Under the pieces are notes generated by a model that was not told where the DNA came from, made no database searches, and worked only from the letters and a program-made list of their open reading frames with translations. From assembly GCF_033441515.1 (NCBI RefSeq), contig NZ_JAWQJT010000002.1:930001-994000 (forward strand): a DNA stretch of 64,000 nt, read 5' to 3'. Positions within the stretch are counted from its first letter, which is position 1, and the number at the start of each line of letters is the position of its first letter. This document shows, piece by piece, positions 1 to 64,000 of this stretch. A program made the position numbers and the translations under genes. This DNA comes from Amycolatopsis solani. GTDB taxonomy: Bacteria; Actinomycetota; Actinomycetes; Mycobacteriales; Pseudonocardiaceae.

Positions 1-300
1 ACGGTGGATCCGGGGATCGGCCCGCTCGGCTTCGTGGCGCGGGTGACCGGCACGGATTTCCCGCCGGGCGCGGCGGTCCGGCTGGCGTGGTCGGCCGGCA
101 TCTCGCCGGACCAGGGCCCGGTCACCGTGGGCGCGGACGGGAAGTTCCAGACGCAGTTCCTGATCTTCCACCACGACCTGATCGGACCGCGCACGGTGTC
201 GGCGGCTTCGGTGATCGGGCCGAAGTTCCAAGCGGTGCAGTCGAATCCGATCGTGGTCGTGCTCCGCACGGAGCAACCGCCGTTCATCACCCGGGGCTGA
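1..300 (+). CDS. C-terminal part of an Ig-like domain protein (5' end outside window)
   Basis: The frame is open from the first base and ends at a TGA at 298-300, so the gene begins upstream of the window. The visible 99 residues look like one all-beta, Ig-like domain: alternating hydrophobic strands, a GTDFPPG turn near the start and a strand ending in IVVVL. There is no membrane segment or catalytic motif. A strong hairpin follows at once, so this is probably the last gene of an operon. The next gene also carries Ig-like domains, which suggests the two work together at the cell surface or in a contractile injection system locus; that is inference. Family not recognised with certainty. Confidence 0.6.
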   Translation, partial: TVDPGIGPLGFVARVTGTDFPPGAAVRLAWSAGISPDQGPVTVGADGKFQTQFLIFHHDLIGPRTVSAASVIGPKFQAVQSNPIVVVLRTEQPPFITRG

Positions 301-326
301 CCTCCGCCGCTGCCCGTACGGGCAAC

Positions 327-360
327 CACCGGCGCACGGGTGCACACCCGTCCGCCGGTG
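327..360. terminator. Hairpin terminator after the Ig-like gene
   Basis: A 16-bp stem (327-342 with 345-360) has a single C-C mismatch in the middle (335/352) and a 2-nt loop. It sits 27 nt after the stop at 300 and 35 nt before the next start, so it probably ends the upstream transcript. There is no T-run, as is usual in high-GC actinobacteria. Confidence 0.6.
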
Positions 361-394
361 CCGCCGCGGGTGGCGGGCGCGGAGACTTCCCTGC

Positions 395-1711
395 ATGGGA
401 GCAACGGCGACGCTGTCGGAAGCCGGCCTGGTCGCGGAACCGGGCCAGGAGACGACGTGCTCGGTGAGCATCCGCAACGCCGGGCAGGTCGTCGACCGGT
501 TCGCGGTCGACGTCGTGGGTGACGCGAGTGGCTGGGCCACCGCGGAACCGGCGACGGTCAACCTGCTGCCGGGGGAGACGGGCACCGTCACCGTGCGCTT
601 CACCCCACCCCGGTCCTCCGACGTCCCCGCCGGCACGATCCCGTTCGGGGTCCGGGTGTTCTCGAGCGAAGACCCCGCGGGGTCGGTGGTGGAGGAGGGC
701 ACCGTCCAGCTCGGCGCCTTCACCGAGGTGACCGCCGAGATCGTGCCGGCGAAGGTGGAGGGCGGGTCCAAGGCGGACTTCGAGGTCGCCGTCGACAACC
801 GGGGCAACCGGCCGGTGGCGGTGGAGCTGAGCCCGCTCGACCCCGAGGACGAGCTGGAGTTCCGGCTCGAACGCGAGCGGGCCGATCTGGCGCCGGGCAC
901 GGCCGCGTTCGTCCGGATGCGGGCGAAGCCGCGGAAACGGTTCCTGCGCGGGCAACCCGTCCGGCACCGCTTCCACGTGTTCGTCACCGCCGACGGCGGC
1001 GAGCCGCTCAAGACCGAAGGCACCATGGTGCAGCGGCAGCTGCTGCCCAAGTGGCTGCTGCCCGCGCTCGCCGCGCTGCTGGTGCTCCTGCTCGCACTGG
1101 TGACGCTGTGGTTCACCGTCCTGCGGCCCGCGGTGAAGTCCGCCGCCCGGGAGGCCGCGCAGGAGCAGAACCAGGAGATCGTGAAAGCCGCGCAGGACGC
1201 CGGCGCCGGCGCCGACCAGGCCAAAAAGGACGCCGGGCAGGCCAAGCAGAACTCCGAGGACGCGATGAAGGCCGTCGGCCTGACCCCGCCGGGCGGGAAC
1301 ACCGGTGGTGTCTCGAACGGCACCGTTCCGAGCCGTCCGAACGACGGCACCGCGGGGACCCCGACCGACTTCCGGGTGGCCGCGGACGCGAACATCGACT
1401 CGAACGTCAACCGGTTCGCCGAATTCCCCTACACGATGCCCGATCCGGGCAAGACGCTGGTGATCACCGACCTGATCCTGCAGAACCCGCGCGGGGACAC
1501 CGGAACCCTGCGGCTGCTGCGGGATTCCGGTGGCACCAAGAGCGTCCTGCTGGAAGTCGGCCTCTCCAACTTCCGCGACCTCGACCACCACTGGCTGCAG
1601 GCGTGGCGGTTCCAGCCGGGGGAGAAGATCGTCCTCGCGGTCAGCTGCCAGAACCCGGGCGACCGCGGCCGCTGCACGCCGTCGGTCTCCTTCTCCGGCC
1701 GGATCGAGTAG
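395..1711 (+). CDS. Membrane-anchored Ig-like (COG1470-type) 'hydrolytic' protein
   Basis: A 438-residue protein with two Ig/NEW3-like beta domains before the membrane (about residues 1-100 and 105-210), one strong transmembrane helix (about 218-242, LLPALAALLVLLLALV), then an Ala/Gln/Lys-rich helical linker, a Gly/Thr/Pro-rich stretch and a C-terminal beta domain. The order suggests an N-in or N-out single-pass anchor with soluble domains on both sides. I recall proteins of this architecture, often annotated as 'hydrolytic protein', in Streptomyces contractile-injection-system loci; the link here is inference because the upstream genes are outside the window. No catalytic motif is visible. 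Confidence 0.7.
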   Translation: MGATATLSEAGLVAEPGQETTCSVSIRNAGQVVDRFAVDVVGDASGWATAEPATVNLLPGETGTVTVRFTPPRSSDVPAGTIPFGVRVFSSEDPAGSVVEEGTVQLGAFTEVTAEIVPAKVEGGSKADFEVAVDNRGNRPVAVELSPLDPEDELEFRLERERADLAPGTAAFVRMRAKPRKRFLRGQPVRHRFHVFVTADGGEPLKTEGTMVQRQLLPKWLLPALAALLVLLLALVTLWFTVLRPAVKSAAREAAQEQNQEIVKAAQDAGAGADQAKKDAGQAKQNSEDAMKAVGLTPPGGNTGGVSNGTVPSRPNDGTAGTPTDFRVAADANIDSNVNRFAEFPYTMPDPGKTLVITDLILQNPRGDTGTLRLLRDSGGTKSVLLEVGLSNFRDLDHHWLQAWRFQPGEKIVLAVSCQNPGDRGRCTPSVSFSGRIE

Positions 1712-1720
1712 AAAACCGTG

Positions 1721-2347
1721 TCAGATCAGCCCTTCGCGCATGGCGAACGCGACGGCGTGGGCGCGGTTGCGGAGCTGGAAGCGGTTGGTGATGTCGTGCA
1801 GGATCGACTTCACCGTCCGCTCGGAGTAGCTCAGCTGGTCGGCGATCTCCTTGGTCTCGAAGCCCTCGGCGATCAGCCGCAGCACGCGGGTCTCCCGCTG
1901 GGACATCCCGGCGAGGTCCCACCCGTTCGGGCGCAGCACGTCGCGTTGCAGCCGGGACACCCGGGACAGCAGGCGCCCGAGCAGGTCCGGCGGCAGCGCG
2001 CCTTCGCCGACGGCCGCGGTCTTGACGAGCCGCACGAGCGTGTCGGGGGTGGCGTCGGCCCGGCGGATGATCGCCGAGACGCCGTTGCCCACGACGTCGA
2101 GCAGCTCCGAGTCCTCGACCTCCCCGGCGACCAGGACGATGCCGGCGTGGTTGGCGCGCTGGAGGCTGCGCAGCAGCTGCCGGGAGTCCTCGTTCAGCCG
2201 TTCGACGATGACCAGCACCACGGCCTGTTCACCGCAGTCTTCGTCGGCGAAGCGGATCTCGGGGCGTGAGCGCAGCGCGGCGGTGACGCCCGCGTGGGTG
2301 ATGGTGTCGGTGGCGTGCAGCAGCACCGGAACCTGGTCGGTGAACAT
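1721..2347 (-). CDS. LuxR/NarL-type regulator lacking a clear phospho-acceptor
   Basis: A 208-residue protein with a C-terminal LuxR helix-turn-helix (MSQRETRVLRLIAEGF then TKEIADQLSYSERTVKSIL), preceded by a receiver-like region of about 120 residues. That region lacks the usual acidic DD pair and the LMDLxMP aspartate motif, so it is probably a degenerate receiver that does not take phosphate. The start at 2347 is preferred over an upstream ATG at 2386 because a GAGGGAGGG ribosome site precedes it. It lies 102 nt downstream of a canonical response regulator on the same strand and probably responds to the same signal system. Its 3' end is 9 nt from the convergent Ig-like gene. Confidence 0.85.
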   Translation of the reverse strand: MFTDQVPVLLHATDTITHAGVTAALRSRPEIRFADEDCGEQAVVLVIVERLNEDSRQLLRSLQRANHAGIVLVAGEVEDSELLDVVGNGVSAIIRRADATPDTLVRLVKTAAVGEGALPPDLLGRLLSRVSRLQRDVLRPNGWDLAGMSQRETRVLRLIAEGFETKEIADQLSYSERTVKSILHDITNRFQLRNRAHAVAFAMREGLI

Positions 2348-2449
2348 CGGTGTGGCCCTCCCTCGAACGACGTCGGTTCCCTGCACCCAGGATCGGGGTG
2401 CGAGGGCTCGCCGAACAGGGATCAGGTGTCCCGATATGTCCCGCTTTCC

Positions 2450-3100
2450 TTACTCCGATCGGGCAATGCCGGTCTCTTTGGCCTTGGCGATGGCCTGGGC
2501 GCGGTCGGTGACCCGGAGCTTGCGGAAGATGTGGGAGACGTGGTTGCGCACGGTCTTCTGGCTCAGCACCAGCAGGTCGGCGATGGAGGCGTTGCCCATG
2601 CCGCGTGCGATGAGCTGCATGATCTCCTTCTCGCGGGCGGTGAGCCGCGGGAAGGACTCGTCGCGCGGGACCGCGGTGCCCAGCAGCGACAGCACCCGGG
2701 TGGCGATCGCCGGGCTGAAGATGGCCTCGCCGTCGCCGATCACCCGGACGGCGCGGATGATCTGCTCGTTGCGCGCGCCTTTGAGCAGGTAGCCGCGGGC
2801 GCCCGCGCGCATCGCGGCGAACACCGCGGCCTCGTTCTCGAACATCGTGAGCATCAGGACGCCGGTGTGCGGGCCGGCGGCCACGATCCGCCGCGTCGCC
2901 TCGACGCCGTCGAGGTCCGGGAGGTTGAGGTCCATGAGGACGACGTCGGGTTCCAGCTGCCGCGCGAGGGCGACGGCGGTGTGGCCGTCGGCCGCTTTCC
3001 CGGCGACCGCCATGCCGTCGGTCCCGTCGAGCAGCGCGCACAACGCTTCGCGGAAGACGGGGTGGTCGTCGACGACGAGGACGCGCACGGTGCCGAACAT
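2450..3100 (-). CDS. NarL-family response regulator
   Basis: A 216-residue, full-length response regulator. The receiver domain starts with VRVLVVDDHP, the phospho-acceptor is Asp57 in VVLMDLNLPD, and the switch residues follow in LMLTMF and GYLLKGA. The C-terminal LuxR helix-turn-helix begins at LTAREKEIMQLIARG. The start lies 4 nt after the stop of the histidine kinase at 3105-3782, so the pair is an operon and very likely a cognate two-component system. The output is DNA binding as a dimer; target genes are not evident, although the adjacent regulator at 1721-2347 and the Ig-like gene are candidates. Confidence 0.93.
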   Translation of the reverse strand: MFGTVRVLVVDDHPVFREALCALLDGTDGMAVAGKAADGHTAVALARQLEPDVVLMDLNLPDLDGVEATRRIVAAGPHTGVLMLTMFENEAAVFAAMRAGARGYLLKGARNEQIIRAVRVIGDGEAIFSPAIATRVLSLLGTAVPRDESFPRLTAREKEIMQLIARGMGNASIADLLVLSQKTVRNHVSHIFRKLRVTDRAQAIAKAKETGIARSE

Positions 3101-3104
3101 CGCC

Positions 3105-3782
3105 TCACGTCCTGGTGGCGAGCGGGAGCCGGGCGGCGATCCGCGTGCCGCCCGAAGGAACCGGCTCGATCCGGCAGCCGCCGCCGAGGTCGCCGGCGCG
3201 TTCCCGCATCGACCGCAGCCCGGTCCCGCCGACCGCGGGCAGCGCTTCGCCGTCGGTGCCCACCCCGTCGTCGACGATCTCCACGTGCAGGTCGCCGTCC
3301 TGCGGCCAGAGGGTCACGGTGCACTGACGGGCACCGGAATGGCGGGCGACGTTCACGAGCGCTTCGCGGATGATCCGGTACGCGGTGACCTCGACCTCCG
3401 CCGGCAGCGCCGGCAGCTCGCCACGCACCTCGACGTCGACCCGCAGCGGCCCGTGTTCGGCGGGCACCCGGTCACTGAGCACGCCGGCGTACCGCCGCAC
3501 GGCCTGGACGAGCCCGTCATCGTCGAGCGCGGGCGGCCGCGCATCGGCCACGATCCGGCGCAGATCGGTGATCGCCCGGAAGAGCTCGTCTTCGAGCCGC
3601 CCCAGCAGCTCCCCGGCGGCCACGCGGTCGCGGGCGATCAGATCGCGGGCGGCGCGCAGCCCGAGCACGGCGACGGCGAGCGTCGGTCCGAGGCCGTCAT
3701 GCAGGTCGGTGAGCACCCGTTTGAGCCGGTCTTCGTACCCGGCAGGAGGAACGAAATCGGGGACGACGAACGTCCGGCGCAT
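3105..3782 (-). CDS. Soluble NarL-type sensor histidine kinase
   Basis: About 225 residues. The dimerisation/phospho-acceptor helix contains LTDLHDGLGPTLA (His in HDGLGP), and the HATPase domain has the N-box REALVNVARHSGA, DDGVGTDG and GGTGLRSMRERA. These are the marks of the HisKA_3/NarX class. No transmembrane or sensor domain is present, so it is a short cytoplasmic kinase that may sense through a partner. The frame stays open upstream to 4043, but the upstream part is low-complexity and runs over the 5' region; the ATG at 3782 is preceded by a GGGGGTG site. It pairs with the regulator 4 nt downstream. Confidence 0.85.
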   Translation of the reverse strand: MRRTFVVPDFVPPAGYEDRLKRVLTDLHDGLGPTLAVAVLGLRAARDLIARDRVAAGELLGRLEDELFRAITDLRRIVADARPPALDDDGLVQAVRRYAGVLSDRVPAEHGPLRVDVEVRGELPALPAEVEVTAYRIIREALVNVARHSGARQCTVTLWPQDGDLHVEIVDDGVGTDGEALPAVGGTGLRSMRERAGDLGGGCRIEPVPSGGTRIAARLPLATRT

Positions 3783-4039
3783 CTTCACCCCCGTCCGGCG
3801 GACTCGTGCGGGTGGTCGAACCGGCTGCGCTGTTTCGCGTAGCAGGATGATTACCCGTTGTACTAGTCGCCGCATCCGGTTCCGGCGTTTCACCCCGAAC
3901 CCCTGATCAAGGTCACGGAATGGTTCCGATGTAGGGGTGTGAGTAACGGAAGCGGCCGAGTGGCCCAGAAAACGGGGCGGGGAGGAAATCGATTCATGAA
4001 GTGCGCCGCGAACCGGTCGGATTCCGACGAGATCCGCGA
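3783..4039. promoter_or_regulatory. Upstream region of the kinase operon with a CGGAA-TGG-TTCCG repeat
   Basis: This 257-nt gap holds no convincing gene. An inverted repeat CGGAA-N3-TTCCG lies at 3916-3928 and could be a regulator site. I could not pick a confident -35/-10 pair. Confidence 0.3.
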
Positions 4040-4450
4040 TCACGTCGTCTTCGGGAACGAGTGCCTAAGGCCGGCCTCTTCGGCGAAGGTGAGCTGTGGT
4101 GCCGCCTTCGAGTGGATCCGGACGTGCCCCCAGTCGCCGGCGAGCTCGTAGTGACCGTCGTGACGACGGAGGCTGTCGATGTTGCCGAAGTCTTCTTCGC
4201 CAGTGGCGTCGCGGTAGCTCTGGGATGACCGTGTGACCCACTCGATCTTCGTCGCCTCGGCGATGGTCAGCACGGCGTCGGCGCAGCAGTGCGCTTCACC
4301 CGGTCGAGGGTCGTGGTAGCGCGGGTGCGAGGGGGTCAGCACGGCTTCCAGCCGGAAGGACAGCGAGGTGGGGGTCACGTCGATGGCGAGGACAAAGCTG
4401 TCTTCGAGGTAGACGTTGGCGAGGCCGGGAAAGTCGGTGTAATTCGTCAT
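4040..4450 (-). CDS. Conserved hypothetical protein, 136 aa
   Basis: A 136-residue soluble protein that starts MTNYTDFPGLANVYLEDSFV and contains a proline-rich HPRYHDPRPGEAHCC segment in the middle. I recall similar short proteins of unknown function in Streptomyces and relatives, but cannot name a family. There is no signal peptide or membrane helix. It stands alone: a strong hairpin separates it from kamA upstream, and 257 nt separate it from the kinase operon downstream. Immunity proteins can look like this (small, acidic, beta-rich), but nothing nearby supports that role. Confidence 0.7.
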   Translation of the reverse strand: MTNYTDFPGLANVYLEDSFVLAIDVTPTSLSFRLEAVLTPSHPRYHDPRPGEAHCCADAVLTIAEATKIEWVTRSSQSYRDATGEEDFGNIDSLRRHDGHYELAGDWGHVRIHSKAAPQLTFAEEAGLRHSFPKTT

Positions 4451-4568
4451 CGGTTACGGGCCGTCGTTTGTCCACAGTAGAGTGGGAACGTTCACTGGGC
4501 TAATTGGTCCACCGGCAGATCCCCGCTTTCGGCCGACACCAATGCCGGGTCGCAGAAACCTGTGCGGC

Positions 4569-4611
4569 GGGTGCGCCGGCTCGCGGAGAACAACAGCGAG
4601 CCGGCGCACCC
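4569..4611. terminator. Long perfect hairpin downstream of kamA
   Basis: A perfect 16-bp stem (4569-4584 with 4596-4611) closes an 11-nt loop. It begins 19 nt past the kamA stop, so it is the probable kamA terminator. It also insulates the promoter of the 136-residue gene. Confidence 0.8.
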
Positions 4612-4629
4612 ATAGTCGTAGCTACCTGG

Positions 4630-6021
4630 TCAAGGCCGGGGCTGGTTCGCCCACCAGGCCCGCCCGGCCTCCGGCAGCGTCGAGATCGGGTCGTAGTACG
4701 GGTACCGCCGCTGCAACGCTTCCGGGTCGTCCAGCTCGATACCCGTCCGGTAGTTCTTCGTCCAGTACGAAATCCCCAGCTCCCGGTCGTACTCCGCCAG
4801 CTGGTGCACCCACCGCTTCCCCACGTAAGGCACGTCGCACACGATCCGCGGCGTCGCGTACCCCGGCAGGTACCCCATGATCGAGTGCTGCAGCTCCTGC
4901 GCCTCCCACACGGCCACCCGCCAGTGCTCCGCGTTCGGGATCATGTCGCACATGTAGAAGTAGTACGGCAGGATGTTCGCCTCGCCCTGCAACGCGAAGC
5001 ACAGGTCCAGCAGCTGCGCCGGGGTCGCGTTGACGCCGCGCATCAGCACGCCCTGGTTGCGCACGTCCCGCACACCGACGTTCAACGCCGTCTGGGCCGC
5101 CTCCGCCACCAAGGGCGTCACCGACTGGGCGTGGTTGACGTGGGTGTGGATCGCCAGGTTGACGCCGCGGCGCTGGGCGGTCACGGCGACGCGCTCGAGG
5201 CCTTCGACGACCTTCGGCTGGAGCCAGTGCTGCGGCAGCGCGGCCAGTGCCTTGGTCGCCAGGCGGATGTCGCGGACGGTGTCGATGTCCATCAGCCGCA
5301 TGAGGAACGACTCCAGCTGCGGCCACGGGACGTTGGCCACGTCGCCGCCCGACACCACGACGTCGCGGACGCCCGGGGTCTTCTTCAGGTACGCGATCAT
5401 CGCGTCCTGGCGGTCGACCGGCTTGAGGGTCAGCTTGTGCTTCTCGACCGTCTCCGTCGAGTTGCCGACCAGGTCCATCCGAGTGCAGTGGCCGCAGTAC
5501 TGGGGACAGGTCGAGATCATCTCGGCCAGCACCTTGGTCGGGTAGCGGTGGGTCAGGCCCTCGACGACCCACATCTCGGCCTCGTGGAGCGAGTCGCGTT
5601 CCGAGTGCGGGTGGCTCGCCCACACCTGGTCACGGTCGCTGCGAACCGGGAGCATGTAGCGGCGGATCGGGTCGGCGTAGAACGCCTCGGTGACCTTCGC
5701 CGGGTCGGTGCCCGCCGTGGGCGCCATCGTGTTGAGCATCTGCGGCGGCAGCAGCATCGACATGGTCGCCATCTCGCGCTGGTCGGCGAGCAGGTCGTCG
5801 TAGAAGCGCTCCTCGAGCAGGTCGCCCATCAGGGCGCGCAGCTGCTTGGCGTTGCGGACGCAGTGCACCCGCTGCCACTGCGCGTCACGCCACTCGGCCT
5901 CGGTCACGTCGTGCCAGCCGGGGAAGCGGCGCCAGTCGGGTTCCACCAGCTCGGCGCGGGCGTACTCGTAGGGCTGGTCGAAGGCGGCGGCAGGCGTCAC
6001 AGGTTCCTGGATCGCAGTCAC
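4630..6021 (-). CDS. kamA: KamA-family radical SAM aminomutase (lysine 2,3-aminomutase-like)
   Basis: A 463-residue radical SAM enzyme. The iron-sulfur cluster motif CX3CX2C is CPQYCGHC at residues 172-179. The family's glycine-rich and C-terminal PLP region is present, with a likely PLP lysine at Lys402 in VPYVGKRW, and the acidic CDM motif near 358 aligns with the lysine-binding aspartate of clostridial enzymes. The expected reaction is lysine to beta-lysine using SAM and PLP, but the PLP loop differs from the usual GGGGK form, so the substrate could be another amino acid. The start is a GTG with AGGAG 5-6 nt ahead. It is monocistronic, divergent from the amidohydrolase gene, and has no antibiotic genes beside it. 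Confidence 0.85.
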   Translation of the reverse strand: MTAIQEPVTPAAAFDQPYEYARAELVEPDWRRFPGWHDVTEAEWRDAQWQRVHCVRNAKQLRALMGDLLEERFYDDLLADQREMATMSMLLPPQMLNTMAPTAGTDPAKVTEAFYADPIRRYMLPVRSDRDQVWASHPHSERDSLHEAEMWVVEGLTHRYPTKVLAEMISTCPQYCGHCTRMDLVGNSTETVEKHKLTLKPVDRQDAMIAYLKKTPGVRDVVVSGGDVANVPWPQLESFLMRLMDIDTVRDIRLATKALAALPQHWLQPKVVEGLERVAVTAQRRGVNLAIHTHVNHAQSVTPLVAEAAQTALNVGVRDVRNQGVLMRGVNATPAQLLDLCFALQGEANILPYYFYMCDMIPNAEHWRVAVWEAQELQHSIMGYLPGYATPRIVCDVPYVGKRWVHQLAEYDRELGISYWTKNYRTGIELDDPEALQRRYPYYDPISTLPEAGRAWWANQPRP

Positions 6022-6152
6022 TTGTACTCCTAGTCGTCGGGAACGCGTTAAAATATCCTGTCATAACGTTCTCACGGAGTAAATCTTCCTGCGCGCTGAC
6101 CTGTCTTCCCCCAGGTGCAGTAGGCCTGTCCACCAGGGGCAGACTCAGGGGC

Positions 6153-7748
6153 GTGACGGACGAACACACGACGCTCCTGCTCGGCGGGCGCATCTACACC
6201 CCCGCCGGCCCGGACGCCACGGCCATGGCGGTCACCGGCGGCACCGTGGTCTGGGCCGGCCAGGACGCCCCGGCCCGCGCCCTGCACCCGAACGCCGAGA
6301 TCGTCGACCTCCAAGGCGCCTTCGTCGCCCCCGCCTTCGTCGACGCGCACGTCCACGCCACCGCCACCGGCCTGCACCTGACCGGGCTCGACCTCACCGG
6401 CGTCCGCGACCGCGCCGACCTGCTCGGCCGGGTCCGCGCCGCCGTCACGCCGGGCCAGGTCCTGCTCGCCCACGGCTGGGACGAGTCCGGCTGGACCGAC
6501 CCGCGCCTGCCCAGCCGCGCCGAACTCGACGACGCCGCCGCCGGCACGCCCGTCTACCTCAGCCGCGTCGACGTCCACTCCGCGCTGGTCTCCACCGCCC
6601 TCGTCGACCTCGCCCCGGCCGCACGCGCCGCCGACGGCTGGTCGCCCGACGGCCCGCTGACCCGCGACGCCCACCACGCCGTCCGCGCGGCCGTGCGCGC
6701 CGCCGTCACGCCCGAGCAGCGCGACCGCGCCCAGCGGGCCTTCCTCGCCGAAGCCGCGAAGCAGGGCATCGTGAGCGTCCACGAGTGCGCCGGCCCCGAC
6801 ATCTCCGGCCACGACGACCTCGCCGCCCTCCTCGCCCTCGCCGGCCCGGGCACCCCCGAGGTCGTCGGCTACTGGGGTGAGCTCGGCGCCGTCGGCACCG
6901 CCAGGACGCTGGGCGCGCGCGGCCTCGCCGGCGACCTGTTCGTCGACGGCTCCCTCGGCTCCCACACCGCCGCGCTGAGCGCCCCCTACGCCGACCACCC
7001 CGGCACCGGCACGCGCTACCTCGACGCGCACCGCATCGGCGAGCACCTGGCCGCCTGCACCGAAGCCGGGCTGCAGGCCGGCTTCCACGTCATCGGCGAC
7101 GCCGCCGTGGCCGAAGTCGTCGAAGGCTTCCGGCTCGCCGAAAAGGAAGTCGGCCAGCGCGCGCTCGCCGCCGCCCACCACCGCCTCGAGCACGTCGAGA
7201 TGGTCACCGCCGAGCAGGCGAAGCTGCTGGCCGGCTGGGGCGCCGTCGCCTCCGTGCAGCCGCTGTTCGACGCGCTCTGGGGCGGCCCGGCCGGCATGTA
7301 CGCCGACCGCCTCGGCGCCGACCGCGCCGCCGGGCTCAACCCCTTCGCCACCCTCGCCGCCGAAGGCGTCCTGCTGGCCTTCGGCTCCGACGCGCCGGTG
7401 ACCCCGCTCGACCCGTGGGCCGGCGTCCGCGCGGGCGCCTACCACCGGACGCCGGGGGCCGGGCTGTCGCCGCGGGCGGCGTTCACCGCCCACACCCGCG
7501 CCGGGCACCGCGCGGCCGGCGTCAACGACGGTGTCACCGGCAGCCTCGTGCCGGGCGCGCCCGCGCACTACGCGATCTGGGACGCCACCGACCTCGTCGT
7601 GGCCACCCCGGACAGCCGCGTGCAGCGCTGGTCCACCGACCCGCGCGCCGGGGTGCCGCCGCTGCCGAGGCTCGAACCGGACGCCGCCCTCCCGGCCTGC
7701 CTGCGGACCGTCCGCGCGGGTGAAGTCCTCCACGACGCCATCACCTAG
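6153..7748 (+). CDS. Amidohydrolase, YtcJ-like (amidohydrolase_3)
   Basis: A 531-residue metal-dependent hydrolase. The beta-sandwich start (LLLGGRIYTP) leads to the HxH metal motif in FVDAHVHA (about residues 65-70); later come HVIGDAA, HHRLEHVEM and the catalytic aspartate in FGSDAPVTPLDPW. This order is that of YtcJ-type exoenzyme-like amidohydrolases, whose substrates are mostly unknown amides. There is no signal peptide. The GTG start is 131 nt from the divergent kamA start. It ends 11 nt before lnt and may be cotranscribed with lnt-ppm1. Confidence 0.88.
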   Translation: MTDEHTTLLLGGRIYTPAGPDATAMAVTGGTVVWAGQDAPARALHPNAEIVDLQGAFVAPAFVDAHVHATATGLHLTGLDLTGVRDRADLLGRVRAAVTPGQVLLAHGWDESGWTDPRLPSRAELDDAAAGTPVYLSRVDVHSALVSTALVDLAPAARAADGWSPDGPLTRDAHHAVRAAVRAAVTPEQRDRAQRAFLAEAAKQGIVSVHECAGPDISGHDDLAALLALAGPGTPEVVGYWGELGAVGTARTLGARGLAGDLFVDGSLGSHTAALSAPYADHPGTGTRYLDAHRIGEHLAACTEAGLQAGFHVIGDAAVAEVVEGFRLAEKEVGQRALAAAHHRLEHVEMVTAEQAKLLAGWGAVASVQPLFDALWGGPAGMYADRLGADRAAGLNPFATLAAEGVLLAFGSDAPVTPLDPWAGVRAGAYHRTPGAGLSPRAAFTAHTRAGHRAAGVNDGVTGSLVPGAPAHYAIWDATDLVVATPDSRVQRWSTDPRAGVPPLPRLEPDAALPACLRTVRAGEVLHDAIT

Positions 7749-7759
7749 AGTCGTCAGGC

Positions 7760-9373
7760 GTGGCAGTCACCGTGGCGGACCCCGAACCGGGCGCCCCGCA
7801 CCCATCCCCGCGAACCCGGCGTTTCCCCCGCGCGTGGCTCCTGCGGCTGGCCGCGGCGCTGGTGTCCGGCTTCGCCTACTACCTGAGCTTCGCCCCGCGC
7901 CCGCTGTGGTGGCTCGCGCCGCTGGCGTTCGCCGGGTTCGCCCTCGTGCTGCGCGGGCGTAGCTTCCGCGGCGCGTTCGGCTACGGCTTCGCGTTCGGGT
8001 TCGTGTTCTTCCTGCCGCTGCTGACGTGGCTGCTGGACTTCCTCGGCCCCGACTTCGGCCCGTGGCCCTGGCTGGGCCTGTCGTTCGCACTGGCGCTCTA
8101 CTACGGCCTCGCCGGCGGCCTCATCACGCTCGTCGCGCGCCTGCCGCTCGCGCCGCTGTGGGGCGCGCTGATCTTCATCGCACTGGAGACCCCGCGCGCC
8201 TGGTTCCCCTTCGGCGGCTTCCCCTGGGGCCGCGTCGCGTTCAGCCAGCCCGAAGGCGCGTTCCTGCCGCTCGCCTCGATCGGCGGCGCCCCGCTGGTCG
8301 GCCTCGCCGTCGTCCTCACCGGCTTCGCACTGGCCGCGCTCGTCGCCCGCCTGGGGGAAGCCCGCAAGCTGACCCGGCCCGCTGTTCTCACCGCACTCGC
8401 CACCGTGGTGCCGGTCGTCGCCGGGCTCGCGCTGTGGCCCGCGATCGGCACCGGCGCCCAGGACGGCGAACGCACCATCGCCACCGTCCAGGGCAACGCC
8501 CCCGACATCGGCCTGGCGCTGCAGGGCGAGCGGGTGCTGCTGCGCCGCAACACCCTCGCCGAAAGCCAGCGGCTCCTCGACGCCGTCCGCGCCGGGAAGG
8601 TCCCCAAGCCGGACCTCGTGCTGTGGCCCGAGAGCGCCACCACCGTCACCGGCCCCGACCCGCAGGTCGACCAGCTCGTCGCGAACTTCGGCGTCCCCGC
8701 CCTGATCGGCGCGCTCTACGTGCTGCCCGACGGGCACATCCAGAACTCCGTCATCGCCTGGGACCCGCACACCGGACCCGGACAGCGATACGCGAAGCAG
8801 CAGCTGGTGCCCTTCGGCGAGTACGTCCCGGCCCGCAAGGTCGCCGAGCTCGTCACACCGTTCCTCGACTCCGAGACCGTCGACATGCTCCCCGGCGACG
8901 GCGCGAACCAGACCCTCTCCGTCGCGGGCACCAAGGTCGGCGTGTTCGTCTGCTACGAAGCCGCGTTCGACTACCCGGCCCGCGACGCCGTCCGCGACGG
9001 CGCCGAAGTGCTCGTGGTGCCGACCAACAACGCCTGGTACGGCGAGAGCGAGATGAGCGTGCAGCAGCTGGCCATGTCCCGGCTGCGGGCGGTCGAGCAC
9101 GGCCGGGCCGTCGTGGTGTCCGCCGTCTCAGGGGTCAGCGCGATCGTCGCCCCCGACGGGACGGTGACCAGCTCAACGGGCCTTTTCACCGCGGATTCCC
9201 TGGTCGGGCGCGTCCCGCTGCGGACGCAGACTACGCTGTCGGATCGACTCGGTGCGTGGACGGAGTACGGGCTGCTGGCACTGGCGATCGCCGGGGTGGC
9301 CGGCGGGCTCGTACTCCGTTTTCGCACCCGGCGCGCGAGCGCCGGCACGGCAGCAGGGGAAGCGGCGGACTGA
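7760..9373 (+). CDS. lnt: Apolipoprotein N-acyltransferase
   Basis: A 537-residue membrane enzyme that N-acylates the lipid-modified cysteine of lipoproteins. About six N-terminal transmembrane helices are followed by a nitrilase domain with the triad Glu (VLWPESAT, near residue 290), Lys ([12 protein letters not shown], near 344) and Cys (VFVCYEAAF, near 397), then a last C-terminal helix. Length and motifs are normal for the family. The GTG start lies 11 nt after the amidohydrolase stop, and ppm1 begins 26 nt downstream. In Mycobacterium tuberculosis the same two functions occur in one fused protein (Ppm1/Rv2051c); here they are separate genes. Confidence 0.95.
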
Positions 9374-9399
9374 CCGCCGCGGATATCGGAGGAGCACGG

Positions 9400-10167
9400 A
9401 TGTCGCAGGCGCCGCGGGGGGCCCGGGAAATCGATCCGGTGCTGGTGGTGATCCCGACGTACAACGAACGGGAAAACCTCGGCCCGATCCTGGATCGCTT
9501 GCACAAGGTACTCCCGGACGTGCACGTGCTCGTGGTGGACGACGGGAGCCCGGACGGCACCGGCGAGCTGGCCGACGAGCGCGCGGCCGCGAACGACCAC
9601 GTCCACGTCCTGCACCGCACCGAAAAGGCCGGCCTGGGTGCCGCCTACATCGCCGGGTTCCGCTGGGGCCTGGCGCGCGAGTACAGCACGATCGTCGAGA
9701 TGGACGCCGACGGCTCGCACGCGCCCGAGGACCTGCCGCGCCTGCTGGACGCCGTCGGTGACGCCGACCTGGCGATCGGCTCCCGGTACGTGCCGGGCGG
9801 CAGCGTGGTGAACTGGCCGCTCAACCGCCAGGTCCTCTCGCGTGGCGCGAACGTCTACTCGCAGCTCGCGCTGGGCATGCGGGTGCGGGACATCACCGCG
9901 GGGTTCCGCGCTTACCGCCGCCCGGTGCTGGAGAAGCTGGCGCTGGACGAGGTCAATTCGCACGGCTACTGCTTCCAGATCGACCTGACCGTCCGCACCG
10001 CGGACGCGGGCTTCGAGATCGTCGAGGTGCCGATCACGTTCACCGAGCGCGAGATCGGCGAGTCGAAGATGAGCGGCTCGATCATCCGCGAGGCGTTCCT
10101 GCGGGTGGCGAAGTGGGGCGTGGAGCGCCGCTGGCAGCAGGTGCGGCGGCTGGTCAAGCGCGGCTGA
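9400..10167 (+). CDS. ppm1: Polyprenol monophosphomannose synthase
   Basis: A 255-residue GT2 glycosyltransferase that moves mannose from GDP-mannose to polyprenyl phosphate. Motifs: [12 protein letters not shown], the DDGSPDGTG and EMDADGSH acidic motifs that bind nucleotide and metal, [10 protein letters not shown], and the [10 protein letters not shown] end typical of DPM1-like enzymes. No membrane helix is present, so the protein is cytosolic and may dock on Lnt as in mycobacteria. A GGAGGAG ribosome site precedes the ATG. It overlaps 14 nt tail-to-tail with the methyltransferase gene. Its product is the donor that MptB (60844-62379) needs. Confidence 0.95.
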
Positions 10168-10906
10168 GCCGCGCGGTCACGATCCACGTCCGGGCCCCGA
10201 GGAGCACGCCTTCGGAGGTTTCGCGCGCGGCGAATGCGGCCCGGAGGCGGGCCACGGCGTGGTCGTCGCCGCCGGGCAGCAGCTGCTGGACGTCGTGCAG
10301 CCCGAGGGCGAACTCGGTCGCCGTGGCCGCGTCCGGGCCGTAGCAGACCGGTTCGCGCAGCTCGGTGAACTCGACGCCGGTGAAGCCGGCCCCTTCCAGC
10401 AGCGCCCGGGTGCGGCCGGGGTCGCCGAGGGAGAAGTGCGGCCCGGGCGGCGGTGGCTCGGTGCCCGGGGCCAGTGCGTCGCTCAGCACCGAGTACCACT
10501 CGTTGCGGTCGCGCTCCTGCCAGACGAGCAGCACCAGGCGGCCGCCGGGCCGCAGCGCGCGGGCCAGGCCGGCGAACGCCGCGGGCGGGTCGGGGAAGAA
10601 CATCGCGCCGAACCGGGACAGCACGACGTCGAACGCGGCGAGCGGGAACGGGTGCGTCTGGACGTCGGCGACCTCGAACGCCGCTCCGCCGAGCTCGCGG
10701 GCCTTGGCGATGGCCGGTGCCGAGAGGTCGACGCCGAGGGCGTTCGCGCCCGCCTGGGCGGCTTCGCGGGTGGACTCGCCGGTGCCGCAGCCGACGTCGA
10801 GGACGTCTTCGCCGGGCCGCACGGCGGCCACCGCGCGGAACCGCTCGTTCTGCCTGCGGACCTCCTCGTCGAAGATCGCCGCGAACCGGGCCCGATGGTC
10901 ACTCAC
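10154..10906 (-). CDS. Class I SAM-dependent methyltransferase
   Basis: A 250-residue Rossmann-fold methyltransferase. Motif I is [11 protein letters not shown], motif II is GVDLSAPAI, motif IV is [13 protein letters not shown] and post-motif is [12 protein letters not shown]. It resembles the UbiE/Methyltransf_11 group, so small-molecule methylation is likely, but the substrate is unknown. The gene is divergent from the PIG-L gene across 26-35 nt and overlaps the end of ppm1 by 14 nt on the other strand. Confidence 0.88.
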
Positions 10907-10941
10907 GTCGTCTTCTCCCGTTCTCGGCCATCATGGGGCCG

Positions 10942-11736
10942 ATGACGACCATCGTGGCCTTCCACGCCCACGCCGACGACCCCGTTCTGCTCAGCGGCGG
11001 CACCCTGGCGCGCGCCGCGGCCGACGGGCACCGGGTGGTGGTCGTCGTGGCGACCGACGGCGTGGCCGCCGAACACCCGACGCCCCGCTGGGGTGAGCTG
11101 ACGGCCGCGGCGGCGATCCTCGGCGTGCGGCGCGTCGTGCACCTGGGGTACGCCGACAGCGGGCACGGGCCGGAGCTGTACGCGGACCCGCCCGGACGGC
11201 AGCGTTTCGCCCGCGCGGACACCGAGGAGGCCGCGCACCGGCTCGCGGCCGTGCTGCACGAGGAGCGGGCCGACCTGCTGCTCGGCTACGACGCCAACGG
11301 CGGCTACGGGCACCGCGACCACGTCAAGGTGCACGAGGTCGCGCGGCGGGCGGCCCGGCTGACCGGGACCCGGCTGCTGGAGGCGACCCTGCCCCGCGAC
11401 TTCGCGCTGCGGTTCGTCCGGGTGGTCCGGGCCCTGCCGATCCCGTTCGACTACGACGTCGAAGCGCTCGAGCACGCTTACAGCCCGGCCGCGGCTGTGA
11501 CCCACCGCTTCGACGTCCGGCGCTTCGCCGGGCGGAAACAGGCGGCGCTGGCCGCGCACGTGTCCGACGTCCGCGGTCCGGGGCGGCTTTCGGCGGTGCT
11601 GCGGCTGCTCGTGTGGCTGCCGGCGCCGCTGTTCGCGGTGGTGGCGGGCCGGGAGTGGTTCACCGAGGTCACGCCCGCAGGATCGGCACGCCCAGGTCTG
11701 CAAGTTCCTGGGCGTGCCGGTCGGCGGAGTCGGTGA
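10942..11736 (+). CDS. PIG-L family deacetylase
   Basis: About 264 residues. The zinc site of PIG-L/LmbE deacetylases is recognisable in AFHAHADDPVL (variant of AHPDDE) near the N-terminus and in GYGHRDHVKVHEV. The expected activity is N-deacetylation of an N-acetylglucosamine derivative or other small molecule; it is not close enough to assign MshB or Mca. The start may be the ATG at 10942 or one three codons upstream at 10933. The last 68 nt overlap the DeoR gene on the opposite strand, an unusually long convergent overlap. Confidence 0.85.
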   Translation: MTTIVAFHAHADDPVLLSGGTLARAAADGHRVVVVVATDGVAAEHPTPRWGELTAAAAILGVRRVVHLGYADSGHGPELYADPPGRQRFARADTEEAAHRLAAVLHEERADLLLGYDANGGYGHRDHVKVHEVARRAARLTGTRLLEATLPRDFALRFVRVVRALPIPFDYDVEALEHAYSPAAAVTHRFDVRRFAGRKQAALAAHVSDVRGPGRLSAVLRLLVWLPAPLFAVVAGREWFTEVTPAGSARPGLQVPGRAGRRSR

Positions 11737-12418
11737 TGACGCCGGCGACGTCGGCGAAGGGCAGGACGGTGAACCGGGAGGCCGCGCCGAGCTTTTCGGC
11801 GCTGGCCAGCACGTAGGTGTCGGCCGCGCGCCGGGCCAGCGTGCGCTTCATCGCGGCTTCCTCGGCGTCGCCGGTGGTGAGCCCGGCCTCGGGGTGCACG
11901 CCGGTGACGCCGAGCAGGAAGACGTCGGCGCTGATCGCCTGGGCGGCCTCGGCCGCGGCGGCGCCGCAGGTGACGGCGGAGTGCCGGAACAACCGCCCGC
12001 CGAGCAGGAAGACCTCGACCCCGCGGTGCTCGAGCAGCGCGACGGCGACGGTGGGGCTGTGGGTGACGACGGTGGCTTCGAGGTCGCGGGGGAGAGCCTT
12101 CGCGACGGCCAGCGTGGTCGTGCCGCCGTCGAGGATGACCGTCGAGCCGGGCCGGACCAGCCCGGCGGCGACCGCGGCGACCCGGTCCTTGCCGTCGGTG
12201 GCGATGGCGGTGCGGCCGGCGTAGTCGGCGACGGCGGGGGAGACAGGCAGCGCTCCGCCGTAGACGCGCTGACACAACCCGGCCGTGGCCAGGTCGCGCA
12301 GGTCACGGCGAATGCTGTCCTCGGAGACCCCGAGCTCGGCGGCGACGTCTTTCGCCAGCACCTTGCCCTCGGCCGCCAGCCGGGCGAGCAGCAGTTCACG
12401 GCGTTCCCCGACCAGCAT
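11669..12418 (-). CDS. DeoR-family transcriptional regulator
   Basis: A 249-residue regulator. The N-terminal DeoR helix-turn-helix (KDVAAELGVSEDSIRRDL) is followed by the ribose-phosphate-isomerase-like sensor domain with VILDGGTTT and SPTVAVAL, which binds sugar phosphates in this family. The ATG at 12418 has an ideal AAGGAGG site; the open frame upstream is not coding. It is divergent from the NUDIX gene over 48 nt, so it may control that gene as well as itself. Confidence 0.92.
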   Translation of the reverse strand: MLVGERRELLLARLAAEGKVLAKDVAAELGVSEDSIRRDLRDLATAGLCQRVYGGALPVSPAVADYAGRTAIATDGKDRVAAVAAGLVRPGSTVILDGGTTTLAVAKALPRDLEATVVTHSPTVAVALLEHRGVEVFLLGGRLFRHSAVTCGAAAAEAAQAISADVFLLGVTGVHPEAGLTTGDAEEAAMKRTLARRAADTYVLASAEKLGAASRFTVLPFADVAGVITDSADRHAQELADLGVPILRA

Positions 12419-12430
12419 GCACGATCCTCC

Positions 12431-12460
12431 TTGTTTATTCCGAGTCGTGCACATTATGGT
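12431..12460 (+). promoter_or_regulatory. Leaderless promoter of the NUDIX gene
   Basis: TTGTTT at 12431-12436, an 18-nt spacer and TATGGT at 12455-12460. The box ends exactly 6 nt before the ATG at 12467, and there is no ribosome site, so transcription probably starts at the start codon. Confidence 0.5.
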
Positions 12461-12466
12461 CGCGGC

Positions 12467-13096
12467 ATGACCTCGCCCACAAGCCTGTCCCGCAACCCGC
12501 GCGTCCGGGTCACCGACGTCGAGCTGCTTTCGTCGGCCTGGTACGTCCTGCGCCGCACGACCTTCGACTTCCAGCACCGCGACGGCCGCTGGACGACCGA
12601 GCGGCGCGAGACGTACGACCGCGGCAACGGCGCCACGGTGCTGCTCTACGACCCGGCGGGCGGGACGGTGCTGCTGACCCGCCAGTTCCGGTACCCGGTC
12701 TACGTCAACGACCACCCGGACGGCATGTTCCTGGAGACGGCCGCGGGCCTGCTGGACACCGACGACCCGGAGACGGCGATCCGCCGGGAAGCGCAGGAGG
12801 AGACGGGCGTCCGCATCGGCGCGCTGGAGCACGTGTTCGACGTCTACACGAGCCCGGGCTCGGTCACCGAGCGCCTGCACTGCTACGCGGCCCCGTACGA
12901 CCCGGCGGACCGCGGTGCGGGTGGCGGGCTCGCCGAGGAGGGGGAGGACATCGAGGTGGTCGAGCTGCGGTTCGAGGACGCGCTGAAGATGATCGGCACG
13001 GGGGAGATCGCCGACGCGAAGACGATCATGCTCCTGCAGTGGGCCGCGCTGCAGGGTCCGTTCCGCGCCCCGGGCGCGCGAAACGGGGGTGGGTAG
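12467..13096 (+). CDS. NUDIX hydrolase, NudK/GDP-mannose pyrophosphatase-like
   Basis: A 209-residue NUDIX protein. The Nudix box runs from GLLDTDDPETAIRREAQEE to TG, near residues 90-112, with the catalytic REAQEETG core. The N-terminal VLRRTTFDFQHRDG and TVLLTRQFRYPV stretches match the ADP-sugar/GDP-mannose pyrophosphatase subgroup. The expected reaction is hydrolysis of a nucleotide sugar to NMP and sugar phosphate. A leaderless start is likely (TATGGT 6 nt upstream). It faces the DeoR regulator, and a strong bidirectional hairpin follows. Confidence 0.9.
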   Translation: MTSPTSLSRNPRVRVTDVELLSSAWYVLRRTTFDFQHRDGRWTTERRETYDRGNGATVLLYDPAGGTVLLTRQFRYPVYVNDHPDGMFLETAAGLLDTDDPETAIRREAQEETGVRIGALEHVFDVYTSPGSVTERLHCYAAPYDPADRGAGGGLAEEGEDIEVVELRFEDALKMIGTGEIADAKTIMLLQWAALQGPFRAPGARNGGG

Positions 13097-13098
13097 GC

Positions 13099-13135
13099 GA
13101 AAGGCCCCCGCGGGGGGAGGTCGCGGGGGCCTTTC
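13099..13135. terminator. Bidirectional terminator between NUDIX gene and rbpA
   Basis: A perfect 14-bp stem (13099-13112 with 13122-13135) with a 9-nt loop, flanked by AAA on one side and TTT on the other inside the stem. It lies between two convergent stops and can serve both genes. Confidence 0.85.
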
Positions 13136-13171
13136 CGTTGTGGTGGGAGCGGTGCTACGGGCCGAACACGG

Positions 13172-13519
13172 CTACGCGGACCGGGAGGTCCGGCGGCCCT
13201 TCAGCTCGGCGAGACGTTCGTTGAGCAGGTCCTCGAGCTCGGGGATCGTGCGCCGTTCCAGCAGCATGTCCCAGTGGGTGCGCGGCGGCTTGACCTTCTT
13301 CTGCTCGGGCTGCCCGCCGTCGACGATCTCCGATTCGCTGCCGTGCAGGCGGCACTCCCAGACCGTCGGGATCTCGGCGTCGTCGGAGAACGGCACCTCG
13401 AACTCGTGGTTCTTCGGGCAGGCGTAACGCACGGTGCGGCGTGGAGCGAGGTCGTGGTTGCGGTCGGTCTCGTAGCTGACCGCTCCCAGCCGGCTTCCAC
13501 GAAGAACACGGTCGGCCAT
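13172..13519 (-). CDS. rbpA: RNA polymerase-binding protein RbpA
   Basis: A 115-residue protein that binds RNA polymerase and the group 1/2 sigma factor and stabilises the open complex in Actinobacteria. The N-terminal tail, the zinc-binding core region with YACPKNHEFEVPF and WECRLHG, the basic linker (KKVKPPRTHWDMLLERR) and the sigma-interaction helix (IPELEDLLNERLAEL) are all present in normal order and length. The ATG is preceded by GAAAGGA. A promoter matching the sigma-R consensus lies 57-82 nt upstream, which fits the known control of rbpA by SigR in Streptomyces coelicolor. Confidence 0.97.
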   Translation of the reverse strand: MADRVLRGSRLGAVSYETDRNHDLAPRRTVRYACPKNHEFEVPFSDDAEIPTVWECRLHGSESEIVDGGQPEQKKVKPPRTHWDMLLERRTIPELEDLLNERLAELKGRRTSRSA

Positions 13520-13575
13520 AGTGGGGTCCTTTCAGTCAGCTCCGGGGTGGAGCCAGGGTGATGCTCACCCTATGC

Positions 13576-13601
13576 AACGACTCGGGGCCCCCGGGGATTC
13601 C
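13576..13601 (-). promoter_or_regulatory. Sigma-R-type promoter of rbpA
   Basis: On the minus strand GGAAT (13601-13597), then exactly 18 nt, then GTT (13578-13576). This equals the SigR (thiol-oxidative stress) consensus GGAAT-N18-GTT known from Streptomyces, where rbpA is a documented SigR target. The predicted leader is about 50 nt. Confidence 0.8.
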
Positions 13602-13745
13602 CGGGACACCATGTCGTTGCTCACGATGAGCTGCGTCACCCGCCGGCATCAGCTTCCTCTAGTAGGAGGCGTTTCGCGCTCCGGCGTGACGTCAATACGG
13701 CCTTCTTAGTGCTGATATCCCCCGGATGGGCTACTGGGGTGTGAC

Positions 13746-14510
13746 TCAGGTCAACCGTAACTGACCGTGATGAGCAGTAACCGGCCCCAAGTCACCCGAT
13801 CGAAAGTGGCGGCGGCACAATACCTGATAACGCACCGTAGCGAATTCGGCCTCAAATCGTGCTGAAGCTGAAGTTTCAACTACGGATTGTTCGGTATCTG
13901 CCACCACGACCGTATCGCCTTCGCGCACGACCTCGCCGTCCACCACCCTCGCGTTGAACCGCCCGGGCAGCCCGCACCAGCACAGCACCTCCACCTGAAC
14001 CGGCTGCAGCTCGTCCGCCAGTTCGAACAGACGAGCGGCTCCCGGGAACAACCGGCTCCGGAAGTCCGTCGCGATCCCGAAGCAGTACACGTCGATCTCG
14101 ACCTCGTCGGCCAGCTCCGCCAGCTGGTCGACCTGCGCGGGGGAGAGGAACTGCGCCTCGTCCACCACCACGTAGTCCACGTGCTGCCCGCGCGCCCACT
14201 CCTGCCGCACCAGGTCCCGCACGTCGGTCTCCTCCACGACCTCCACCGCCTGCCGCGTCAGCCCGATCCGGCTGGAGATCTGCGGCGCGCCCGACCGGTC
14301 GTGGCGCACCAGGATCAGGCCACGCCGGCCCTGCCGGGCGTGGTTGTGGTCGATCTGCAGCGCGAGCGTCGACTTCCCGCAGTCCATCGGCCCGTAGCAG
14401 AACTTCAGCCTGCCCACCGGCGGCGTACCGCGGCGCGAACCCGCCGCGGGGACCGACGACAGGGCGTCCGTGGGGTCGGGGCCGGCGGCCCGGTCGTTCA
14501 CAAAGGTCAC
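13746..14510 (-). CDS. Thymidine kinase-like (TK1-type) ATP-binding protein
   Basis: About 254 residues. Walker A is GPMDCGKST, the Walker B-like motif is VVVDEAQFL, and the zinc site of type II thymidine kinases appears as CWCGLPG with the later CRRHF. The middle carries GIATDFRSRLFPGA, which aligns with the thymidine-binding lasso region. The expected reaction is phosphorylation of thymidine by ATP. It has a long, poorly conserved N-terminal extension of about 35 residues; the start is a GTG at 14510. It lies 21 nt downstream of the Atg22-like transporter gene on the same strand, so a nucleoside-uptake link is possible but unproven. Confidence 0.82.
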   Translation of the reverse strand: MTFVNDRAAGPDPTDALSSVPAAGSRRGTPPVGRLKFCYGPMDCGKSTLALQIDHNHARQGRRGLILVRHDRSGAPQISSRIGLTRQAVEVVEETDVRDLVRQEWARGQHVDYVVVDEAQFLSPAQVDQLAELADEVEIDVYCFGIATDFRSRLFPGAARLFELADELQPVQVEVLCWCGLPGRFNARVVDGEVVREGDTVVVADTEQSVVETSASARFEAEFATVRYQVLCRRHFRSGDLGPVTAHHGQLRLT

Positions 14511-14531
14511 GACAGCCGACCCTATCGGGGA

Positions 14532-15932
14532 CTACAGCACCTCCGGCGGGGTGTTGCCCGCCGCCACGATCGCCCGCCGCACCGGCACCAGCGAAACCAG
14601 CACCAAACCCGCCACGAAGAAGATCACCAGCGCCACGATGGCCAGCCGGAACGACCCCGTCGCCTGCCCGACGCCGGCGAACACCAGCGGCCCCAGCCAC
14701 GACGTCCCACGCTCGCCCACGACGTAGAGCGAGTAGTACTGCGCGTCCTTGCCCGCCGGGATCATCTGGCTGAACAACGACCGCGACAACGCGTTCGTCC
14801 CGCCCAGCACCAGCCCGATCCCGACCGCCACCGCGAGGAACTGCACCAGCTGCTTCGGCTGCACGAAGTACGCCCCGGCCAGCACCGCGACCCAGATCAC
14901 CAGGCTGCCCAGGATCGTCCGCTTCGCCCCGATCCGCCGCGCCACCAGCCCGTGCAGCGTCCCGCCCAGGTACGCCACGAACTGGATCACCAGGATCGTG
15001 ACGATCAGCACGCTGTTGCCGAACCCCAGCTCGTCCTTGCCGTACTGCGCCGACACCGTGACCACCGTGTTGATGCCGTCGGTGAAGACCAGGTAGCTGC
15101 CCAGGAACGCCAGCGTCAACGGGTACGCCTTCGCCGACACCAGCGTCTGCCGCAGCTCCGCGAACCCCGCCCGCAGCACCGACTTGCCGGACACGACGTC
15201 GACCGGCTCGTGCCGCCGGGGGAGCGCCCGCACCGCCGGGATGGTGAACGCCGCCCACCACAACCCCGAGGTCAGGAAGCAGATCTGCACCGCCATGCCC
15301 TCGCTCACCCCGAACGAGTCGTGCCCGAGGTAGAACCCCAGCTGCAACGCCAGCGCCAGCCCGCCACCCAGGTACCCGAACGCCCACCCCTTCGCCGAGA
15401 TGTCGTCCCGCTCGTCCGGACCCCCGATGTCCACCAGGAACGAGTAGTAGACGACCAGCGAACCCCCGTACCCGATGTTCGCGACGATGAACAGCACCAC
15501 ACCCAGCTGCCAGTCCGACCCCGCGAAGAAGAACATCGCCGCCGCGGCCGCCGCACCCAGGAACGCGAACCCACCCAGGATCCGCCGCTTGTTGTGACTG
15601 CGATCGGCCACCGCACCCGCGATCGGCAGCACCAGCACCTGCACCACCGTCGCCACCGACAGCAGGTAGCCCCACACCGAACCCGCAGGGAAGTGCAACC
15701 CGAACAACGACACGTCGCAGTGGTGCAACGTGTCCGCCTTGCCCGCCGCGTCGACACACGGCCTGTCCCCGTTAAGGGTGAAGTTCGTCTTCGCGTCCGC
15801 CGCCGCGATCCCGCTCATCGACAGCGCGCCGAACACCGTCGTCGACGACGAATAGAACGGCGAATTCGCCCAGTCGTAGAAATACCAGCCCCAGCGCTCG
15901 CGCTTGGTCGAGCGCGTCCCGGCCAGCGTCAT
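14532..15932 (-). CDS. MFS transporter, UMF1/Atg22-like
   Basis: A 466-residue membrane protein with about 12 predicted helices. The start (RERWGWYFYDWANSPFY) is the signature of the Atg22-like/UMF1 branch of the major facilitator superfamily, which exports amino acids in yeast vacuoles; substrates of bacterial members are unknown. An AAGGAG site lies 6 nt ahead of the ATG. The large loop after helix 1, with two cysteines, faces outside. It is probably cotranscribed with the thymidine-kinase-like gene 21 nt downstream. Confidence 0.9.
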   Translation of the reverse strand: MTLAGTRSTKRERWGWYFYDWANSPFYSSSTTVFGALSMSGIAAADAKTNFTLNGDRPCVDAAGKADTLHHCDVSLFGLHFPAGSVWGYLLSVATVVQVLVLPIAGAVADRSHNKRRILGGFAFLGAAAAAAMFFFAGSDWQLGVVLFIVANIGYGGSLVVYYSFLVDIGGPDERDDISAKGWAFGYLGGGLALALQLGFYLGHDSFGVSEGMAVQICFLTSGLWWAAFTIPAVRALPRRHEPVDVVSGKSVLRAGFAELRQTLVSAKAYPLTLAFLGSYLVFTDGINTVVTVSAQYGKDELGFGNSVLIVTILVIQFVAYLGGTLHGLVARRIGAKRTILGSLVIWVAVLAGAYFVQPKQLVQFLAVAVGIGLVLGGTNALSRSLFSQMIPAGKDAQYYSLYVVGERGTSWLGPLVFAGVGQATGSFRLAIVALVIFFVAGLVLVSLVPVRRAIVAAGNTPPEVL

Positions 15933-16145
15933 CCACGGCTCCTTCGAATCAAGAACTTCCAGGTCAGCGCGGAGACTACTGGGAGGTAGCGACGCGGCTC
16001 ACAGCACCTTCGCAGCGTCGTCCAAATCGTGTCCGGTTTGTCGCTTCACGCGCATCCGCCACTTCCGGGACAACCACGATCCCGTCCCCCCGGCGTGTCG
16101 CGAACAGATGTGAACAGAGTTTCATGTGAGACTCGAGCGCGCAGT

Positions 16146-16181
16146 GTGTCCCTTGTGGTCAATGGGACACGCTCTTACTGT
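16146..16181 (+). promoter_or_regulatory. Leaderless rpf promoter with overlapping inverted repeat
   Basis: TTGTGG at 16153-16158, 17 nt, TACTGT at 16176-16181, then exactly 6 nt to the ATG at 16188. The inverted repeat GTGTCCC-N11-GGGACAC (16146-16170) covers the -35 box and may be an operator. No space remains for a riboswitch leader of the kind known for Streptomyces rpfA. Confidence 0.6.
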
Positions 16182-16187
16182 GCTCCC

Positions 16188-16859
16188 ATGATCCAGATCC
16201 GGAGACGCACCGTCGCGAGAATGCTCCTCCTCGCCTTCGCCGCCATGGGTCTGCAGCTGATCGCCCCCGCCGCCGCCAGTGCCGACCCCGCGCCGACCGC
16301 CTGGGCCAAGCTCCGCATGTGCGAATCCAGCGGCCGCTACGCCACCAACACCGGCAACGGCTACTACGGCGCCTACCAGTTCGACCTGCCCACCTGGCGC
16401 AGCGTCGGCGGCACCGGCCGCCCCGACCAGGCCGCACCCGCCGAACAGGACTACCGCGCCCTCTACCTCTACCGCATGCGCGGCTGGCAACCCTGGCAGT
16501 GCGCCGGCATGCTCAAACTCGCCGGCGACGCCGACGCCCGCAGCAAGCGCATCCCCACCTACGCCGACTCCGCCTACATCGGCGGGGGACCGGCCCCCGC
16601 ACCCACCCCGCCCGCACCCGGCGGCCCCATGCCCGCCTGGCCCGGCGTCGTCTACCAATACGGCGACTGCGCCGCCCCGCTCAAGGCGTTCCAGCTCCGC
16701 ATGAACACCTACGGCTACGGCTTCACCGGCACCGGCTGCTACTACGAAAAGACCCGCACCGCCGTCCTCGACCTCCAACGCGCCAACGGCATCAAGGACA
16801 GCGGCCTCCTCGGCCCCAAAACCTGGACCGCCGCCTGGCAGGGCAAAGCACCCCGCTGA
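16188..16859 (+). CDS. Resuscitation-promoting factor-like transglycosylase with peptidoglycan-binding domain
   Basis: A 223-residue secreted protein. Residues 1-31 form a signal peptide ending ...APAAASA/DP. The Rpf transglycosylase domain follows (about 35-110), with the catalytic glutamate in LRMCESSGRY and the typical NGYYGAYQFDLPTW; a Pro-rich linker (about 130-150) leads to a peptidoglycan-binding-1-like domain that ends with GLLGPKTWTAAWQG. It would cleave the glycan backbone of peptidoglycan during growth or resuscitation. The start is chosen at 16188 because the promoter and signal peptide fit it. Confidence 0.93.
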   Translation: MIQIRRRTVARMLLLAFAAMGLQLIAPAAASADPAPTAWAKLRMCESSGRYATNTGNGYYGAYQFDLPTWRSVGGTGRPDQAAPAEQDYRALYLYRMRGWQPWQCAGMLKLAGDADARSKRIPTYADSAYIGGGPAPAPTPPAPGGPMPAWPGVVYQYGDCAAPLKAFQLRMNTYGYGFTGTGCYYEKTRTAVLDLQRANGIKDSGLLGPKTWTAAWQGKAPR

Positions 16860-16864
16860 CCCCC

Positions 16865-16908
16865 TCGTGAGTGTTTAGGACGGTTCTAACCGTCCTAAAC
16901 ACTCACGA
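16865..16908. terminator. Perfect palindromic terminator shared by rpf and glpQ-like genes
   Basis: A perfect 21-bp stem (16865-16885 with 16888-16908) with a 2-nt loop and outer arms CGTGAGTG/CACTCACG. The stop codon of the convergent phosphodiesterase gene (16903-16905) lies inside the right arm. Related hairpins occur at 36545-36592 and 60781-60826. Confidence 0.9.
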
Positions 16909-17694
16909 CTCCTGCGACCGCTGCCACGTACCCCGCTCGATCAGCACCTCGCGCAGCAGGTCCGGCCGATCCGTCACGATCCCGTGCACCCCCAGGTCCA
17001 GCAGCATCCGCATCTCCGCCGGATCGTCGATCGTCCACGTGTGCACCTCGATCCCGGACCGGCCCGCGATCGACAGGAACGCCTTGTCCACCACCCGCAA
17101 CGCACCCTGCCGCACCGGCACCTGCGCCATCGCACCCAGCACCAGCCGGCCCAGGGGGAGCAGCGGCAGCTTCCCCCGCGCCCACAACGCGAACGCCGAC
17201 CGCGGCCCCATCGCCGTCACCAGCTTCGGCCCCGCCAGCTTCCGCAACCGCACCAGCCGCGCGTCCGAAAACGCCGCCGCCGCCACCCGGTCGTGCGCAC
17301 CCGTCCGCTCCAGCACCCGCACGAACGGCTCCACCGCCTGATCGGCCTTCACATCGACGTTGAACCGCGCACCCGGCAGCTCCTCCAGCACGTCCTCCAA
17401 CCGCGACAACGGCACCTTCCCCCCGACCTTGACCCCCTTCAGCTGCGCCCACGTCTTCGACGCGATCGCCCCGGCCCCATCCGTCGTCCGGTCCAGGTTC
17501 GGATCGTGGTGCACCACCACCACACCGTCCGCCGTCGCGTGCACGTCCGTCTCCAGGTACCGGTACCCCTCCGCACACGCCCGCTGGAACGCCGGCAGCG
17601 AATTCTCCAGCCCGTCCAGCTCGTCGAGGTGCCAACCGCGGTGAGCGAAGGCACGGGGGAGCGGGTCGGCCAGGTACGGGAACGACGGGTGCAT
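16903..17694 (-). CDS. Glycerophosphodiester phosphodiesterase
   Basis: A 263-residue GDPD-family enzyme that hydrolyses glycerophosphodiesters to glycerol 3-phosphate and an alcohol. Motifs: AFAHRGWH (catalytic His), [19 protein letters not shown] (metal-binding Glu/Asp), [14 protein letters not shown] and HTWTID. There is no signal peptide, so it is cytosolic. The ATG is at 17694, with GAGGG just before it; a CACACT box 6 nt upstream could also give a leaderless start. It ends inside the shared palindromic terminator. Confidence 0.93.
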
Positions 17695-17760
17695 CCCTCA
17701 AGTGTGCACTTCCGCCATGACCCCGGCATGACCCGGCGATGGCCAGCTAGGGTCTCCCGG

Positions 17761-18132
17761 GTGAGGGAAGCCGCCGAATTCACCCAGCTCGAACCCGTCC
17801 CGGCCCGCCGCGGCGCCCCCAAGCACTGCGGCTGGTGCGGCCGCCGCCTCCCGGAAGCCGGCAACGTCGGCCGCCGCCGCCGGTACTGCGGCCAATCCTG
17901 CCGCCAGCGCGCCTACGAACGCCGCACCGCACTCCAGCGAAGCGGACTGCCCGAAGACGCCGTCGTGCTCTCCGACACCGAGATCGCCGCCCTCCAGGAC
18001 CGCCTCTTCCAGCTCCGCTGCGCCGCCGAAGACATCGTCACCGCCGCCGACGACGGCGCCGACCCCCGCGAACTACGCGGACTCGCCGACGAAATCGCCC
18101 GCGCCGCCAAAGACCTCGAACAACTCCGCTGA
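17761..18132 (+). CDS. Small zinc-finger protein with helical tail
   Basis: About 123 residues (GTG start; an ATG at 17728 is possible). A compact zinc motif, HCGWCGRRLPEAGN then RRRYCGQSCRQRAYERR, is followed by a charged helical tail of about 70 residues (ALQDRLFQLRCAAEDIV). The four-cysteine arrangement recalls FCS-like/CGNR-type DNA- or RNA-binding fingers. It is tail-to-tail with the tyrosine recombinase, with only 4 nt between the stops. The function is unknown; a DNA-binding accessory role is possible. Confidence 0.75.
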   Translation: MREAAEFTQLEPVPARRGAPKHCGWCGRRLPEAGNVGRRRRYCGQSCRQRAYERRTALQRSGLPEDAVVLSDTEIAALQDRLFQLRCAAEDIVTAADDGADPRELRGLADEIARAAKDLEQLR

Positions 18133-18136
18133 TCCC

Positions 18137-19174
18137 TCACCCCAGCCCGTCCAACGCCCGGTACGTCCGGTTGCTCGCCGCCGCCGCCCGCTGCTCACGA
18201 CCCGTCGCCTCGATGTAGTTCTGACTCGTCGCCAAACTCGCGTGCCCCAGCAACGCCATGATCTCCGACGCCGTCGCCCCGTCCTCCGCCAGCCGCGTCG
18301 CGAACGTGTGCCGCAACGCGTGCAAGTTCGCCCCCGCCGGCACCCGGTCGTGCAACCCTGCACCCCGGTAACACGACTTCACCAGGTACTCCAGCGCACC
18401 CCGCCCGATCGCCTCACCCGCCCGATCCAGCAGCAACGGCGAACCAGGGGAGAACCGCGCGTGCGGGAACCGCACCCGGCACGACTCCCGGTACCGCTCG
18501 ATCAGCTCCGCCAGCACCGGCTGCACCGGGATCGACCGCTCCCGGCTGCCCTTCCCCTTCACGTGCAACCGCAGCTCACCCGCGCGCCCCACCAGCGACC
18601 GCGACGTCAGCGCCCGCATCTCCGCCGCCCGCAATCCCGCCACCAGCCCCAGCGCGATCACCAGCACGTCCCGCTCCGGCCACGGGTCACGCGCGCGCCG
18701 CGAACCCGCAGCCGCCGCCGACAGCAGCTGCTCCGGGGTTTCCTCGCCCCGCAACGGCTTCGGCGTCAACGCCGGCGTCCGCGGCCGCGCCACCGCGCCC
18801 ATCGGGTTGCCCGGCAACAGGCCGTCGGCCACGCAGAAAGTCAGGAACTGGTTCCACGTCGACCACGCCCGCAGCACCGAGCTCTTCGCGTGGTCGTCCG
18901 CGAACGCCCCGAACGCCGTCCGCAGCGCCGGTCCGGTCAGCTCGGCGACCTCCAGGTCCTCGGCAGGGCGGCCCAGCTCCGAAACCAGGAGAGTGGTGAT
19001 CCCGGCGAGGTCCCGCCGGTAGGCGTCGGTGGTGTGCGGCGAGTCCTTGCGCGGCCGGCGGGCGGCGAAGAAGGCTTGCTGTGCCTCGGAAAGCCTCATG
19101 TGGATCTTGTACCGCACACCACCGACAGTTTCGGTGGCCGGGTCCCGACCCGACATTTCATGCATAATTGCCAT
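18137..19174 (-). CDS. Tyrosine recombinase/integrase next to dif
   Basis: Up to 345 residues with a core-binding N-terminal domain and a complete catalytic domain: Arg in LVAGLRAAEM, Lys/beta-hairpin VKGKGSRERSIP, HALRHTF, LGHASL and the nucleophile Tyr in SQNYIEA. It would cut and rejoin DNA at a specific site. The start is uncertain: three in-frame ATGs (19174, 19165, 19156) lie inside a perfect palindrome with Xer-site geometry, and another is at 19099. It is longer than XerC/XerD (about 300). The dif site is about 440 nt upstream of the start. It may be a dif-exploiting mobile-element integrase or a dedicated terminus recombinase. Confidence 0.9.
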   Translation of the reverse strand: MAIMHEMSGRDPATETVGGVRYKIHMRLSEAQQAFFAARRPRKDSPHTTDAYRRDLAGITTLLVSELGRPAEDLEVAELTGPALRTAFGAFADDHAKSSVLRAWSTWNQFLTFCVADGLLPGNPMGAVARPRTPALTPKPLRGEETPEQLLSAAAAGSRRARDPWPERDVLVIALGLVAGLRAAEMRALTSRSLVGRAGELRLHVKGKGSRERSIPVQPVLAELIERYRESCRVRFPHARFSPGSPLLLDRAGEAIGRGALEYLVKSCYRGAGLHDRVPAGANLHALRHTFATRLAEDGATASEIMALLGHASLATSQNYIEATGREQRAAAASNRTYRALDGLG

Positions 19175-19190
19175 TATGCATGAAATGTCG
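19151..19190. repeat. 40-bp perfect palindrome with Xer-site geometry over the recombinase start
   Basis: Arms 19151-19168 and 19173-19190 are perfectly complementary over 18 bp with a 4-nt centre. Read as a tyrosine-recombinase site, it has 11-bp arms TTCATGCATAA and TTATGCATGAA around a 6-nt centre, with inner ATAA...TTATG as in dif. It may be the recombinase's own site, an operator, or both. Confidence 0.75.
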
Positions 19191-19646
19191 GTTTAGCCCG
19201 GAACGACCTCCCGGGGGATCCGGAACTCTCTCGGAGACGATTTCGGGCTCCGAATCGCCACTGGACGCCCCGCGGCGGGGATGTGCACGTATGTTCGAGC
19301 ACGTGAGCCACTGGGTCTGGCCTGCGGCGATCCGCGGCGATGTCGAAACGTCGTCGGCTGTCGTCTCGAGACTCGGATTACCTACCGGAGTTTCGTCACC
19401 GTGACGTTTTGAGGTCGAGTGGCTGGACGTCGACTCCGCAGCTCCAGGGGATGCTCCTACGGCCCCCGGAAGCGCCTTTAGGGGCAACTAGGGCTTGACG
19501 CTAGAGAAGGGTGGGCGACAAACCTCAGGAGAAGCCGTCCTGACGAACTTCGTACGCGACCGCGGGACCCGCGCCTGGGCACCCCTCCCGGCTTCCCGTC
19601 GCAGCGTGTCCCCGAGTGCCGATAATGTACATTATGTCAAGTAACG
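19191..19646. other. Non-coding spacer carrying dif
   Basis: These 456 nt hold no credible gene on either strand: the open frames have no ribosome site and low-complexity translations. The spacer separates the recombinase palindrome from the AHSA1 gene and contains the dif site near its right end. I see no other structured element. Confidence 0.6.
19615..19642 (+). other. dif: Chromosome dimer resolution site dif
   Basis: The 28-mer has the XerC arm AGTGCCGATAA, the centre TGTACA and the XerD arm TTATGTCAAGT. Against the actinobacterial consensus as I recall it (TTSRCCGATAAT-VN-ACATTATGTCAAGT) all but the first three positions agree. The site is where XerC/XerD resolve chromosome dimers near the replication terminus. 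It ends 4 nt before the stop of the AHSA1 gene. Confidence 0.88.
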
Positions 19647-20093
19647 TCAGTGCCAGTCGCTGATCGTCACGTCCCGCGGCGCCGGGGCGCCCTCCCCGGT
19701 CTCCACGAGCTGCTTGAGGCTCATCAGGTAGATCGCCCACTTCGTGCTGCAGTGGTGCATGAACTCGCCCGCCTCGCGCCAGCCTTCGTGCTTGAACAGG
19801 ACGATCGTGTAGTCGCTGCGCTGTGCGAGCTCCCAGCGGATCGTCGTGCCGATCCACTCCGGCGGTCCGTCGACGACTTCCCAGCGGACGAGCCGGCCCG
19901 GCTCGAGTTCGACGACCTTCATGTCGAAGCCGCCCGGGATGAAGCGGAAGGCGATGACGCCGCCGGGTTCGGTGTCCCCCACGGTCTTTTCGGTCCACCA
20001 GGCGGAGAGGCCGTCGAGGGTGGTGAGGGCTTCGTACACGGTTTCCGGTGTGGCCTTTTCGATGCCGATGCGGTGCAGGATGTCCATTTTCAC
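19647..20093 (-). CDS. AHSA1/SRPBCC-domain protein
   Basis: A 148-residue SRPBCC-fold protein (ILHRIGIEKATPETVYEAL at the start, WWTEKTVGD, FHHxx-like FMHHCSTKWAIYLMSLKQLVETGEG at the end), the layout of AHSA1/START-like proteins that bind hydrophobic ligands. The GTG start overlaps the stop of the ArsR gene in a GTGA, so translation is coupled; an ATG two codons later is possible. It is the last gene of an AHSA1-ArsR-AHSA1 operon. The ligand is unknown. Confidence 0.88.
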   Translation of the reverse strand: MKMDILHRIGIEKATPETVYEALTTLDGLSAWWTEKTVGDTEPGGVIAFRFIPGGFDMKVVELEPGRLVRWEVVDGPPEWIGTTIRWELAQRSDYTIVLFKHEGWREAGEFMHHCSTKWAIYLMSLKQLVETGEGAPAPRDVTISDWH

Positions 20094-20422
20094 CGGTTCC
20101 TTTCGATGGTTTCGGCGATGTGCTTGATGCGGCGGAGCCGGGCGTCCCAGGCGGTGCCGACGTCGGTGAGCTGGGCGACGGCGCGGGCGAGCTGGGTTTC
20201 GTCGACGCGGAACTGCTTTTCGCGCCCTTCGGCCTGCGCGTGGACGAGGCCGACGCGGTCGAGGATGGCGAGGTGCTTGGCGACGGCTTGGCGGGTCACC
20301 GGGAGGTGTTCGCTGAGGCTGGTGGCGGTCCCCCGGCCTTCGGCGAGCAGCAGGTCGAGCATGCGGCGGCGGGTGGGGTCGCCGACGGCCGACCAGAGGT
20401 CGTCGTCCACGGCGGTGGTCAC
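20090..20422 (-). CDS. ArsR-family regulator (AHSA1-linked)
   Basis: A 110-residue winged-helix protein: LWSAVGDPTRRRMLDLLLAEG, then the recognition helix in LPVTRQAVAKHLAILDRVGL and wing EGREKQFRV. It lacks the metal-binding CxC motif of ArsR/SmtB sensors, so it belongs to the metal-independent group usually found with SRPBCC proteins. The GTG start overlaps the upstream AHSA1 stop by 4 nt (GTGA). Two GCAAC-N5-GTTGC repeats at the operon promoter are its likely operators. Confidence 0.9.
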   Translation of the reverse strand: MTTAVDDDLWSAVGDPTRRRMLDLLLAEGRGTATSLSEHLPVTRQAVAKHLAILDRVGLVHAQAEGREKQFRVDETQLARAVAQLTDVGTAWDARLRRIKHIAETIERNR

Positions 20423-20865
20423 GAGGTGGCTCCCACCTTGGCGGTGACGGCGGGGATGCGGGGCAGGAAGTGGTCCCAGCCGCTTTCGTGGTCGGCGTAT
20501 TCGGCGGCGATCTTGGCTTCGTCCCAGCCGCGTTCGCGGAAGCCGGTTTCGGTCATGCGCAGGCGGGTGCCGGTGCCGGCTGGTTCGAGTTCGAAGACGA
20601 CGAGGAAGGAGTTCCCGGGTCCGGCGGTCTCCCCTGCCGCGTGGGTCCAGCGGAAGGAGAAGAGCTTCGGCGGGACGGCGTCGACGACGGTGAAGCGGAC
20701 TTGGCTGTCGCCGAAGGTGATGTGTCCTTCTCCCCCGGGTTCGGCGGGGTAGTCGGCTTCGTCGGGCCACCATTCGCGGACGTGTTCGGGGTTGCTGACG
20801 ACGTCGAAGACGGTGTCGGGGGTGGCGTCGATGTGGATTTCGCGTTCGAGGGTTCCGTGGTCCAT
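20419..20865 (-). CDS. AHSA1/SRPBCC-domain protein, first gene of the operon
   Basis: A 148-residue SRPBCC-fold protein (LEREIHIDATPDTVFDVVSNPEHVREWWPDEADY; later FELEPAGTGTRLRMTETGF). It resembles the downstream AHSA1 protein in fold but not closely in sequence, so the operon carries two different ligand-binding proteins. AAGGAG lies 6 nt ahead of the ATG. The promoter with two operators is directly upstream. Confidence 0.9.
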   Translation of the reverse strand: MDHGTLEREIHIDATPDTVFDVVSNPEHVREWWPDEADYPAEPGGEGHITFGDSQVRFTVVDAVPPKLFSFRWTHAAGETAGPGNSFLVVFELEPAGTGTRLRMTETGFRERGWDEAKIAAEYADHESGWDHFLPRIPAVTAKVGATS

Positions 20866-20878
20866 GGCTGCTCCTTGT

Positions 20879-20938
20879 GCAACGTTTGGTTGCTTGTCAC
20901 GTTAGCTTTCGATGAGCTGATGTGCAACCGTAAGTTGC
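20879..20938 (-). promoter_or_regulatory. Promoter of the AHSA1-ArsR operon with two GCAAC-N5-GTTGC operators
   Basis: The minus strand has TTGCAC (-35), 17 nt and TAACGT (-10). Identical-geometry inverted repeats GCAAC-N5-GTTGC lie at 20924-20938 (over the -35) and 20879-20893 (just past the likely start of transcription), with centres 45 bp apart. This is a good layout for repression by the ArsR protein. Confidence 0.75.
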
Positions 20939-21121
20939 GCAGGGATCCCGAAGACGGGCGCTCCCCTGCTGTTACCTGACCGAGTGATCCGGGGTGCCGT
21001 GGCTTGCGGGGGCTGTTGACTTTGGAGGTTCAGGCCTGGCCGGTCCGGTAGACGGTGCTGACGTACAGCGTGGTGTCGTTCGTCTACAACACGGCGAGCC
21101 TGGGGATCGCGGTCGGAGTGC

Positions 21122-22087
21122 TCACCGGGAAGTGAGGTCGACGCCGGTGAGTTCGGCCGAGAGGGTCCACAGGCGGGCGGCTTCGGCGGGGTCGATCGCG
21201 TAGTCGCGGACGCCGGCGCGGAGCCCGACGTCGGTGGCGCCGTCGCCGTCGGGTGCGCGTTCGGCGATGTCGCAGTCTTCGAGGTAGACGCCGCCGAGGC
21301 CGTCGAGCTGGGGTGAGGTGGCGGCCCAGACCTGGGTGGCGGCACCGGCTTCGGGGGTTTTGAAGTAGCCGCTGGGGACGCCGTTTTCGTCGACCCAGCC
21401 TTGGGCGACGCGTTCTTCCTGCGGGATGTGGCGGGCGAGGTGGGTCAGGATGGAACCGGGGTGCAGGGCGAAGGCGCGTACGCCGCGGTCGCGGCCGAGC
21501 CGGTCGAGGTTTACGGCGAACAGGACGTTGGCGGTCTTGGCCTGACCGTAGGCGAGCCACTTGTCGTAGCCGGTTGCGAAGTGGGGGTCGGCCCAGCGGA
21601 TGGGTGAGAGGTGGTGGCCGCGGGAGGAGACGGAGACGACGCGGGCGCCGTCGGCGATGGCCGGCCAGAGCCGGTTGACGAGGGCGAAGTGGCCGAGGTG
21701 GTTGGTCGCGAACTGGGCTTCCCAGCCGGGGCCGACGCGGGTTTCGGGGCAGGCCATGACGCCGGCGCTGTCGATGACGAGGTCGAGGCGGCGGCCGGTG
21801 GCGAGGAAGCGGTCGGTGAAGGCGTGGACGCTGTCGAGGTCGCCGAGGTCGAGTTCGCCGACTTCGGCGCTCCCGCCGAGGGCGGTTTCGGCGGCCGCGG
21901 GGCGCCGGGCGGGAACGAGCACGCGAGCGCCGGCGGCGGTGAGGGCGCGCGTGGTTTCGAGGCCGATGCCGGAGTAGCCGCCGGTGACGAGGGCGAGTTT
22001 GCCGGTGAGGTCGATGCCGTGGAGGACTTCGGCGGCGGTGCTGGTGGCGCCGAAGCCGGAGCCGATTTTGTGCTGCGGGGTGGTCAT
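21122..22087 (-). CDS. Short-chain dehydrogenase/reductase
   Basis: A 321-residue SDR. The NAD(P)-binding motif is LVTGGYSGIGLE, the catalytic residues are Ser in VSVSSRG and Tyr/Lys in WLAYGQAKTANVL, and NHLGHFALV is the Asn-helix motif. Length and the NLDRLG/HPGSI region resemble retinol-dehydrogenase-like SDRs. The ATG at 22087 is preferred to the upstream one at 22168, because the promoter and a long inverted repeat lie between. It is divergent from a TetR gene. Confidence 0.9.
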   Translation of the reverse strand: MTTPQHKIGSGFGATSTAAEVLHGIDLTGKLALVTGGYSGIGLETTRALTAAGARVLVPARRPAAAETALGGSAEVGELDLGDLDSVHAFTDRFLATGRRLDLVIDSAGVMACPETRVGPGWEAQFATNHLGHFALVNRLWPAIADGARVVSVSSRGHHLSPIRWADPHFATGYDKWLAYGQAKTANVLFAVNLDRLGRDRGVRAFALHPGSILTHLARHIPQEERVAQGWVDENGVPSGYFKTPEAGAATQVWAATSPQLDGLGGVYLEDCDIAERAPDGDGATDVGLRAGVRDYAIDPAEAARLWTLSAELTGVDLTSR

Positions 22088-22094
22088 GGTTTCG

Positions 22095-22125
22095 ACGGTA
22101 GGAGCTGGAGTGCGCTCCAGTGCAA
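22095..22125 (-). promoter_or_regulatory. SDR promoter with 19-bp spacer and internal CTGGAG-TGCG-CTCCAG repeat
   Basis: The minus strand has TTGCAC (22125-22120), 19 nt and TACCGT (22100-22095). The inverted repeat CTGGAG-N4-CTCCAG (22105-22120) fills the spacer. A 19-bp spacer with a central dyad is the hallmark of MerR-activated promoters, but no merR gene is adjacent. Confidence 0.55.
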
Positions 22126-22144
22126 GTCTCGGTCGAGCGTTGAC

Positions 22145-22167
22145 TGAAGCAATGAATCGGTGCTTCA
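22145..22167. promoter_or_regulatory. Probable TetR operator TGAAGCA-N9-TGCTTCA
   Basis: A perfect 7-bp inverted repeat with a 9-nt spacer ends 10 nt before the TetR start codon. It is well placed for autorepression. Confidence 0.5.
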
Positions 22168-22176
22168 CTTCTTGAC

Positions 22177-22782
22177 GTGCCCTACCGCCGCACCGCGAAG
22201 GTGCAGGAACGCCTGGACGCCCAGCGCGAGACGATCGTCGCCGCGGCGACCGAACAGCTGGCCGAGCACGGGTACAGCGGCTGCTCCGTCGCCGCGGTCG
22301 CCGAGCGGGCCGGGGTCGCCGTTGGCAGCGTCTATCGGCACTTCCCCACCAAGGCCGATCTCGTCGTGCACGTGTTCCGGCAGGTCGTGACGCGGGAGGT
22401 CGACGCCGTGCGGGCCGCGTCCGCGCGGCCGGGTGCGCCCGCCGAGCGGGTCCTGGCCGTGTTCGAGACCTTCGCCCAGCGTGCGCTGAAGGCGCCTCGG
22501 CAGGCCTACGCGCTGCTCGCCGAGCCGGTCGACGCGCTGATCGACGCCGAGCGGCTCGAGTTCAGGCGCGCGTTCACCGAGGTGGTCGCCGAGCACGTCG
22601 CCGCCGGGGTGAAGGAGGGCGCGCTGCCGCCGCAGGACGGCCGGCTGACCGCCGCCGCGTTGGTCGGGGCCGCCGCCGAAGTCTTGATCGGCCCGTTGAC
22701 CAGCGGTAACGCCGGTGACGTCGCCGAGCTCCGCACGTTCGTCGTCCGCGCTCTAGGAGGTTCCGATGCCCGCCACGCATGA
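22177..22782 (+). CDS. TetR-family regulator
   Basis: A 201-residue regulator with an N-terminal TetR helix-turn-helix (TEQLAEHGYSGCSVAAVAERAGVAVGSVYRHF, where the last part is the recognition helix) and a helical ligand domain. The GTG start follows a TGAAGCA inverted repeat. Its 3' end overlaps the start of the AidB-like dehydrogenase gene by 17 nt, so the two are cotranscribed and it probably regulates that gene and perhaps the divergent SDR. Confidence 0.9.
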   Translation: MPYRRTAKVQERLDAQRETIVAAATEQLAEHGYSGCSVAAVAERAGVAVGSVYRHFPTKADLVVHVFRQVVTREVDAVRAASARPGAPAERVLAVFETFAQRALKAPRQAYALLAEPVDALIDAERLEFRRAFTEVVAEHVAAGVKEGALPPQDGRLTAAALVGAAAEVLIGPLTSGNAGDVAELRTFVVRALGGSDARHA

Positions 22783-24388
22783 GGTCACCAACCAGGTCCC
22801 GCCACTGGCCGGCCACGACGTCGGCGCCGACCCGGCGCTGCTCGAAGGGCTCGAGCGGGCGGGCGCGGGCTGGGCCGCGGGCGAGGTGCACGAGCTGGGC
22901 CGGCTGGCCGGCAGCGAGCGGGTCCAGGAGTGGGGCCGGCTGGTGAACGAGAACGAGCCGGTGCTGCGCACGCACGACCGCTACGGCAACCGGATCGACG
23001 AGGTCGAGTTCCACCCGCACTGGCACGAGCTGATGAACGTCGCGGTGTCGCACGGGCTGCACGGCACGCCGTGGCGTGACGGCCGCGAAGGCGCGCACGC
23101 GGCGCGGGCGGCGAAGTTCTACGTGTGGGGTCAGGCCGAGTTCGGGCACAGCTGCCCGATTTCGATGACCTACGCGGCGATCCCGGCGCTGCGGGCCAAC
23201 CCGGAGCTCGCCGCGCGGTACGAGCCGCTGCTGGCCTCGACCGAGTACGACTTCGGGCTGCGCGAGCCGAGCACCAAGCGCGGCCTGATCGCGGGCATGT
23301 CGATGACCGAGAAGCAGGGCGGCTCCGACGTCCGCGCCAACACGACCACGGCGACCCCGGGCGCGGACGGCAGCTACACCCTGGTCGGGCACAAGTGGTT
23401 CACCTCCGCGCCGATGTCGGACATGTTCCTGACCCTGGCGCAGGCCCCCGGCGGGCTGTCGTGCTTCCTGCTCCCCCGCGTGCTGCCCGACGGCTCGCGC
23501 AACCCTATCCGGCTGCAGCGGCTGAAGGACAAGCTGGGCAACCGGTCGAACGCGTCGTCGGAGATCGAATACGACAACGCCGTCGGCTGGCTGGTCGGCG
23601 AAGAGGGCCGCGGGGTCCGCACGATCATCGAGATGGTCAACAACACCCGGCTGGACTGCACGCTGGGCAGCGCGTCCGGGATGCGGCTGGGCACGGTCCG
23701 CGCGGTGCACCACGCCACCCACCGGTACGCCTTCGGCAAGGCCCTGGTCGACCAGCCGCTGATGGCGAACGTGCTGGCCGACCTCGCGGTCGAGTCCGAG
23801 GCCGCGACGACGGTGGCGATGCGGCTGGCCGCGGCGGGCGACCGGCCGGGCGACCCGCAGGAGCAGGCGTTCCGGCGGCTGGGGCTGGCGGTGTCGAAGT
23901 ACTGGGTGTGCAAGCGGGCGCCGGTGCACGCGGCCGAGGCCCTCGAATGCTTCGGCGGCAACGGGTACGTCGAGGAGTCGGGCATGCCGCGGCTCTACCG
24001 CGAGGCTCCGCTGTCGTCCATCTGGGAGGGTTCGGGCAACGTGGCGGCGCTGGACGCGTTGCGCGCCATGGGCAAGCAGCCCGAGTCGGTGGCGGCGTTC
24101 TTCACCGAGGTCGAGCAGGCCGCCGGCGGTGACGCGCGGCTGGACGACGCCGTCGACCGGCTCCGCAAGGAGCTGACCGGCCTCGACGCGATCGAGTACC
24201 GGGCGCGGCGGGTGGTCGAGTCGATGGCGCTGGTCCTGCAGGGCTCGCTGCTGGTGCGCCACGGCCACCCGGCGGTCGCGGACGCGTTCTGCGCCTCCCG
24301 ATTCGGCGGCGACTGGGGCATCGCGTTCGGCACGCTCCCGGCCGGCGTCGACACGGGAGCGATCATCGAGCGCGCCGCCGTGCGCTAA
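22766..24388 (+). CDS. AidB-like acyl-CoA dehydrogenase family protein
   Basis: A 540-residue flavoprotein of the acyl-CoA dehydrogenase superfamily. Motifs: GMSMTEKQGGSDVRANTT and GHKWFTSAPMSD of the FAD/substrate region, LGNRSNASSEI, and the C-terminal LECFGGNGYVEESGMPRLYREAPLSSIWEGSGNV split as ECFGGNGYVEE and SIWEGSGN. The length and C-terminal extension match the AidB group (alkylation response) rather than ordinary dehydrogenases (about 380). AGGAGG precedes the ATG. The operon with TetR suggests induction by a small molecule. Confidence 0.9.
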   Translation: MPATHEVTNQVPPLAGHDVGADPALLEGLERAGAGWAAGEVHELGRLAGSERVQEWGRLVNENEPVLRTHDRYGNRIDEVEFHPHWHELMNVAVSHGLHGTPWRDGREGAHAARAAKFYVWGQAEFGHSCPISMTYAAIPALRANPELAARYEPLLASTEYDFGLREPSTKRGLIAGMSMTEKQGGSDVRANTTTATPGADGSYTLVGHKWFTSAPMSDMFLTLAQAPGGLSCFLLPRVLPDGSRNPIRLQRLKDKLGNRSNASSEIEYDNAVGWLVGEEGRGVRTIIEMVNNTRLDCTLGSASGMRLGTVRAVHHATHRYAFGKALVDQPLMANVLADLAVESEAATTVAMRLAAAGDRPGDPQEQAFRRLGLAVSKYWVCKRAPVHAAEALECFGGNGYVEESGMPRLYREAPLSSIWEGSGNVAALDALRAMGKQPESVAAFFTEVEQAAGGDARLDDAVDRLRKELTGLDAIEYRARRVVESMALVLQGSLLVRHGHPAVADAFCASRFGGDWGIAFGTLPAGVDTGAIIERAAVR

Positions 24389-24876
24389 CCGCGTGCGGCC
24401 CGCTGCCGGGCGAGCTCCTCGACCGCGCTGGGGAGGGTCTCCTCGAAGTCGATGAGCTTCGCCCAGGTCGGGGTGACGACGATGCGGACCATGCCGTCGT
24501 AGAGCGAACGCACCTCGCGCTCCCACTCGACGCGCTGCTCGGGCGTCATCTCGTAGCTGCCGTTCATCTGGAGGTACTCCTCGGGGATGCCGTCGACGAC
24601 GTCGAGTTCGGCGCGGCCGCGCAGCAGCAGGATCTTCGGCGGGTGGGCTTCGACGTCGATGGTGAGGGCGACGGCCGGGTTGGCCCGCAGGGACCGCAGC
24701 TTGGGCATGTTCTTCGCGGTGCACATGACGAGCTCCGAGCCGTTCCAGGTGAACGCCATCGGGACCGAGCGCGGGGTGCCGTCCTGGGCGACGTAGGCCA
24801 GCCGGGCGATGTCGCGCGCCAGCAGCTCCTTGGCGTACGGCCGGTTCAGTACCTCGGTGATCTCGTGCTGCTCCAT
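24385..24876 (-). CDS. Pyridoxamine 5'-phosphate oxidase-like flavin/F420-binding protein
   Basis: A 163-residue split-beta-barrel protein: RDIARLAYVAQDGTPRSVPMAF, VMCTAKNMPKLRSLRANPAVALTI and ILLRGRAEL. This pattern is typical of PPOX-family proteins that bind FMN or F420 and reduce small molecules. A CCGGAGGACACC ribosome site supports the ATG at 24876. It overlaps the AidB-like gene by 4 nt tail-to-tail. Substrate unknown. Confidence 0.88.
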   Translation of the reverse strand: MEQHEITEVLNRPYAKELLARDIARLAYVAQDGTPRSVPMAFTWNGSELVMCTAKNMPKLRSLRANPAVALTIDVEAHPPKILLLRGRAELDVVDGIPEEYLQMNGSYEMTPEQRVEWEREVRSLYDGMVRIVVTPTWAKLIDFEETLPSAVEELARQRAARG

Positions 24877-24984
24877 GGTGTCCTCCGGGTCCGGGACGGC
24901 CCTTGGTGGCCGTTGCTGACCCGGGGACGGAGCCGGCGGCGGGTTTTCGACATCAACCGCCGAGTGCGTCGAGGCAGGGACTGG

Positions 24985-25020
24985 GCGGGCGCGCGGGGAG
25001 TGCCGCACCCGCGCGCCCGC
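24985..25020. terminator. GC-only hairpin downstream of the SWIM gene
   Basis: A perfect 13-bp stem (24985-24997 with 25008-25020) closes a 10-nt loop, 84 nt past the SWIM stop. It is the probable end of the ABC-SNF2-SWIM operon. The rest of the 24877-25103 gap holds only the ribosome site of the PPOX-like gene. Confidence 0.6.
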
Positions 25021-25103
25021 ACCCCCAGTGGCCCGGCGGAACGCCGCCGCTGCGGGACAGGAGGCAATGGCCTGCGTGCTGGATACCGCGGATTCCGCGT
25101 TTT

Positions 25104-26195
25104 TCAGTCCGAAAACAGGCCCGGATCCGCCTCCGGGGGTCCCGACGGCCACCAGGTGTCCCCTTCGAGGCGGTAGGGGTGCCACCGGCCTCGCCGATCC
25201 AGCCGCAGCTGGAGCGCGCCGATCGTGCAGTGGTTGCGCTCGAACACCGGGTCCTCGCCGGCGAGTGCGGCCCGCGCCGCCGCCAGTACCGGCTTCGGCG
25301 GGCTCCACGCCGAGTCCAGCACCTCCAGCCCGTCGCGGCCGCCGAACGTCCACGCCGCCACCGCCCGGTCGAAGTCCGCGCCCGTGCCGAGCCGCGAAGC
25401 CACGGCGGGGAACTGCGCGGCCAGCCGGACCGCGTCGGGACGTCGTCCCGGCCACGGCTCACCCGCCAGGACCGCGCCGGCCTGGGCCGCGGCGTTGGCT
25501 GCCAGCAGCGCGAACGCCTCCGCGGGCACCCCCGGCGCCGCCGGGATCGACGGTGCGCCCGACGGCCGGAACGCGGCCAGCTCCGGCAGCGGCCCCGGCG
25601 TCCGGTCCGCGGTCGCCACGGCAGCGGCCGCCGGGGCCATCCGGCTCTCCAGCTCCGCCCGGATCTCCCGCTCACCCCGCCCCCGCATCAGCAGCAGCAC
25701 GAAGGGGTCGGCGTCCAGCAGCCACGACGCCTGGAACGACAACGCCGCCGCGTGCCGGCACGGCAGCTCCCAGCCCGGGCACTCGCACTCCGGGTCGAGG
25801 TCGCCGATGCCGGGCAGCAGGTGCACCCCGGCGTCGTCGGCCGCCTCGACCAGGTCGTGCGGCATGTCGCGGTCCAGCAGCGCCGCCAGGTGCCCGGTCC
25901 GCGACGCCACCCGGTCGAGGAACCGCGTCCAGTCGCCGTCCGACAGCTCCGCCAGCCGCAGCTGGGTGCGGTACGGGCCGCCGTCGGCGTCGTCGACCAC
26001 CGCCGCGATCCGGCCCGGGCTCACCGTGATCGACCCGACCAGCCCGGCCGCGGCGTACCGGCGGCCCTTCTTCAGCTGCCGGAGATCCAGCGCGGTGTCC
26101 TCCATCGCGCGCACCCACGCCCGCCCCCACCACGAACGGGCGAAGCGCCCGGCCGCCCCGAACGCGGGGAACCCGCGCACCCGGTCGTCGGTCAT
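25104..26195 (-). CDS. SWIM zinc-finger protein partnered with SNF2 helicase
   Basis: A 363-residue protein with a SWIM motif near residues 150-165 (ECECPGWELPCRHAAAL, CxCxnCxH). The N-terminus has SWWGRAWVRAMED, seen in SWIM proteins that sit next to SNF2 ATPases in Actinobacteria. It probably helps the helicase contact DNA or protein. The ATG overlaps the SNF2 stop in ATGA, so it is translationally coupled. A GC-only hairpin follows the gene. Confidence 0.9.
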   Translation of the reverse strand: MTDDRVRGFPAFGAAGRFARSWWGRAWVRAMEDTALDLRQLKKGRRYAAAGLVGSITVSPGRIAAVVDDADGGPYRTQLRLAELSDGDWTRFLDRVASRTGHLAALLDRDMPHDLVEAADDAGVHLLPGIGDLDPECECPGWELPCRHAAALSFQASWLLDADPFVLLLMRGRGEREIRAELESRMAPAAAAVATADRTPGPLPELAAFRPSGAPSIPAAPGVPAEAFALLAANAAAQAGAVLAGEPWPGRRPDAVRLAAQFPAVASRLGTGADFDRAVAAWTFGGRDGLEVLDSAWSPPKPVLAAARAALAGEDPVFERNHCTIGALQLRLDRRGRWHPYRLEGDTWWPSGPPEADPGLFSD

Positions 26196-28741
26196 CCGCG
26201 GCTCCTCAGCTCGACGAGCTCCGCGAGCTCGGTGTCGGTCAGTTCCGTCAACGCCGCCTCGCCACCGGCCAGCACCGCGTCCGCCAGCGCCCGCTTCTCC
26301 CGCAGCATCGCCGCGATCCGGTCCTCGACCGTGCCCTCGGCGACGAGCCGGTGCACCTGCACCGGTTTCGTCTGCCCGATCCGGTACGCCCGGTCGGTCG
26401 CCTGGTCCTCCACCGCCGGGTTCCACCAGCGGTCGAAGTGCACGACGTGGTCGGCGCGCGTGAGGTTCAGCCCCGTCCCGGCCGCCTTCAGCGACAGCAG
26501 GAACACCGGCACCGCGCCCTCCTGGAACCGCGCGACCAGTTCCTCGCGGCGGGCCACCGGCGTGCCGCCGTGCAGCAGCTGGGTCGCGATCCCCCGTCCG
26601 GCCAGGTGCTTCTCGAGCAGCCGCGCCATGGCGACGTACTGGGTGAACACCAGCACCGCGCCGCCCTCGGCGAGGATCGTGTCCAGCAGCTCGTCGAGCA
26701 GCTCCACCTTGCCCGAGCGGCCGCCGGGCTCCTTGAGGTACTGCGCCGGGTGGTTGCAGATCTGCTTGAGCGCGGTCAGCAGCTTCACGATCCGGCCGCG
26801 CCGGGCCATCCCGTCGCTCGCGGCGATGTCGGCCATCAGCTCCCGCACGACCGCCTCGTACAGCGCCACCTGCTCCGGGCTCAGCGCCACCGGCCGGTCG
26901 GTCTCGGTCTTCGGCGGCAGCTCCGGCGCGATCCCGGGATCGGACTTGCGCCGCCGCAGCAGGAACGGCCGCAGCAGCCGCGAAAGCCGCTCGGCCGCCG
27001 CCGGGTCCCCGGCCTCGATCGGCTTCGCCCAGCGCTCCCGGAACTCCGGCAGCGATCCCAGCAGGCCGGGCGCCGACCAGTCGAGGATCGCCCACAGCTC
27101 CGAGAGCGTGTTCTCCACCGGCGTGCCGGTCAGCGCCACCCGCGCCGCGGCCGGCACCAGCCGCAACGCCTTCGCCGTGCCCGAGCGGTGGTTCTTCACG
27201 TGCTGGGCCTCGTCGGCGACCAGCAGCCCCCACCGCACCCCGGCCAGCGGCGCCGGATCGGTGCGCAGCGTGCCGTACGTCGTCAGCACGAACCCGTCGA
27301 GGTCCTCGAGCGAGCGGGCGCTGCCGTGGAAGCGCCGCACCGGCACCCCGGGGGCGAACCGGCGGATCTCGCGTTCCCAGTTGCCCAGCAGCGACGCCGG
27401 GCACACCACCAGCGTCGGGCCCGACGCGCGGTGCAGGTGCAGCGCGATCAGCGTGACCGTCTTGCCCAGGCCCATGTCGTCGGCCAGGCAGCCACCGAGC
27501 CCCAGGCCGGTCACGGTGGCCAGCCACTGCAGGCCGCGCAGCTGGTAGTCCCGCAGCCGCGCGGCCAGCCCGGCCGGGGGCACCTCCGGCTCCGGCGGCG
27601 CGGACAGCCGTTCCCGCAACCGCGCCAGCCAGCCCTCGGTGACGACTTCGACCACTTCGCCCTCGACCTCGGTGGTGCCGGTCAGCACCGCGCCGAGCGC
27701 GTCGACCGGCGTCAACGGCTTCAGCACCCGCTCCCGCGCCTTCGCCGCCAGCGCCGGGTCCACCAGCACCCACCGGTCGCGCAGCCGCACCACAGCACGG
27801 CGGGCTTCGGCGAGCGCGTCCAGTTCCGCCTCGGTCAGCACCTCACCGCCCAGGGCGAGCTGCCAGTCGAACTCCAGCGCCCGCCCGCCGCCGAAGAACG
27901 ACGGCAGATCACCCGGTGCGTCGCCGGCGCGGACGACGGCCCGCGCGGTCAGCGACCCCGCGAGCTCGGCCGGCCAGTGCACGTCGATGCCGGCCGCCGC
28001 CAGCCGCGGGGCGGCGGCCGCGACCAGCTCGGTCACCTCGTCCTCGCCCAGCACCAGCTCGCCGGGCACCGCGGAGGTCAGCAGCGGGCTCAGCGCCGGC
28101 CAGACCTGCGCACCCCGCCGCAGCGCCAGGACGACGTCGATGCGCGCCCGCGGCCCGAACCGGCCGGTCTCCCACAGCTCCGCCGCGTCGGCGAGCTGCC
28201 CCGGCTCGGCCAGGCTGTGCACCTGCACCACCGCGCGGTAGCGCCCGGCGCCGAACCCACCGGGCGCCTCGATCCGCAGCGACACCCGGATGCCCGAGTC
28301 CAGGCCCGCGGCCAGCTCGTCCGCCCAGTCGCGCAGCGGCTCGGCCCGCTGCGGCGCGACCGCGGCGAACAGCCGCGTCCCGGCTGCCTTCGCCGCGGCG
28401 GGCGTGCGGGGCAGCGTGTCGGCGACGGCGTCGAGGAACGCCCGCAGCAGCGGCTCCGGCGCCCGGTCGTCCGGTGGCATCGCGGCCGCGAGGTCGCGCA
28501 GCCACGCGGCTTCGGCCGGTTCGAGCGGCCCGGCGCGCCAGGCGTCGTACCCGGCCGCGGTCACCCCCGGCAGCAGCCGTCCCGCGGCGACCAGCCGCAG
28601 CGCCGCCGTGGCCGCGGTCCCCCAGAACCCGTCCGGTTCGCGCAGCAGTTCCCCGAGCCCGTCCACCATGGACAGCTCGCGGCCGTCGAGGACCAGCCGT
28701 CCCGTCCGTGGTGGTTCCCCCGGTGTGAAGTCGACGTTCAG
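26192..28741 (-). CDS. SNF2-family DEAD/DEAH-box helicase
   Basis: About 849 residues. The C-terminal half is a full SNF2 motor: GLGGCLADDMGLGKTVTLIAL (motif I), LLVADEAQHVKN (II), ALTGTPVENTLSELW (III), LVFTQYVAMARLLE (IV), LLSLKAAGTGLNLTRADHV (V) and DQATDRAYRIGQ (VI). The N-terminal half is the SNF2-associated region. It remodels protein-DNA or polymerase complexes using ATP. The start is unclear: a CTG at 28741 would give a CTGA overlap with the permease stop, and the first ATG is at 28669. Coupling to a drug-type ABC exporter is unusual. Confidence 0.88.
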   Translation of the reverse strand: MNVDFTPGEPPRTGRLVLDGRELSMVDGLGELLREPDGFWGTAATAALRLVAAGRLLPGVTAAGYDAWRAGPLEPAEAAWLRDLAAAMPPDDRAPEPLLRAFLDAVADTLPRTPAAAKAAGTRLFAAVAPQRAEPLRDWADELAAGLDSGIRVSLRIEAPGGFGAGRYRAVVQVHSLAEPGQLADAAELWETGRFGPRARIDVVLALRRGAQVWPALSPLLTSAVPGELVLGEDEVTELVAAAAPRLAAAGIDVHWPAELAGSLTARAVVRAGDAPGDLPSFFGGGRALEFDWQLALGGEVLTEAELDALAEARRAVVRLRDRWVLVDPALAAKARERVLKPLTPVDALGAVLTGTTEVEGEVVEVVTEGWLARLRERLSAPPEPEVPPAGLAARLRDYQLRGLQWLATVTGLGLGGCLADDMGLGKTVTLIALHLHRASGPTLVVCPASLLGNWEREIRRFAPGVPVRRFHGSARSLEDLDGFVLTTYGTLRTDPAPLAGVRWGLLVADEAQHVKNHRSGTAKALRLVPAAARVALTGTPVENTLSELWAILDWSAPGLLGSLPEFRERWAKPIEAGDPAAAERLSRLLRPFLLRRRKSDPGIAPELPPKTETDRPVALSPEQVALYEAVVRELMADIAASDGMARRGRIVKLLTALKQICNHPAQYLKEPGGRSGKVELLDELLDTILAEGGAVLVFTQYVAMARLLEKHLAGRGIATQLLHGGTPVARREELVARFQEGAVPVFLLSLKAAGTGLNLTRADHVVHFDRWWNPAVEDQATDRAYRIGQTKPVQVHRLVAEGTVEDRIAAMLREKRALADAVLAGGEAALTELTDTELAELVELRSRG

Positions 28742-29520
28742 TTCCCCAGCCTCTCGTATCGGCGCACGGACAGCGGCACGAAGACCGCGAGCAGCACCAG
28801 CGGCCAGACCACGGCCATCAGCACCGGGTGCGTGCTCACCCAGGACGTCCCGGCCGCGCCGGGGTTGCCGAACAGCACCCGCGCGGCGGTCACCGTCGAG
28901 GACAACGGGTTCCACTCCGCCACGGTTCCCAGCCACGCCGGCATCGTCGCGGTCGCCACGAACGCGCTGGAGAGGAACCCGAACGGGAACTCCAGGGTCT
29001 GCGCGAGCGTCACCATCGACGGGTCCGACGTCAGCAGCCCCAGGTAGATCCCCGCCCACACCAGCGCCGTGCGCAGCAGGAGCAGCAGCCCGATCGCGGC
29101 CAGCGTTTCGCCGAGGGAGCCGTGCGGGCGCCAGCCGACGGCGAACCCGCAGCCCAGCAGCACCGCCAGCGCGAGCACCGCGTTCGCCAGGTCCGCGGCC
29201 ACCCGGCCGGTCAGCACCGCCGACGACGCCATCGGCAGCGACCGGAACCGGTCGGTGACGCCCTTCGCCGCGTCGTCGAGCACCGCGATCATCGTGCCCG
29301 ACAACCCGAACGCCATGGTCATGGCGAACATCCCCGGCATCAGGAACTCGCGGTAGGAGCCGCCGCCGGGCACGGTCATGCCGCCGCCGAGCAGGTAGGC
29401 GAAGATGAGCACCATCAGGATCGGGAACGCCACCACGGTGGCCAGCCGGGCCGGGCGCCGCGCGAGCTGCGCGAGGTAGCGCTGGGTCAGCGTCCAGCCG
29501 TCTTCGATCGCCCACCTCAT
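28738..29520 (-). CDS. ABC-2 type exporter permease (DrrB-like)
   Basis: A 260-residue membrane protein with six predicted helices. It has the ABC-2 profile of DrrB-type drug exporters: LARRPARLATVVAFPILMVLIF at the start, the FRSLPM loop after helix 2, and EWNPLSSTVTAAR near the end. It would form the channel for the ATPase encoded just upstream. The ATG overlaps the ATPase stop in ATGA. Confidence 0.92.
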   Translation of the reverse strand: MRWAIEDGWTLTQRYLAQLARRPARLATVVAFPILMVLIFAYLLGGGMTVPGGGSYREFLMPGMFAMTMAFGLSGTMIAVLDDAAKGVTDRFRSLPMASSAVLTGRVAADLANAVLALAVLLGCGFAVGWRPHGSLGETLAAIGLLLLLRTALVWAGIYLGLLTSDPSMVTLAQTLEFPFGFLSSAFVATATMPAWLGTVAEWNPLSSTVTAARVLFGNPGAAGTSWVSTHPVLMAVVWPLVLLAVFVPLSVRRYERLGN

Positions 29521-30443
29521 CGCGCCACCCCCGTCAGCTCCAGGAAGACCTCGTCGAGCGTCGGGTGCCGCAGTGCCACGTCGGCGAACGCCAGCTCGGT
29601 CGCCGCCAGCTCGCGCACGACATCGGTCAGCATGGCCGGCTCGGCCGGCGCGCTGACCCGCAGTTCTTCGGTGACCGGCTCGGCGCCGGTGACCCGGGCC
29701 AGCAACGCCGTCGCCGCGCCGATGTCGTCCGGGTCGGTCAGCACCAGCTCGATCCGGGTCGCGCCGAGTGAGCCCTTCAGCTGCGCCGGCGTGCCTTCGG
29801 CGATGACGCGGCCGCGCTCGACGAGGGAGATCCGGTCGGCCAGCTGGTCGGCTTCCTCCAGGTACTGGGTCGTGAGCAGCACGGTCGTGCCGTCGGCGAC
29901 CAGTGACCGCACGGCCCGCCAGACCTCGAGGCGGCTGCGCGGGTCCAGCCCGGTCGTCGGCTCGTCGAGGAACAGCACCCGCGGGGTCGCCAGCAGCGAC
30001 GCGGCCAGATCGAGCCGCCGCCGCATCCCGCCCGAGTAGGCCGACACCGGCTTCGCCCCCGTTTCGGCGAGCCCGAACCGCTCGAGCAGGTCGTCGGCGC
30101 GGCGCGTTGCCTCGCGGCGGCCCAGGTGGTGCAGCCGGCCGAAGAGCACCAGGTTCTGCCGTCCGGACAGGATCTCGTCGACCGCGGCGTGCTGGCCGAC
30201 CAGCCCGATCGCGGACCGCACTTTCGCTGATTCAGTGGCGACGTCGAAGCCGGCCACCCGGGCGACGCCGCCGTCGTGGCGCAGCAGCGTGGACAGCACG
30301 CGCACGGCCGTCGTCTTGCCCGCGCCGTTCGGTCCGAGCAGGCCGCACAAGGTGCCCGCCGGGACGGAGAGGTCGAACCCGTCGAGGGCGTACGCGTCGC
30401 CGTAGCGCTTGCGAAGCCCTTCGGCGTGGATCTGCGGAGTCAT
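29517..30443 (-). CDS. ABC exporter ATPase (DrrA-like)
   Basis: A 308-residue ATPase: Walker A LLGPNGAGKTT, Q-loop VGQHAAVDE, signature AYSGGMRRRLDLAASLL, Walker B VLFLDEPTTGLD, H-region TTQYLEEAD, and the DrrA-type C-terminal domain ending with PTLDEVFLELTG. It drives efflux of an unknown, probably hydrophobic, compound with the DrrB-like permease. AAGGGGGAG precedes the ATG. Two GTAC-N3-GTAC repeats between it and the divergent TetR are the likely operators. Confidence 0.94.
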   Translation of the reverse strand: MTPQIHAEGLRKRYGDAYALDGFDLSVPAGTLCGLLGPNGAGKTTAVRVLSTLLRHDGGVARVAGFDVATESAKVRSAIGLVGQHAAVDEILSGRQNLVLFGRLHHLGRREATRRADDLLERFGLAETGAKPVSAYSGGMRRRLDLAASLLATPRVLFLDEPTTGLDPRSRLEVWRAVRSLVADGTTVLLTTQYLEEADQLADRISLVERGRVIAEGTPAQLKGSLGATRIELVLTDPDDIGAATALLARVTGAEPVTEELRVSAPAEPAMLTDVVRELAATELAFADVALRHPTLDEVFLELTGVAR

Positions 30444-30459
30444 GCTCCCCCTTAACTCT

Positions 30460-30504
30460 GTACGTTGTACGTAGAAGAGGTTAGCACAACTTTGTACAGC
30501 GTAC
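30460..30504. promoter_or_regulatory. Twin GTAC-N3-GTAC operators between exporter and TetR
   Basis: GTACGTTGTAC (30460-30470) and GTACAGCGTAC (30494-30504) have centres 34 bp apart and cover the divergent promoters. They are the best candidates for binding by the adjacent TetR. Confidence 0.65.
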
Positions 30505-30522
30505 GGAGATTGGGTGGGCACA

Positions 30523-31299
30523 ATGACCGGCGTGAGCACCGAGGACAACGGCGACGGCGACCCGAGGCGGGCGATCGAGCTGCTCTGGGGCGTCTCGGCG
30601 CCCCCGCGCCGCGGCCCCAAACCGAAACTGAGCACCGCCGACGTCGTCCGCGCGGCGGTCACCCTGGCCGACGCCGACGGCATCGAGGCGGTCACCATCC
30701 GCGGCGTCGCCGAGCACCTCGGCGTCTCCCCCATGTCCCTCTACACCTACGTGCCGGGCCGGGCCGAGCTGCTCGACCTGATGATCGACCACGTCCACGG
30801 CGAGCTCCCGGCCCCCGCGGCCGGGCTCGGCTGGCGGGCGGCACTGACCGGGATCGCCGAAAACCTGTGGGCGCTGTTCCACGCGCACCCCTGGCTGCTG
30901 CAGGTCACCACCAGCCGCTCGGCGCTCGGCCCGCACAGCTTCGCCAAGTACGAGAACGAGCTGCGCGCGGTCGAGGGCATCGGCCTCGACGACGTCGAAA
31001 TGGACGCCGTGGTCAGCCTCGTCACCGGCCTGGTCCGGACCACCGCGCGCAGCTCCCTCGACAACGCCCGGCTGGTCCGCACGAGCGGCCTGACCGACGC
31101 GCAGTGGTGGGAGCGCGCCGCGCCGGTGCTGGCCGGCATCCCGGCCGCCGACGCGGCGCACTACCCGATCTCCTCCCGGGTCGGGCAGGCCGCGGGCGAA
31201 GCCCACAACGCCGCGGAGAACCCCGCCTACACCTTCCGCTTCGGCCTCGCCCGTGTCCTGGACGGCATCGAAGCGCTGGTGTCAGAGCGCCAGCGGTAG
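30523..31299 (+). CDS. TetR/AcrR-family regulator with TetR_C-type ligand domain
   Basis: About 258 residues. The helix-turn-helix is at the unusual position of residues 35-85 (AAVTLADADGIEAVTIRGVAEHLGVSPMSLYTYV), after an N-terminal extension containing RRGPKPKLS; the C-terminal domain is the TetR_C class of antibiotic-sensing repressors. It is divergent from the DrrAB-like exporter, the classical repressor/efflux arrangement. The start may be ATG 30523 or GTG 30532. It overlaps the P450 gene by 18 nt tail-to-tail. Confidence 0.9.
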   Translation: MTGVSTEDNGDGDPRRAIELLWGVSAPPRRGPKPKLSTADVVRAAVTLADADGIEAVTIRGVAEHLGVSPMSLYTYVPGRAELLDLMIDHVHGELPAPAAGLGWRAALTGIAENLWALFHAHPWLLQVTTSRSALGPHSFAKYENELRAVEGIGLDDVEMDAVVSLVTGLVRTTARSSLDNARLVRTSGLTDAQWWERAAPVLAGIPAADAAHYPISSRVGQAAGEAHNAAENPAYTFRFGLARVLDGIEALVSERQR

Positions 31300-32451
31300 C
31301 GCCGCGGGGCGCCAGGTCCCGCCGTCGGGCGCGCGCGGCACGTCACCGGCCAGGGTCAGGCCCGGGTAGCGGTCGAACAGCATCGACAGCGCCACCTCGG
31401 TCTCCACCCGAGCGATCGACGCGCCGAGGCAGAAGTGCGGGCCGTGCGAGAACCCCAGCTGCGCGGGTCCCTGCCGGGTGACGTCGAGGCGGTCGGCGCC
31501 GTCGAACACCCGCGGGTCGCGGTCGGCGGCCACCATCGCCGCCGTCACCCGCTCGCCCGCCCGGACGAGCTCGCCGTCGATCTCGACGTCTTCACGCGCG
31601 AACCTCGGCGTGGTCAGCAGCTGCGGACTGCAGAAGCGCATCAGCTCCTCGACCGCGCCCGGCCACAACGCCGGGTCCGCTCGCAGCAGTTTCAGCTGGT
31701 CCGGGTGCCGCAGCAGGGCTTCGACGGCGTTGGCGACGAGGTTCACCGGCGTCTGCCCGGCCAGCACCAGGTGCCAGACCAGGGTGACCAGCTCGGTGTC
31801 GGTGAGCCGGTCGTCGTCCTGGGCGCGCACGAGGTCGCCGATGAGGTCGTCGCCCGGCTCGGCCCGGCTGCGCGCCACGGCTTCCTTCGCGCCCTCGATG
31901 ATCGCCGGGATGGCCGCGCTGAAGTCCGGCCCGATCCCGCTCGCTACCGCGGCGCCGTACTCGCGCCAGCGCGGGCGGTCGGCGTCCGGGATGCCGGCCA
32001 GCTCGCAGATGACGTCCATCGGCAGCGGCCGCGCGAAGTGCGCCACCAGGTCCACGACACCGTCCTCGGCGTGCGCGGGCAGCGCGTCGAGCAGCTTCCC
32101 GGTGATGGCGGCCAGGCGCGGGCGCAGCTGGGCGGCGCGCTTCGGGGTGAACGCCGGCGCGACCAGGCGCCGCAGCCGCAGGTGCTCGGGCCCGTCCTGC
32201 TCGGACATGGTCTTCATGTATTCGAGGCAGTGCTCGGGGATGCCGGGCGGCCGCATGAAGCTCTCGGACCGGACCTCGAACCGCGGGTCGGCCAGCATCG
32301 CGCGGGCCTCGGCGTAGCGGGTCAGCGCCCAGAACGGGCCGAACCCGGGGATGACCAGCTTGGCCACCGCGCTCGTCTCCCGCGCGCGGTCGTAGGCGGT
32401 GAACGGGTCGGTGAGGACCGCGAGGTCCGTGAGATCGATTTCGGGGGTCAT
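31282..32451 (-). CDS. Cytochrome P450
   Basis: A 389-residue soluble bacterial P450. The heme-binding loop is GFSHGPHFCLGASIARVE with the axial Cys near residue 342; the I-helix has LVLAGQTPVNLVANA, and the ExxR pair lies in EELMRF. CYP107-like proteins have this length. It oxidises an unknown small molecule and needs ferredoxin partners, which are not nearby. It is divergent from a TetR-fusion regulator, and repeated CAGATGTTCA sites lie between them. Confidence 0.93.
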   Translation of the reverse strand: MTPEIDLTDLAVLTDPFTAYDRARETSAVAKLVIPGFGPFWALTRYAEARAMLADPRFEVRSESFMRPPGIPEHCLEYMKTMSEQDGPEHLRLRRLVAPAFTPKRAAQLRPRLAAITGKLLDALPAHAEDGVVDLVAHFARPLPMDVICELAGIPDADRPRWREYGAAVASGIGPDFSAAIPAIIEGAKEAVARSRAEPGDDLIGDLVRAQDDDRLTDTELVTLVWHLVLAGQTPVNLVANAVEALLRHPDQLKLLRADPALWPGAVEELMRFCSPQLLTTPRFAREDVEIDGELVRAGERVTAAMVAADRDPRVFDGADRLDVTRQGPAQLGFSHGPHFCLGASIARVETEVALSMLFDRYPGLTLAGDVPRAPDGGTWRPAALPLAL

Positions 32452-32460
32452 CCACCACTC

Positions 32461-32491
32461 CAGATGTTCAAATCAGATGTTCATGTCATCT
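32461..32491. promoter_or_regulatory. CAGATGTTCA direct repeats between P450 and TetR-fusion
   Basis: CAGATGTTCA occurs at 32461-32470 and 32474-32483, 13 bp apart, and the second copy is part of an AGATG-N7-CATCT inverted repeat ending at 32491. Probable operators for the divergent TetR-like regulator. Confidence 0.5.
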
Positions 32492-32537
32492 CAGTGGTCA
32501 CGGTATCTTGAGCCACGACACCGCGGCAAGGAGGACG

Positions 32538-33581
32538 ATGGTCAGGCTCAGCAGGGCGGAAACCCAGGAACGCAACCGCGCCAGGGTCCTGGCCGCCGCC
32601 CGGGACGAGTTCGCCCGCCGCGGCTTCCGCGACGCCAAGATCGACGTCATCGCCGACCGCGCCGAGCTCACCCGCGGCGCGGTCTACTCCAACTTCCCCG
32701 GCAAACGCGCCCTGTACTTCGCCGTACTGGCCGACCTCGCCGAACGCGCACCCCGCCCCGCCACCCCGCCCGCGGACGCCGGCGCGGCCGACGTCCTGGC
32801 CGCGTTCGCCCGCGCCTGGGTCGCCCGCCTGCCGCTGGCCACCGACAGCGACGCCGAAGACGCCCGCCTCGCCCGCGACCTGCTGCCCGAGGTCCTCGCC
32901 GACGACCACACCCGGCGCCCGTTCGCGCAGCTCATGCGCGTGAACGCGATCCTGCTCGGCCTCGCCCTCGAACGCGCCCGCCCGGGACGGCGGCTCGTGC
33001 GGGTCGCCGAGGCCGCGCTCACGACCCTGCACGGCGCGAGCCAGCTCGCCGCCGCCGCACCCGGCTTCGGCGAGCCGTTCGACATCGTCACCGCCTGCGC
33101 CGCGTTGCTCGACCTCGGCCTGCGCGACGACTGGCCCGCAGTCCCGCCGATCACCACCCAGGCCCAGCCCGCCGACACCCGCTGGCAGCCGCCCACGGCC
33201 GTGGACCTCCTCACCGGAGACGCGGTCGAGCCCGGCGACGGCGTGGTCACCATCCTCGGCCTGCACCGCGCCTCGGCCTTCGAAGAAGCCGTCCGCGCCG
33301 GCGCCGACGTCACCGCCGTCCTCGTCACCAGCGACCCCGGCGAACTCGCCCCGCTGGCCCGCCTCGCGGTCGCCGACCTGCGCGGCTGCCTCGACCAGGC
33401 GATCACGCCCCCACGGCACCCCCGGCTGCGGATCGTCTGCGACGCGAGCGGCGAGCTCGCCGCGGCCGCCGGGATCACCGCGGTCAGCGACGCCACCGAA
33501 GCGGCGGTGCGCGTCGAAGGCGGCCGGATCGTCGCCCGCGCCGAAGGGTTCGGCGCCTGCCACGCCGCCGCAACCAAGTAG
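32538..33581 (+). CDS. TetR regulator fused to a thioredoxin-fold-like domain
   Basis: A 347-residue protein, about 140 longer than usual for TetR. Residues 1-200 are a normal TetR protein (ARRGFRDAKIDVIADRAELTRGAVYSNF). After about 210 there is an alpha/beta domain (GDGVVTILGLHRASAF, VTAVLVTSDPGELAPLARLAVADL, LRIVCDASGELAAAAGI) that recalls a thioredoxin/peroxiredoxin fold without the redox cysteines. AAGGAGGACG precedes the ATG. It is divergent from the P450 gene and likely controls it. Confidence 0.85.
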   Translation: MVRLSRAETQERNRARVLAAARDEFARRGFRDAKIDVIADRAELTRGAVYSNFPGKRALYFAVLADLAERAPRPATPPADAGAADVLAAFARAWVARLPLATDSDAEDARLARDLLPEVLADDHTRRPFAQLMRVNAILLGLALERARPGRRLVRVAEAALTTLHGASQLAAAAPGFGEPFDIVTACAALLDLGLRDDWPAVPPITTQAQPADTRWQPPTAVDLLTGDAVEPGDGVVTILGLHRASAFEEAVRAGADVTAVLVTSDPGELAPLARLAVADLRGCLDQAITPPRHPRLRIVCDASGELAAAAGITAVSDATEAAVRVEGGRIVARAEGFGACHAAATK

Positions 33582-33605
33582 CGGCCCGGCCGAGTAGACA
33601 GCGGC

Positions 33606-33634
33606 TGTCGGTCCCGGCCCTCGCCGTTCGTCGG
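33606..33634 (+). promoter_or_regulatory. ECF42-type promoter of sigma factor module 1
   Basis: TGTCGG (33606-33611), 17 nt ending in CCGTT-like sequence, then CGTCGG (33629-33634). The same layout occurs at 34872-34900 and on the minus strand at 42844-42872, so this is probably autoregulation by the ECF sigma factors. Confidence 0.65.
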
Positions 33635-33661
33635 GTGGGTGAACCGGCGGGAGGAGCAGGC

Positions 33662-34933
33662 GTGGACGTCGAAACCGCGGTCGCCGAGGCGTTCCGCGAG
33701 GAGTGGGGCCAGGTCGTGGCCACCCTCATCCGGGTCACCGGCGACTGGGACCTGGCCGAGGAGTGCGCGCAGGAGGCGTTCGCCCTCGCCCTGCGCACCT
33801 GGCCCCGCGACGGCGTCCCGCGCAAGCCCGGCGCCTGGCTGACCACCGCCGCCCGCAACCGCGCCACCGACCGGCTCCGCCGCGACGCCGTCGGCGCCGC
33901 CAAGCTCGAGGAGGCCGGCCGCGTGCACGTGCCCGAAGGCGGGGAATCCGACGACAGCGGCGTCACCGACGACCGGCTGCGGCTCATCTTCACCTGCTGC
34001 CACCCCGCGCTGGCCACCGAAGCCCAGGTCGCGCTCGCGCTGCGCACCCTCGCCGGGCTGTCCACCGCCGAGATCGCCCGCGCGTTCCTCGTCCCGGAAG
34101 CGACCATGTCGCAACGGCTCGTGCGGGTGAAGCGCAAGATCCGCCACGCCCGCATCCCCTACCGCGTCCCGCCCGCGCACCTGCTGCCCGAACGCACCAA
34201 CGCCGTCCTCGGCGTGCTGTACCTGACCTTCAACGAGGGCTACTCCGCCAGCGCCGGACCCGACCTGCAACGCCCCGACCTCGCCGCCGAAGCCGTCCGC
34301 CTCGCCCGCGTCCTCGCCGGGCTGATGCCCGACGAACCCGAAGCGCTCGGCCTGCTCGCGCTCCTGCTGCTCCAGCACGCCCGCCGCGCCACCCGCGTCG
34401 GCGAAGAGGGCGAGCTCGTCCCCCTCGAAGAGCAGGACCGCACCCGCTGGGACACCGAGGCCATCACCGAAGGCACCCAGGTCCTGGAGACCGCGCTGCG
34501 GCGCCGCCGCCCGGGGCCGTACCAGATCCAGGCCGCCATCGCCGCCTGCCACGCCACCGCCACCCGCGCCGCCGACACCGACTGGCCCCAGATCGCCGGC
34601 CTCTACCGCGAGCTGCGGAAGTTCGTCCCCAGCGCCGTCGTCGCCCTCAACCGGGCCGTCGCGGTCGGCATGGCCGACGGCCCCGAGGCCGGCCTCGCCC
34701 TGCTCGACGAACTGGACCTCGCGAACTACCACCTGCTGCCGGCCACCCGCGCCGACTTCCTCCGCCGGCTCGGCCGCCACGACGAAGCCGCCCGCAGCTA
34801 CGCGGCCGCGCGCGAGCTCGCGCCCACCGACGCCGAGCGCGCGTACCTCACACGAAGAATTTCGGAGACGCTGTCCTTCCGGGCGGCTCCCGTTCGTCGG
34901 GAAGACGAACCCCGACCGGAGGAGACCCCATGA
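33662..34933 (+). CDS. ECF42-type RNA polymerase sigma factor, module 1
   Basis: A 423-residue sigma factor. Region 2 has VTGDWDLAEECAQEAFALAL and region 4 has LSTAEIARAFLVPEATMSQRLVRVKRKI. A long C-terminal extension (about 200-410: VLGVLYLTFNEGYSAS, LMPDEPEALGLLALLLLQHARR, RPGPYQIQAAIAACHA) with TPR-like repeats is the mark of ECF42 factors, which associate with DGPF (YCII) proteins. There is no anti-sigma gene. The GTG has a GGGAGGAG site. An ATGA overlap links it to a hydrolase, and a DGPF gene follows. Confidence 0.92.
   Translation: MDVETAVAEAFREEWGQVVATLIRVTGDWDLAEECAQEAFALALRTWPRDGVPRKPGAWLTTAARNRATDRLRRDAVGAAKLEEAGRVHVPEGGESDDSGVTDDRLRLIFTCCHPALATEAQVALALRTLAGLSTAEIARAFLVPEATMSQRLVRVKRKIRHARIPYRVPPAHLLPERTNAVLGVLYLTFNEGYSASAGPDLQRPDLAAEAVRLARVLAGLMPDEPEALGLLALLLLQHARRATRVGEEGELVPLEEQDRTRWDTEAITEGTQVLETALRRRRPGPYQIQAAIAACHATATRAADTDWPQIAGLYRELRKFVPSAVVALNRAVAVGMADGPEAGLALLDELDLANYHLLPATRADFLRRLGRHDEAARSYAAARELAPTDAERAYLTRRISETLSFRAAPVRREDEPRPEETP
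34872..34900 (+). promoter_or_regulatory. Internal ECF42-type promoter before the hydrolase
   Basis: TGTCCT (34872-34877), 17 nt and CGTCGG (34895-34900), inside the end of the sigma gene and about 30 nt before the hydrolase start. It would let the hydrolase, DGPF and GyrI-like genes be raised more strongly than the sigma gene. Confidence 0.55.
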
Positions 34934-35727
34934 CCACCCTCGACGTTCCCGGCGCCACCCTCACCTACGACGTCACCGGCACCGGCCCGCTCCTGCTGCT
35001 CGTGCCCGGCGGCGCGGCCGACGCCACCATGTTCGCCCCGATCCGGCCCCTGCTCGCCGAGGACCACACCGTCGTCACCTACGACCCCCGCGGCATCTCC
35101 CGCAGCCCCCTGCACGGCGAGCCGGGCCGCGACACCATCCGCGAACACGCCGACGACGTGCACCGCCTGCTCACCGAGCTCGGCGGCGGTCCGGTGGACG
35201 TCCTGGCCAGCAGCGGCGGTGCCATCACGCTGCTGGAACACCTCGTGCGCCACCCCGGCCGGGTCCGCACCGCCGTGCTGCACGAACCGCCGGTCACGCG
35301 GTACCTCGGCCCCGACGTCCTCGACGGGCCGGACATCCCGGCGATCTACCGCGAGCACGGCATCGGCGCCGCCATCGCCGCGTTCATGGAGATGGCCGGC
35401 TTCGACATCGCCCCGCCCGCCGACCCGACGCCTGAAGAGCTGGCCCACATGAAGGTGATGGAAGGCAACTTCGCCTACTTCTTCGGGCACCTGATGGCCG
35501 CCATCGGCGCCTACGAGCCCGACCTGGACGCGCTGCGGGCGACGTCCGCGCGGCTGGTCGTCGGCGTCGGGGAGAAGTCCGCCGGCCTGCCCGCCCACGA
35601 AGCGGGCCTGGGCCTGGCCGCCGACCTCGGGCTGAGCGCCGAACCGTTCCCCGGCGACCACGGCGGCTTCCAAGCCGAGCCGGCCGCCTTCGCCGCGCGC
35701 CTGCGCACCGTCCTGGAAGGATGCTGA
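34930..35727 (+). CDS. Alpha/beta hydrolase in ECF42 module 1
   Basis: A 265-residue alpha/beta-hydrolase: oxyanion region LVPGGAADATMF, strand/loop VVTYDPRGISRS, nucleophile elbow LASSGGAI (Ser in ASSGG), and a C-terminal His in GDHGGFQ. The motif order fits epoxide-hydrolase/esterase types. Its ATG overlaps the sigma stop (ATGA), and the DGPF gene starts 2 nt after its stop. It is a likely direct target of the sigma factor; substrate unknown. Confidence 0.9.
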   Translation: MTTLDVPGATLTYDVTGTGPLLLLVPGGAADATMFAPIRPLLAEDHTVVTYDPRGISRSPLHGEPGRDTIREHADDVHRLLTELGGGPVDVLASSGGAITLLEHLVRHPGRVRTAVLHEPPVTRYLGPDVLDGPDIPAIYREHGIGAAIAAFMEMAGFDIAPPADPTPEELAHMKVMEGNFAYFFGHLMAAIGAYEPDLDALRATSARLVVGVGEKSAGLPAHEAGLGLAADLGLSAEPFPGDHGGFQAEPAAFAARLRTVLEGC

Positions 35728-35728
35728 C

Positions 35729-36064
35729 ATGCGGTACCTGCTGATGATCGCCGGTGACGAGAGCGCCGAGGAGCACCAGAACGACGGCTGCGGCGGCTGG
35801 GGCGAGGACCTGGAGCGCCGCGGCAAGATCCACGGCGGAGGAGGCCTGCGCCCGCCGTCGGAAGCCACGACCATCCGCGTCCGCGACGGCGAAGTCCTGC
35901 TCACCGACGGGCCGTTCACCGAGGCCAAGGAACAGATCGGCGGTTTCGTCGTGCTCGAGTGCGACGACCTCGACGAAGCCCTCGAGATCGCGGCCAAGCA
36001 CCCCGCCGCCACCTACGGCAGCATCGAGGTCCGGCCGATGCTCGGACCGGCGGACTTCGCCTGA
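35729..36064 (+). CDS. DGPF/YCII-related protein, module 1
   Basis: A 111-residue YCII-domain protein with the naming motif DGPF (LLTDGPFTEAKEQIGGF). Such proteins are the constant neighbours of ECF42 sigma factors and may be their output or input; the biochemical role is unknown. It overlaps the next start by 1 nt (TGATG). Confidence 0.92.
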   Translation: MRYLLMIAGDESAEEHQNDGCGGWGEDLERRGKIHGGGGLRPPSEATTIRVRDGEVLLTDGPFTEAKEQIGGFVVLECDDLDEALEIAAKHPAATYGSIEVRPMLGPADFA

Positions 36065-36552
36065 TGCCCGCGATCGTCGAGCGGCGGGCCCAGCTGTACG
36101 TCGCCGAGCGCGCCACCCTCGCCAGCCCGGAGTTCCCGCGCCTCGCCGACCGGCTGCCGCCGCTGATCGGAACCCTCGCCGCGCACGGCGTCGCCCCGGC
36201 CGGAGCGCCGTTCTTCCGCTACCGCGTGCTGCACCCGGGGATGCGGTTCATCGTCGAAGCCGGCGTGCCCGTCGACGGCGGCTTCGCCCCGGAAGCCCCC
36301 GCCTTCGCCGACGAGCTTCCCGCGGGCCGGTACGTCCTGGAGACCTACGTCGGCGCGCCCGCCGGCCTGGCCGCAGCGACCGCGTCGGTCCTCGAGTGGG
36401 GCGCCGCCGAGGGCGTCGAGTGGGACCGCCGCGAAGGGCCCGACGGCGAGGAGTGGGGCTGCCGCCTGGAAGTGCTGCGCAGCAACCCCCTCGAAGTACC
36501 GGACCCCGCCCAGTGGGTGACCGACCTGCTCTTCCGCGTCGCCGGGTCGTGA
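36064..36552 (+). CDS. GyrI-like/effector-binding domain protein
   Basis: A 162-residue protein with the SOUL/GyrI fold seen in AraC effector-binding domains: MRFIVEAGVPVDG, LPAGRYVLETYVG and the Trp-rich WDRREGPDGEEWGCRLEVL. It could sequester a ligand. It is the fourth gene of the ECF42 module, coupled by a 1-nt overlap. Its stop codon is part of the palindromic terminator. Confidence 0.85.
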   Translation: MPAIVERRAQLYVAERATLASPEFPRLADRLPPLIGTLAAHGVAPAGAPFFRYRVLHPGMRFIVEAGVPVDGGFAPEAPAFADELPAGRYVLETYVGAPAGLAAATASVLEWGAAEGVEWDRREGPDGEEWGCRLEVLRSNPLEVPDPAQWVTDLLFRVAGS

Positions 36553-36592
36553 GTGGTAAGTCGGGTTAGAACCCGACTTACCACTCACGACC
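36545..36592. terminator. Perfect palindromic terminator with both stop codons inside
   Basis: A perfect 23-bp stem (36545-36567 with 36570-36592) has a 2-nt loop and the CGTGAGTG/CACTCACG arms. The left arm contains the TGA of the GyrI-like gene (36550-36552), and the right arm contains the stop of the convergent DUF1772 gene (36585-36587). Confidence 0.92.
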
Positions 36593-37037
36593 GCCGGGTG
36601 AGCACGGCCGCGACCAGGCAGCCGAAGCCGGCCGTGCTCACCACCGCGCGCAGGACGTTCCAGCGGACCCACGTCGCCTCGAACCGCGCCCGCACCGCCG
36701 CGTAGTCGTCACCGCCGGCGTCCAGCGCGTTGTTGAGCGGGACGTTCACCACCCCGGTGATCACGAGCATCGCCACCAGGAACGCGAACCCGGCGATCAC
36801 CCACGGCCGCGCCCCGGTGTCGAGGAACACCGCCACGCCCGCCAGCACCGGCGCGCCCAGGAACGTCAGCATGAACACCGGGTTCACGATCGCGACGTTG
36901 ATCCCCCGCATCCCCTCCACGAACGTCTTGTCGTCCCCGCGCGCCAAACCCGGCAGCACCGAGCAGGCGTAGGCGTAGAACAGCCCGGCGATCAGTCCCG
37001 CCGCGACCAGCGCGGCCACCAGCACCACAGTGGACAT
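36585..37037 (-). CDS. DUF1772/anthrone-oxygenase-like membrane protein
   Basis: A 150-residue protein with four predicted transmembrane helices (VVLVAALVAAGLIAGLFYAY; FMLTFLGAPVLAGVAVFL; VIAGFAFLVAMLVITGVVNVPLNNAL). The NVPLN motif between helices 3 and 4 is typical of DUF1772, a family that includes anthrone oxygenases of polyketide pathways. GAAGGGG precedes the ATG. It lies 17 nt after the NmrA-like gene and is probably cotranscribed. Confidence 0.88.
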   Translation of the reverse strand: MSTVVLVAALVAAGLIAGLFYAYACSVLPGLARGDDKTFVEGMRGINVAIVNPVFMLTFLGAPVLAGVAVFLDTGARPWVIAGFAFLVAMLVITGVVNVPLNNALDAGGDDYAAVRARFEATWVRWNVLRAVVSTAGFGCLVAAVLTRRS

Positions 37038-37054
37038 CGGTTTCCCCTTCTCCG

Positions 37055-37876
37055 TCACCGGGCCCAGACCCCGGTCGCCGCGGCCGCGCGGGCGTAGTCC
37101 GCGAAGTCCGTCGCCGGGCGGCCCAGTACCCGCTCGACGTCGGTCGTGAGCGACGAGTTGCGCCCGTCGAGCACCCGGCCGAACAACTCGGCCAGCGCGC
37201 CGATCTCGGCGTCCGGCACCCCTTGAGCGGCCGCGCCCGCGGCGAACTCCGCCCCGGAAACCGGAACATAGCGGACATCCCGCCCGGCGGCGGCGGAAAT
37301 ATCCGCGGCGGCGTCGGCGAAGCTCAGCAGCCGGGGCCCGGTCAGTTCGTAGAGCTGCCCGGTGTGCCCGGGCTCGGTCAGCACGCGCACGGCGACGTCG
37401 GCGATGTCGCGGACGTCGACGAACGGCTCCGTCACCGTGCCGGCCGGCAGCGCGATCTCGCCGCCGCGCACCGCGTCGAGGAGGAAGTGCTCGCTGAAGT
37501 TCTGCGCGAACCAGCTGCACCGCAGGATCGTCCAGCCGGTGCCGGCGTCCCGCACGATCTGCTCGCACGCCTCGGCTTCTTCCTCACCGCGGCCGGAGAG
37601 CAGCACCAGGTGCCGCACGCCGCTCGCCACGGCCAGCTCGGCGAACGCGTGGACGTCACCGGCCGCCTGCGGCACCACGAGGTCGGGGTAGTACGTCAGG
37701 TAGACGGCATCGACGCCGTCCAGCACGGGCTTCCAGCTCTCTCGATCGGCCCAGTCGAAGGGCGGCGCGCCGCGGCGCGAGGTGATCCGCACGCCCTCGC
37801 CGCGCTCCCGCAGCCGGTCCGCCACCCGGCGCCCGGACTTGCCGGTCCCGCCCACCACCAAGAAGTTCGTTGTCAT
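37055..37876 (-). CDS. NmrA-like NAD(P)-binding protein
   Basis: A 273-residue atypical SDR: GGTGKSGRRVADRL at the N-terminus (nucleotide binding), AVYLTYYPDL, SGRGEEEAEACEQIVRD, and WFAQNFSEHFLLD, which is typical of NmrA/TMR-like proteins; no YxxxK is evident. It may reduce a quinone-like molecule or act as a redox sensor. It is divergent from an AraC regulator over 82 nt and shares its transcript with DUF1772. Confidence 0.9.
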   Translation of the reverse strand: MTTNFLVVGGTGKSGRRVADRLRERGEGVRITSRRGAPPFDWADRESWKPVLDGVDAVYLTYYPDLVVPQAAGDVHAFAELAVASGVRHLVLLSGRGEEEAEACEQIVRDAGTGWTILRCSWFAQNFSEHFLLDAVRGGEIALPAGTVTEPFVDVRDIADVAVRVLTEPGHTGQLYELTGPRLLSFADAAADISAAAGRDVRYVPVSGAEFAAGAAAQGVPDAEIGALAELFGRVLDGRNSSLTTDVERVLGRPATDFADYARAAAATGVWAR

Positions 37877-37945
37877 GGCAGTGAGTCAACCGGCGATCGG
37901 TGAGACTCTCCATAGTTCACAGGCTCGATGGCATGTTCCAGCGTC

Positions 37946-37951
37946 TACACT
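37946..37951 (+). promoter_or_regulatory. Candidate leaderless -10 box of the AraC gene
   Basis: TACACT ends 7 nt before the ATG at 37959, with no ribosome site in between. No clear -35 box. Confidence 0.35.
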
Positions 37952-37958
37952 TGGGCGT

Positions 37959-38903
37959 ATGGACCCGCTCGCCGCGCTGCTCGACGGACCTCGCGCCCAC
38001 GGCGCGTTCCTGCTGCGCTCGGTACTGACCCCGCCGTGGTCACTGCGCATCGAAGACCAAGCGCCGCTGACCGTCGTGGCGGTGGTCCGCGGCGACGCGT
38101 GGATCGTGCCCGACGGCGGCGAAGCGGTCTCGATGAGCGAAGGCGACGTCGCGATCGCCCGCGGCCCCGACCCGTACCTGGTCGCCGACCACCCCGGCAC
38201 GCCGCCGCAGGCGATCATCCTGCCCGGCCAGGAGTGCCGCACCCCCGACGGCGGGCACTTGACCGAGCTCACCGGTCTCGGCGTCCGCACGTGGGGCCAC
38301 GGCAGCGACGGCCCGGTCGTGCTGCTCACCGGGACGTACACGATGGAAGGCGAGCTGAGCAAACGGCTCCTGGCGGCCCTGCCCGCGCTGATCGTCCTGC
38401 GCGCCGCCGACTGGCCGACCCCGCTGGTGGCGCTGCTCGCCGCCGAGATCGGGCGGGACGTGCCGGGCCAGGAAGCCGTCCTCGACCGGCTGCTGGACCT
38501 GCTCCTGATCGCGGCGCTGCGAGCCTGGTTCGACCGGCCGGACACCACCGCGCCCGCCTGGTACCGCGCCCACGACGACCCGGTCGTCGGCCAGGCGCTG
38601 CGGCTGCTGCAGCACCAGCCCGCCGAACCGTGGACGGTCGCCGATCTCGCTTCGGCCACCGGCATTTCCCGTGCGGCGCTGGCCCGCCGCTTCGCCGTGG
38701 CGGTCGGTGAGACCCCGATGGCCTACCTCACCGGCTGGCGGCTCGCGCTGGCCGCGGACCTGCTGCGCCAGCACCGGGAAACCACGATCGGGTCGGTGGC
38801 CCGCCAGGTCGGGTACGGCAGCGCGTTCGCGCTCAGCACGGCCTTCAAGCGGGAGTTCGGCGTCAGCCCGCAGCAGTACCGGACGCGGGAACCAGCGTCG
38901 TGA
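37959..38903 (+). CDS. AraC-family regulator with cupin domain
   Basis: A 314-residue protein. An N-terminal cupin sensor (PLTVVAVVRGDAWIVPDGG, EGDVAIARGPDPYLVADHPG) precedes two helix-turn-helix units at the C-terminus (WTVADLASATGISRAALARRFA; TIGSVARQVGYGSAFALSTAFKREFG). This is the AraC group that controls oxidoreductases, and the divergent NmrA-like gene is the likely target. The last 41 nt overlap the SnoaL-like gene on the opposite strand. Confidence 0.93.
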   Translation: MDPLAALLDGPRAHGAFLLRSVLTPPWSLRIEDQAPLTVVAVVRGDAWIVPDGGEAVSMSEGDVAIARGPDPYLVADHPGTPPQAIILPGQECRTPDGGHLTELTGLGVRTWGHGSDGPVVLLTGTYTMEGELSKRLLAALPALIVLRAADWPTPLVALLAAEIGRDVPGQEAVLDRLLDLLLIAALRAWFDRPDTTAPAWYRAHDDPVVGQALRLLQHQPAEPWTVADLASATGISRAALARRFAVAVGETPMAYLTGWRLALAADLLRQHRETTIGSVARQVGYGSAFALSTAFKREFGVSPQQYRTREPAS

Positions 38904-39294
38904 GCGCGGCCCCGGTGGCGGCGTCGAACGGCACCGAACTGTGCTCGTGCACGATCTTCCAGCCGTCGTCGTCCCGCCGGAACCCGACGGTGGACCGCAC
39001 CCACATCGCCACCTCGGTGCCGTCGGTCATGGTGCCGCTGACTTCGAAGAGGTAGTGCGCGAAGGCGACGTCGCCGCCGGTGACCACTTCGAGGTCGGCG
39101 ATCCGCAGGCCGATCTCCGTGCGGTAGGCGCGGAACCACTGAGCCAGCCGGGCCCGTTCGGCGTCGCGTCCCCGGTCCGCCAGCGCGCCGACCGCGTCGA
39201 ACAGCGTGACGTCCTCGTCGTACTGCGCGACGAGGGCCTCGACGTCCTTCGCCGCCACGGCCGCGACCCGGGCTTCGACGAGCGCGGCGGTCAC
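38863..39294 (-). CDS. SnoaL/SgcJ-like nuclear transport factor 2-fold protein
   Basis: A 143-residue NTF2-like protein: VAAVAAKDVEALVAQYDEDVTLFD, RAYRTEIGLRI and WKIVHEHSSVPF. The fold serves as small-molecule isomerase, cyclase or binding protein. GTG start in a GTGA overlap with the AHSA1 gene, so it is the third gene of the ArsR-AHSA1-SnoaL operon. It overlaps the AraC gene end by 41 nt. Confidence 0.85.
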   Translation of the reverse strand: MTAALVEARVAAVAAKDVEALVAQYDEDVTLFDAVGALADRGRDAERARLAQWFRAYRTEIGLRIADLEVVTGGDVAFAHYLFEVSGTMTDGTEVAMWVRSTVGFRRDDDGWKIVHEHSSVPFDAATGAALTTLVPASGTAAG

Positions 39295-39722
39295 TTCAGC
39301 TCCTCGCCCAGCCGGTCGAGCCAGTCGCCCGTGCCCTGCTCGCGCCACTCCGGTTTCTCGGCGCCGTCGAGGAACGTGCCCTGCTCGGTCAGGGTCAGCC
39401 GGGTGCCGTCGGCGTCGGCTTCGAGTTGGACCGTGGTGATCGAGACCGTGGCGAGCGCCTGGCCACCGCTGAGCGTCGTGGCGTAGACGATCCGCCGTGA
39501 CGGCACGATGTCGTGGTAGGTCGAGGTGACGTGCAGCTTCGTTTCGTCCGGGCCGAGCGCGTCGACGGTTTCGGTGCCGCCGACCCGGAAGTCCAGGGTG
39601 TGCGTGCCGTCGGGGACGAACCAGCGGGCCTTCGCGGCCGGGTCCGCCCACGCGGCGAAGACCCGCTCCGGCGGCGCGGGGTAGGTGCGTTCGAGGGTGA
39701 AGGTGGCGTGCTTGACGGTCAT
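39291..39722 (-). CDS. AHSA1/SRPBCC-domain protein, module 2
   Basis: A 143-residue SRPBCC protein: FTLERTYPAPPERVFAAWADPAAKARWF, YATTLSGGQALATVSITTVQL, TRLTLTEQGTFLDG and the C-terminal WLDRLGEEL. The profile is that of AHSA1 proteins paired with ArsR. The ATG overlaps the ArsR stop in ATGA. GGGAG lies ahead. Confidence 0.9.
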   Translation of the reverse strand: MTVKHATFTLERTYPAPPERVFAAWADPAAKARWFVPDGTHTLDFRVGGTETVDALGPDETKLHVTSTYHDIVPSRRIVYATTLSGGQALATVSITTVQLEADADGTRLTLTEQGTFLDGAEKPEWREQGTGDWLDRLGEELK

Positions 39723-40066
39723 GACGTGCTCCCTTCCGAGGTCCCCGGCCCGGCGAGGAAGTCGCCGAGCCGGTCGAGCCTGCCCTCCCACGTGGTGCGC
39801 TGCCGCCCCAGCCAGTGCTCGCCGGCGCGCAGCACCTCCGGTTCGAGCCGGCAGGTGCGGACGCGGCCGACCTTCTCCGACCGCACGATCCCCGCGGCTT
39901 CCAGCACCTGGAGGTGCTGCACCACCGCGGCCAGCGACATGGTCAGCGGCTCGGCCAGCTCGCTGACCGACGCCGGCCCGCGCACGAGCCGCTCCACCAG
40001 CGCCCGCCGCGTCCGGTCGCCCAGGGCGCGGAACACCAGGTCCAGCGACCCCTCATGGTTAAGCAT
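39719..40066 (-). CDS. ArsR-family regulator, module 2 (leaderless)
   Basis: A 115-residue winged-helix protein: LDLVFRALGDRTRRALVERLVRG, then VSELAEPLTMSLAAVVQHLQVLEAAGIV. No CxC metal motif. The ATG at 40066 has no ribosome site, but TAACTT ends exactly 6 nt upstream, so translation probably begins at the transcript's first base. Two TTAAG-type repeats at its promoter suggest autoregulation. It heads the ArsR-AHSA1-SnoaL operon. Confidence 0.92.
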   Translation of the reverse strand: MLNHEGSLDLVFRALGDRTRRALVERLVRGPASVSELAEPLTMSLAAVVQHLQVLEAAGIVRSEKVGRVRTCRLEPEVLRAGEHWLGRQRTTWEGRLDRLGDFLAGPGTSEGSTS

Positions 40067-40113
40067 CTACTTAAGTTATGCCTGCTGCTCTGGTTGGTCA
40101 AGTAACTGCTTAA
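40059..40113 (-). promoter_or_regulatory. Leaderless ArsR promoter with two TTAAG-N6-CTTRA operators
   Basis: The minus strand has TTGACC (40101-40096), 17 nt and TAACTT (40078-40073), then 6 nt to the ATG. Inverted repeats TTAAG-N6-CTTAA (40059-40074) and CTTGA/TTAAG-N6 (40098-40113) straddle the -10 and -35. The -10 box also contains the TAA stop of the coiled-coil gene. Confidence 0.8.
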
Positions 40114-41128
40114 GTGTTTCGGGGAGCTCCGGCGTCTCGCGCACGACGGTGAGCACCCGGACCAGCTCCCGCTCGGCGGCGTCGCCCCGGCCCAGCGCCG
40201 TCCGCAGTTCGGCGCCCAGGTTCGTGGTGGTCTCGTGCATCGACCGGACGGTCTGCTCATGCGCGGCCTGCGTCTCGGCGAGCCGCCGGTCGAACCCGGC
40301 CCGCAGGCGTTCGGCGTCGACCCGGGCACGCTCCTCCTGCGCCGCGACGGCCTTGGCATGTTCTTCGCGGGCGAGGTCGAGCCGCCCCTGGACGGCCTCA
40401 GCGCGGCTTTCGGCGGCCTCGGCCCTTGCCTCGGCGGCTTGACTTCGCCCGCGTTCCTCGTCGACGGCGGTCCGGGCGGCGGCCAGTTCGGCGGTCAGCG
40501 TGGCGATCACCGCGGCGCGTTCGCCGGCCAGGGCCGCCGAGGCGTCGGCGCGATCGGCGACCCGGGCGAGTTCGTCCCGGACCGCGGCGAGCTGCCCCTC
40601 GGCTCGTTGCTGCTCCTGCACGGCCGCGCGGCGGGCCACGCGCTCCTCGTCCCGCTCCCGGAGCGCGGCGGCCTTGTCCTGCTCGGCGGCTTTCGCCGCG
40701 GCGACGGCGGCTTCGGCCTCGTCCCGGTCCTGCGCGGCGGCGGCTTCGGCACGCCCCCGGTGCAGCCGGTGCTCATCGGCCTCGGCCAGCGCCGCATCCC
40801 GCTCGGCCAGCGCGGCGGCGGTCGTCGCCTCGAGCTGGTGGCGCAGCGTCGTGAGCGTCTCCACGAGCCCGCGAGCCGGCTCGAGCACCCGGTCGACCTG
40901 CCCGGCGAGCGCGGTGACGGCGGTGTCGTCCAGCTCGGTGTCGCTCTCCCGCAGCGACTCGGCGTCCGCCAGCACGGCTTCGGCGTCCCGGCAGTTCAGG
41001 TTCCGCCGCCCCCAGGTCTTCCCGTCCTGGCAGAACCGCGCCCGGCTCCCGCGCCCCACCGCGGGCGGCAGCGGCGCCCCGCATCGCCGGTACTCGCAAA
41101 CCCGGATCTGACCAGCGTCTTCCGTCAT
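40076..41128 (-). CDS. Zinc-motif coiled-coil protein, KfrA-like
   Basis: A 350-residue protein. The N-terminal 50 residues hold a Cys motif (VCEYRRCGAPLP, ARFCQDGKTWGRRNLNC). Residues about 100-320 form one long Ala/Glu/Arg-rich coiled coil (AEAAVAAAKAAEQDKAAAL, AEARAEAAESRAEAVQG). The layout recalls plasmid KfrA DNA-binding proteins, but with a zinc finger in place of the helix-turn-helix. A TTCTGATCAGAA palindrome lies 20 nt upstream. It may organise DNA or act as a scaffold. The ATG at 41128 is preferred over 41203. Confidence 0.75.
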   Translation of the reverse strand: MTEDAGQIRVCEYRRCGAPLPPAVGRGSRARFCQDGKTWGRRNLNCRDAEAVLADAESLRESDTELDDTAVTALAGQVDRVLEPARGLVETLTTLRHQLEATTAAALAERDAALAEADEHRLHRGRAEAAAAQDRDEAEAAVAAAKAAEQDKAAALRERDEERVARRAAVQEQQRAEGQLAAVRDELARVADRADASAALAGERAAVIATLTAELAAARTAVDEERGRSQAAEARAEAAESRAEAVQGRLDLAREEHAKAVAAQEERARVDAERLRAGFDRRLAETQAAHEQTVRSMHETTTNLGAELRTALGRGDAAERELVRVLTVVRETPELPETLKQLLDQPEQQA

Positions 41129-41135
41129 GATCAGG

Positions 41136-41160
41136 ACCCTATCAAAGCTTCTGATCAGAA
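41136..41160 (-). promoter_or_regulatory. TAGGGT box and TTCTGATCAGAA palindrome before the coiled-coil gene
   Basis: TAGGGT (41141-41136) ends 7 nt before the ATG. The perfect 12-bp palindrome TTCTGATCAGAA (41149-41160) lies just upstream, and the half site TCAGAAG recurs nearby at about 41181. A self-bound operator is possible. Confidence 0.45.
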
Positions 41161-41278
41161 CTAGAAGCAGCTGTTCAAAATCAGAAGATAGTGTGGCGAG
41201 CATCTAAGTTTGGATAAGGTCACATATCCGAATCCAGAACGTCCTGGAGGCCGAATCGGCCCCTCGAAAACTGGGTGG

Positions 41279-42475
41279 CTACCCGCGACGCACGCAGACG
41301 CCGAGTTTGCGCCGCAGGAACTCCCGCTCAGGACCGTTGCCCGTGAGCTCGATCGCCGCCGAATACGCCTCGGCCGCCTCCCCCGTGCGGCCGACGCGGG
41401 CCAGCAGGTCCGCGCGGATCGCGTGGAACAGCCCGAACGTCGGGAGATCGAGAGCCTCCACCAGCGCCAGCCCGGCCGCCGGGCCGTCGACCTCGGCCAC
41501 CGCGACCGCCCGGTTCAAGGCCACCACCGGGGTCGGGGTGACCGCCAGCAGCTGGTCGTACAACGCCTTGACCTGCGCCCAATCGGTCGGCGCGTCGCTG
41601 TGGACGGCCTGAATCGCCGCCTGGATCTGGTAGGGTCCCGGCTGGTTGCGCCGCAGGCAACGCCGGACGATCTCCTGCCCCTCGGCGATCAACGCCGGGT
41701 CCCAGCGCGACCGGTCCTGGTCGGCCAGCAGCACCAGCGACCCGTCCGGGGTCGTGCGGGCGGCGCGGCGGGAGTGGCTGAGCAGCAGCAACGCCAGCAG
41801 ACCCCAGACCTCCGGCTCGTCGGGCATCAACCCGGCCAGCGCGCGGGTGAGGCGGATCGCCTCGCCGCACAGGTCGTCGCGGACCAGGTGCTCCCCCGTG
41901 CTGGCCTCGTAGCCCTCGTTGAAGATCAGGTACAGCACGCTCAGCACACCCGAGAGCCGCGCGGGCAGGTCGGCGTCCTGCGGGACGCGGTACGGGATGC
42001 CGGCGTCGCGGATCTTGTTCTTCGCGCGGACGATCCGCTGGGCCATCGTCGGCTCGGGGACCAGGAACGCGGCCGCGATCTCGGTCGTGCTCAGGCCGCC
42101 GAGCAGCCGGAGCGTCAGCGCGACCTGGGTGGCGCGGGCCAGCGCCGGGTGGCAGCAGGTGAAGATCAGCCGGAGCCGCTCGTCGGGCACGGCGCCCTCC
42201 TCCACGGGCTCGGCTTCGGCGTGCGTGAGCGCCGCCTGGGCGTACTTGTCCGCCCGCGCCGCCTCCCGGCGCAGGCGGTCGACGGCGCGGTTGCGGGCGG
42301 TGGTGATGATCCAGCCCGCCGGGCTCGGCGGGAGCCCGGCGGCCGGCCACCGCCGGACGGCCTCGGTGAACGCGTCCTGCACGGCCTCTTCGGCGACGTC
42401 GATGTCCCCGAAGACCCGCACCAGGACCGACACCGCACGGCCGTACTCGGCGGCGAAGACGTCTTCGATCCTCAT
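41279..42475 (-). CDS. ECF42-type sigma factor, module 2
   Basis: A 398-residue sigma factor like the one at 33662-34933: region 2 VFGDIDVAEEAVQDAFTEAV, the LIFTCCHPAL motif, region 4 LSTTEIAAAFLVPEPTMAQRIVRAKNKI, and the helical C-terminal extension with VLSVLYLIFNEGYEAS and PGPYQIQAAIQAVHS. It is a paralogue rather than a recent duplicate. The ATG overlaps the DGPF stop in ATGA, so here the order is DGPF first, sigma second, the reverse of module 1. Confidence 0.93.
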   Translation of the reverse strand: MRIEDVFAAEYGRAVSVLVRVFGDIDVAEEAVQDAFTEAVRRWPAAGLPPSPAGWIITTARNRAVDRLRREAARADKYAQAALTHAEAEPVEEGAVPDERLRLIFTCCHPALARATQVALTLRLLGGLSTTEIAAAFLVPEPTMAQRIVRAKNKIRDAGIPYRVPQDADLPARLSGVLSVLYLIFNEGYEASTGEHLVRDDLCGEAIRLTRALAGLMPDEPEVWGLLALLLLSHSRRAARTTPDGSLVLLADQDRSRWDPALIAEGQEIVRRCLRRNQPGPYQIQAAIQAVHSDAPTDWAQVKALYDQLLAVTPTPVVALNRAVAVAEVDGPAAGLALVEALDLPTFGLFHAIRADLLARVGRTGEAAEAYSAAIELTGNGPEREFLRRKLGVCVRRG

Positions 42476-42816
42476 CCGCTGAACGGCCGCACCTCGACCG
42501 GCAGCGGCGCTACAGCGTCGGCGAGGCGCCCGCCCCAGGCGAGGGCGGCGTCGAGGTCGGGGGCGGTGATGATGGTGAACCCGCCGAGGTGCTCCTTGCC
42601 CTCGGCGTAGGGGCCGTCGGTGACGACGGTGTCGCCGTCGCGGGCCCGCAGCACGGTGGCGGTCGACGGCGGGTGCAGGCCCCCGGCGAACACCCAGGCC
42701 CCGGCCGCCTTGAGATCGGCGTTCAGCGCGTCGAGCTGCTTCACGATCCCGTCTAGCACGTCGGGCGGCGGGGTGGGGCCGTCGGGCTGGTAGATGCTGA
42801 GCAGGTAGTGCTTCAC
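42472..42816 (-). CDS. DGPF/YCII-related protein, module 2
   Basis: A 114-residue YCII-domain protein: YLLSIYQPDGPTPPP at the start, then TVVTDGPYAEGKEHLGGF, where the DGPF motif reads DGPY. The GTG start has a GAGGAGG site. It is the first gene of module 2 and has the ECF42-type promoter about 30 nt upstream. Confidence 0.9.
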   Translation of the reverse strand: MKHYLLSIYQPDGPTPPPDVLDGIVKQLDALNADLKAAGAWVFAGGLHPPSTATVLRARDGDTVVTDGPYAEGKEHLGGFTIITAPDLDAALAWGGRLADAVAPLPVEVRPFSG

Positions 42817-42843
42817 GTCGTCCTCCTCGGTGTCGTCACCGCT

Positions 42844-42872
42844 GAAACGAACGGGGCCCGGGCGGATCGACA
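42844..42872 (-). promoter_or_regulatory. ECF42-type promoter of module 2
   Basis: The minus strand has TGTCGA (42872-42867), 17 nt ending in CCGTT, then CGTTTC (42849-42844). Same spacing and spacer end as the two promoters of module 1. Confidence 0.65.
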
Positions 42873-42918
42873 GCGTCCCGCACGGATTTTGCGTGGACGA
42901 GGCCGGGAAGATCAAGGC

Positions 42919-43710
42919 ATGAGGATTCGCGCTTCCGACCACGAGACCACCGTGACCACCCGCGGCACCCACGGCCCCGCCGTGCTGCTCGTGCACTCCC
43001 TGGGCCTGGACCGCCGCATGTGGGACCCGGTGCTCGATCGGCTCGCGACCGGGCGGCGGGTGTTCGCCTACGACATCCGCGGGCACGGCTCCGCCGCCGG
43101 CGCACCGCTGCCGTTCACGACGGCCGCCGCCGGCGCCGACCTCCTGGCCGTGCTCGACGCGCTCGAGCTGGGCATCGCCCACGTCGCCGGGTTGTCGCTG
43201 GGCGGGGCGATCGCGCAGACCGCCGCCGTCGCCGCACCCGGCCGGTTCGCCTCGCTGACCTTGCTGGGCGCGCCGGACCGCCCGGTTCCGGCGGCGTTCG
43301 AGGAACGCGCGCGCATCGCCGAGACCGGCGGCATGGCACCGCTGGTCGGGCCGACCCTGGAACGGTGGTTCACCGCCGCCGCGCTCGAAGCCGACACCGA
43401 AGGGGTGCGCTACGCCCGCGAGTGCGTCGCCTCCTTCGACCCGGTCACGTGGGCGTCGATCTGGCGTGGCTACGGCGGACTCGACGTCTACGAGCGGCTG
43501 CGCGGCTTCCCGGCCCCGGCACTGGCGCTCGCCGGGGAGGCCGACGCGTCGATCACCATCGACGGCATGGCCGCCGTCGCCGCGCGGATCGGCGGGGGCG
43601 CGAAGCTGGAGGTCGTTCCCGGCGCCCCGCACATCCAGACCCTCGAACGCCCCGATGAGGTGGCCGACGCCCTGGACCGGTTCCTGCCCGCGGAGATCGA
43701 CATCCCGTAA
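42919..43710 (+). CDS. Alpha/beta hydrolase, 3-oxoadipate enol-lactonase-like
   Basis: A 263-residue alpha/beta-hydrolase: LLVHSLGLDRRMWDPVLDRLA, AYDIRGHGSA, nucleophile elbow VAGLSLGGAIAQ (Ser in GLSLGG), LALAGEADASI and the C-terminal His in GAPHIQTLERPDEV. This matches PcaD-like enol-lactonases, but no other pca gene is near, so only the fold is firm. It is divergent from the ECF42 module 2 operon and 9 nt upstream of the integrase gene. Confidence 0.88.
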   Translation: MRIRASDHETTVTTRGTHGPAVLLVHSLGLDRRMWDPVLDRLATGRRVFAYDIRGHGSAAGAPLPFTTAAAGADLLAVLDALELGIAHVAGLSLGGAIAQTAAVAAPGRFASLTLLGAPDRPVPAAFEERARIAETGGMAPLVGPTLERWFTAAALEADTEGVRYARECVASFDPVTWASIWRGYGGLDVYERLRGFPAPALALAGEADASITIDGMAAVAARIGGGAKLEVVPGAPHIQTLERPDEVADALDRFLPAEIDIP

Positions 43711-43719
43711 CCTCGGCGC

Positions 43720-44763
43720 GTGCCCGACCTGCAACCGGTGACCGACGCCGATCTCGCCGCCGCCAGTCCGGCCGAACGGCTCGCGCTGCTGGACGAGGCC
43801 GCGGCCCGGCACGTCGACGGGCAGCGCCCGCCGAACACGCTCAAGGCCTACGCCCAGGACTGGCAGGTGTGGCTGGACTACACCGCCGAGGCCGGGATCC
43901 CGCCGTTGTCGGCGACGATCGGCGCGCTGACCGGGTTCGTCGTGTGGCTCGAACGCGGCCGCACGCTGCGCCCGGACGAACGGACTGTGCCGGAAGTGCC
44001 CGAGCTGGCCGCGCCGGCGGCGCCGTCGACGATCGAGCGGCGGCTCACCGGGGCGCTCGCCGGGCTGCGGCACCACAAGGTCGTCGTCGACCCCGAAGCG
44101 AGCCGCGCCGCCTGGCGCGCGCTGAAGGGCTACCGGCAGCGGCTGGCCAGGGACGGCGTCCAGCGCGGGCGCGGCAAGGCCACCATGGTGACCCTCGCCG
44201 ACCTGCGGGCCATGTCCCGCGCCTGCCCGGACACCCTGTCCGGCGCCCGCGACCGCGCGATGCTGCTCATCGGCTTCCCGATCGCCGCCCGCTGCTCGGA
44301 CCTGGCGAACCTGCTGGTCACCGACGTCGAGCCGGTCGACGACCGCGGGCTCGCGGTGACCGTGCGGCACGGCAAGAGCACCGGCGACATGGTCGTCCCG
44401 CGGCGCGAGAACCCCGAGACCGACCCGGTGCGGGCGTGGCACGCGTGGCGGTCGGGCGCCGGGATCGCCGAGGGACCCGCGTTCCGCCGCGTCGACCGGC
44501 ACGGCAACGTCGGCGAGCCCGCGCTGAGCACCACCGGCGTCAACCAGATCCTCACCCGGGCCGGCGTCCGCGCGGGCCTGCCCTACCCGGTGACCGGGCA
44601 CTCCCTGCGTTCCGGGTTCGCCACCGAGGCCCGCCGGGCCGGCGCGGACGACCTCGCGATCGCCGACCAGGGCCGCTGGGTCCGCGGCAGCCGCGCGCTC
44701 TACGAGTACATCCGCCGCGTCGACCAGTGGAACGACAACGCGGCGGGCGTGCTCGACCTCTGA
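43720..44763 (+). CDS. Second tyrosine recombinase/integrase
   Basis: A 347-residue tyrosine recombinase. After the N-terminal core-binding domain (TLKAYAQDWQVWLDYTAEAG), the catalytic residues appear as Arg in PIAARCSDLANL, Lys in RHGKSTGD, GHSLRSGFATEA, GRWVRGS and Tyr in ALYEYIRRV. It looks intact. Unlike most phage integrases it lies beside a hydrolase gene (9 nt) with no att repeat or tRNA in view. Its stop is 1 nt from that of a 54-residue zinc-ribbon gene on the other strand. Confidence 0.9.
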   Translation: MPDLQPVTDADLAAASPAERLALLDEAAARHVDGQRPPNTLKAYAQDWQVWLDYTAEAGIPPLSATIGALTGFVVWLERGRTLRPDERTVPEVPELAAPAAPSTIERRLTGALAGLRHHKVVVDPEASRAAWRALKGYRQRLARDGVQRGRGKATMVTLADLRAMSRACPDTLSGARDRAMLLIGFPIAARCSDLANLLVTDVEPVDDRGLAVTVRHGKSTGDMVVPRRENPETDPVRAWHAWRSGAGIAEGPAFRRVDRHGNVGEPALSTTGVNQILTRAGVRAGLPYPVTGHSLRSGFATEARRAGADDLAIADQGRWVRGSRALYEYIRRVDQWNDNAAGVLDL

Positions 44764-44764
44764 T

Positions 44765-44929
44765 TCACCGGGCCGGCCGGGTGGCGCCGACGACTTCGCC
44801 GTCGAGCCGGGCGAGCCAGCTGCCGCAGACGCAGCGCACGTAGTCGAGCCGGTGGGAAGCGCGCTGGGCCGCGGTCGCCGGCAGTTCGGCGAGCGGCCAG
44901 CCGCAGCGGGGGCAACGGTTGACGTCCAT
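44765..44929 (-). CDS. 54-residue zinc-ribbon protein
   Basis: A short gene: ATG at 44929, TGA at 44765-44767. The protein is 54 residues with CPRCGWPLAEL near the N-terminus and VRCVCGSWLARLDGE in the second half, so two Cys pairs for one zinc ribbon. GAGGG lies just ahead of the ATG. The gene is tail-to-tail with the recombinase and divergent from the CGNR gene (26 nt). Its role is unknown; the setting suggests regulation of one neighbour. Confidence 0.7.
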   Translation of the reverse strand: MDVNRCPRCGWPLAELPATAAQRASHRLDYVRCVCGSWLARLDGEVVGATRPAR

Positions 44930-44949
44930 GCCCTCGATCGTGCTGTAAT
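44919..44949 (+). promoter_or_regulatory. Candidate leaderless promoter of the CGNR gene
   Basis: TGTAAT (44944-44949) ends exactly 6 nt before the GTG at 44956. TTGACG (44919-44924) is 19 nt upstream of it, a long spacer. No ribosome site. Confidence 0.45.
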
Positions 44950-44955
44950 GAGTTA

Positions 44956-45465
44956 GTGCACTTCAACCCTTACGGCGGCCCGGCCGCGCTCGTGGCCGCC
45001 GACCTGGTCAACGCCGGGTCCGCGAGCGAGCTGCTGGACGGAATGGTTCGCAACGGCATGGCGATCCAGGCGCTGACCGACACCGAAGCCACCCGGATCG
45101 CCGAGTGGGCCGGCCAGTTGCGGCCGGTGTTTGCCGCTCCACCGGAAAGCCGGCCGGACCTGGTCAACGCGCTGCTGGCGGAAGCCGCGTGCCGCCCGTA
45201 CATCACCACCCACGACGACAAGCCACCGCACCTGCACTACTCGGCGGCCGACGCCGGGCCGGTCGGCCGGGTGCGCGCCTACACCGCGGGGGGCCTCGCC
45301 CACCTGGTGTGCGAGGCCCCGGACCGGCTGGGGATCTGCGGTCGCGAAGGCTGCGAAACGGCATACGTCGACACGTCCCGCAACGGCCGCCGCCGGTTCT
45401 GCTCGACGCGGTGCGCGACGCGCGTGCACGTCGCCGACCACCGGGCCCGGCAGGTCAGCGCTTGA
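44956..45465 (+). CDS. CGNR zinc-finger / ABATE-domain regulator
   Basis: A 169-residue protein with an N-terminal ABATE-like domain and a C-terminal CGNR finger: CGREGCETAYVDTSRNG, then RRRFCSTRCATRVHVADHRAR. The CGNR tetrad itself reads CATR, a small departure. These are predicted DNA-binding stress regulators. GTG start without a ribosome site; TGTAAT 6 nt upstream suggests a leaderless transcript. Confidence 0.88.
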   Translation: MHFNPYGGPAALVAADLVNAGSASELLDGMVRNGMAIQALTDTEATRIAEWAGQLRPVFAAPPESRPDLVNALLAEAACRPYITTHDDKPPHLHYSAADAGPVGRVRAYTAGGLAHLVCEAPDRLGICGREGCETAYVDTSRNGRRRFCSTRCATRVHVADHRARQVSA

Positions 45466-45589
45466 AGACGGATGACCTGGATCGGGTGCGCCTCGGCAGT
45501 CAGGTCGCCAGAGAATCGACGATCTGGTCCAGGCCACTGACGTACTCCGAGATGAAGGAGCCATGCAACGGGACAGCCGGCAGACTGCT

Positions 45590-45595
45590 TAGACT
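45590..45595 (+). promoter_or_regulatory. Candidate leaderless -10 box of the SGNH hydrolase gene
   Basis: TAGACT (45590-45595) ends exactly 6 nt before the ATG at 45602, with no ribosome site. No clear -35. The rest of the 45466-45601 gap shows no gene. Confidence 0.4.
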
Positions 45596-45601
45596 GCGGA
45601 C

Positions 45602-46378
45602 ATGAGCAAGCGCTTAGTGGTATTGGGGGACTCGTTCACCGAAGGCGTCGGCGACGACGACCCGGCCGCCCCGAACGGGGTGCGCGGCTGGGCCGACCGC
45701 GTCGCCGAACAGCTCGCCGCTCGTGAGCCGGAGTTCCGGTACGCCAACCTCGCCATCCGCGGGAAGCTGCTGCCGCAGATCCTCGGCGAGCAGCTCGAGC
45801 CGGCACTCGCCCTGGAGGCGGACCTGGTCAGCCTCTACGCCGGCGGCAACGACCTCATGCGCCCGAAGGTGGACATCGACGCGCTGCTCGTCGACTACGA
45901 AACCGCCGTCGCGCGGATCCGGGCCACCGGCGCCCACCTGATCCTGTTCACCGGGGTCGACGGCGTCGAGGACCCGCTGTTCCGCGCCATCCGGGGCCGG
46001 GTGGCGATCTACAACGAGCTCGTGCGCGGCATCGCGGCCCGCCACGACGCCCTGCTGGTGGACCTGTGGTCGATGCGGCAGCTGTGCGACCGCCGGTTCT
46101 GGGCGCCGGACCGCCTGCACCTCAACGCGCTCGGCCACACCGAGGTCGCGATCGAGGTGCTGCGGGTGCTCGGGGTCGAACACCCGCTGCTCACCCCGGA
46201 ACTGGCGCCGCGTGCGGTGCTGAGCCCGGCCGAGCGCCGCAGCCAGAACCTGCAGTGGGCGCGCGAACACGCGCTGCCGTGGGTGCGGCGGCGGGTGAAG
46301 GGCGAGTCGTCCGGCGACACGCTCAGCGCGAAGCGCCCGACGCTGGAGCCGGTCGCCTCAGCGCCGCTGCCCCGCTGA
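45602..46378 (+). CDS. SGNH/GDSL hydrolase
   Basis: A 258-residue GDSL-type esterase: block I VLGDSFTEGVGDDDP (nucleophile Ser), block III SLYAGGNDLMRP (Asn), and block V DRLHLNALGH (Asp/His). There is no signal peptide, so it acts in the cytoplasm. The substrate may be an acyl or acetyl ester. It overlaps the TetR gene by 21 nt tail-to-tail. Confidence 0.92.
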   Translation: MSKRLVVLGDSFTEGVGDDDPAAPNGVRGWADRVAEQLAAREPEFRYANLAIRGKLLPQILGEQLEPALALEADLVSLYAGGNDLMRPKVDIDALLVDYETAVARIRATGAHLILFTGVDGVEDPLFRAIRGRVAIYNELVRGIAARHDALLVDLWSMRQLCDRRFWAPDRLHLNALGHTEVAIEVLRVLGVEHPLLTPELAPRAVLSPAERRSQNLQWAREHALPWVRRRVKGESSGDTLSAKRPTLEPVASAPLPR

Positions 46379-46966
46379 CGTGCGGAGGCCGTCGAAGAGG
46401 ATCGCCACGGCCCGGTCGCGCAGCCGCGCGTCCGGGCCGGCGTACTCGGCGGCCCGCGCGACCCCGATGATGATGGTGATCAGCTCGCCGACGACGAGGT
46501 CCTCGCGCACCGCGCCCGCGCCCTGCGCGCGCGAAAGCAGCACACCGAGCGCCTCCATCAGGCGGGCGCCGATGTCGGACTTCGCCACCGGCACGGTGAC
46601 CCCGGCCGCGGTGAGCGCTTCGAAGTAGGCGTTCTTCGCGCTCGACATCTCGATCCAGCTGGTCAGGAACGTGAAGAACGCGCCGCCCGGATCCGCGGAC
46701 TCCGCCGCGACGGCGGCCTCGGCCTGGTCCACGAACCGGCGCAGCCGGGCGACGAGCACCGCTTCGAGCAGGGCTTCCTTCGTCGGGAAGTGCCGGAACA
46801 CCGTGCCGATGCCGACCCCGGCGGCGCGGGCGACCTCTTCGGTCGGCGCCCCGGTGCCCTTGGTGGCGAACACGCTCTCGGCGGCTTCCAGCACCCGCGC
46901 CCGGTTGCGGCGGGCGTCGGCACGCAGCGGTTTCGACGCGTGGGGGTCAGCGGTCGCGGAGCTCAC
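46358..46966 (-). CDS. TetR-family regulator (leaderless)
   Basis: A 202-residue TetR protein: RARVLEAAESVFATKGTGAPTEEVARAAGVGIGTVFRHF near the N-terminus and a TetR_C-like helical domain. The GTG at 46966 is chosen because TACGAT ends exactly 6 nt upstream; the open frame further upstream is not coding. The gene starts inside the end of the AHSA1 gene (20-nt overlap), so it has its own promoter. Targets unknown. Confidence 0.88.
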   Translation of the reverse strand: MSSATADPHASKPLRADARRNRARVLEAAESVFATKGTGAPTEEVARAAGVGIGTVFRHFPTKEALLEAVLVARLRRFVDQAEAAVAAESADPGGAFFTFLTSWIEMSSAKNAYFEALTAAGVTVPVAKSDIGARLMEALGVLLSRAQGAGAVREDLVVGELITIIIGVARAAEYAGPDARLRDRAVAILFDGLRTSAGQRR

Positions 46967-47423
46967 CACCCGATCGTAACGGGATCGGGTCAGGCAGCGT
47001 GTCCAGCAATCGGGCCAGCGCGCGCGGCACGTGGGACCGCCAGCCGCCACCCATGATCCGGCGGGAGACGCGCTGGAACTCGTCGTCCGGGTCGAACCCC
47101 TCGTGGCTGAGGAACAGGCGGGTGCCGGTGCCTTCGGGGACCAGCCGCCAGGTGACCGTCCACTGCGGACCCCAGCGGATGCTGAGCTTGCGCTCGGGCT
47201 CGACCTCCAGCACCTCGCACGCCACCGGCCCGCCGGCGAACCCGGCCGCGGGCACCGGCTCGGCCAGCAGCTCGAAGCGGTGCCCCACCACGGGTTTGAT
47301 GTCGTTGGGCATGCTGATCCAGCGTTCGAGCAGGTCGGGTTCGGTCAGCGCGCGCCACACCTTGCGGGCCGGGTGGGCGAGGAACTGGTCGACGTGGATC
47401 GCGGTGGGATCGTCTTCGGTCAC
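46947..47423 (-). CDS. AHSA1/SRPBCC-domain protein, module 3
   Basis: A 158-residue SRPBCC protein: IHVDQFLAHPARKVWRALTEPDLLERW, WGPQWTVTWRLVPEGTGTRLFLSHEGF, RIMGGGWRSHVPRALARLL. GTG start in a GTGA overlap with the ArsR gene. Last gene of a VOC-ArsR-AHSA1 operon. Confidence 0.9.
   Translation of the reverse strand: MTEDDPTAIHVDQFLAHPARKVWRALTEPDLLERWISMPNDIKPVVGHRFELLAEPVPAAGFAGGPVACEVLEVEPERKLSIRWGPQWTVTWRLVPEGTGTRLFLSHEGFDPDDEFQRVSRRIMGGGWRSHVPRALARLLDTLPDPIPLRSGGELRDR
46973..46978 (-). promoter_or_regulatory. Candidate leaderless -10 box of the TetR gene
   Basis: TACGAT (46978-46973) ends exactly 6 nt before the GTG at 46966 and lies within the end of the upstream AHSA1 gene. Confidence 0.4.
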
Positions 47424-47740
47424 AGGTCTTCCTCCTCGTCGAGCAGGTCACGCAGGTTGGCGAGCTTGCCGCGCCAGAAGCGTTCGTACGGCGTGAGCCA
47501 GTCCCTGACTTCTTCCAGCGGCGCCGCGTCCAGCCGGTAGACGCGGTTGCGGCCCTGCCGCTGCTCGGCGACCAGGCCCGCCTCCCGGAGCACCCGGAGG
47601 TGTTCCGACAGGCTCGGCCGGGCCATGTCGAACCGTTCGGCGAGCGCGCCCGCCGCCATCGGGCCGTCCAGCAGCAGCCGCAGGACCTGGCGCCGGGCCG
47701 GGCTGGCCAGCGCGGCGAAGACGTCGTCGTTGACCGGCAT
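47420..47740 (-). CDS. ArsR-family regulator, module 3
   Basis: A 106-residue winged-helix protein: VFAALASPARRQVLRLLLDG, AGALAERFDMARPSLSEHLRVLREAGLVAEQRQGR. No metal motif. The ATG overlaps the VOC stop (TGATG, 1 nt). The 16-bp palindrome in the VOC promoter is the probable operator. Confidence 0.92.
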   Translation of the reverse strand: MPVNDDVFAALASPARRQVLRLLLDGPMAAGALAERFDMARPSLSEHLRVLREAGLVAEQRQGRNRVYRLDAAPLEEVRDWLTPYERFWRGKLANLRDLLDEEEDL

Positions 47741-48126
47741 CAGCGCGGCACGTTCCCGAGGTCCGACGGCTGGAGCAGGCCGAGGGTGTGGCCGTCGAGG
47801 TCCCGGAACGACGTCGCCCGGCCCCACGGCTGCTCCCGCGGCTCGGCCACCTCGACCCCGGCCGCCCGCAGCGCGGCCACGTCGGTGTCGAGGTCGGTGG
47901 TCTGCAGCTGGAAGTGCCGCGGGCCCGGCTCGATCCCGGTGACCTGCTGGTCGGTCAGCACGACGCCGGTCTGCGCCCCCTTCGGCGCGACCATGACGAA
48001 CCGGCCGCCCTCGGGCGTGCGGCGGTCGACGAGCGCTTCGAAGCCGAGCTTGCCGACGTAGAAGTCCCGCGCGCGAGCGTGGTCGGCGACCGGCAGGGTC
48101 AGGAACTGCACGTGCGTGATCGTCAT
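47740..48126 (-). CDS. VOC/glyoxalase-fold protein (leaderless)
   Basis: A 128-residue protein with two beta-alpha-beta-beta-beta units of the vicinal oxygen chelate fold: VQFLTLPVADHARARDFYVGKLGFEAL, FQLQTTDLDTDVAALRAAGVEV, SFRDLDGHTLGLLQ. The ATG at 48126 is chosen over 48138 because TATGGT and a full promoter precede it. First gene of the VOC-ArsR-AHSA1 operon. Substrate unknown. Confidence 0.88.
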   Translation of the reverse strand: MTITHVQFLTLPVADHARARDFYVGKLGFEALVDRRTPEGGRFVMVAPKGAQTGVVLTDQQVTGIEPGPRHFQLQTTDLDTDVAALRAAGVEVAEPREQPWGRATSFRDLDGHTLGLLQPSDLGNVPR

Positions 48127-48133
48127 GCCGCCG

Positions 48134-48163
48134 ACCATACGTAGGAGATCTCCTACATGTCAA
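48134..48163 (-). promoter_or_regulatory. VOC-ArsR-AHSA1 promoter with operator in the spacer
   Basis: The minus strand has TTGACA (48163-48158), 18 nt and TATGGT (48139-48134), 7 nt before the ATG. The perfect 16-bp palindrome GTAGGAGATCTCCTAC (48141-48156) fills the spacer and also contains the TAG stop of the upstream monooxygenase gene. Confidence 0.85.
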
Positions 48164-49676
48164 CCGGGCTGCCGAACCACCGCTCCAGCGCCGCCCGCAG
48201 GGCCTTGCGCTCGGTGTCGCCCGGTTCCGGCGAGCTCGACGCCCAAGCGACGTAACCATCGGGCCGGATGAGCAACGCGGTCACCTCTCCCGGCGCCTGG
48301 CCCGGCACGAGGTCGACCCGGTCGGTCCAGCCGCGCAGCTCTTCCCCGAGCGAGCCGGTGAAGTCCAGCAGCAGCGGGCGGGCCGTCGTGGTCAGCTCGG
48401 CGAGGCGGGTGCCGTCGGCCAGCACCAGGTCCGGGGCCCAGCGGCCGTCGAGGGGGTGGTCGGTGGCCGGTTCGTAGCGGACGTCGGCGCCGGACATCAG
48501 GTCGGCGATGTGCTGCACGGTGCCCGGTAGCCGCAGCAGTTCGCCGAACAGTTCGCGCAGCGCGGTGACGTTGCTCCCCGGCGAGATCAGCGCGGACTGG
48601 GCCTGGGTGTGCATGACGACGCGTTCGGCGACCGGGCGGCGTTCGCTCTCGTAGGTGTCGAGCAGACCCGCCGGGGCCCAGCCGCGCACCGCCGCGGCGA
48701 GTTTCCAGCCGAGGGCGGCCGCGTCCTGCAGGCCGAGGTTGAGGCCGGGGCCGCCGATCGCGGAGTGGATGTGCGCGGCGTCGCCGACCAGCAGGACGCG
48801 CCCGTCGCGGTACTTGTCGGCCAGCCGGGTGTTGCGCCCGCGCAACCGCCGCAGCAGGTGCGGCCCGTCGCCTTCGGGCGGGTCGAGCGGCAGGGCGAAG
48901 CCGAGGACGCGATGGACGCTGGCGACCTGGTCCTCGAAGGTCATCGGCGGCTCGTCTTCTGCTTCTTCGCCGTCGGTCCACTCCACGGTGCTGATCAGCG
49001 GGCCGGTGGGGAACGGCGCGTGGACGAACAGGCCGGTTTCGGTGCGGTAGTGGAAGAACGGCGGGATCACGCCGTGCCCCGGCACCCGCACGCCACCGGA
49101 CGCGGCGTCGACGAACTCCGCGGGCACGCGTGCGTGCGAGGAGAAGGAGAGCGTGCGATCTTCCGTCACGCCGGGGAAACCGATGCCGGCCAGCTTGCGG
49201 GTCGCGCTGCGGCCGCCGTCGGCGCCGACGAGGTACCGGGTGGTGATCCGCGAGGGGCCGTCGGGGCCGGACACGTCGACGGTGACCGTGTCGGCGTCCT
49301 GCGTGAGGCCGGTGAGTTCGTGGCCGCGGCGGATTTCGACGCCGAGTTCGGCGGCGCGTTCGGTGAGCATCGCCTCGACGCGTTTCTGCGGTACGCCGAG
49401 GATCGTGAGCGGGTTCGGCTCGGTCAGGGTGAGGTCGAGGCGCATCGCCCCGAAGACGAACGCCGGCACGGGCGGGCCGAGCGGGCCGGCCAGCCGCTCG
49501 TGGAGCCCACGGCGGTCGAGCAGGCGCACGACCTGGCCGACGAGCCCGTTGGCGCGGTTCTCCGCGGTCGGCTCGGGGAGCCGTTCCAGCACCAGCGGGC
49601 GAACGCCGGCGAGGGCGAGTTCGCAGGCGAGCATCAGGCCGTTGGGCCCGGCTCCGGCGATGACGACGTCTTCCAT
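48153..49676 (-). CDS. FAD-dependent aromatic monooxygenase
   Basis: A 507-residue class A flavin monooxygenase: GAGPNGLMLACELALAG (FAD, GxGxxG), LVGADGGRSATRKLAG (DG motif) and VLLVGDAAHIHSAIGG then GLNLGLQDA (GD motif). The PHBH/rifampicin-monooxygenase group has this order and length; the C-terminal thioredoxin-like domain is short but present. AAGGAG precedes the ATG. It is 80 nt downstream of a TetR gene on the same strand. A role in breakdown or resistance to an aromatic drug is plausible. Confidence 0.93.
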   Translation of the reverse strand: MEDVVIAGAGPNGLMLACELALAGVRPLVLERLPEPTAENRANGLVGQVVRLLDRRGLHERLAGPLGPPVPAFVFGAMRLDLTLTEPNPLTILGVPQKRVEAMLTERAAELGVEIRRGHELTGLTQDADTVTVDVSGPDGPSRITTRYLVGADGGRSATRKLAGIGFPGVTEDRTLSFSSHARVPAEFVDAASGGVRVPGHGVIPPFFHYRTETGLFVHAPFPTGPLISTVEWTDGEEAEDEPPMTFEDQVASVHRVLGFALPLDPPEGDGPHLLRRLRGRNTRLADKYRDGRVLLVGDAAHIHSAIGGPGLNLGLQDAAALGWKLAAAVRGWAPAGLLDTYESERRPVAERVVMHTQAQSALISPGSNVTALRELFGELLRLPGTVQHIADLMSGADVRYEPATDHPLDGRWAPDLVLADGTRLAELTTTARPLLLDFTGSLGEELRGWTDRVDLVPGQAPGEVTALLIRPDGYVAWASSSPEPGDTERKALRAALERWFGSPVDM

Positions 49677-49756
49677 GGCGGAACTCCTTCTCTGGCAAGC
49701 ACTGCAGGCAGCACGAAATGGCCCGTCGAGCGGGCAGCTGCGGATTCAGGGCAGGG

Positions 49757-50368
49757 TCAGCGCGGTTCGGGCAGGCCGGCGGCGAGCCGGCCGAACACGT
49801 CGCGCAGGAGCGTTTCGAGCGGTGGGGGCGGCTCGGCGACGAGCCACTGCTGGGTGACGACGGTGAGCGCGGCCCCGACGACCCCGGCGACCAGCCGCGG
49901 GTAGATGTCCCGGGCCGGGTCGGTGCCGGTGCGTTCGGCGACGGCGGCGGCGAACTCGGCTTCGGCCGCCGCGCCGGCTTTCTGGAACTCGCCCTGCAGT
50001 GCGGGTTCCGCGACCATCAGCCGCAGCCCTTCGATCCACGACCGGTCGGCGGCTTGCCCGGTGGGCTCGCCGAGCGGGAACCCCTCGAGCGCCGCCTGGG
50101 TGACGGCCTCCCAGATCGGTTCGCCGTCGGGCCGCTCCCGCAGCGCGGCGGCGATCGCCCGCGCCCGGTCGTGGTGGCGGGCGACGATGGCTTCGCCCTT
50201 GCTGCCGAAGTAGTTACTGAAGGTCCGGGTGGACACCCCAGCCTCGGCGGCGATGTCTTCGATCCGGACGTTGTCGTAGCCGCGTTCGACGGTCAGCCGG
50301 ATGGCCGCCCAGCTCAGCGCGATGCGCGTCTCGTGCTTCTTGCGCTCACGCAGGCCTGGGGCGTCCAT
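49757..50368 (-). CDS. TetR-family regulator upstream of the monooxygenase (leaderless)
   Basis: A 203-residue TetR protein: SWAAIRLTVERGYDNVRIEDIAAEAGVSTRTFSNYF and a ligand domain. The ATG at 50368 is chosen because TATGGT ends exactly 6 nt upstream and a -35-like TTTGCA lies 17 nt further. Two perfect copies of TTGCCGAATCTGCA lie over this promoter. It probably represses itself and the downstream monooxygenase. Confidence 0.92.
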   Translation of the reverse strand: MDAPGLRERKKHETRIALSWAAIRLTVERGYDNVRIEDIAAEAGVSTRTFSNYFGSKGEAIVARHHDRARAIAAALRERPDGEPIWEAVTQAALEGFPLGEPTGQAADRSWIEGLRLMVAEPALQGEFQKAGAAAEAEFAAAVAERTGTDPARDIYPRLVAGVVGAALTVVTQQWLVAEPPPPLETLLRDVFGRLAAGLPEPR

Positions 50369-50374
50369 GAGTCC

Positions 50375-50418
50375 ACCATAGCCGTACTTGCCGAATCTGC
50401 AAAGTTGCCGAATCTGCA
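50375..50418 (-). promoter_or_regulatory. TetR promoter with twin TTGCCGAATCTGCA repeats
   Basis: The minus strand has TTTGCA (50403-50398), 17 nt and TATGGT (50380-50375), 6 nt before the ATG. The perfect 14-bp direct repeat at 50388-50401 and 50405-50418 covers the -35 region, so it is the likely TetR operator. Confidence 0.75.
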
Positions 50419-50520
50419 CTTAGTTGGTCACCGACTGGACGAGAATCCGGTCATCGATCGCCGAAACCGTCGACGAGCGTCACACTGTCGTGTGACATCA
50501 GTCACCGGAGGTGTTGCGAG

Positions 50521-51864
50521 ATGGTCTTGGGCGACAACGGAGTCACTCACAAGGTGGAGCCGGACAGCAGGTCAGGGCGGGTGCAAGTGCGGCGGGCGGC
50601 GCTGGCGAGCGCCATCGGCACGACGATCGAGTGGTACGACTTCTTCCTCTACAACACCGCGGCGGCGCTGGTTTTCCCGCACCTGTTCTTCCCCGCGTCG
50701 AGTGCTTACGCGGGTGCGATGCAGTCGTTCGCCACCTACGCGGTCGGGTTCGCCGCGCGCCCGGTCGGGGCCGCGATCTTCGGGCACTGGGGTGACCGGA
50801 TCGGGCGGAAGGCGACGCTGATCGTCACCCTGCTGCTGATGGGCATCTCCTCCGGCGTCGTCGGGATGCTGCCCGGGACGTCGGCGATCGGGTTCGCCGC
50901 ACCGCTGCTGCTGGTGCTGCTGCGGCTCGTGCAGGGCATCGCCATCGGCGGTGAGTGGAGCGGCTCGGTGCTGCTCGCGATGGAGTGGGGCGACCAGCGC
51001 AAACGCGGCCTGCTCGGCAGTTTCGCGCAGATCGGCGTCCCGGTCGGGCTGGTGCTCGGCACCGGCGGGATGACGCTGCTGTCGGCGACCCTCTCCCCCG
51101 CGGCGTTCGACTCCTGGGGCTGGCGGCTGCCGTTCCTGGCCAGCCTGATCCTGGTCGCGGTCGGGCTGGTGATCCGGCTGAAGATCCTCGAGACGCCGAT
51201 GTTCGCCAAGCTCGTCGAAAACCGGCAGACCGCGAAGACGCCGGTGCTGGACGCGATCCGGCACCACTGGCGCGAAATCCTGCTCTCGGCCGGGGTCCGG
51301 TTCAGCGAGCAGATGCCGTTCTACCTGTTCACCAGCTACGTGCTGATCTACGTCGTCGCGCGGCACGAGTTCAGCAAGACGTTCGTGCTCAACGCGGTCC
51401 TCGTCGGGGCGGCGTGCGAGCTGGCGCTGATCCCGTTGTTCTCCGCGCTGTCGGACCGCTTCGGGCGCAAGAAGGTGTACCTGACCGGGGCCGTGTTCAC
51501 CGCCGTGATCGCGTTCCCGTACTTCACGATCCTCGCGCACGGCAGCCACGCGCTGGTGTTCGCCGCGGTCGTGGTGTCGTTCATCCCGCACGCGCTGCAG
51601 TACGGCCCGCAGGCGGCGCTGATCGGCGAGAGTTTCCCGACGCACCTGCGCTACGGCGGCGCCGGGCTGGGTTACCAGCTGGCGTCGGTGTTCGCGGGCG
51701 GCCCGGCGCCGCTGCTGGCGACGTGGCTGCTGCACACGACCGGGACGCCGTACTCGATCTCGGCCTACATCGTGCTGTCGGCGGTGGTCACGGTGGCGTG
51801 CGTGATCGCGCTGAAGGACCGCTCGAAGGCCGACATCGACGACGTTTCCGTGTACCAGCGCTGA
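50521..51864 (+). CDS. MFS transporter, metabolite:H+ symporter (MHS) family
   Basis: A 447-residue transporter with 12 predicted helices. The start (ALASAIGTTIEWYDFFLYNTAAALVF) and the loop GHWGDRIGRKATL are signatures of the MHS family (shikimate, citrate, alpha-ketoglutarate symporters). GGAGG lies 8 nt ahead of the ATG. A GTGAC-ATCA-GTCAC dyad (50492-50505) upstream may be a GntR-type site. It ends at a very strong hairpin shared with the SPFH operon. Confidence 0.92.
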   Translation: MVLGDNGVTHKVEPDSRSGRVQVRRAALASAIGTTIEWYDFFLYNTAAALVFPHLFFPASSAYAGAMQSFATYAVGFAARPVGAAIFGHWGDRIGRKATLIVTLLLMGISSGVVGMLPGTSAIGFAAPLLLVLLRLVQGIAIGGEWSGSVLLAMEWGDQRKRGLLGSFAQIGVPVGLVLGTGGMTLLSATLSPAAFDSWGWRLPFLASLILVAVGLVIRLKILETPMFAKLVENRQTAKTPVLDAIRHHWREILLSAGVRFSEQMPFYLFTSYVLIYVVARHEFSKTFVLNAVLVGAACELALIPLFSALSDRFGRKKVYLTGAVFTAVIAFPYFTILAHGSHALVFAAVVVSFIPHALQYGPQAALIGESFPTHLRYGGAGLGYQLASVFAGGPAPLLATWLLHTTGTPYSISAYIVLSAVVTVACVIALKDRSKADIDDVSVYQR

Positions 51865-51923
51865 AAAGCCGTGAAGGCCTCCTTACCGGCCAATAGAGCC
51901 GGTAAGGAGGCCTTCACGGCTTT
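51865..51923. terminator. 26-bp perfect hairpin between the MHS transporter and SPFH genes
   Basis: A perfect 26-bp stem (51865-51890 with 51898-51923) with a 7-nt loop. It begins right after the transporter stop and ends 5 nt before the SPFH stop on the other strand, so it closes both transcripts. The left arm starts AAA and the right arm ends TTT. Confidence 0.93.
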
Positions 51924-51928
51924 GCGGG

Positions 51929-53356
51929 TCAGCGGCGCGGGCCGCCCTGGGGGCCGCCGAACGGGGGCTGCTGCGGGAAGGGCCCGCTGCCCGGGTTCTG
52001 CTGCTGCGGGCCGCCGTACTGGCCCGGGGGCGGCGACTGCGGTGCCGGCTGGCCCTGATACTGCTGGGCACCCGGGGGCGGGCCGGCCGGGGACTGCGGC
52101 TGCGGCAGCGCGGGCTGGCCGCTCTGCGGGGTCGGCGGCTGCGGCGCCGGGGTGACCTCCGTGCCGCGGTCCTCGTCCTCTTCCGGCGCGGCCTGCGGCT
52201 GGGCCGGGCGCGGGATCGACGGCCGCGCGGGCGGCGTCGACGAGGCCCCGATCGCCGGGACCTCCTTGCGAGCCACGGCTTCCGCGGCTGCGACGGCCTC
52301 GGCGACCTTCGGGTCGCTCTTCGTCTCGAACCAGCTGGAGACCTCGTCGTCCTCGAGGTCGGGCTTGGCCGGGACGTCGTCGTCCTTCGGCGGCTCGTAG
52401 CGGAACACGCCGTCGTCGCCGGGGGCGCCGAGCGCGCGGGCGAAGCCTTCGAGGGCCTTGCCGTAGTCGCTGGGGATCATCCAGACCTTGTTCGCGTCGC
52501 CCTGCGCCATCTGCGGCAGCGTCTGCAGGTACTGGTAGGCCAGCACCTCCGGGGTCGGGCGGCCGGCCTTGATCGCGGCGAACACCTTCTCGATCGCCTT
52601 CGCCTGGCCCTGCGCCTGCAGGTAGCGCGCGGCCCGCTCACCCTGCGCGCGCAGGATCCGGGACTGCCGCTCGGCCTCGGCCGCGAGGATGGTCGCCTGG
52701 CGGGCACCCTCGGCGGAGAGGATCTGGCTCTGCTTCTGGCCTTCCGCGGTCTTGATCGCCGACTCCCGCTGGCCTTCGGCGGTGAGGATCATGGCGCGCT
52801 TCTCGCGGTCGGCGCGCATCTGCTTCTCCATCGAGTCCTGGATGGAGGGCGGCGGGTCGATCGCCTTGAGCTCGACCCGGCTCACGCGGATGCCCCACCG
52901 GCCGGTCGCTTCGTCCAGCACGCCGCGCAGCTGGGTGTTGATCGAGTCGCGGGAGGTCAGGGTCTGCTCGAGGCTCATGCCACCGACGACGTTGCGGAGC
53001 GTGGTGGTGGTCAGCTGCTCGACACCGACGATGTAGTTCGAGATCTCGTACACCGCGGCACGCGAGTCGGTGACCTGGAAGTACACGACCGTGTCGATCG
53101 ACACCGTCAGGTTGTCTTCGGTGATCACCGGCTGCGGCGGGAACGAGACGACCTGCTCGCGCAGGTCGATCCGGGCGCGCACCTTGTCCAGGAACGGCAC
53201 GAGGATGTTCAGGCCCGGCGAGGCGACCGTGCGGAACCGGCCGAGCCGCTCGATCACGGCGGACTGCGCCTGCGGCACCACCATGACCGCCTTGGCTATC
53301 GTGATGACCACGAGCAGGGCCAAGGCTATGACCAGCCCGATCACAAATCCGGTCAA
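51929..53356 (-). CDS. SPFH/stomatin-like membrane protein with long Pro/Gln-rich tail
   Basis: A 475-residue band-7 protein. One N-terminal transmembrane helix (about 3-25), SPFH domain (about 25-190: VPQAQSAVIERLGRF, PGLNILVPFLDKV, VYEISNYIVGVEQL, ISRDSINTQL-like DSINTQLRGVLDEATGRWG), a coiled coil of repeated EGQ/EGA units (about 195-260), then a 150-residue Pro/Gln/Gly tail. It forms oligomeric membrane microdomains in this family. The start codon is TTG with AGGGG upstream. It lies downstream of a shorter SPFH gene and nfeD-like. Confidence 0.9.
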   Translation of the reverse strand: MTGFVIGLVIALALLVVITIAKAVMVVPQAQSAVIERLGRFRTVASPGLNILVPFLDKVRARIDLREQVVSFPPQPVITEDNLTVSIDTVVYFQVTDSRAAVYEISNYIVGVEQLTTTTLRNVVGGMSLEQTLTSRDSINTQLRGVLDEATGRWGIRVSRVELKAIDPPPSIQDSMEKQMRADREKRAMILTAEGQRESAIKTAEGQKQSQILSAEGARQATILAAEAERQSRILRAQGERAARYLQAQGQAKAIEKVFAAIKAGRPTPEVLAYQYLQTLPQMAQGDANKVWMIPSDYGKALEGFARALGAPGDDGVFRYEPPKDDDVPAKPDLEDDEVSSWFETKSDPKVAEAVAAAEAVARKEVPAIGASSTPPARPSIPRPAQPQAAPEEDEDRGTEVTPAPQPPTPQSGQPALPQPQSPAGPPPGAQQYQGQPAPQSPPPGQYGGPQQQNPGSGPFPQQPPFGGPQGGPRR

Positions 53357-53372
53357 GAGAATTTCCCCTTAC

Positions 53373-53861
53373 CTAGTACCATTCTTGTGCGGTGGACGGT
53401 GTTCCCGGCGCCGCGGGCGGACGCACCGAAAGCTCGAGCTGCTTCACGGCGACGCCCCAGCGGCCGGTGGTGTCGTGCAGGACCGTCCACACTGTACGGT
53501 GGAGGTCCCCCGGCGCGGCGACGGCGCGCTCGGCGGTGGTCAGGCCGGCTTCCTGCCGCAGCGCGGTGCGGGTGAGCTGCTCGATCGCGATCGCCGGGTT
53601 CGTGACCGTGTAGGTCGCCAGCCGCGGGTCGGTGATCACGAAGACGATTTCGAACCCCGCCTCGACTTCCTTGCCGTCCCCGGTCTCGACGGGCCGCGGC
53701 GGGGCGGTCAGGATCTGCTCGCCCAGGTCGACGCGCACCCGGACGCGGTCGGCGAAGGGCAGGACGAAGTGGCGGCCGGGGCCGAGCACGGCGCGGAACT
53801 TCCCGAGCCGTTCGATCACCGCGGCGCGGCCTTCGCCGACGGTGACGAGCCCGAGGCTCAC
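53373..53861 (-). CDS. Short SPFH-domain protein without membrane anchor or coiled coil
   Basis: A 162-residue SPFH-like protein: VTVGEGRAAVIERLGKFRAVLGPGRHFVLPF, VDLGEQILTAPPRPVE, TNPAIAIEQLTRTALRQ, TTGRWGVAVKQLEL. It covers the band-7 domain only; the N-terminal helix and C-terminal coiled coil of stomatins are missing. The GTG start is in a GTGA overlap with the NfeD-like gene. It may cap or modulate the full SPFH protein encoded 16 nt downstream. Confidence 0.85.
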   Translation of the reverse strand: MSLGLVTVGEGRAAVIERLGKFRAVLGPGRHFVLPFADRVRVRVDLGEQILTAPPRPVETGDGKEVEAGFEIVFVITDPRLATYTVTNPAIAIEQLTRTALRQEAGLTTAERAVAAPGDLHRTVWTVLHDTTGRWGVAVKQLELSVRPPAAPGTPSTAQEWY

Positions 53862-54292
53862 GGCTCGGCCGACACGACGGCAGTGGCTCCGGAGATTTCG
53901 ACGACCGTGACCGACGTACCGGGCTGGATGGGCGGGAGGTGCTCGGACATGCTGCGGGCCGACCAGACGTCGCCGGCCAGCTTCACCCGGCCCGCCTCGA
54001 AGTCCACTGTGGACAGGACGACGGCGCGGGCGCCGATCAGCGCGTCGATGCCGGTGTGGTGGGTCGGGCCGGCGAGGAAGCGGCGCTTGAGCGCGGGCCG
54101 CACCAGCGCGAGCATGCCGGCGGAGGCGACGGCGAACACGGCGACGTCGATGAACAGGTTCCCGGTGAGCACCTCGGCCCCGGCGCCGAACAGCGCCCCG
54201 ACCCCCAGCATGATCAGCACGAAGTCGCCGGAGACGACCTCCGCGATCATCAGGGCGATGCCGACGATCAACCAGACCAGTGCCCAAGACAT
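53858..54292 (-). CDS. NfeD-like membrane protein
   Basis: A 144-residue short NfeD: two or three N-terminal helices (LVWLIVGIALMIAEVV; FVLIMLGVGALFGAGAEVL; IDVAVFAVASAGMLALV) and a C-terminal OB-fold (GARAVVLSTVDFEAGRVKLAGDVWSAR). NfeD proteins bind SPFH partners and here the operon is NfeD-SPFH-SPFH. No protease domain, as in the short class. Confidence 0.92.
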   Translation of the reverse strand: MSWALVWLIVGIALMIAEVVSGDFVLIMLGVGALFGAGAEVLTGNLFIDVAVFAVASAGMLALVRPALKRRFLAGPTHHTGIDALIGARAVVLSTVDFEAGRVKLAGDVWSARSMSEHLPPIQPGTSVTVVEISGATAVVSAEP

Positions 54293-54376
54293 GGCTTCAT
54301 GCTCTCAGATCGCGCCGGATCGCACCGGCGCGGTGACGGGACGTAACCTTCGCGTGACCTTGGACAAATCGGACAT

Positions 54377-55195
54377 TCAGTCCTCCTCGGCGGGTTCGGT
54401 GACGAAGTCGATGAGCCGCTCCACGGCCCCGATGAGCGGGGTCTCGAGGTCGCGGAAACTGCTCACCCCGCTCAGGACACGTTGCCAGCCTTCGAAAGGT
54501 TGCCCCCAGCCGAGCGCGTCGCAGATCCCCTGCTTCCACTCGGTGCCGCGCGGGATCTTCGGCCACGCGCGGATCCCGACCGCCTCAGGCCGCACGGCTT
54601 CCCAGACGTCGATGTAGGGGTGGCCGGTGACCAGCACGTTCTCGTCGCGGATCGCCCCGACGAGCCGGGACTCCTTGCTGCCCGGCACGAGGTGGTCGAC
54701 CAGCACGCCCAGGCGGCGGCCGGGACCGGTGCCGAACTCGGCGATCCGGTCGGCGAGCACGTCGACGCCGTCCAGCGGTTCGACGACGACGCCTTCGACG
54801 CGCAGGTCGTGGCCCCAGACGCGTTCGACGAGCTCGGCGTCGTGCTTGCCTTCGACCCAGATGCGGGAGTCGCGCGCGACACGGGCCTGCAGGCCCTGGA
54901 CCTTGACCGAGCCGGACGCCGAGAGCTGCCGGGCGGGTGCCTTCGCCGGGGCGCGGTAGGGCACGAGCGTCACCGGCTTGCCTTCCAGCAGGAAGCCGGC
55001 GGGGGCGAGCGGGAAGACGCGGTGGCGGCCCTTGGCGTCTTCGAGCACGACGTTGCCGTACTCGATCTTCACCACCGCGCCGCAGAAGCCGCCGGCCGGG
55101 TCCTCGACCACGAGACCGGGTTCGGCGGGGACCTCCGGCACCTTCTTGCGGCGTCGGCCGGCGAGCACGTCGTCGTCATAGGAGTGGGAGCGCAC
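54377..55195 (-). CDS. DUF3097 family protein
   Basis: A 272-residue actinobacterial protein: SYDDDVLAGRRRKKVPEVP at the N-terminus, IWVEGKHDAELVERVWGHDLR with a TOPRIM-like EGKHDAEL core, VLVDHLVPGSKES and LVTGHPYIDVWEAV. The TOPRIM-like block suggests nucleic-acid metabolism, but the function is unknown. GTG start. The box TAAGTT 8 nt upstream could serve a near-leaderless promoter. Confidence 0.9.
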   Translation of the reverse strand: MRSHSYDDDVLAGRRRKKVPEVPAEPGLVVEDPAGGFCGAVVKIEYGNVVLEDAKGRHRVFPLAPAGFLLEGKPVTLVPYRAPAKAPARQLSASGSVKVQGLQARVARDSRIWVEGKHDAELVERVWGHDLRVEGVVVEPLDGVDVLADRIAEFGTGPGRRLGVLVDHLVPGSKESRLVGAIRDENVLVTGHPYIDVWEAVRPEAVGIRAWPKIPRGTEWKQGICDALGWGQPFEGWQRVLSGVSSFRDLETPLIGAVERLIDFVTEPAEED

Positions 55196-55246
55196 GACCA
55201 GGCAACTTAGTGGGCGGAGGGACCCGGCGGGGTCGTGCCACGCCGG

Positions 55247-56134
55247 TCAGCGGGCCAGTTCGAGCAGGGCGTCGGTGAACGGCGTGCGCTCGCCCCGGCG
55301 CAGCGGCGCGTGGGCGGCCAGCGGTGCCAGCGCGGCGCACCACGCGAGGGCGCGTCCGGCGTCGAGGCCCGGCAGGTGCGGGCGGAGGGCCTCGACGCCG
55401 TCGTCGAGCGTGCCGCCGGCGGCCAGCGGCAGGTAGAGCCAGTCGGCGAGGTCGAAGGCCGGGTCGCCGACGCTCGGGCGCGGGTCGATGGCCACCGGGC
55501 CGCGGCGGGGGCCGGCGTCGAGGACGTTGCCCGGGTGCAGGTCGCCGTGCACGACCGCGACCGGGCCGTCCCCGGCCAGCGCCATCGCCCGGGCACGGGC
55601 CCTCGCGAGCACTTCGGGGGTCAGGTCGGTCTCGGCCGCGGAACCGGGGACGGTGCGCTCGGTGATGTCGTACATGAACGTCACCCGGTCGGTCAGCGGC
55701 GGCAGGTCCGGCGGGGGCTCGACGCCGTGCAGCTCGGCGAGCAGCGCGCCGATCTCGGGCCACGGCACTTCGCGGCCGCGCAGTTCGGTGCCGGGGACCA
55801 GGCCTTCGAGCAGAATCGCCCCGGCACCGAGGTCGGTGTCGAGGACCTCCACGGCCCGCGAGCAGCCGGCCCAGGCCCGGAGCCCGGCGAATTCGAGCCG
55901 GGCGACTTCGTGGTCCGGGGTCAGCTTGAGCACCCGCGGGTCACCGTCGGGTCCGGTGCACAGCAGGGTGCGGCCGGAGTTGCCGGGCCGGACCTCGCGG
56001 ACGGTCAGGCCCCAGTTCGCGCTCAGGCGGCCGACCAGGCCGGGCAGCGCGTCGCACCAGGGGCCGGCGAGTTCGGCGCCGAAGCGGCGGACGAGCCGGG
56101 CTCGGGCCTCGGCGTCGATCAGAACAGGGGCCAA
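55247..56134 (-). CDS. Aminoglycoside phosphotransferase-like kinase
   Basis: About 295 residues. The APH fold is shown by VLKLTPDHEVARLEF, the catalytic loop VVHGDLHPGNVL (Brenner motif, HGDLHxxN) and the metal-binding VAIDPRPSVGDPAFDLADWL. It phosphorylates an unknown small molecule; resistance is not implied. No ATG or GTG fits; the start is a TTG at 56134 or a CTG at 56122 that forms a CTGA overlap with the stop of the SCO1664-like gene. Confidence 0.85.
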   Translation of the reverse strand: MAPVLIDAEARARLVRRFGAELAGPWCDALPGLVGRLSANWGLTVREVRPGNSGRTLLCTGPDGDPRVLKLTPDHEVARLEFAGLRAWAGCSRAVEVLDTDLGAGAILLEGLVPGTELRGREVPWPEIGALLAELHGVEPPPDLPPLTDRVTFMYDITERTVPGSAAETDLTPEVLARARARAMALAGDGPVAVVHGDLHPGNVLDAGPRRGPVAIDPRPSVGDPAFDLADWLYLPLAAGGTLDDGVEALRPHLPGLDAGRALAWCAALAPLAAHAPLRRGERTPFTDALLELAR

Positions 56135-56922
56135 GGGATGGCGCGCCAGTCGTCGCCGGGCTCGGGGAAGATGCCTTCGGCGAGCAGCAGGTCGGTGCGT
56201 TCGGCGAGGGCGCGGATCTCGAAGCGGGTGATGTGCTCGGCCAGGGTCTCGCCGAGTTCGCCGTCGAGCTCGGAACGCAGTTTGCGCAGCTTCTCGACGG
56301 TGTCCGGCGGCACCGGCTCGCCGATCCAGCCCCACAGCACGGTGCGCAGCTTCGGGTCGGTGTGCAGGCAGATGCCGTGGTCGACGCCGTAGACCCGGCC
56401 GTCGACGCCGGGCAGTAGGTGCCCGCCCTTGCGGTCGGTGTTGTTGACGACGATGTCGAGCACGGCGAGGTCGCGCAGCCCGGGGTGGTCGGCGTGGGCC
56501 AGCACCGCAGGCTCGCCGTCGCGGTCGTGGGCGTGCAGCACCGGGCGCCAGCCGTCGGGCAGCTCGGCGGGCGGGAGGACCTCGACGAGGTCGTCCTCGG
56601 TGGTTTCGATCCACAGCTGGACCATGCCGGGACCGAACGGCCCGTCGCGCAGCACGGTCGGCGGGATCGCGCCGAGGCCGGTGGCGTCGGCGATGATCGC
56701 GGTGGCGACCTCGCGCCCGGCCAGCGTGCCGTCGGGGAAGTCCCACAGCGGCCGCTCCCCCGACACCGGCTTGTACACGACCCGGCCGGTGACGCCGTCG
56801 AGCTCGATGGCGCAGAACAGGGTGACGTTGGAGGCGTCCACCAGCCGTCCCTCGACGTCGATGCGGCCGCGGGTGACCAGCTCGCGCGACGCCGGGTCGG
56901 CCGGGTCGGGGGTGGGGACCAT
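56119..56922 (-). CDS. SCO1664-family protein (PI3/4-kinase-like fold)
   Basis: A 267-residue actinobacterial protein: LFCAIELDGVTGRVVYKPVSGERPLWDF (ATP-binding Lys in VYKP), TDRKGGHLLPGVDGRVYGVDHGICLHTD (catalytic and metal motifs). The pattern is that of the PI3/4-kinase-like SCO1664 family found beside DUF3090 in Actinobacteria, often near the mycothiol ligase gene mshC, which is not in this window. The ATG is 2 nt from the DUF3090 stop. Confidence 0.9.
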   Translation of the reverse strand: MVPTPDPADPASRELVTRGRIDVEGRLVDASNVTLFCAIELDGVTGRVVYKPVSGERPLWDFPDGTLAGREVATAIIADATGLGAIPPTVLRDGPFGPGMVQLWIETTEDDLVEVLPPAELPDGWRPVLHAHDRDGEPAVLAHADHPGLRDLAVLDIVVNNTDRKGGHLLPGVDGRVYGVDHGICLHTDPKLRTVLWGWIGEPVPPDTVEKLRKLRSELDGELGETLAEHITRFEIRALAERTDLLLAEGIFPEPGDDWRAIPWPLF

Positions 56923-56924
56923 GG

Positions 56925-57500
56925 TCAGTCTTCGTCCGCGTCGGTCTCGCGCCGGTAGCCGTTCTGCCGGGGGCAGATGTGGCCGGCCGGGTCGAGCGGC
57001 TCGCCGCACAGCGGGCACGGCTTGCGGCCGGCGTTGACGACGCGGTCGGCTCGTTCGGCGAAGGCGCGGGCGGCGGCCGGGCTGAGGAAGACGCGGACGG
57101 CGTCCGGGCCCTCCTCGGTGTCGTCGAGCACGACCGTTTCGTCGACCTCGCCCTCGGTGATGGCGAGCAGCTCGATGACGACGGCGCTGCTGTCGGCGTC
57201 CCAGCCGAGGCCCATGGTGCCGACGCGGAACTCCTCCTCGACCGGCACGGTGAGGGGATCGAGGTCGACGAGGTCGTCCGGGGCGTCATCGGGGACGTCG
57301 GCACCGAACCGGCTGGCGACCTCTTCGAGCAGCGAGCTGAGGCGCTCCGCGAGGACGACGACCTGCTGCTTTTCGATCGTGACGCTGATGGTGCGCACGT
57401 CCTCGGAAGCTTGCAGGTAGAACGTGCGATCGCCGGGCTCGCCGACGGTGCCGGCGACGAACCGATCCGGCTGGCGGAAGACGTGGATTACGCGAGACAT
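56925..57500 (-). CDS. DUF3090 family protein
   Basis: A 191-residue protein. IHVFRQPDRFVAGTVGEPGDRTFYLQ opens the family domain, AVVIELLAITEGE follows, and the C-terminus has a zinc ribbon (CPLCGEPLDPAGHICP). Function unknown; it partners the SCO1664-type kinase just downstream. The start at 57500 is preferred over 57539. It is divergent from the S9 peptidase gene over 76 nt. Confidence 0.92.
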   Translation of the reverse strand: MSRVIHVFRQPDRFVAGTVGEPGDRTFYLQASEDVRTISVTIEKQQVVVLAERLSSLLEEVASRFGADVPDDAPDDLVDLDPLTVPVEEEFRVGTMGLGWDADSSAVVIELLAITEGEVDETVVLDDTEEGPDAVRVFLSPAAARAFAERADRVVNAGRKPCPLCGEPLDPAGHICPRQNGYRRETDADED

Positions 57501-57576
57501 AGCACCGTCGACCCTAGGCCACGGCGGCATGATCGGCATCCGCCGCCCCTGGTTCGCGGGCCGCTAGCCTCTGGGG

Positions 57577-59493
57577 GTGTCTCGGATCTCCCCGTACGGA
57601 ACCTGGTCTTCGCCCATCACCGCCGCCGAGGTGGCCGCCGCCGGCGGCGGCCCGCAGTGGCTCGACGTCGTCGGGGACGAGGTGTGGTGGGCCGAGGCGC
57701 GGCCCGGTGAGCAGGGGCGGGTCGCGCTGGTGAAGGCCGTTCCCGGCGGGACGGAGGACGTCCTGCCGGCACCGTGGAACGTCCGCAACCGGCTGCACGA
57801 GTACGGCGGGCGGCCGTGGGCGGTCACCGGCGGTGTCGTGGTGTTCACGCACTGGGTGGATCAGCGGGTTTACGCGCTGAGCGAAACCGGTGTGGTGCCG
57901 CTGACACCGGAGCCCGCCGAGCCGCAGGGCGTCCGGTACGGGGACCTGCGGGCCGGGCGGCCGGGTGAGGTGTGGGCGGTGCGGGAGCGCGCCACCGGGC
58001 CGCGGCCGACGGACGTCGAGCGGGAACTCGTCGCGATCGCGGTCGACGGTGGCGGGGAGCGGGTGCTGGCCGCGAGCCACCGGTTCCTGACCGTGGCGAA
58101 GCTGTCCCCGGACGGGCGGCACGCGGCCTGGTTCGGCTGGGACCACCCGGCGATGCCGTGGGACGGGACCGAGCTGTGCGTGGCCCCGGTCGCCGCGGAC
58201 GGGTCGTTCGGGCCGCACGAGGTGCTGGCCGGCGGCGCGGACGTCTCGGTCTGCCAGGTCGAGTGGGAGACGTCGTCGGCGTTGCTGGCGCTGCTGGACC
58301 CGGACGGCTGGTGGAACCTGCACCGGGTCGGCCTGGACGGCTCGGTGGTGAACCTCGCGCCGGTGGAGCGGGAGCTGGGCGGGCCGCTGTGGAAGGCGGG
58401 CTCGCGCTGGTTCGCCCCGCTGGGCGGCGGGCGGCACGCGGTGCTGGCGGGCGGCCGGCTGGCGGTGCTCGACGAGGCCGACGGCTCGGTGACGCCGCTC
58501 GGCGAGGAGCTGACGGCGTGGTCGTCGACGGGGTTCGCCCCCTTCGGTGACGGGTTCGCCGGCGTCGCCGCGGGTCCGGTGCGGGAAGCGGCGGTGGTGC
58601 ACGTGAGCGGTTCGGCGGTCACGGAGCTGACGTCGCCGCCGGAGGCGCCGTCGGAGTACCTGCCGGTGCCGCAGGAGCGGGTGATCACGACCGCGGACGG
58701 CGACGAGGTGCCGGTGGTGCTGTACCGGCCGGCGAACCCGGCGTTCGAGGCGCCCGAGGGTGAGCTGCCGCCGTTGCTGGTGCAGGTCCACGGCGGGCCG
58801 ACCGGGCAGCACTTCCCGGTGCTGGACCTGGAGATCGCGTACTTCACCAGCCGCGGCATCGCGGTGGCGGCGGTGAACTACGGCGGGTCGACCGGGTTCG
58901 GGCGGGCCTACCGGGAGCGGCTGCGCGAGCAGTGGGGCGTGGTGGACGTGGCCGACTGCGTGGCGGTGGCCGAGGCATTGGTGGCGGCCGGGCTGGCCGA
59001 CGGTGAGCGGCTGGCGATCCGCGGCGGCAGCGCGGGCGGGTTCACCGCGGCTGCGTCGCTGACCACGACGAAGACGTACCGGGCGGGCACGGTGATGTAC
59101 CCGGTGCTGGACCTGGCCGGGTGGACCGGGACCGGGGGCGACACGCACGACTTCGAGTCGCGGTACCTGGACGGGCTGGTCGGGCCGCTGCCGTCGGCGA
59201 AGCAGCGTTACCTCGAGCGGTCGCCGCTGGCGAACGCCGGGACGCTGGCCGGGCCGGTGCTGTTCCAGCAGGGCCTGGAAGACCGGATCTGCCCGCCGGA
59301 GCAGGCGGACCGGTTCGTGGCCGGGCTGGCCGGCCGTGGCATCCCGTACGCCTACCAGCGCTTCCCCGGTGAGCAGCACGGGTTCCGGCAGGCGGCGACG
59401 ATCGTGGCGGCGCTGGAGGCGGAGCTGTCGTTCTACGGTCAGGTGCTGGGCTTCGAGACGCCGGGTGTGCCGCGGCTGGAGCTGTCCCGGTGA
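57577..59493 (+). CDS. S9 prolyl oligopeptidase-family serine peptidase
   Basis: A 638-residue protein: an N-terminal beta-propeller (about 1-380) and a C-terminal alpha/beta-hydrolase domain with LLVQVHGGPTGQHFP, the nucleophile in AIRGGSAGGFTAA, the Asp in GLEDRICPPEQ and the His in GEQHGFRQA. Cytosolic; it cleaves short peptides or acyl-peptides. GTG start; TAGCCT lies 8 nt upstream. It is coupled to the LD-carboxypeptidase gene by GTGA. Confidence 0.94.
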   Translation: MSRISPYGTWSSPITAAEVAAAGGGPQWLDVVGDEVWWAEARPGEQGRVALVKAVPGGTEDVLPAPWNVRNRLHEYGGRPWAVTGGVVVFTHWVDQRVYALSETGVVPLTPEPAEPQGVRYGDLRAGRPGEVWAVRERATGPRPTDVERELVAIAVDGGGERVLAASHRFLTVAKLSPDGRHAAWFGWDHPAMPWDGTELCVAPVAADGSFGPHEVLAGGADVSVCQVEWETSSALLALLDPDGWWNLHRVGLDGSVVNLAPVERELGGPLWKAGSRWFAPLGGGRHAVLAGGRLAVLDEADGSVTPLGEELTAWSSTGFAPFGDGFAGVAAGPVREAAVVHVSGSAVTELTSPPEAPSEYLPVPQERVITTADGDEVPVVLYRPANPAFEAPEGELPPLLVQVHGGPTGQHFPVLDLEIAYFTSRGIAVAAVNYGGSTGFGRAYRERLREQWGVVDVADCVAVAEALVAAGLADGERLAIRGGSAGGFTAAASLTTTKTYRAGTVMYPVLDLAGWTGTGGDTHDFESRYLDGLVGPLPSAKQRYLERSPLANAGTLAGPVLFQQGLEDRICPPEQADRFVAGLAGRGIPYAYQRFPGEQHGFRQAATIVAALEAELSFYGQVLGFETPGVPRLELSR

Positions 59494-60389
59494 GGCCGCC
59501 GCGGTTGCGGGCCGGCGACACGCTGGCGCTGGTGGCGCCGTCCGGGCCGGTGCCGGCGGACCTGCTGGAGAAGGCGCTGCCGGTGCTGAGCGGCTGGGGT
59601 GTCGAGGTGCGGGTCGGGCCGTGCGTGCGTGCTTCGCCCGGATCGCCGCCGTACCTGTCCGGTTCGGACGCGGCGCGGGCCGCGGAGTTCACCGAGGCGT
59701 GGCTCGACCCCGGCGTGCGCTGCGTGCTGGCGGCGCGGGGCGGGTACGGGGCGCAGCGGATGCTGGGCCTGGTGGACTGGGCGGCGTTGCGGGACGCGGG
59801 CCCGAAGGTGCTGGCCGGGTCTTCGGACGTCACGGCGCTGCACCGGGCGGTGGACGTCCACTTGGGACTGTCCAGTTTGTTCTCCCCGATGCCGGCGAGC
59901 GTGCTGTTCGACGACTTCGCGGTCGAGCACCTGCGGCGGGCGTTGTTCGAGCCCGAGCGGAACCTCGTCGTCCGCGGTGGCGCCGCGTTGGTGCCGGGGC
60001 GGGCATCGGGGGTGCTGACGGGCGGGAACCTGTCGTTGCTGGCGTCGGGGCTGGGAACGCCGGAGGCGGGTTCGGCGCGTGATGCGGTGGTGCTGCTGGA
60101 GGACGTGACGGAGAGCGTGTACCGGCTGGACCGGATGCTGACGCAGCTGCTGCGCGCGGGCTGGTTCGACGGCGTCCGCGGGATCGTGCTGGGCTCGTGG
60201 GCGGCGTGCGGCGACCCGGCGGAGGTGCGTTCGCTGCTGCTGGAGCGGCTGGGGCCGCTGGGGGTGCCGGTGGTCGAGGAGTTCGGGTTCGGGCACGTGG
60301 CGTCGTCGCCCACGGTGCCGCTGGGCGTGCCGGTGACGCTGGACGCGGACCTGGGGACGCTGACGTTCGACTCCCCCGCGCTGACATGA
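59490..60389 (+). CDS. LD-carboxypeptidase (S66, LdcA/MccF family)
   Basis: A 299-residue S66 peptidase: LALVAPSGPVP at the start, CVLAARGGYGAQRMLGLVDW, nucleophile Ser in LAGSSDVTAL (usually GYSD), Glu in LLEDVTES and His in FGFGHVASSPTVPLG. It trims muropeptides or hydrolyses a peptide-nucleotide antibiotic. GTG start overlapping the S9 peptidase stop (GTGA). The pair suggests recycling of peptides or cell wall fragments. Confidence 0.93.
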   Translation: MRPPRLRAGDTLALVAPSGPVPADLLEKALPVLSGWGVEVRVGPCVRASPGSPPYLSGSDAARAAEFTEAWLDPGVRCVLAARGGYGAQRMLGLVDWAALRDAGPKVLAGSSDVTALHRAVDVHLGLSSLFSPMPASVLFDDFAVEHLRRALFEPERNLVVRGGAALVPGRASGVLTGGNLSLLASGLGTPEAGSARDAVVLLEDVTESVYRLDRMLTQLLRAGWFDGVRGIVLGSWAACGDPAEVRSLLLERLGPLGVPVVEEFGFGHVASSPTVPLGVPVTLDADLGTLTFDSPALT

Positions 60390-60787
60390 CCCCGGAAGAG
60401 GCACGCTCCCGCTTCGCGGCGGCACGGGTGGCGCGGCTGGCGACGGTGTCGGCGGCGGGGGTCCCGCACCTGGTGCCGGTGACGTTCGCGGTGCGCGGCG
60501 AGTCCGTGGTGTTCGCGGTGGACCACAAACCGAAGTCGACGACGTCGCTGCGGCGGCTGCGCAACATCGCGGAGAACCCGGCGGTGTGCTTCCTGGCCGA
60601 CGGCTACGACGAGGACTGGTCGCGGCTGTGGTGGGCCCGCGCGGACGGCACCGCGCGGGTACTGCCGCCGGGTGCCGAGCCGGTGTCATGGCTGGTGGCG
60701 AAGTACGCGCAGTACCGTGAGCGCCCGCCGGAGCACGCGGTGGTGGTGACTTCGGTCCACACCTGGCGTGGCTGGACCGGGTCGTGA
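60386..60787 (+). CDS. PPOX-class F420/FMN-dependent enzyme
   Basis: A 133-residue split-barrel protein: FAAARVARLATVSAAGVPHLVPVTF, VVFAVDHKPKST, LRNIAENPAVCFLADGYDEDW. This matches the TIGR03668-type F420-dependent group (Rv0121c-like). ATGA overlap with the LD-carboxypeptidase gene. Its stop is inside the palindromic terminator. Confidence 0.9.
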   Translation: MTPEEARSRFAAARVARLATVSAAGVPHLVPVTFAVRGESVVFAVDHKPKSTTSLRRLRNIAENPAVCFLADGYDEDWSRLWWARADGTARVLPPGAEPVSWLVAKYAQYRERPPEHAVVVTSVHTWRGWTGS

Positions 60788-60826
60788 GTGTTCAGTCGGG
60801 TTCTAACCCGCCTGAACACTCACGAC
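60781..60826. terminator. Palindromic terminator after the PPOX gene
   Basis: A 22-bp stem (60781-60802 with 60805-60826), one T-C mismatch (60796/60811), a 2-nt loop and CGTGAGTG/CACTCACG arms. The TGA of the PPOX gene (60785-60787) lies in the left arm. It ends 17 nt before the mptB stop. Confidence 0.88.
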
Positions 60827-60843
60827 CCGGGCGTGCGCGAAAG

Positions 60844-62379
60844 TCAGTCGCGGAGGAACTTCTCCGGGCGGCGCCAGGCGTCGATGATGCCCAGCGGGTC
60901 GGGGCGCAGCAGGGACGCCGCCGAGTAGAGGCTGGCCACCACGACCAGGGCGATGAACCACCAGTCGTAGAGGGCCTGCTCGCCGGTCGGGTAGTACACC
61001 AGCGTCACGAACACCGACACGGCCACCACCAGCGCCAGGTGCCGCGGCTGCCACTTGAACGCCGACAGGAGCACGAAACCCCAGGTCAGGTACCACGGCA
61101 GGGTCGGCGGCATGAGGATCGCCACCGCGAGCAGCGAGATGCCCGCGCGGTAGACGGCCTCGGTGCCGCCGCCGCGGCCGAGCCACCACTGGCGGACGCC
61201 GAACGCGATCAGCAGCAGCATGCCCGCCGCGCGGGCGACCGTGACGAACGGCGAGACCTGGACGTCCACGACCAGGTGGACCAGGTTGTAGAACACCTCA
61301 CCGATGCCGGTCGGGATGTTGAGCCAGTTCGCGATGAGCTGCGGGGCCTTGAGCCCGGACCACCAGCCCATGTTCAGCGAGCCCAGCGAGATCCACGTGC
61401 CCGCGACGAACACCGGCAGGAACAGGCCCACCGAAGCCGCGCCGGCGCGCAGGAAGTTGCGGACCTTCGACTCGCCTTCGAGGTGGTTGGCCCACATCCA
61501 GACGATGAACGGCAGCGCGATCGCGGCCGTCGGCTTGATCAGCATGCCGACCGTCACCAGCACGACCGCGAGGACGTGCTTGCGTTCCAGCGCGGCGAGG
61601 ACGCCGATGGTGAGGAACGCGAGCATCATCAGGTCGTTGTGCGGGCCGCCGAAGAGGTGGATCACCATCATCGGGCTGGCCACCGCGAGCCACAGCGCGA
61701 CCGGGAGCTTGCCGCCGAGGTGCTTGACCAGCCGCGGGAGCGCCCACAGCGTGCCCGCGAGGCCCGCCAGCAGCACGACGCGCATCAGGATGACGCCGAG
61801 GATCATGTTGTCGCCGGTGGTGGCGACGACGCCCTTGGAGATCAGCAGGAACAGCGGCCCGTACGGCGCCGGCGTGGTCTGCCAGAGCGGGTGGACGTTC
61901 TGCACGACGTTCGGCAGCACGTCGAGCTCGGCGGGGCCGTTGGCGTAGGGGTCGAGCCCGTAGAGCAGCTGGGCGCCCTGGCCGAGGTAGGAGAAGACGT
62001 CGCGGGTGAACAGCGGCGGCGAGATGAGCAGCGGCGCCATCCAGCAGCCGGCGGCGACCAGGATCGGGCGGCTGCCGATGCGCCCGGCCAGCACGTAGCG
62101 GCCGAGGCGGACCCAGGCCCACACCACGAGGCCGAAGCCGGTGTAGAGCACGGCGTTGGCGAGCATGCGCCCGTGGCCGTAGCGGATCCACGAGAGCGGG
62201 CCGTGGCCGAGCACGGGATCGTTGATCAGGATGCCGCCCGCACCGAAGGCGGCGAGCATCAGCAGGGTGCTCCCGACGGTGCCCATCGCGATCGTCCGGT
62301 ACGGGAATCGCGAGGGCACGCGGAGCCGCTCGGCCAGTCCGGCCGAGGGCGTCTGTGCGGGGTCGGTGGTGGTCGCCAT
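60844..62379 (-). CDS. mptB: MptB-like alpha-1,6-mannosyltransferase (polyprenol phosphomannose-dependent)
   Basis: A 511-residue GT-C enzyme with 12 or more helices. The family start (FGAGGILINDPVLGHGPLSWIRYGHGR) and the periplasmic DVFSYLGQGAQLLYGLDPYANGP with FGGPHNDLMM match MptB of Corynebacteriales/Pseudonocardiales lipomannan synthesis. It elongates the mannan backbone using the lipid donor made by Ppm1 (9400-10167). The ATG at 62379 fits the first helix; the upstream open frame is not coding. Confidence 0.85.
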   Translation of the reverse strand: MATTTDPAQTPSAGLAERLRVPSRFPYRTIAMGTVGSTLLMLAAFGAGGILINDPVLGHGPLSWIRYGHGRMLANAVLYTGFGLVVWAWVRLGRYVLAGRIGSRPILVAAGCWMAPLLISPPLFTRDVFSYLGQGAQLLYGLDPYANGPAELDVLPNVVQNVHPLWQTTPAPYGPLFLLISKGVVATTGDNMILGVILMRVVLLAGLAGTLWALPRLVKHLGGKLPVALWLAVASPMMVIHLFGGPHNDLMMLAFLTIGVLAALERKHVLAVVLVTVGMLIKPTAAIALPFIVWMWANHLEGESKVRNFLRAGAASVGLFLPVFVAGTWISLGSLNMGWWSGLKAPQLIANWLNIPTGIGEVFYNLVHLVVDVQVSPFVTVARAAGMLLLIAFGVRQWWLGRGGGTEAVYRAGISLLAVAILMPPTLPWYLTWGFVLLSAFKWQPRHLALVVAVSVFVTLVYYPTGEQALYDWWFIALVVVASLYSAASLLRPDPLGIIDAWRRPEKFLRD

Positions 62380-62702
62380 TTCCGTTCGGAGATTACACAC
62401 CGCGCTCGGGCGGGGTTCCCGCAGTGTCAGGTTTCCGGCGGCCCGGCCCGGATCGGCGCTGGGAGGTCCGGTCCTCGTGGCGGGTGGCGATGCCGGCGCC
62501 GGACGCGGCAGGGCTCCGGCGGTGTCCGAGACGGTGCGGGCCGGTCTGGGCGGGCTCCGGCGGCATTCGGCCCGGCTGCAGCGGCGTTCGGACGGCGCGC
62601 GGCCGGTTCTGGCTGGCTCCGGCGGCGTCCGTGGTGCGGCCCCGGCCCGAGGTGGCGGCACTGCGGTGGCAAGCGCGGCACCGGTGGGGGCGGGCGGGGC
62701 GG
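62380..62702. other. GC-rich non-coding stretch with two degenerate repeats
   Basis: These 323 nt carry no supported gene. TGTAAT about 12 nt ahead of the mptB ATG may be its -10 box. A motif of the form GGCCGGT-CTGG-GGCTCCGGCGGC recurs about 61 nt apart (near 62543 and 62604), which suggests duplication or decayed sequence. Confidence 0.5.
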
Positions 62703-64000
62703 TCAGCTTCCGACGGTGCGGCGCTGGGCCGTGCCGCCGGGCAGGGCGGCCAGCAGGGACTTCGTGTAGTCGTGGTGCGGGTCGAGCAGGACCTGTTCCA
62801 CGGTCCCCGTTTCGACCAGCTCGCCGCGGTACATCACGGCGACGCGGTCGGCGATGTTCCAGGCCAGGCCCAGGTCGTGGGTGATCACCAGCGCGGCCAG
62901 GCCGAGCTCGCGGCGCAGCCGCAGCAGCAGGGCGAGGATCTCGCCGCGGACCGACGCGTCCAGCGACGCGACCGGCTCGTCGGCCACCAGCACCGACGGT
63001 TCCAGTGCGAGCGCGCCGGCGATGACGACGCGCTGGCGCTGGCCGCCGGAGAGCTGGTGCGGGAGGCGGTCGGCGTACTTCTCCGCCGGTCGCAGTTCTG
63101 CGGCCTCCAGCGCCCGGTGGACGACTTCGCGCTCGTCGGCCAGCTTGTGGATCCGCGGGCCTTCCGCGACGGCCTCGTACACCGTGTGAGCCGGGTTCAA
63201 CGCGCTCGTCGGGTCCTGCAGCACCAGCTGGACCTGCCGCCGGTACGCCTTGAGGCCCGCCCCGCCCGAAGGCACCGGCTTGCCGTCGAAGCGGACCACG
63301 CCGGAGTCCGGTTTCTGCAGGCCGAGCAGGGTGCGGGCGAGGGTGGTCTTGCCGGAGCCGGACTGCCCGACCAGCGCCACGATCTCGTCGCGCGCCACCG
63401 TGAGGTCGACCCCGGCGACGGCGTCGATCCGCTTGCCGGTGCGGTCGCGGAAGGACACGCGCAGCTTCTCCGCGGCCAGCAGCGGCTCACCCGCCACCCG
63501 TTCCGGCGGTTCGGGGGGCAGCGGGGTGCTGGTGGCCGGGGCGAACCGGGACACCGGGTCGCCGACCGTCGGGAACGCCGCCGCGAGCGCCCGCGTGTGC
63601 TCGTGCCGGGGTGCGCCCATGACCTCGGCGCTGGGGCCTTCCTCGACGATCCGCCCGTCGTACATCACCGCGATGCGCTCGCAGGTCGAGGCGAGCACGG
63701 ACAGGTCGTGGCTGATCATGATCAGGCCGATGTCCTGCTCGGCGACCAGCCGCGAGAGCAGCGCGAGGACCTGGGCCTGGACGATGACGTCCAGCGCCGT
63801 GGTGGGTTCGTCGGCGATGATCAGCCGCGGCGAGCAGGCCAGCGCCATCGCGATCATGACGCGCTGCTTCTGCCCGCCGGACAGTTCGTGGGGGTAGGCG
63901 CCGGCCCGGCCCGGGGGCAGGTCGACCTGGGTGAGCAGTTCGGCGACGCGGGCGTCGACCTCCGCGTCGGTCAGCGCCTTGCCGGACGGCGGGTGCAGCC
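62703..64000 (-). CDS. Peptide ABC transporter ATPase with two ATP-binding domains (5' end outside window)
   Basis: The frame is open to the window edge; 432 residues are visible. The first domain's end has [34 protein letters not shown] and ISHDLSVLA. The second domain is complete: Walker [17 protein letters not shown], signature [16 protein letters not shown], Walker [32 protein letters not shown], and the oligopeptide-type C-terminus with [16 protein letters not shown]. This is a DppD-DppF fusion-type importer subunit. The permeases are expected upstream, outside the window. Confidence 0.93.

Follow-up and report, generated by a model that had tools for sequence, protein, structure and literature searches.

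Why should a bacterial chromosome carry, a few hundred bases from dif, another site that resembles it? The question is raised by a 64,000-nucleotide stretch of Amycolatopsis solani DNA, the window of this analysis, in which a preliminary description had noticed a tyrosine recombinase gene beginning inside a palindrome close to dif. It was proposed there that the palindrome is a recombination site doubling as an operator, and that it could belong to an IMEX-like element exploiting dif or to a dedicated terminus system. The comparisons discussed below favor the last of these, and in many actinomycetes dif seems to have, a few hundred bases away, a further recombination site served by a dedicated enzyme.

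The features of the locus are collected in Table 1. The inverted repeat is real, although the 40-bp perfect palindrome first reported is in fact a repeat of 42 bp (19150-19191), where perfect 19-bp arms flank the tetranucleotide TGCC, which is not palindromic and breaks the full perfection. Inside it, at 19157-19184, is the Xer-type layout that had been recognized, i.e., 11-bp arms around a 6-nt centre; at up to three mismatches this layout has a single match across the window and none in 100 dinucleotide shuffles. The inner ATAA...TTAT occurs in both the palindrome and dif, as had also been noted. Long perfect inverted repeats are frequent in the window, three of them (at 16865, 36545, and 51865) exceeding this one in arm length. 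What is distinctive about the repeat at 19150-19191 is the combination of an AT-rich Xer-like sequence with its location and conservation. A pattern search across the whole genome of 10.3 Mb returned this one copy, and no second copy that would mark an excised or integrated segment. In the draft genome G002, contigs C75 and C82 (L114 and L115) both start ∼110 bp from the site, one on either side, so that the assembly breaks at the palindrome.

The neighboring dif is exact over its 28 nucleotides (core, 19621-19642), and its distance from the site is 430 nt, slightly less than the 440 nt given at first. Past dif, on the reverse strand (19647-20865), there are two 148-aa open reading frames without an NCBIfam match, which presumably resemble SRPBCC-type proteins, and between them a third with what we take to be an ArsR-like look. 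The dif of the window is close to the one quoted for Frankia alni by Kono et al. 2011 (PMC3025954). For Kutzneria albida, a member of the Pseudonocardiaceae with a circular genome, a dif opposite oriC is reported (PMC4210621).

Table 1. Features of the locus, in window coordinates (a dot marks features given without strand)
Feature	Position	Strand	Description
Putative third Xer-type tyrosine recombinase	18137..19117	-	Likely start GTG 19117 or ATG 19099; longest ORF extends to 19174
Predicted second terminus site	19157..19184	.	11-bp arm TTCATGCATAA, centre TTGCCA, 11-bp arm TTATGCATGAA; within 19150-19191
Interval between site and dif	19185..19614	.	430 bp; conserved less than site or dif; almost no GGGGGAG in relatives
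Canonical actinobacterial dif	19615..19642	+	XerC arm AGTGCCGATAA, centre TGTACA, XerD arm TTATGTCAAGT
GGGGGAG motifs	1..64000	.	Below 19170, 11 forward and 0 reverse; above, 0 forward and 9 reverse

What kind of enzyme is encoded next to the site? The protein matches the integrase catalytic domain (PF00589, 71.5 bits), and R163, K189, H266, R269, H292, and Y301, which we take to be the catalytic residues, are invariant in 20/20 aligned family members. The R-K-H-R-H-Y integrase domain by which Xer-type tyrosine recombinases are recognized is thus present. The scores against the NCBIfam equivalog models are far below the respective cut-offs: 142 bits for XerC (cut-off 335), 115 for XerD (330), 46.8 for XerS (267), and 78.3 for XerA (220); a PDB search gave a weak match to XerH. 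In a midpoint-rooted tree of 61 proteins, where long branches meet and the XerC and XerD sequences come from carrier and related genomes, 32 family members form a clade of their own (100/100), separate from 11 XerC and 18 XerD proteins. Judged by sequence, the enzyme is a member of a third Xer-type family, neither XerC nor XerD. The same genome also encodes XerC- and XerD-level proteins (254 and 343 bits, respectively, with the XerD model). In the database records examined, the proteins of this family are named either “tyrosine-type recombinase” or XerD.

Does the site accompany the gene? Two sets of 80 genomes were searched. With the pattern SATGSATAAT-N4-ATTATSCATS and up to three mismatches, the site was matched in 72/72 gene-bearing and 0/8 gene-less genomes; in the second set, searched with TGSATAA-N6-TTATSCA and at most one mismatch, the counts were 61/61 and 2/19, each of the two gene-less genomes having a single match with one mismatch. 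One genome (G049) is in both sets, so that distinct genomes number 132 with the gene and 27 without it. The reversed pattern, used as a control, matched 3/80 genomes in the first set and 10/80 in the second. The preliminary description had asked for conservation of the palindrome wherever the same recombinase occurs, and a match is found in all 132 distinct gene-bearing genomes, the one in G591 seemingly by chance, with no site found near its gene. The match in G454 at one mismatch also looks like chance, and a better site, with two mismatches, lies 286 bp from its dif. In G042 the matches are near the recombinase genes and on a 199-kb contig, away from dif. Most genomes of the first set have one site each.

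Another question is where the site is placed. A survey reaching 1.6 kb from dif gave 184 distinct loci, which share ancestry and are not independent. The distance between site and dif ranges there from 259 to 1403 bp, with a median of 490; the site is on the side of the XerC arm in 166 loci and on that of the XerD arm in the other 18. Two genomes fall outside this range, with 3.3 and 4.2 kb between site and dif. Eleven genomes from six genera retain the site at dif with the gene at a distance of 0.12-1.57 Mb. Five Kutzneria-type loci keep the two sites 268-271 bp apart, whereas the distance from site to protein core varies from 239 to 839 bp; in two further Kutzneria loci the sites are 293 and 486 bp apart. 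On the scale of the chromosome, the site is at a median of 0.49 of its length from dnaA among the 49 genomes with a dnaA position (the site coordinate of G110 being approximate), at 0.40 or more in 48 of them and at 0.31 in G030. The order of gene, palindrome, and dif, whose conservation the earlier account had suggested checking, is kept in nearly all the Amycolatopsis loci read. By these distances, it is dif, rather than the gene, that the site tracks.

How widespread is the gene? A strong match was obtained in 33 of 36 genomes of the genus, the window's own counted. The family sample gave 167 carriers among 297 genomes, with one match each, in 23 of 46 genera; the other 130 genomes and 23 genera of that sample had no match, so the gene is dispensable. 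Carriers number 124/397 in the order sample and 33/394 in the class sample. They include Amycolatopsis, Kutzneria, Lentzea, Saccharothrix, Actinoalloteichus, Umezawaea, Goodfellowiella, and Kribbella, and further Micromonospora, Nocardiopsis, Planomonospora, Streptosporangium, and Sphaerisporangium. The arrangement of gene, site, and dif recurs in Pseudonocardiaceae, Micromonosporaceae, a Nocardiopsis/Streptosporangium family, and Kribbella, where the gene of six loci is 77-80% identical and dif, in a slightly different form, is 259-1196 bp from the site. A Kribbella-like gene, site, and dif also occur on L292, a contig bearing the title Streptomyces sp. SID13031, whose genome is possibly mislabelled. 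Weaker homologues, with 36-43% identity, are found in a sampled family (f8) that the data suggest to be Mycobacteriaceae.

One may ask whether the locus is a mobile element, with an attachment site beside dif and a gene that entered as the resolution module of an integrated plasmid. Homologues are present in 53 plasmid records of Mycobacterium, Rhodococcus, and Mycolicibacterium, all below 60% identity, and in three of the four plasmids read a symmetric site of similar kind precedes the annotated start of the homologue by 30-92 bp, the plasmid sites being located away from any dif; the high identity in Kribbella, which belongs to another order, suggests transfer. A search of viral contigs for close relatives found none. 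In one genome, G432, a pair of sites close to dif encloses QatA/QatC/QatD-like defence genes (contig C2, L238, ∼3000-9270; 936 and 7182 bp from dif), and this segment is possibly an IMEX-like insertion; the recombinase match of this genome is on a 191-kb contig. However, the two G432 sites differ in their 6-nt centre, which is unexpected for fresh att sites, and an IMEX is recognized by two flanking sites and the use of the host dif/Xer, whereas the genome of the window has one copy of the site. Also against this origin, each carrier of the family sample has a single gene match and most genomes have a single site, the recombinase tree groups largely by family, and the site is retained where no gene is linked to it. 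The IMEX-like nature first suggested may hold for G432; as an explanation of the locus in general, an element of this type or of plasmid descent is unlikely.

The surroundings of the two sites add another aspect, the orientation of short G-rich motifs. All 20 GGGGGAG of the window point inward, and their orientation switches within a stretch that extends from 1516 bp below position 19170 to 1559 bp above it and includes the site as well as dif. Across loci, 256/257 copies to the left of dif and 382/397 to the right of the site are inward; the 15 on the right that aim away include 7 within 100 bp of the site. Between dif and site, nine copies were counted in 90.7 kb, all at ∼60 bp or less from the site and all aimed at dif, so that dif is favored as the convergence point. 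Over 180-400 kb, the inward copies are 110/131 in G775, 108/128 in G847, 81/104 in G832, and 54/60 in G871. Within 400 kb of both G847 and G775, no octamer is more strongly polarised about the site than CGGGGGAG, the site having been taken as the midpoint in G847. Other variants of the motif switch elsewhere, i.e., in G775 at +53 kb for GCGGGGGA and at +10 to +13 kb for GGGGGA, and in G847 at +84 to +92 kb for GTGGGGGA; GC skew around the site is noisy. AIMS are described as strand-biased octamers that become commoner and more biased towards the terminus, with KOPS among them (PMC5993296). GGGGGAG may be the KOPS of these actinomycetes.

As for the site itself, its conservation is uneven. In 20-nt blocks of 25 Amycolatopsis loci, the mean column identity is 1.00 for dif and 0.93 for the site; the intergenic blocks between them have 0.32-0.86, and the coding blocks past the site 0.90-0.95. 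In the survey of 184 loci, the near-invariance of the inner letters of the arms follows from the fixed patterns used, and the outer positions of the left arm, the only independent ones, are T in 155, T in 179, and A in 161. The 6-nt centre varies, with 63 distinct hexamers, and it is often exactly inverted between relatives: in the first 45 rows, 21 pairs, not independent of each other, have at least two centre changes, and 15 of these are exact reverse complements, while 6 are not. Either strand exchange or a hairpin-mediated inversion, as is known from plastids, may have produced this, and the two explain the data equally well. Telomere resolvase sites have a self-complementary centre, and a protelomerase acting on hairpin telomeres was considered and dropped; none of the 63 hexamers is self-complementary, a weak result given that about one was expected.

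Might the site be no more than a structural mark of the terminus, where a protein holds the sister termini or blocks motors without strand exchange? It would suit such a role that site and dif bracket the zone of motif convergence, and that the site is linked to dif more strongly than to the gene. The catalytic residues, however, are invariant in all 20 members aligned, and a variable centre between conserved arms fits a site of strand exchange; the exact inversion of centres between relatives also speaks against it, though hairpin-mediated inversion would do the same. Taken together, a purely structural role is quite unlikely.

A further point is where the gene begins. The preliminary description placed the start inside the palindrome, and three ATGs of the longest open reading frame (19174, 19165, and 19156) are indeed there. 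Yet an in-frame stop separates the site from the conserved protein core in 66 of the 156 distinct loci with a site at most 3 kb upstream, the other 90 being open. All 20 homologues read start at the position of GTG 19117/ATG 19099, or within ∼13 residues of it, which is ∼40-60 bp below the site. In favor of the first proposal are the 19 closest loci (identity of at least 93%), of which 15 are open and 4 have a stop, and a database prediction (P0001, 342 aa, 99% identical to the window protein) that is long enough for a start inside the palindrome. A start at this place is doubtful here and, from the sequences compared, not a conserved feature, although some species may use one.

These data bear on the idea that the palindrome is an operator through which the enzyme, or a regulator, controls the gene and its dosage, the link with dif being secondary. 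For most of the Amycolatopsis loci read, and for the Micromonospora-type loci, the site is a short way upstream of the gene, the plasmid homologues have it upstream in three of four cases, and the CATAAT in each arm arguably resembles a -10 box. Nevertheless, the site stays at dif in the 11 genomes where over 100 kb separate it from the gene, the five Kutzneria-type loci hold it at a nearly constant distance from dif and not from the gene, and in most loci of family f31 its distance to the gene is between several hundred bp and several kb. Regulation of its own dose as the main function was rejected, since the site goes with dif rather than with the gene, and has very little probability left. 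As regards the related suggestion of inversion or excision at the gene start, the genome of the window has one copy of the site, though the centre is found inverted between relatives. As for an ordinary terminator-like hairpin or a chance palindrome, the window does contain other long hairpins, but the site is AT-rich, unmatched in shuffled sequence, and conserved in arms and place in several families, so that such an origin is extremely improbable.

What is left to understand is the relation with XerCD/dif. A dif was matched in 72/72 recombinase carriers, and both XerC- and XerD-level proteins are present in 9 of 16 carriers examined, the window's genome included and 7 of the 16 having been picked because dif was not found; hence, the second system looks redundant. 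Seven Planomonospora/Streptosporangium-type genomes are instructive. At up to three mismatches, six have no canonical dif and one has only a 3-mismatch match; a single search of these drafts with the XerD model gave no XerC-level match (next score at most 158 bits vs 254-275 elsewhere), while XerD is present in all (268-303 bits), and the gene and the second site are kept. All seven loci (L216-L220, L222, and L195) have a symmetric site with the consensus ACCAGACAGAA-N6-TTCTGTCTGGT, which is separated from the second site by 425-695 bp. Of the 11 positions of its arm, 8 are shared with the XerD arm of dif, 4 with the XerC arm, and 6 with the arm of the second site. In the three genomes tested, both sites are within the GGGGGAG switch interval. 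From these sequences, dif seems to have turned into a XerD-only site in this clade. The notion that the new system had replaced dif was dropped, and the presence of the XerD-type site in every locus means that two paired sites persist in spite of the apparent loss of XerC.

Two side observations belong here. G775 has a second copy of the symmetric XerD-type site, with one mismatch, 73.5 kb from the second site, and it could mark an inserted element. G080 (11.8 Mb in one contig) and G090 (a draft) have no dif at up to three mismatches, no recombinase, and no XerC/XerD-level match (best score 144 bits in G080, none in G090); the chromosome of G080 is possibly linear.

All considered, the palindrome is probably the target of the recombinase and a second dif-like site of the terminus, so that a second system, with a single recombinase, would stand beside XerCD/dif, likely for the resolution of dimers or multimers. 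With the order conserved in Amycolatopsis, the dedicated terminus system of the preliminary description, with the palindrome as recombination site of the enzyme, is its likely outcome. The site, the enzyme family, their co-occurrence, the low copy number, the terminus position, the pairing with dif, and the motif convergence are read from the sequences; from them we infer binding, cleavage, use as a homodimer, dimer resolution, a link with FtsK, and timing.

How might the system work? A homodimer of the third recombinase would occupy the two 11-bp arms, which are nearly identical, bring two sister sites into synapsis, and exchange the strands where the 6-nt centre adjoins the arms. Site and dif bracket the zone of motif convergence, so that a translocase arriving from one side would meet dif first, and one from the other side the second site. 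The task would be to resolve chromosome dimers or multimers, perhaps when FtsK-gated XerCD is insufficient, as in multigenomic hyphae or during sporulation. Two independent crossovers would restore the dimer, and consequently the systems should be separated by time, by developmental stage, or by the side of the motor. It is conceivable, if somewhat short of an even chance, that large groups of actinomycetes with circular chromosomes run two Xer systems that are ordered or mutually exclusive, each motor meeting a different complex first, which would be a new layer of terminus control.

If this is true, many actinomycetes have a second terminus system that is easily overlooked owing to the names of its proteins, and a sharp question follows: why do the two systems not cancel each other? 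There are antibiotic producers among these organisms, and the recombinase and its site may serve as an orthogonal lox-like tool to engineer such hosts.

How does this arrangement compare with the systems already described? To our knowledge, bacteria resolve chromosome dimers with either XerCD or one single recombinase, and no described case of the two side by side was found in the open-licence literature. The second site has in common with XerCD/dif the 11-bp arms, the 6-nt centre, the inner ATAA...TTAT, the terminus position, and the motif convergence; it differs in that the arms are symmetric and apparently served by one recombinase, from a separate clade. Symmetric arms, an asymmetric centre, one enzyme, and a site near the gene are also the features of Cre/loxP and of plasmid resolution modules, but here the pair is chromosomal and tied to dif.

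Single-recombinase dif/Xer systems are recognized by a terminus site, built of 11-bp arms around a 6-nt centre, that co-occurs with one recombinase, and the present locus has these features. The examples described are in genomes without canonical XerCD/dif (PMC5357621, PMC9765430), while the genome of the window has XerC- and XerD-level proteins and dif; the present case is thus a variant of them. As in XerS/difSL and XerH/difH, there is a single recombinase and a site often beside its gene and near the terminus, and those systems stand in for XerCD, unlike the one discussed here; the arms of difH are described as imperfect inverted repeats (PMC5357621, PMC2731167). By analogy with XerS/difSL, XerH/difH, and XerL/dif, a single recombinase on both arms would recombine sister sites. 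XerL/dif of the Legionellales likewise has a single recombinase and its own AT-rich, partly palindromic terminus site, and no canonical dif/Xer was found in those bacteria, where XerL itself is the system (PMC9765430). The likeness extends to a gene that is sometimes on a plasmid, and XerL, too, was missed by homology searches (PMC9765430). Unlike XerL/dif as described there, the predicted second system of these actinomycetes adjoins XerCD/dif.
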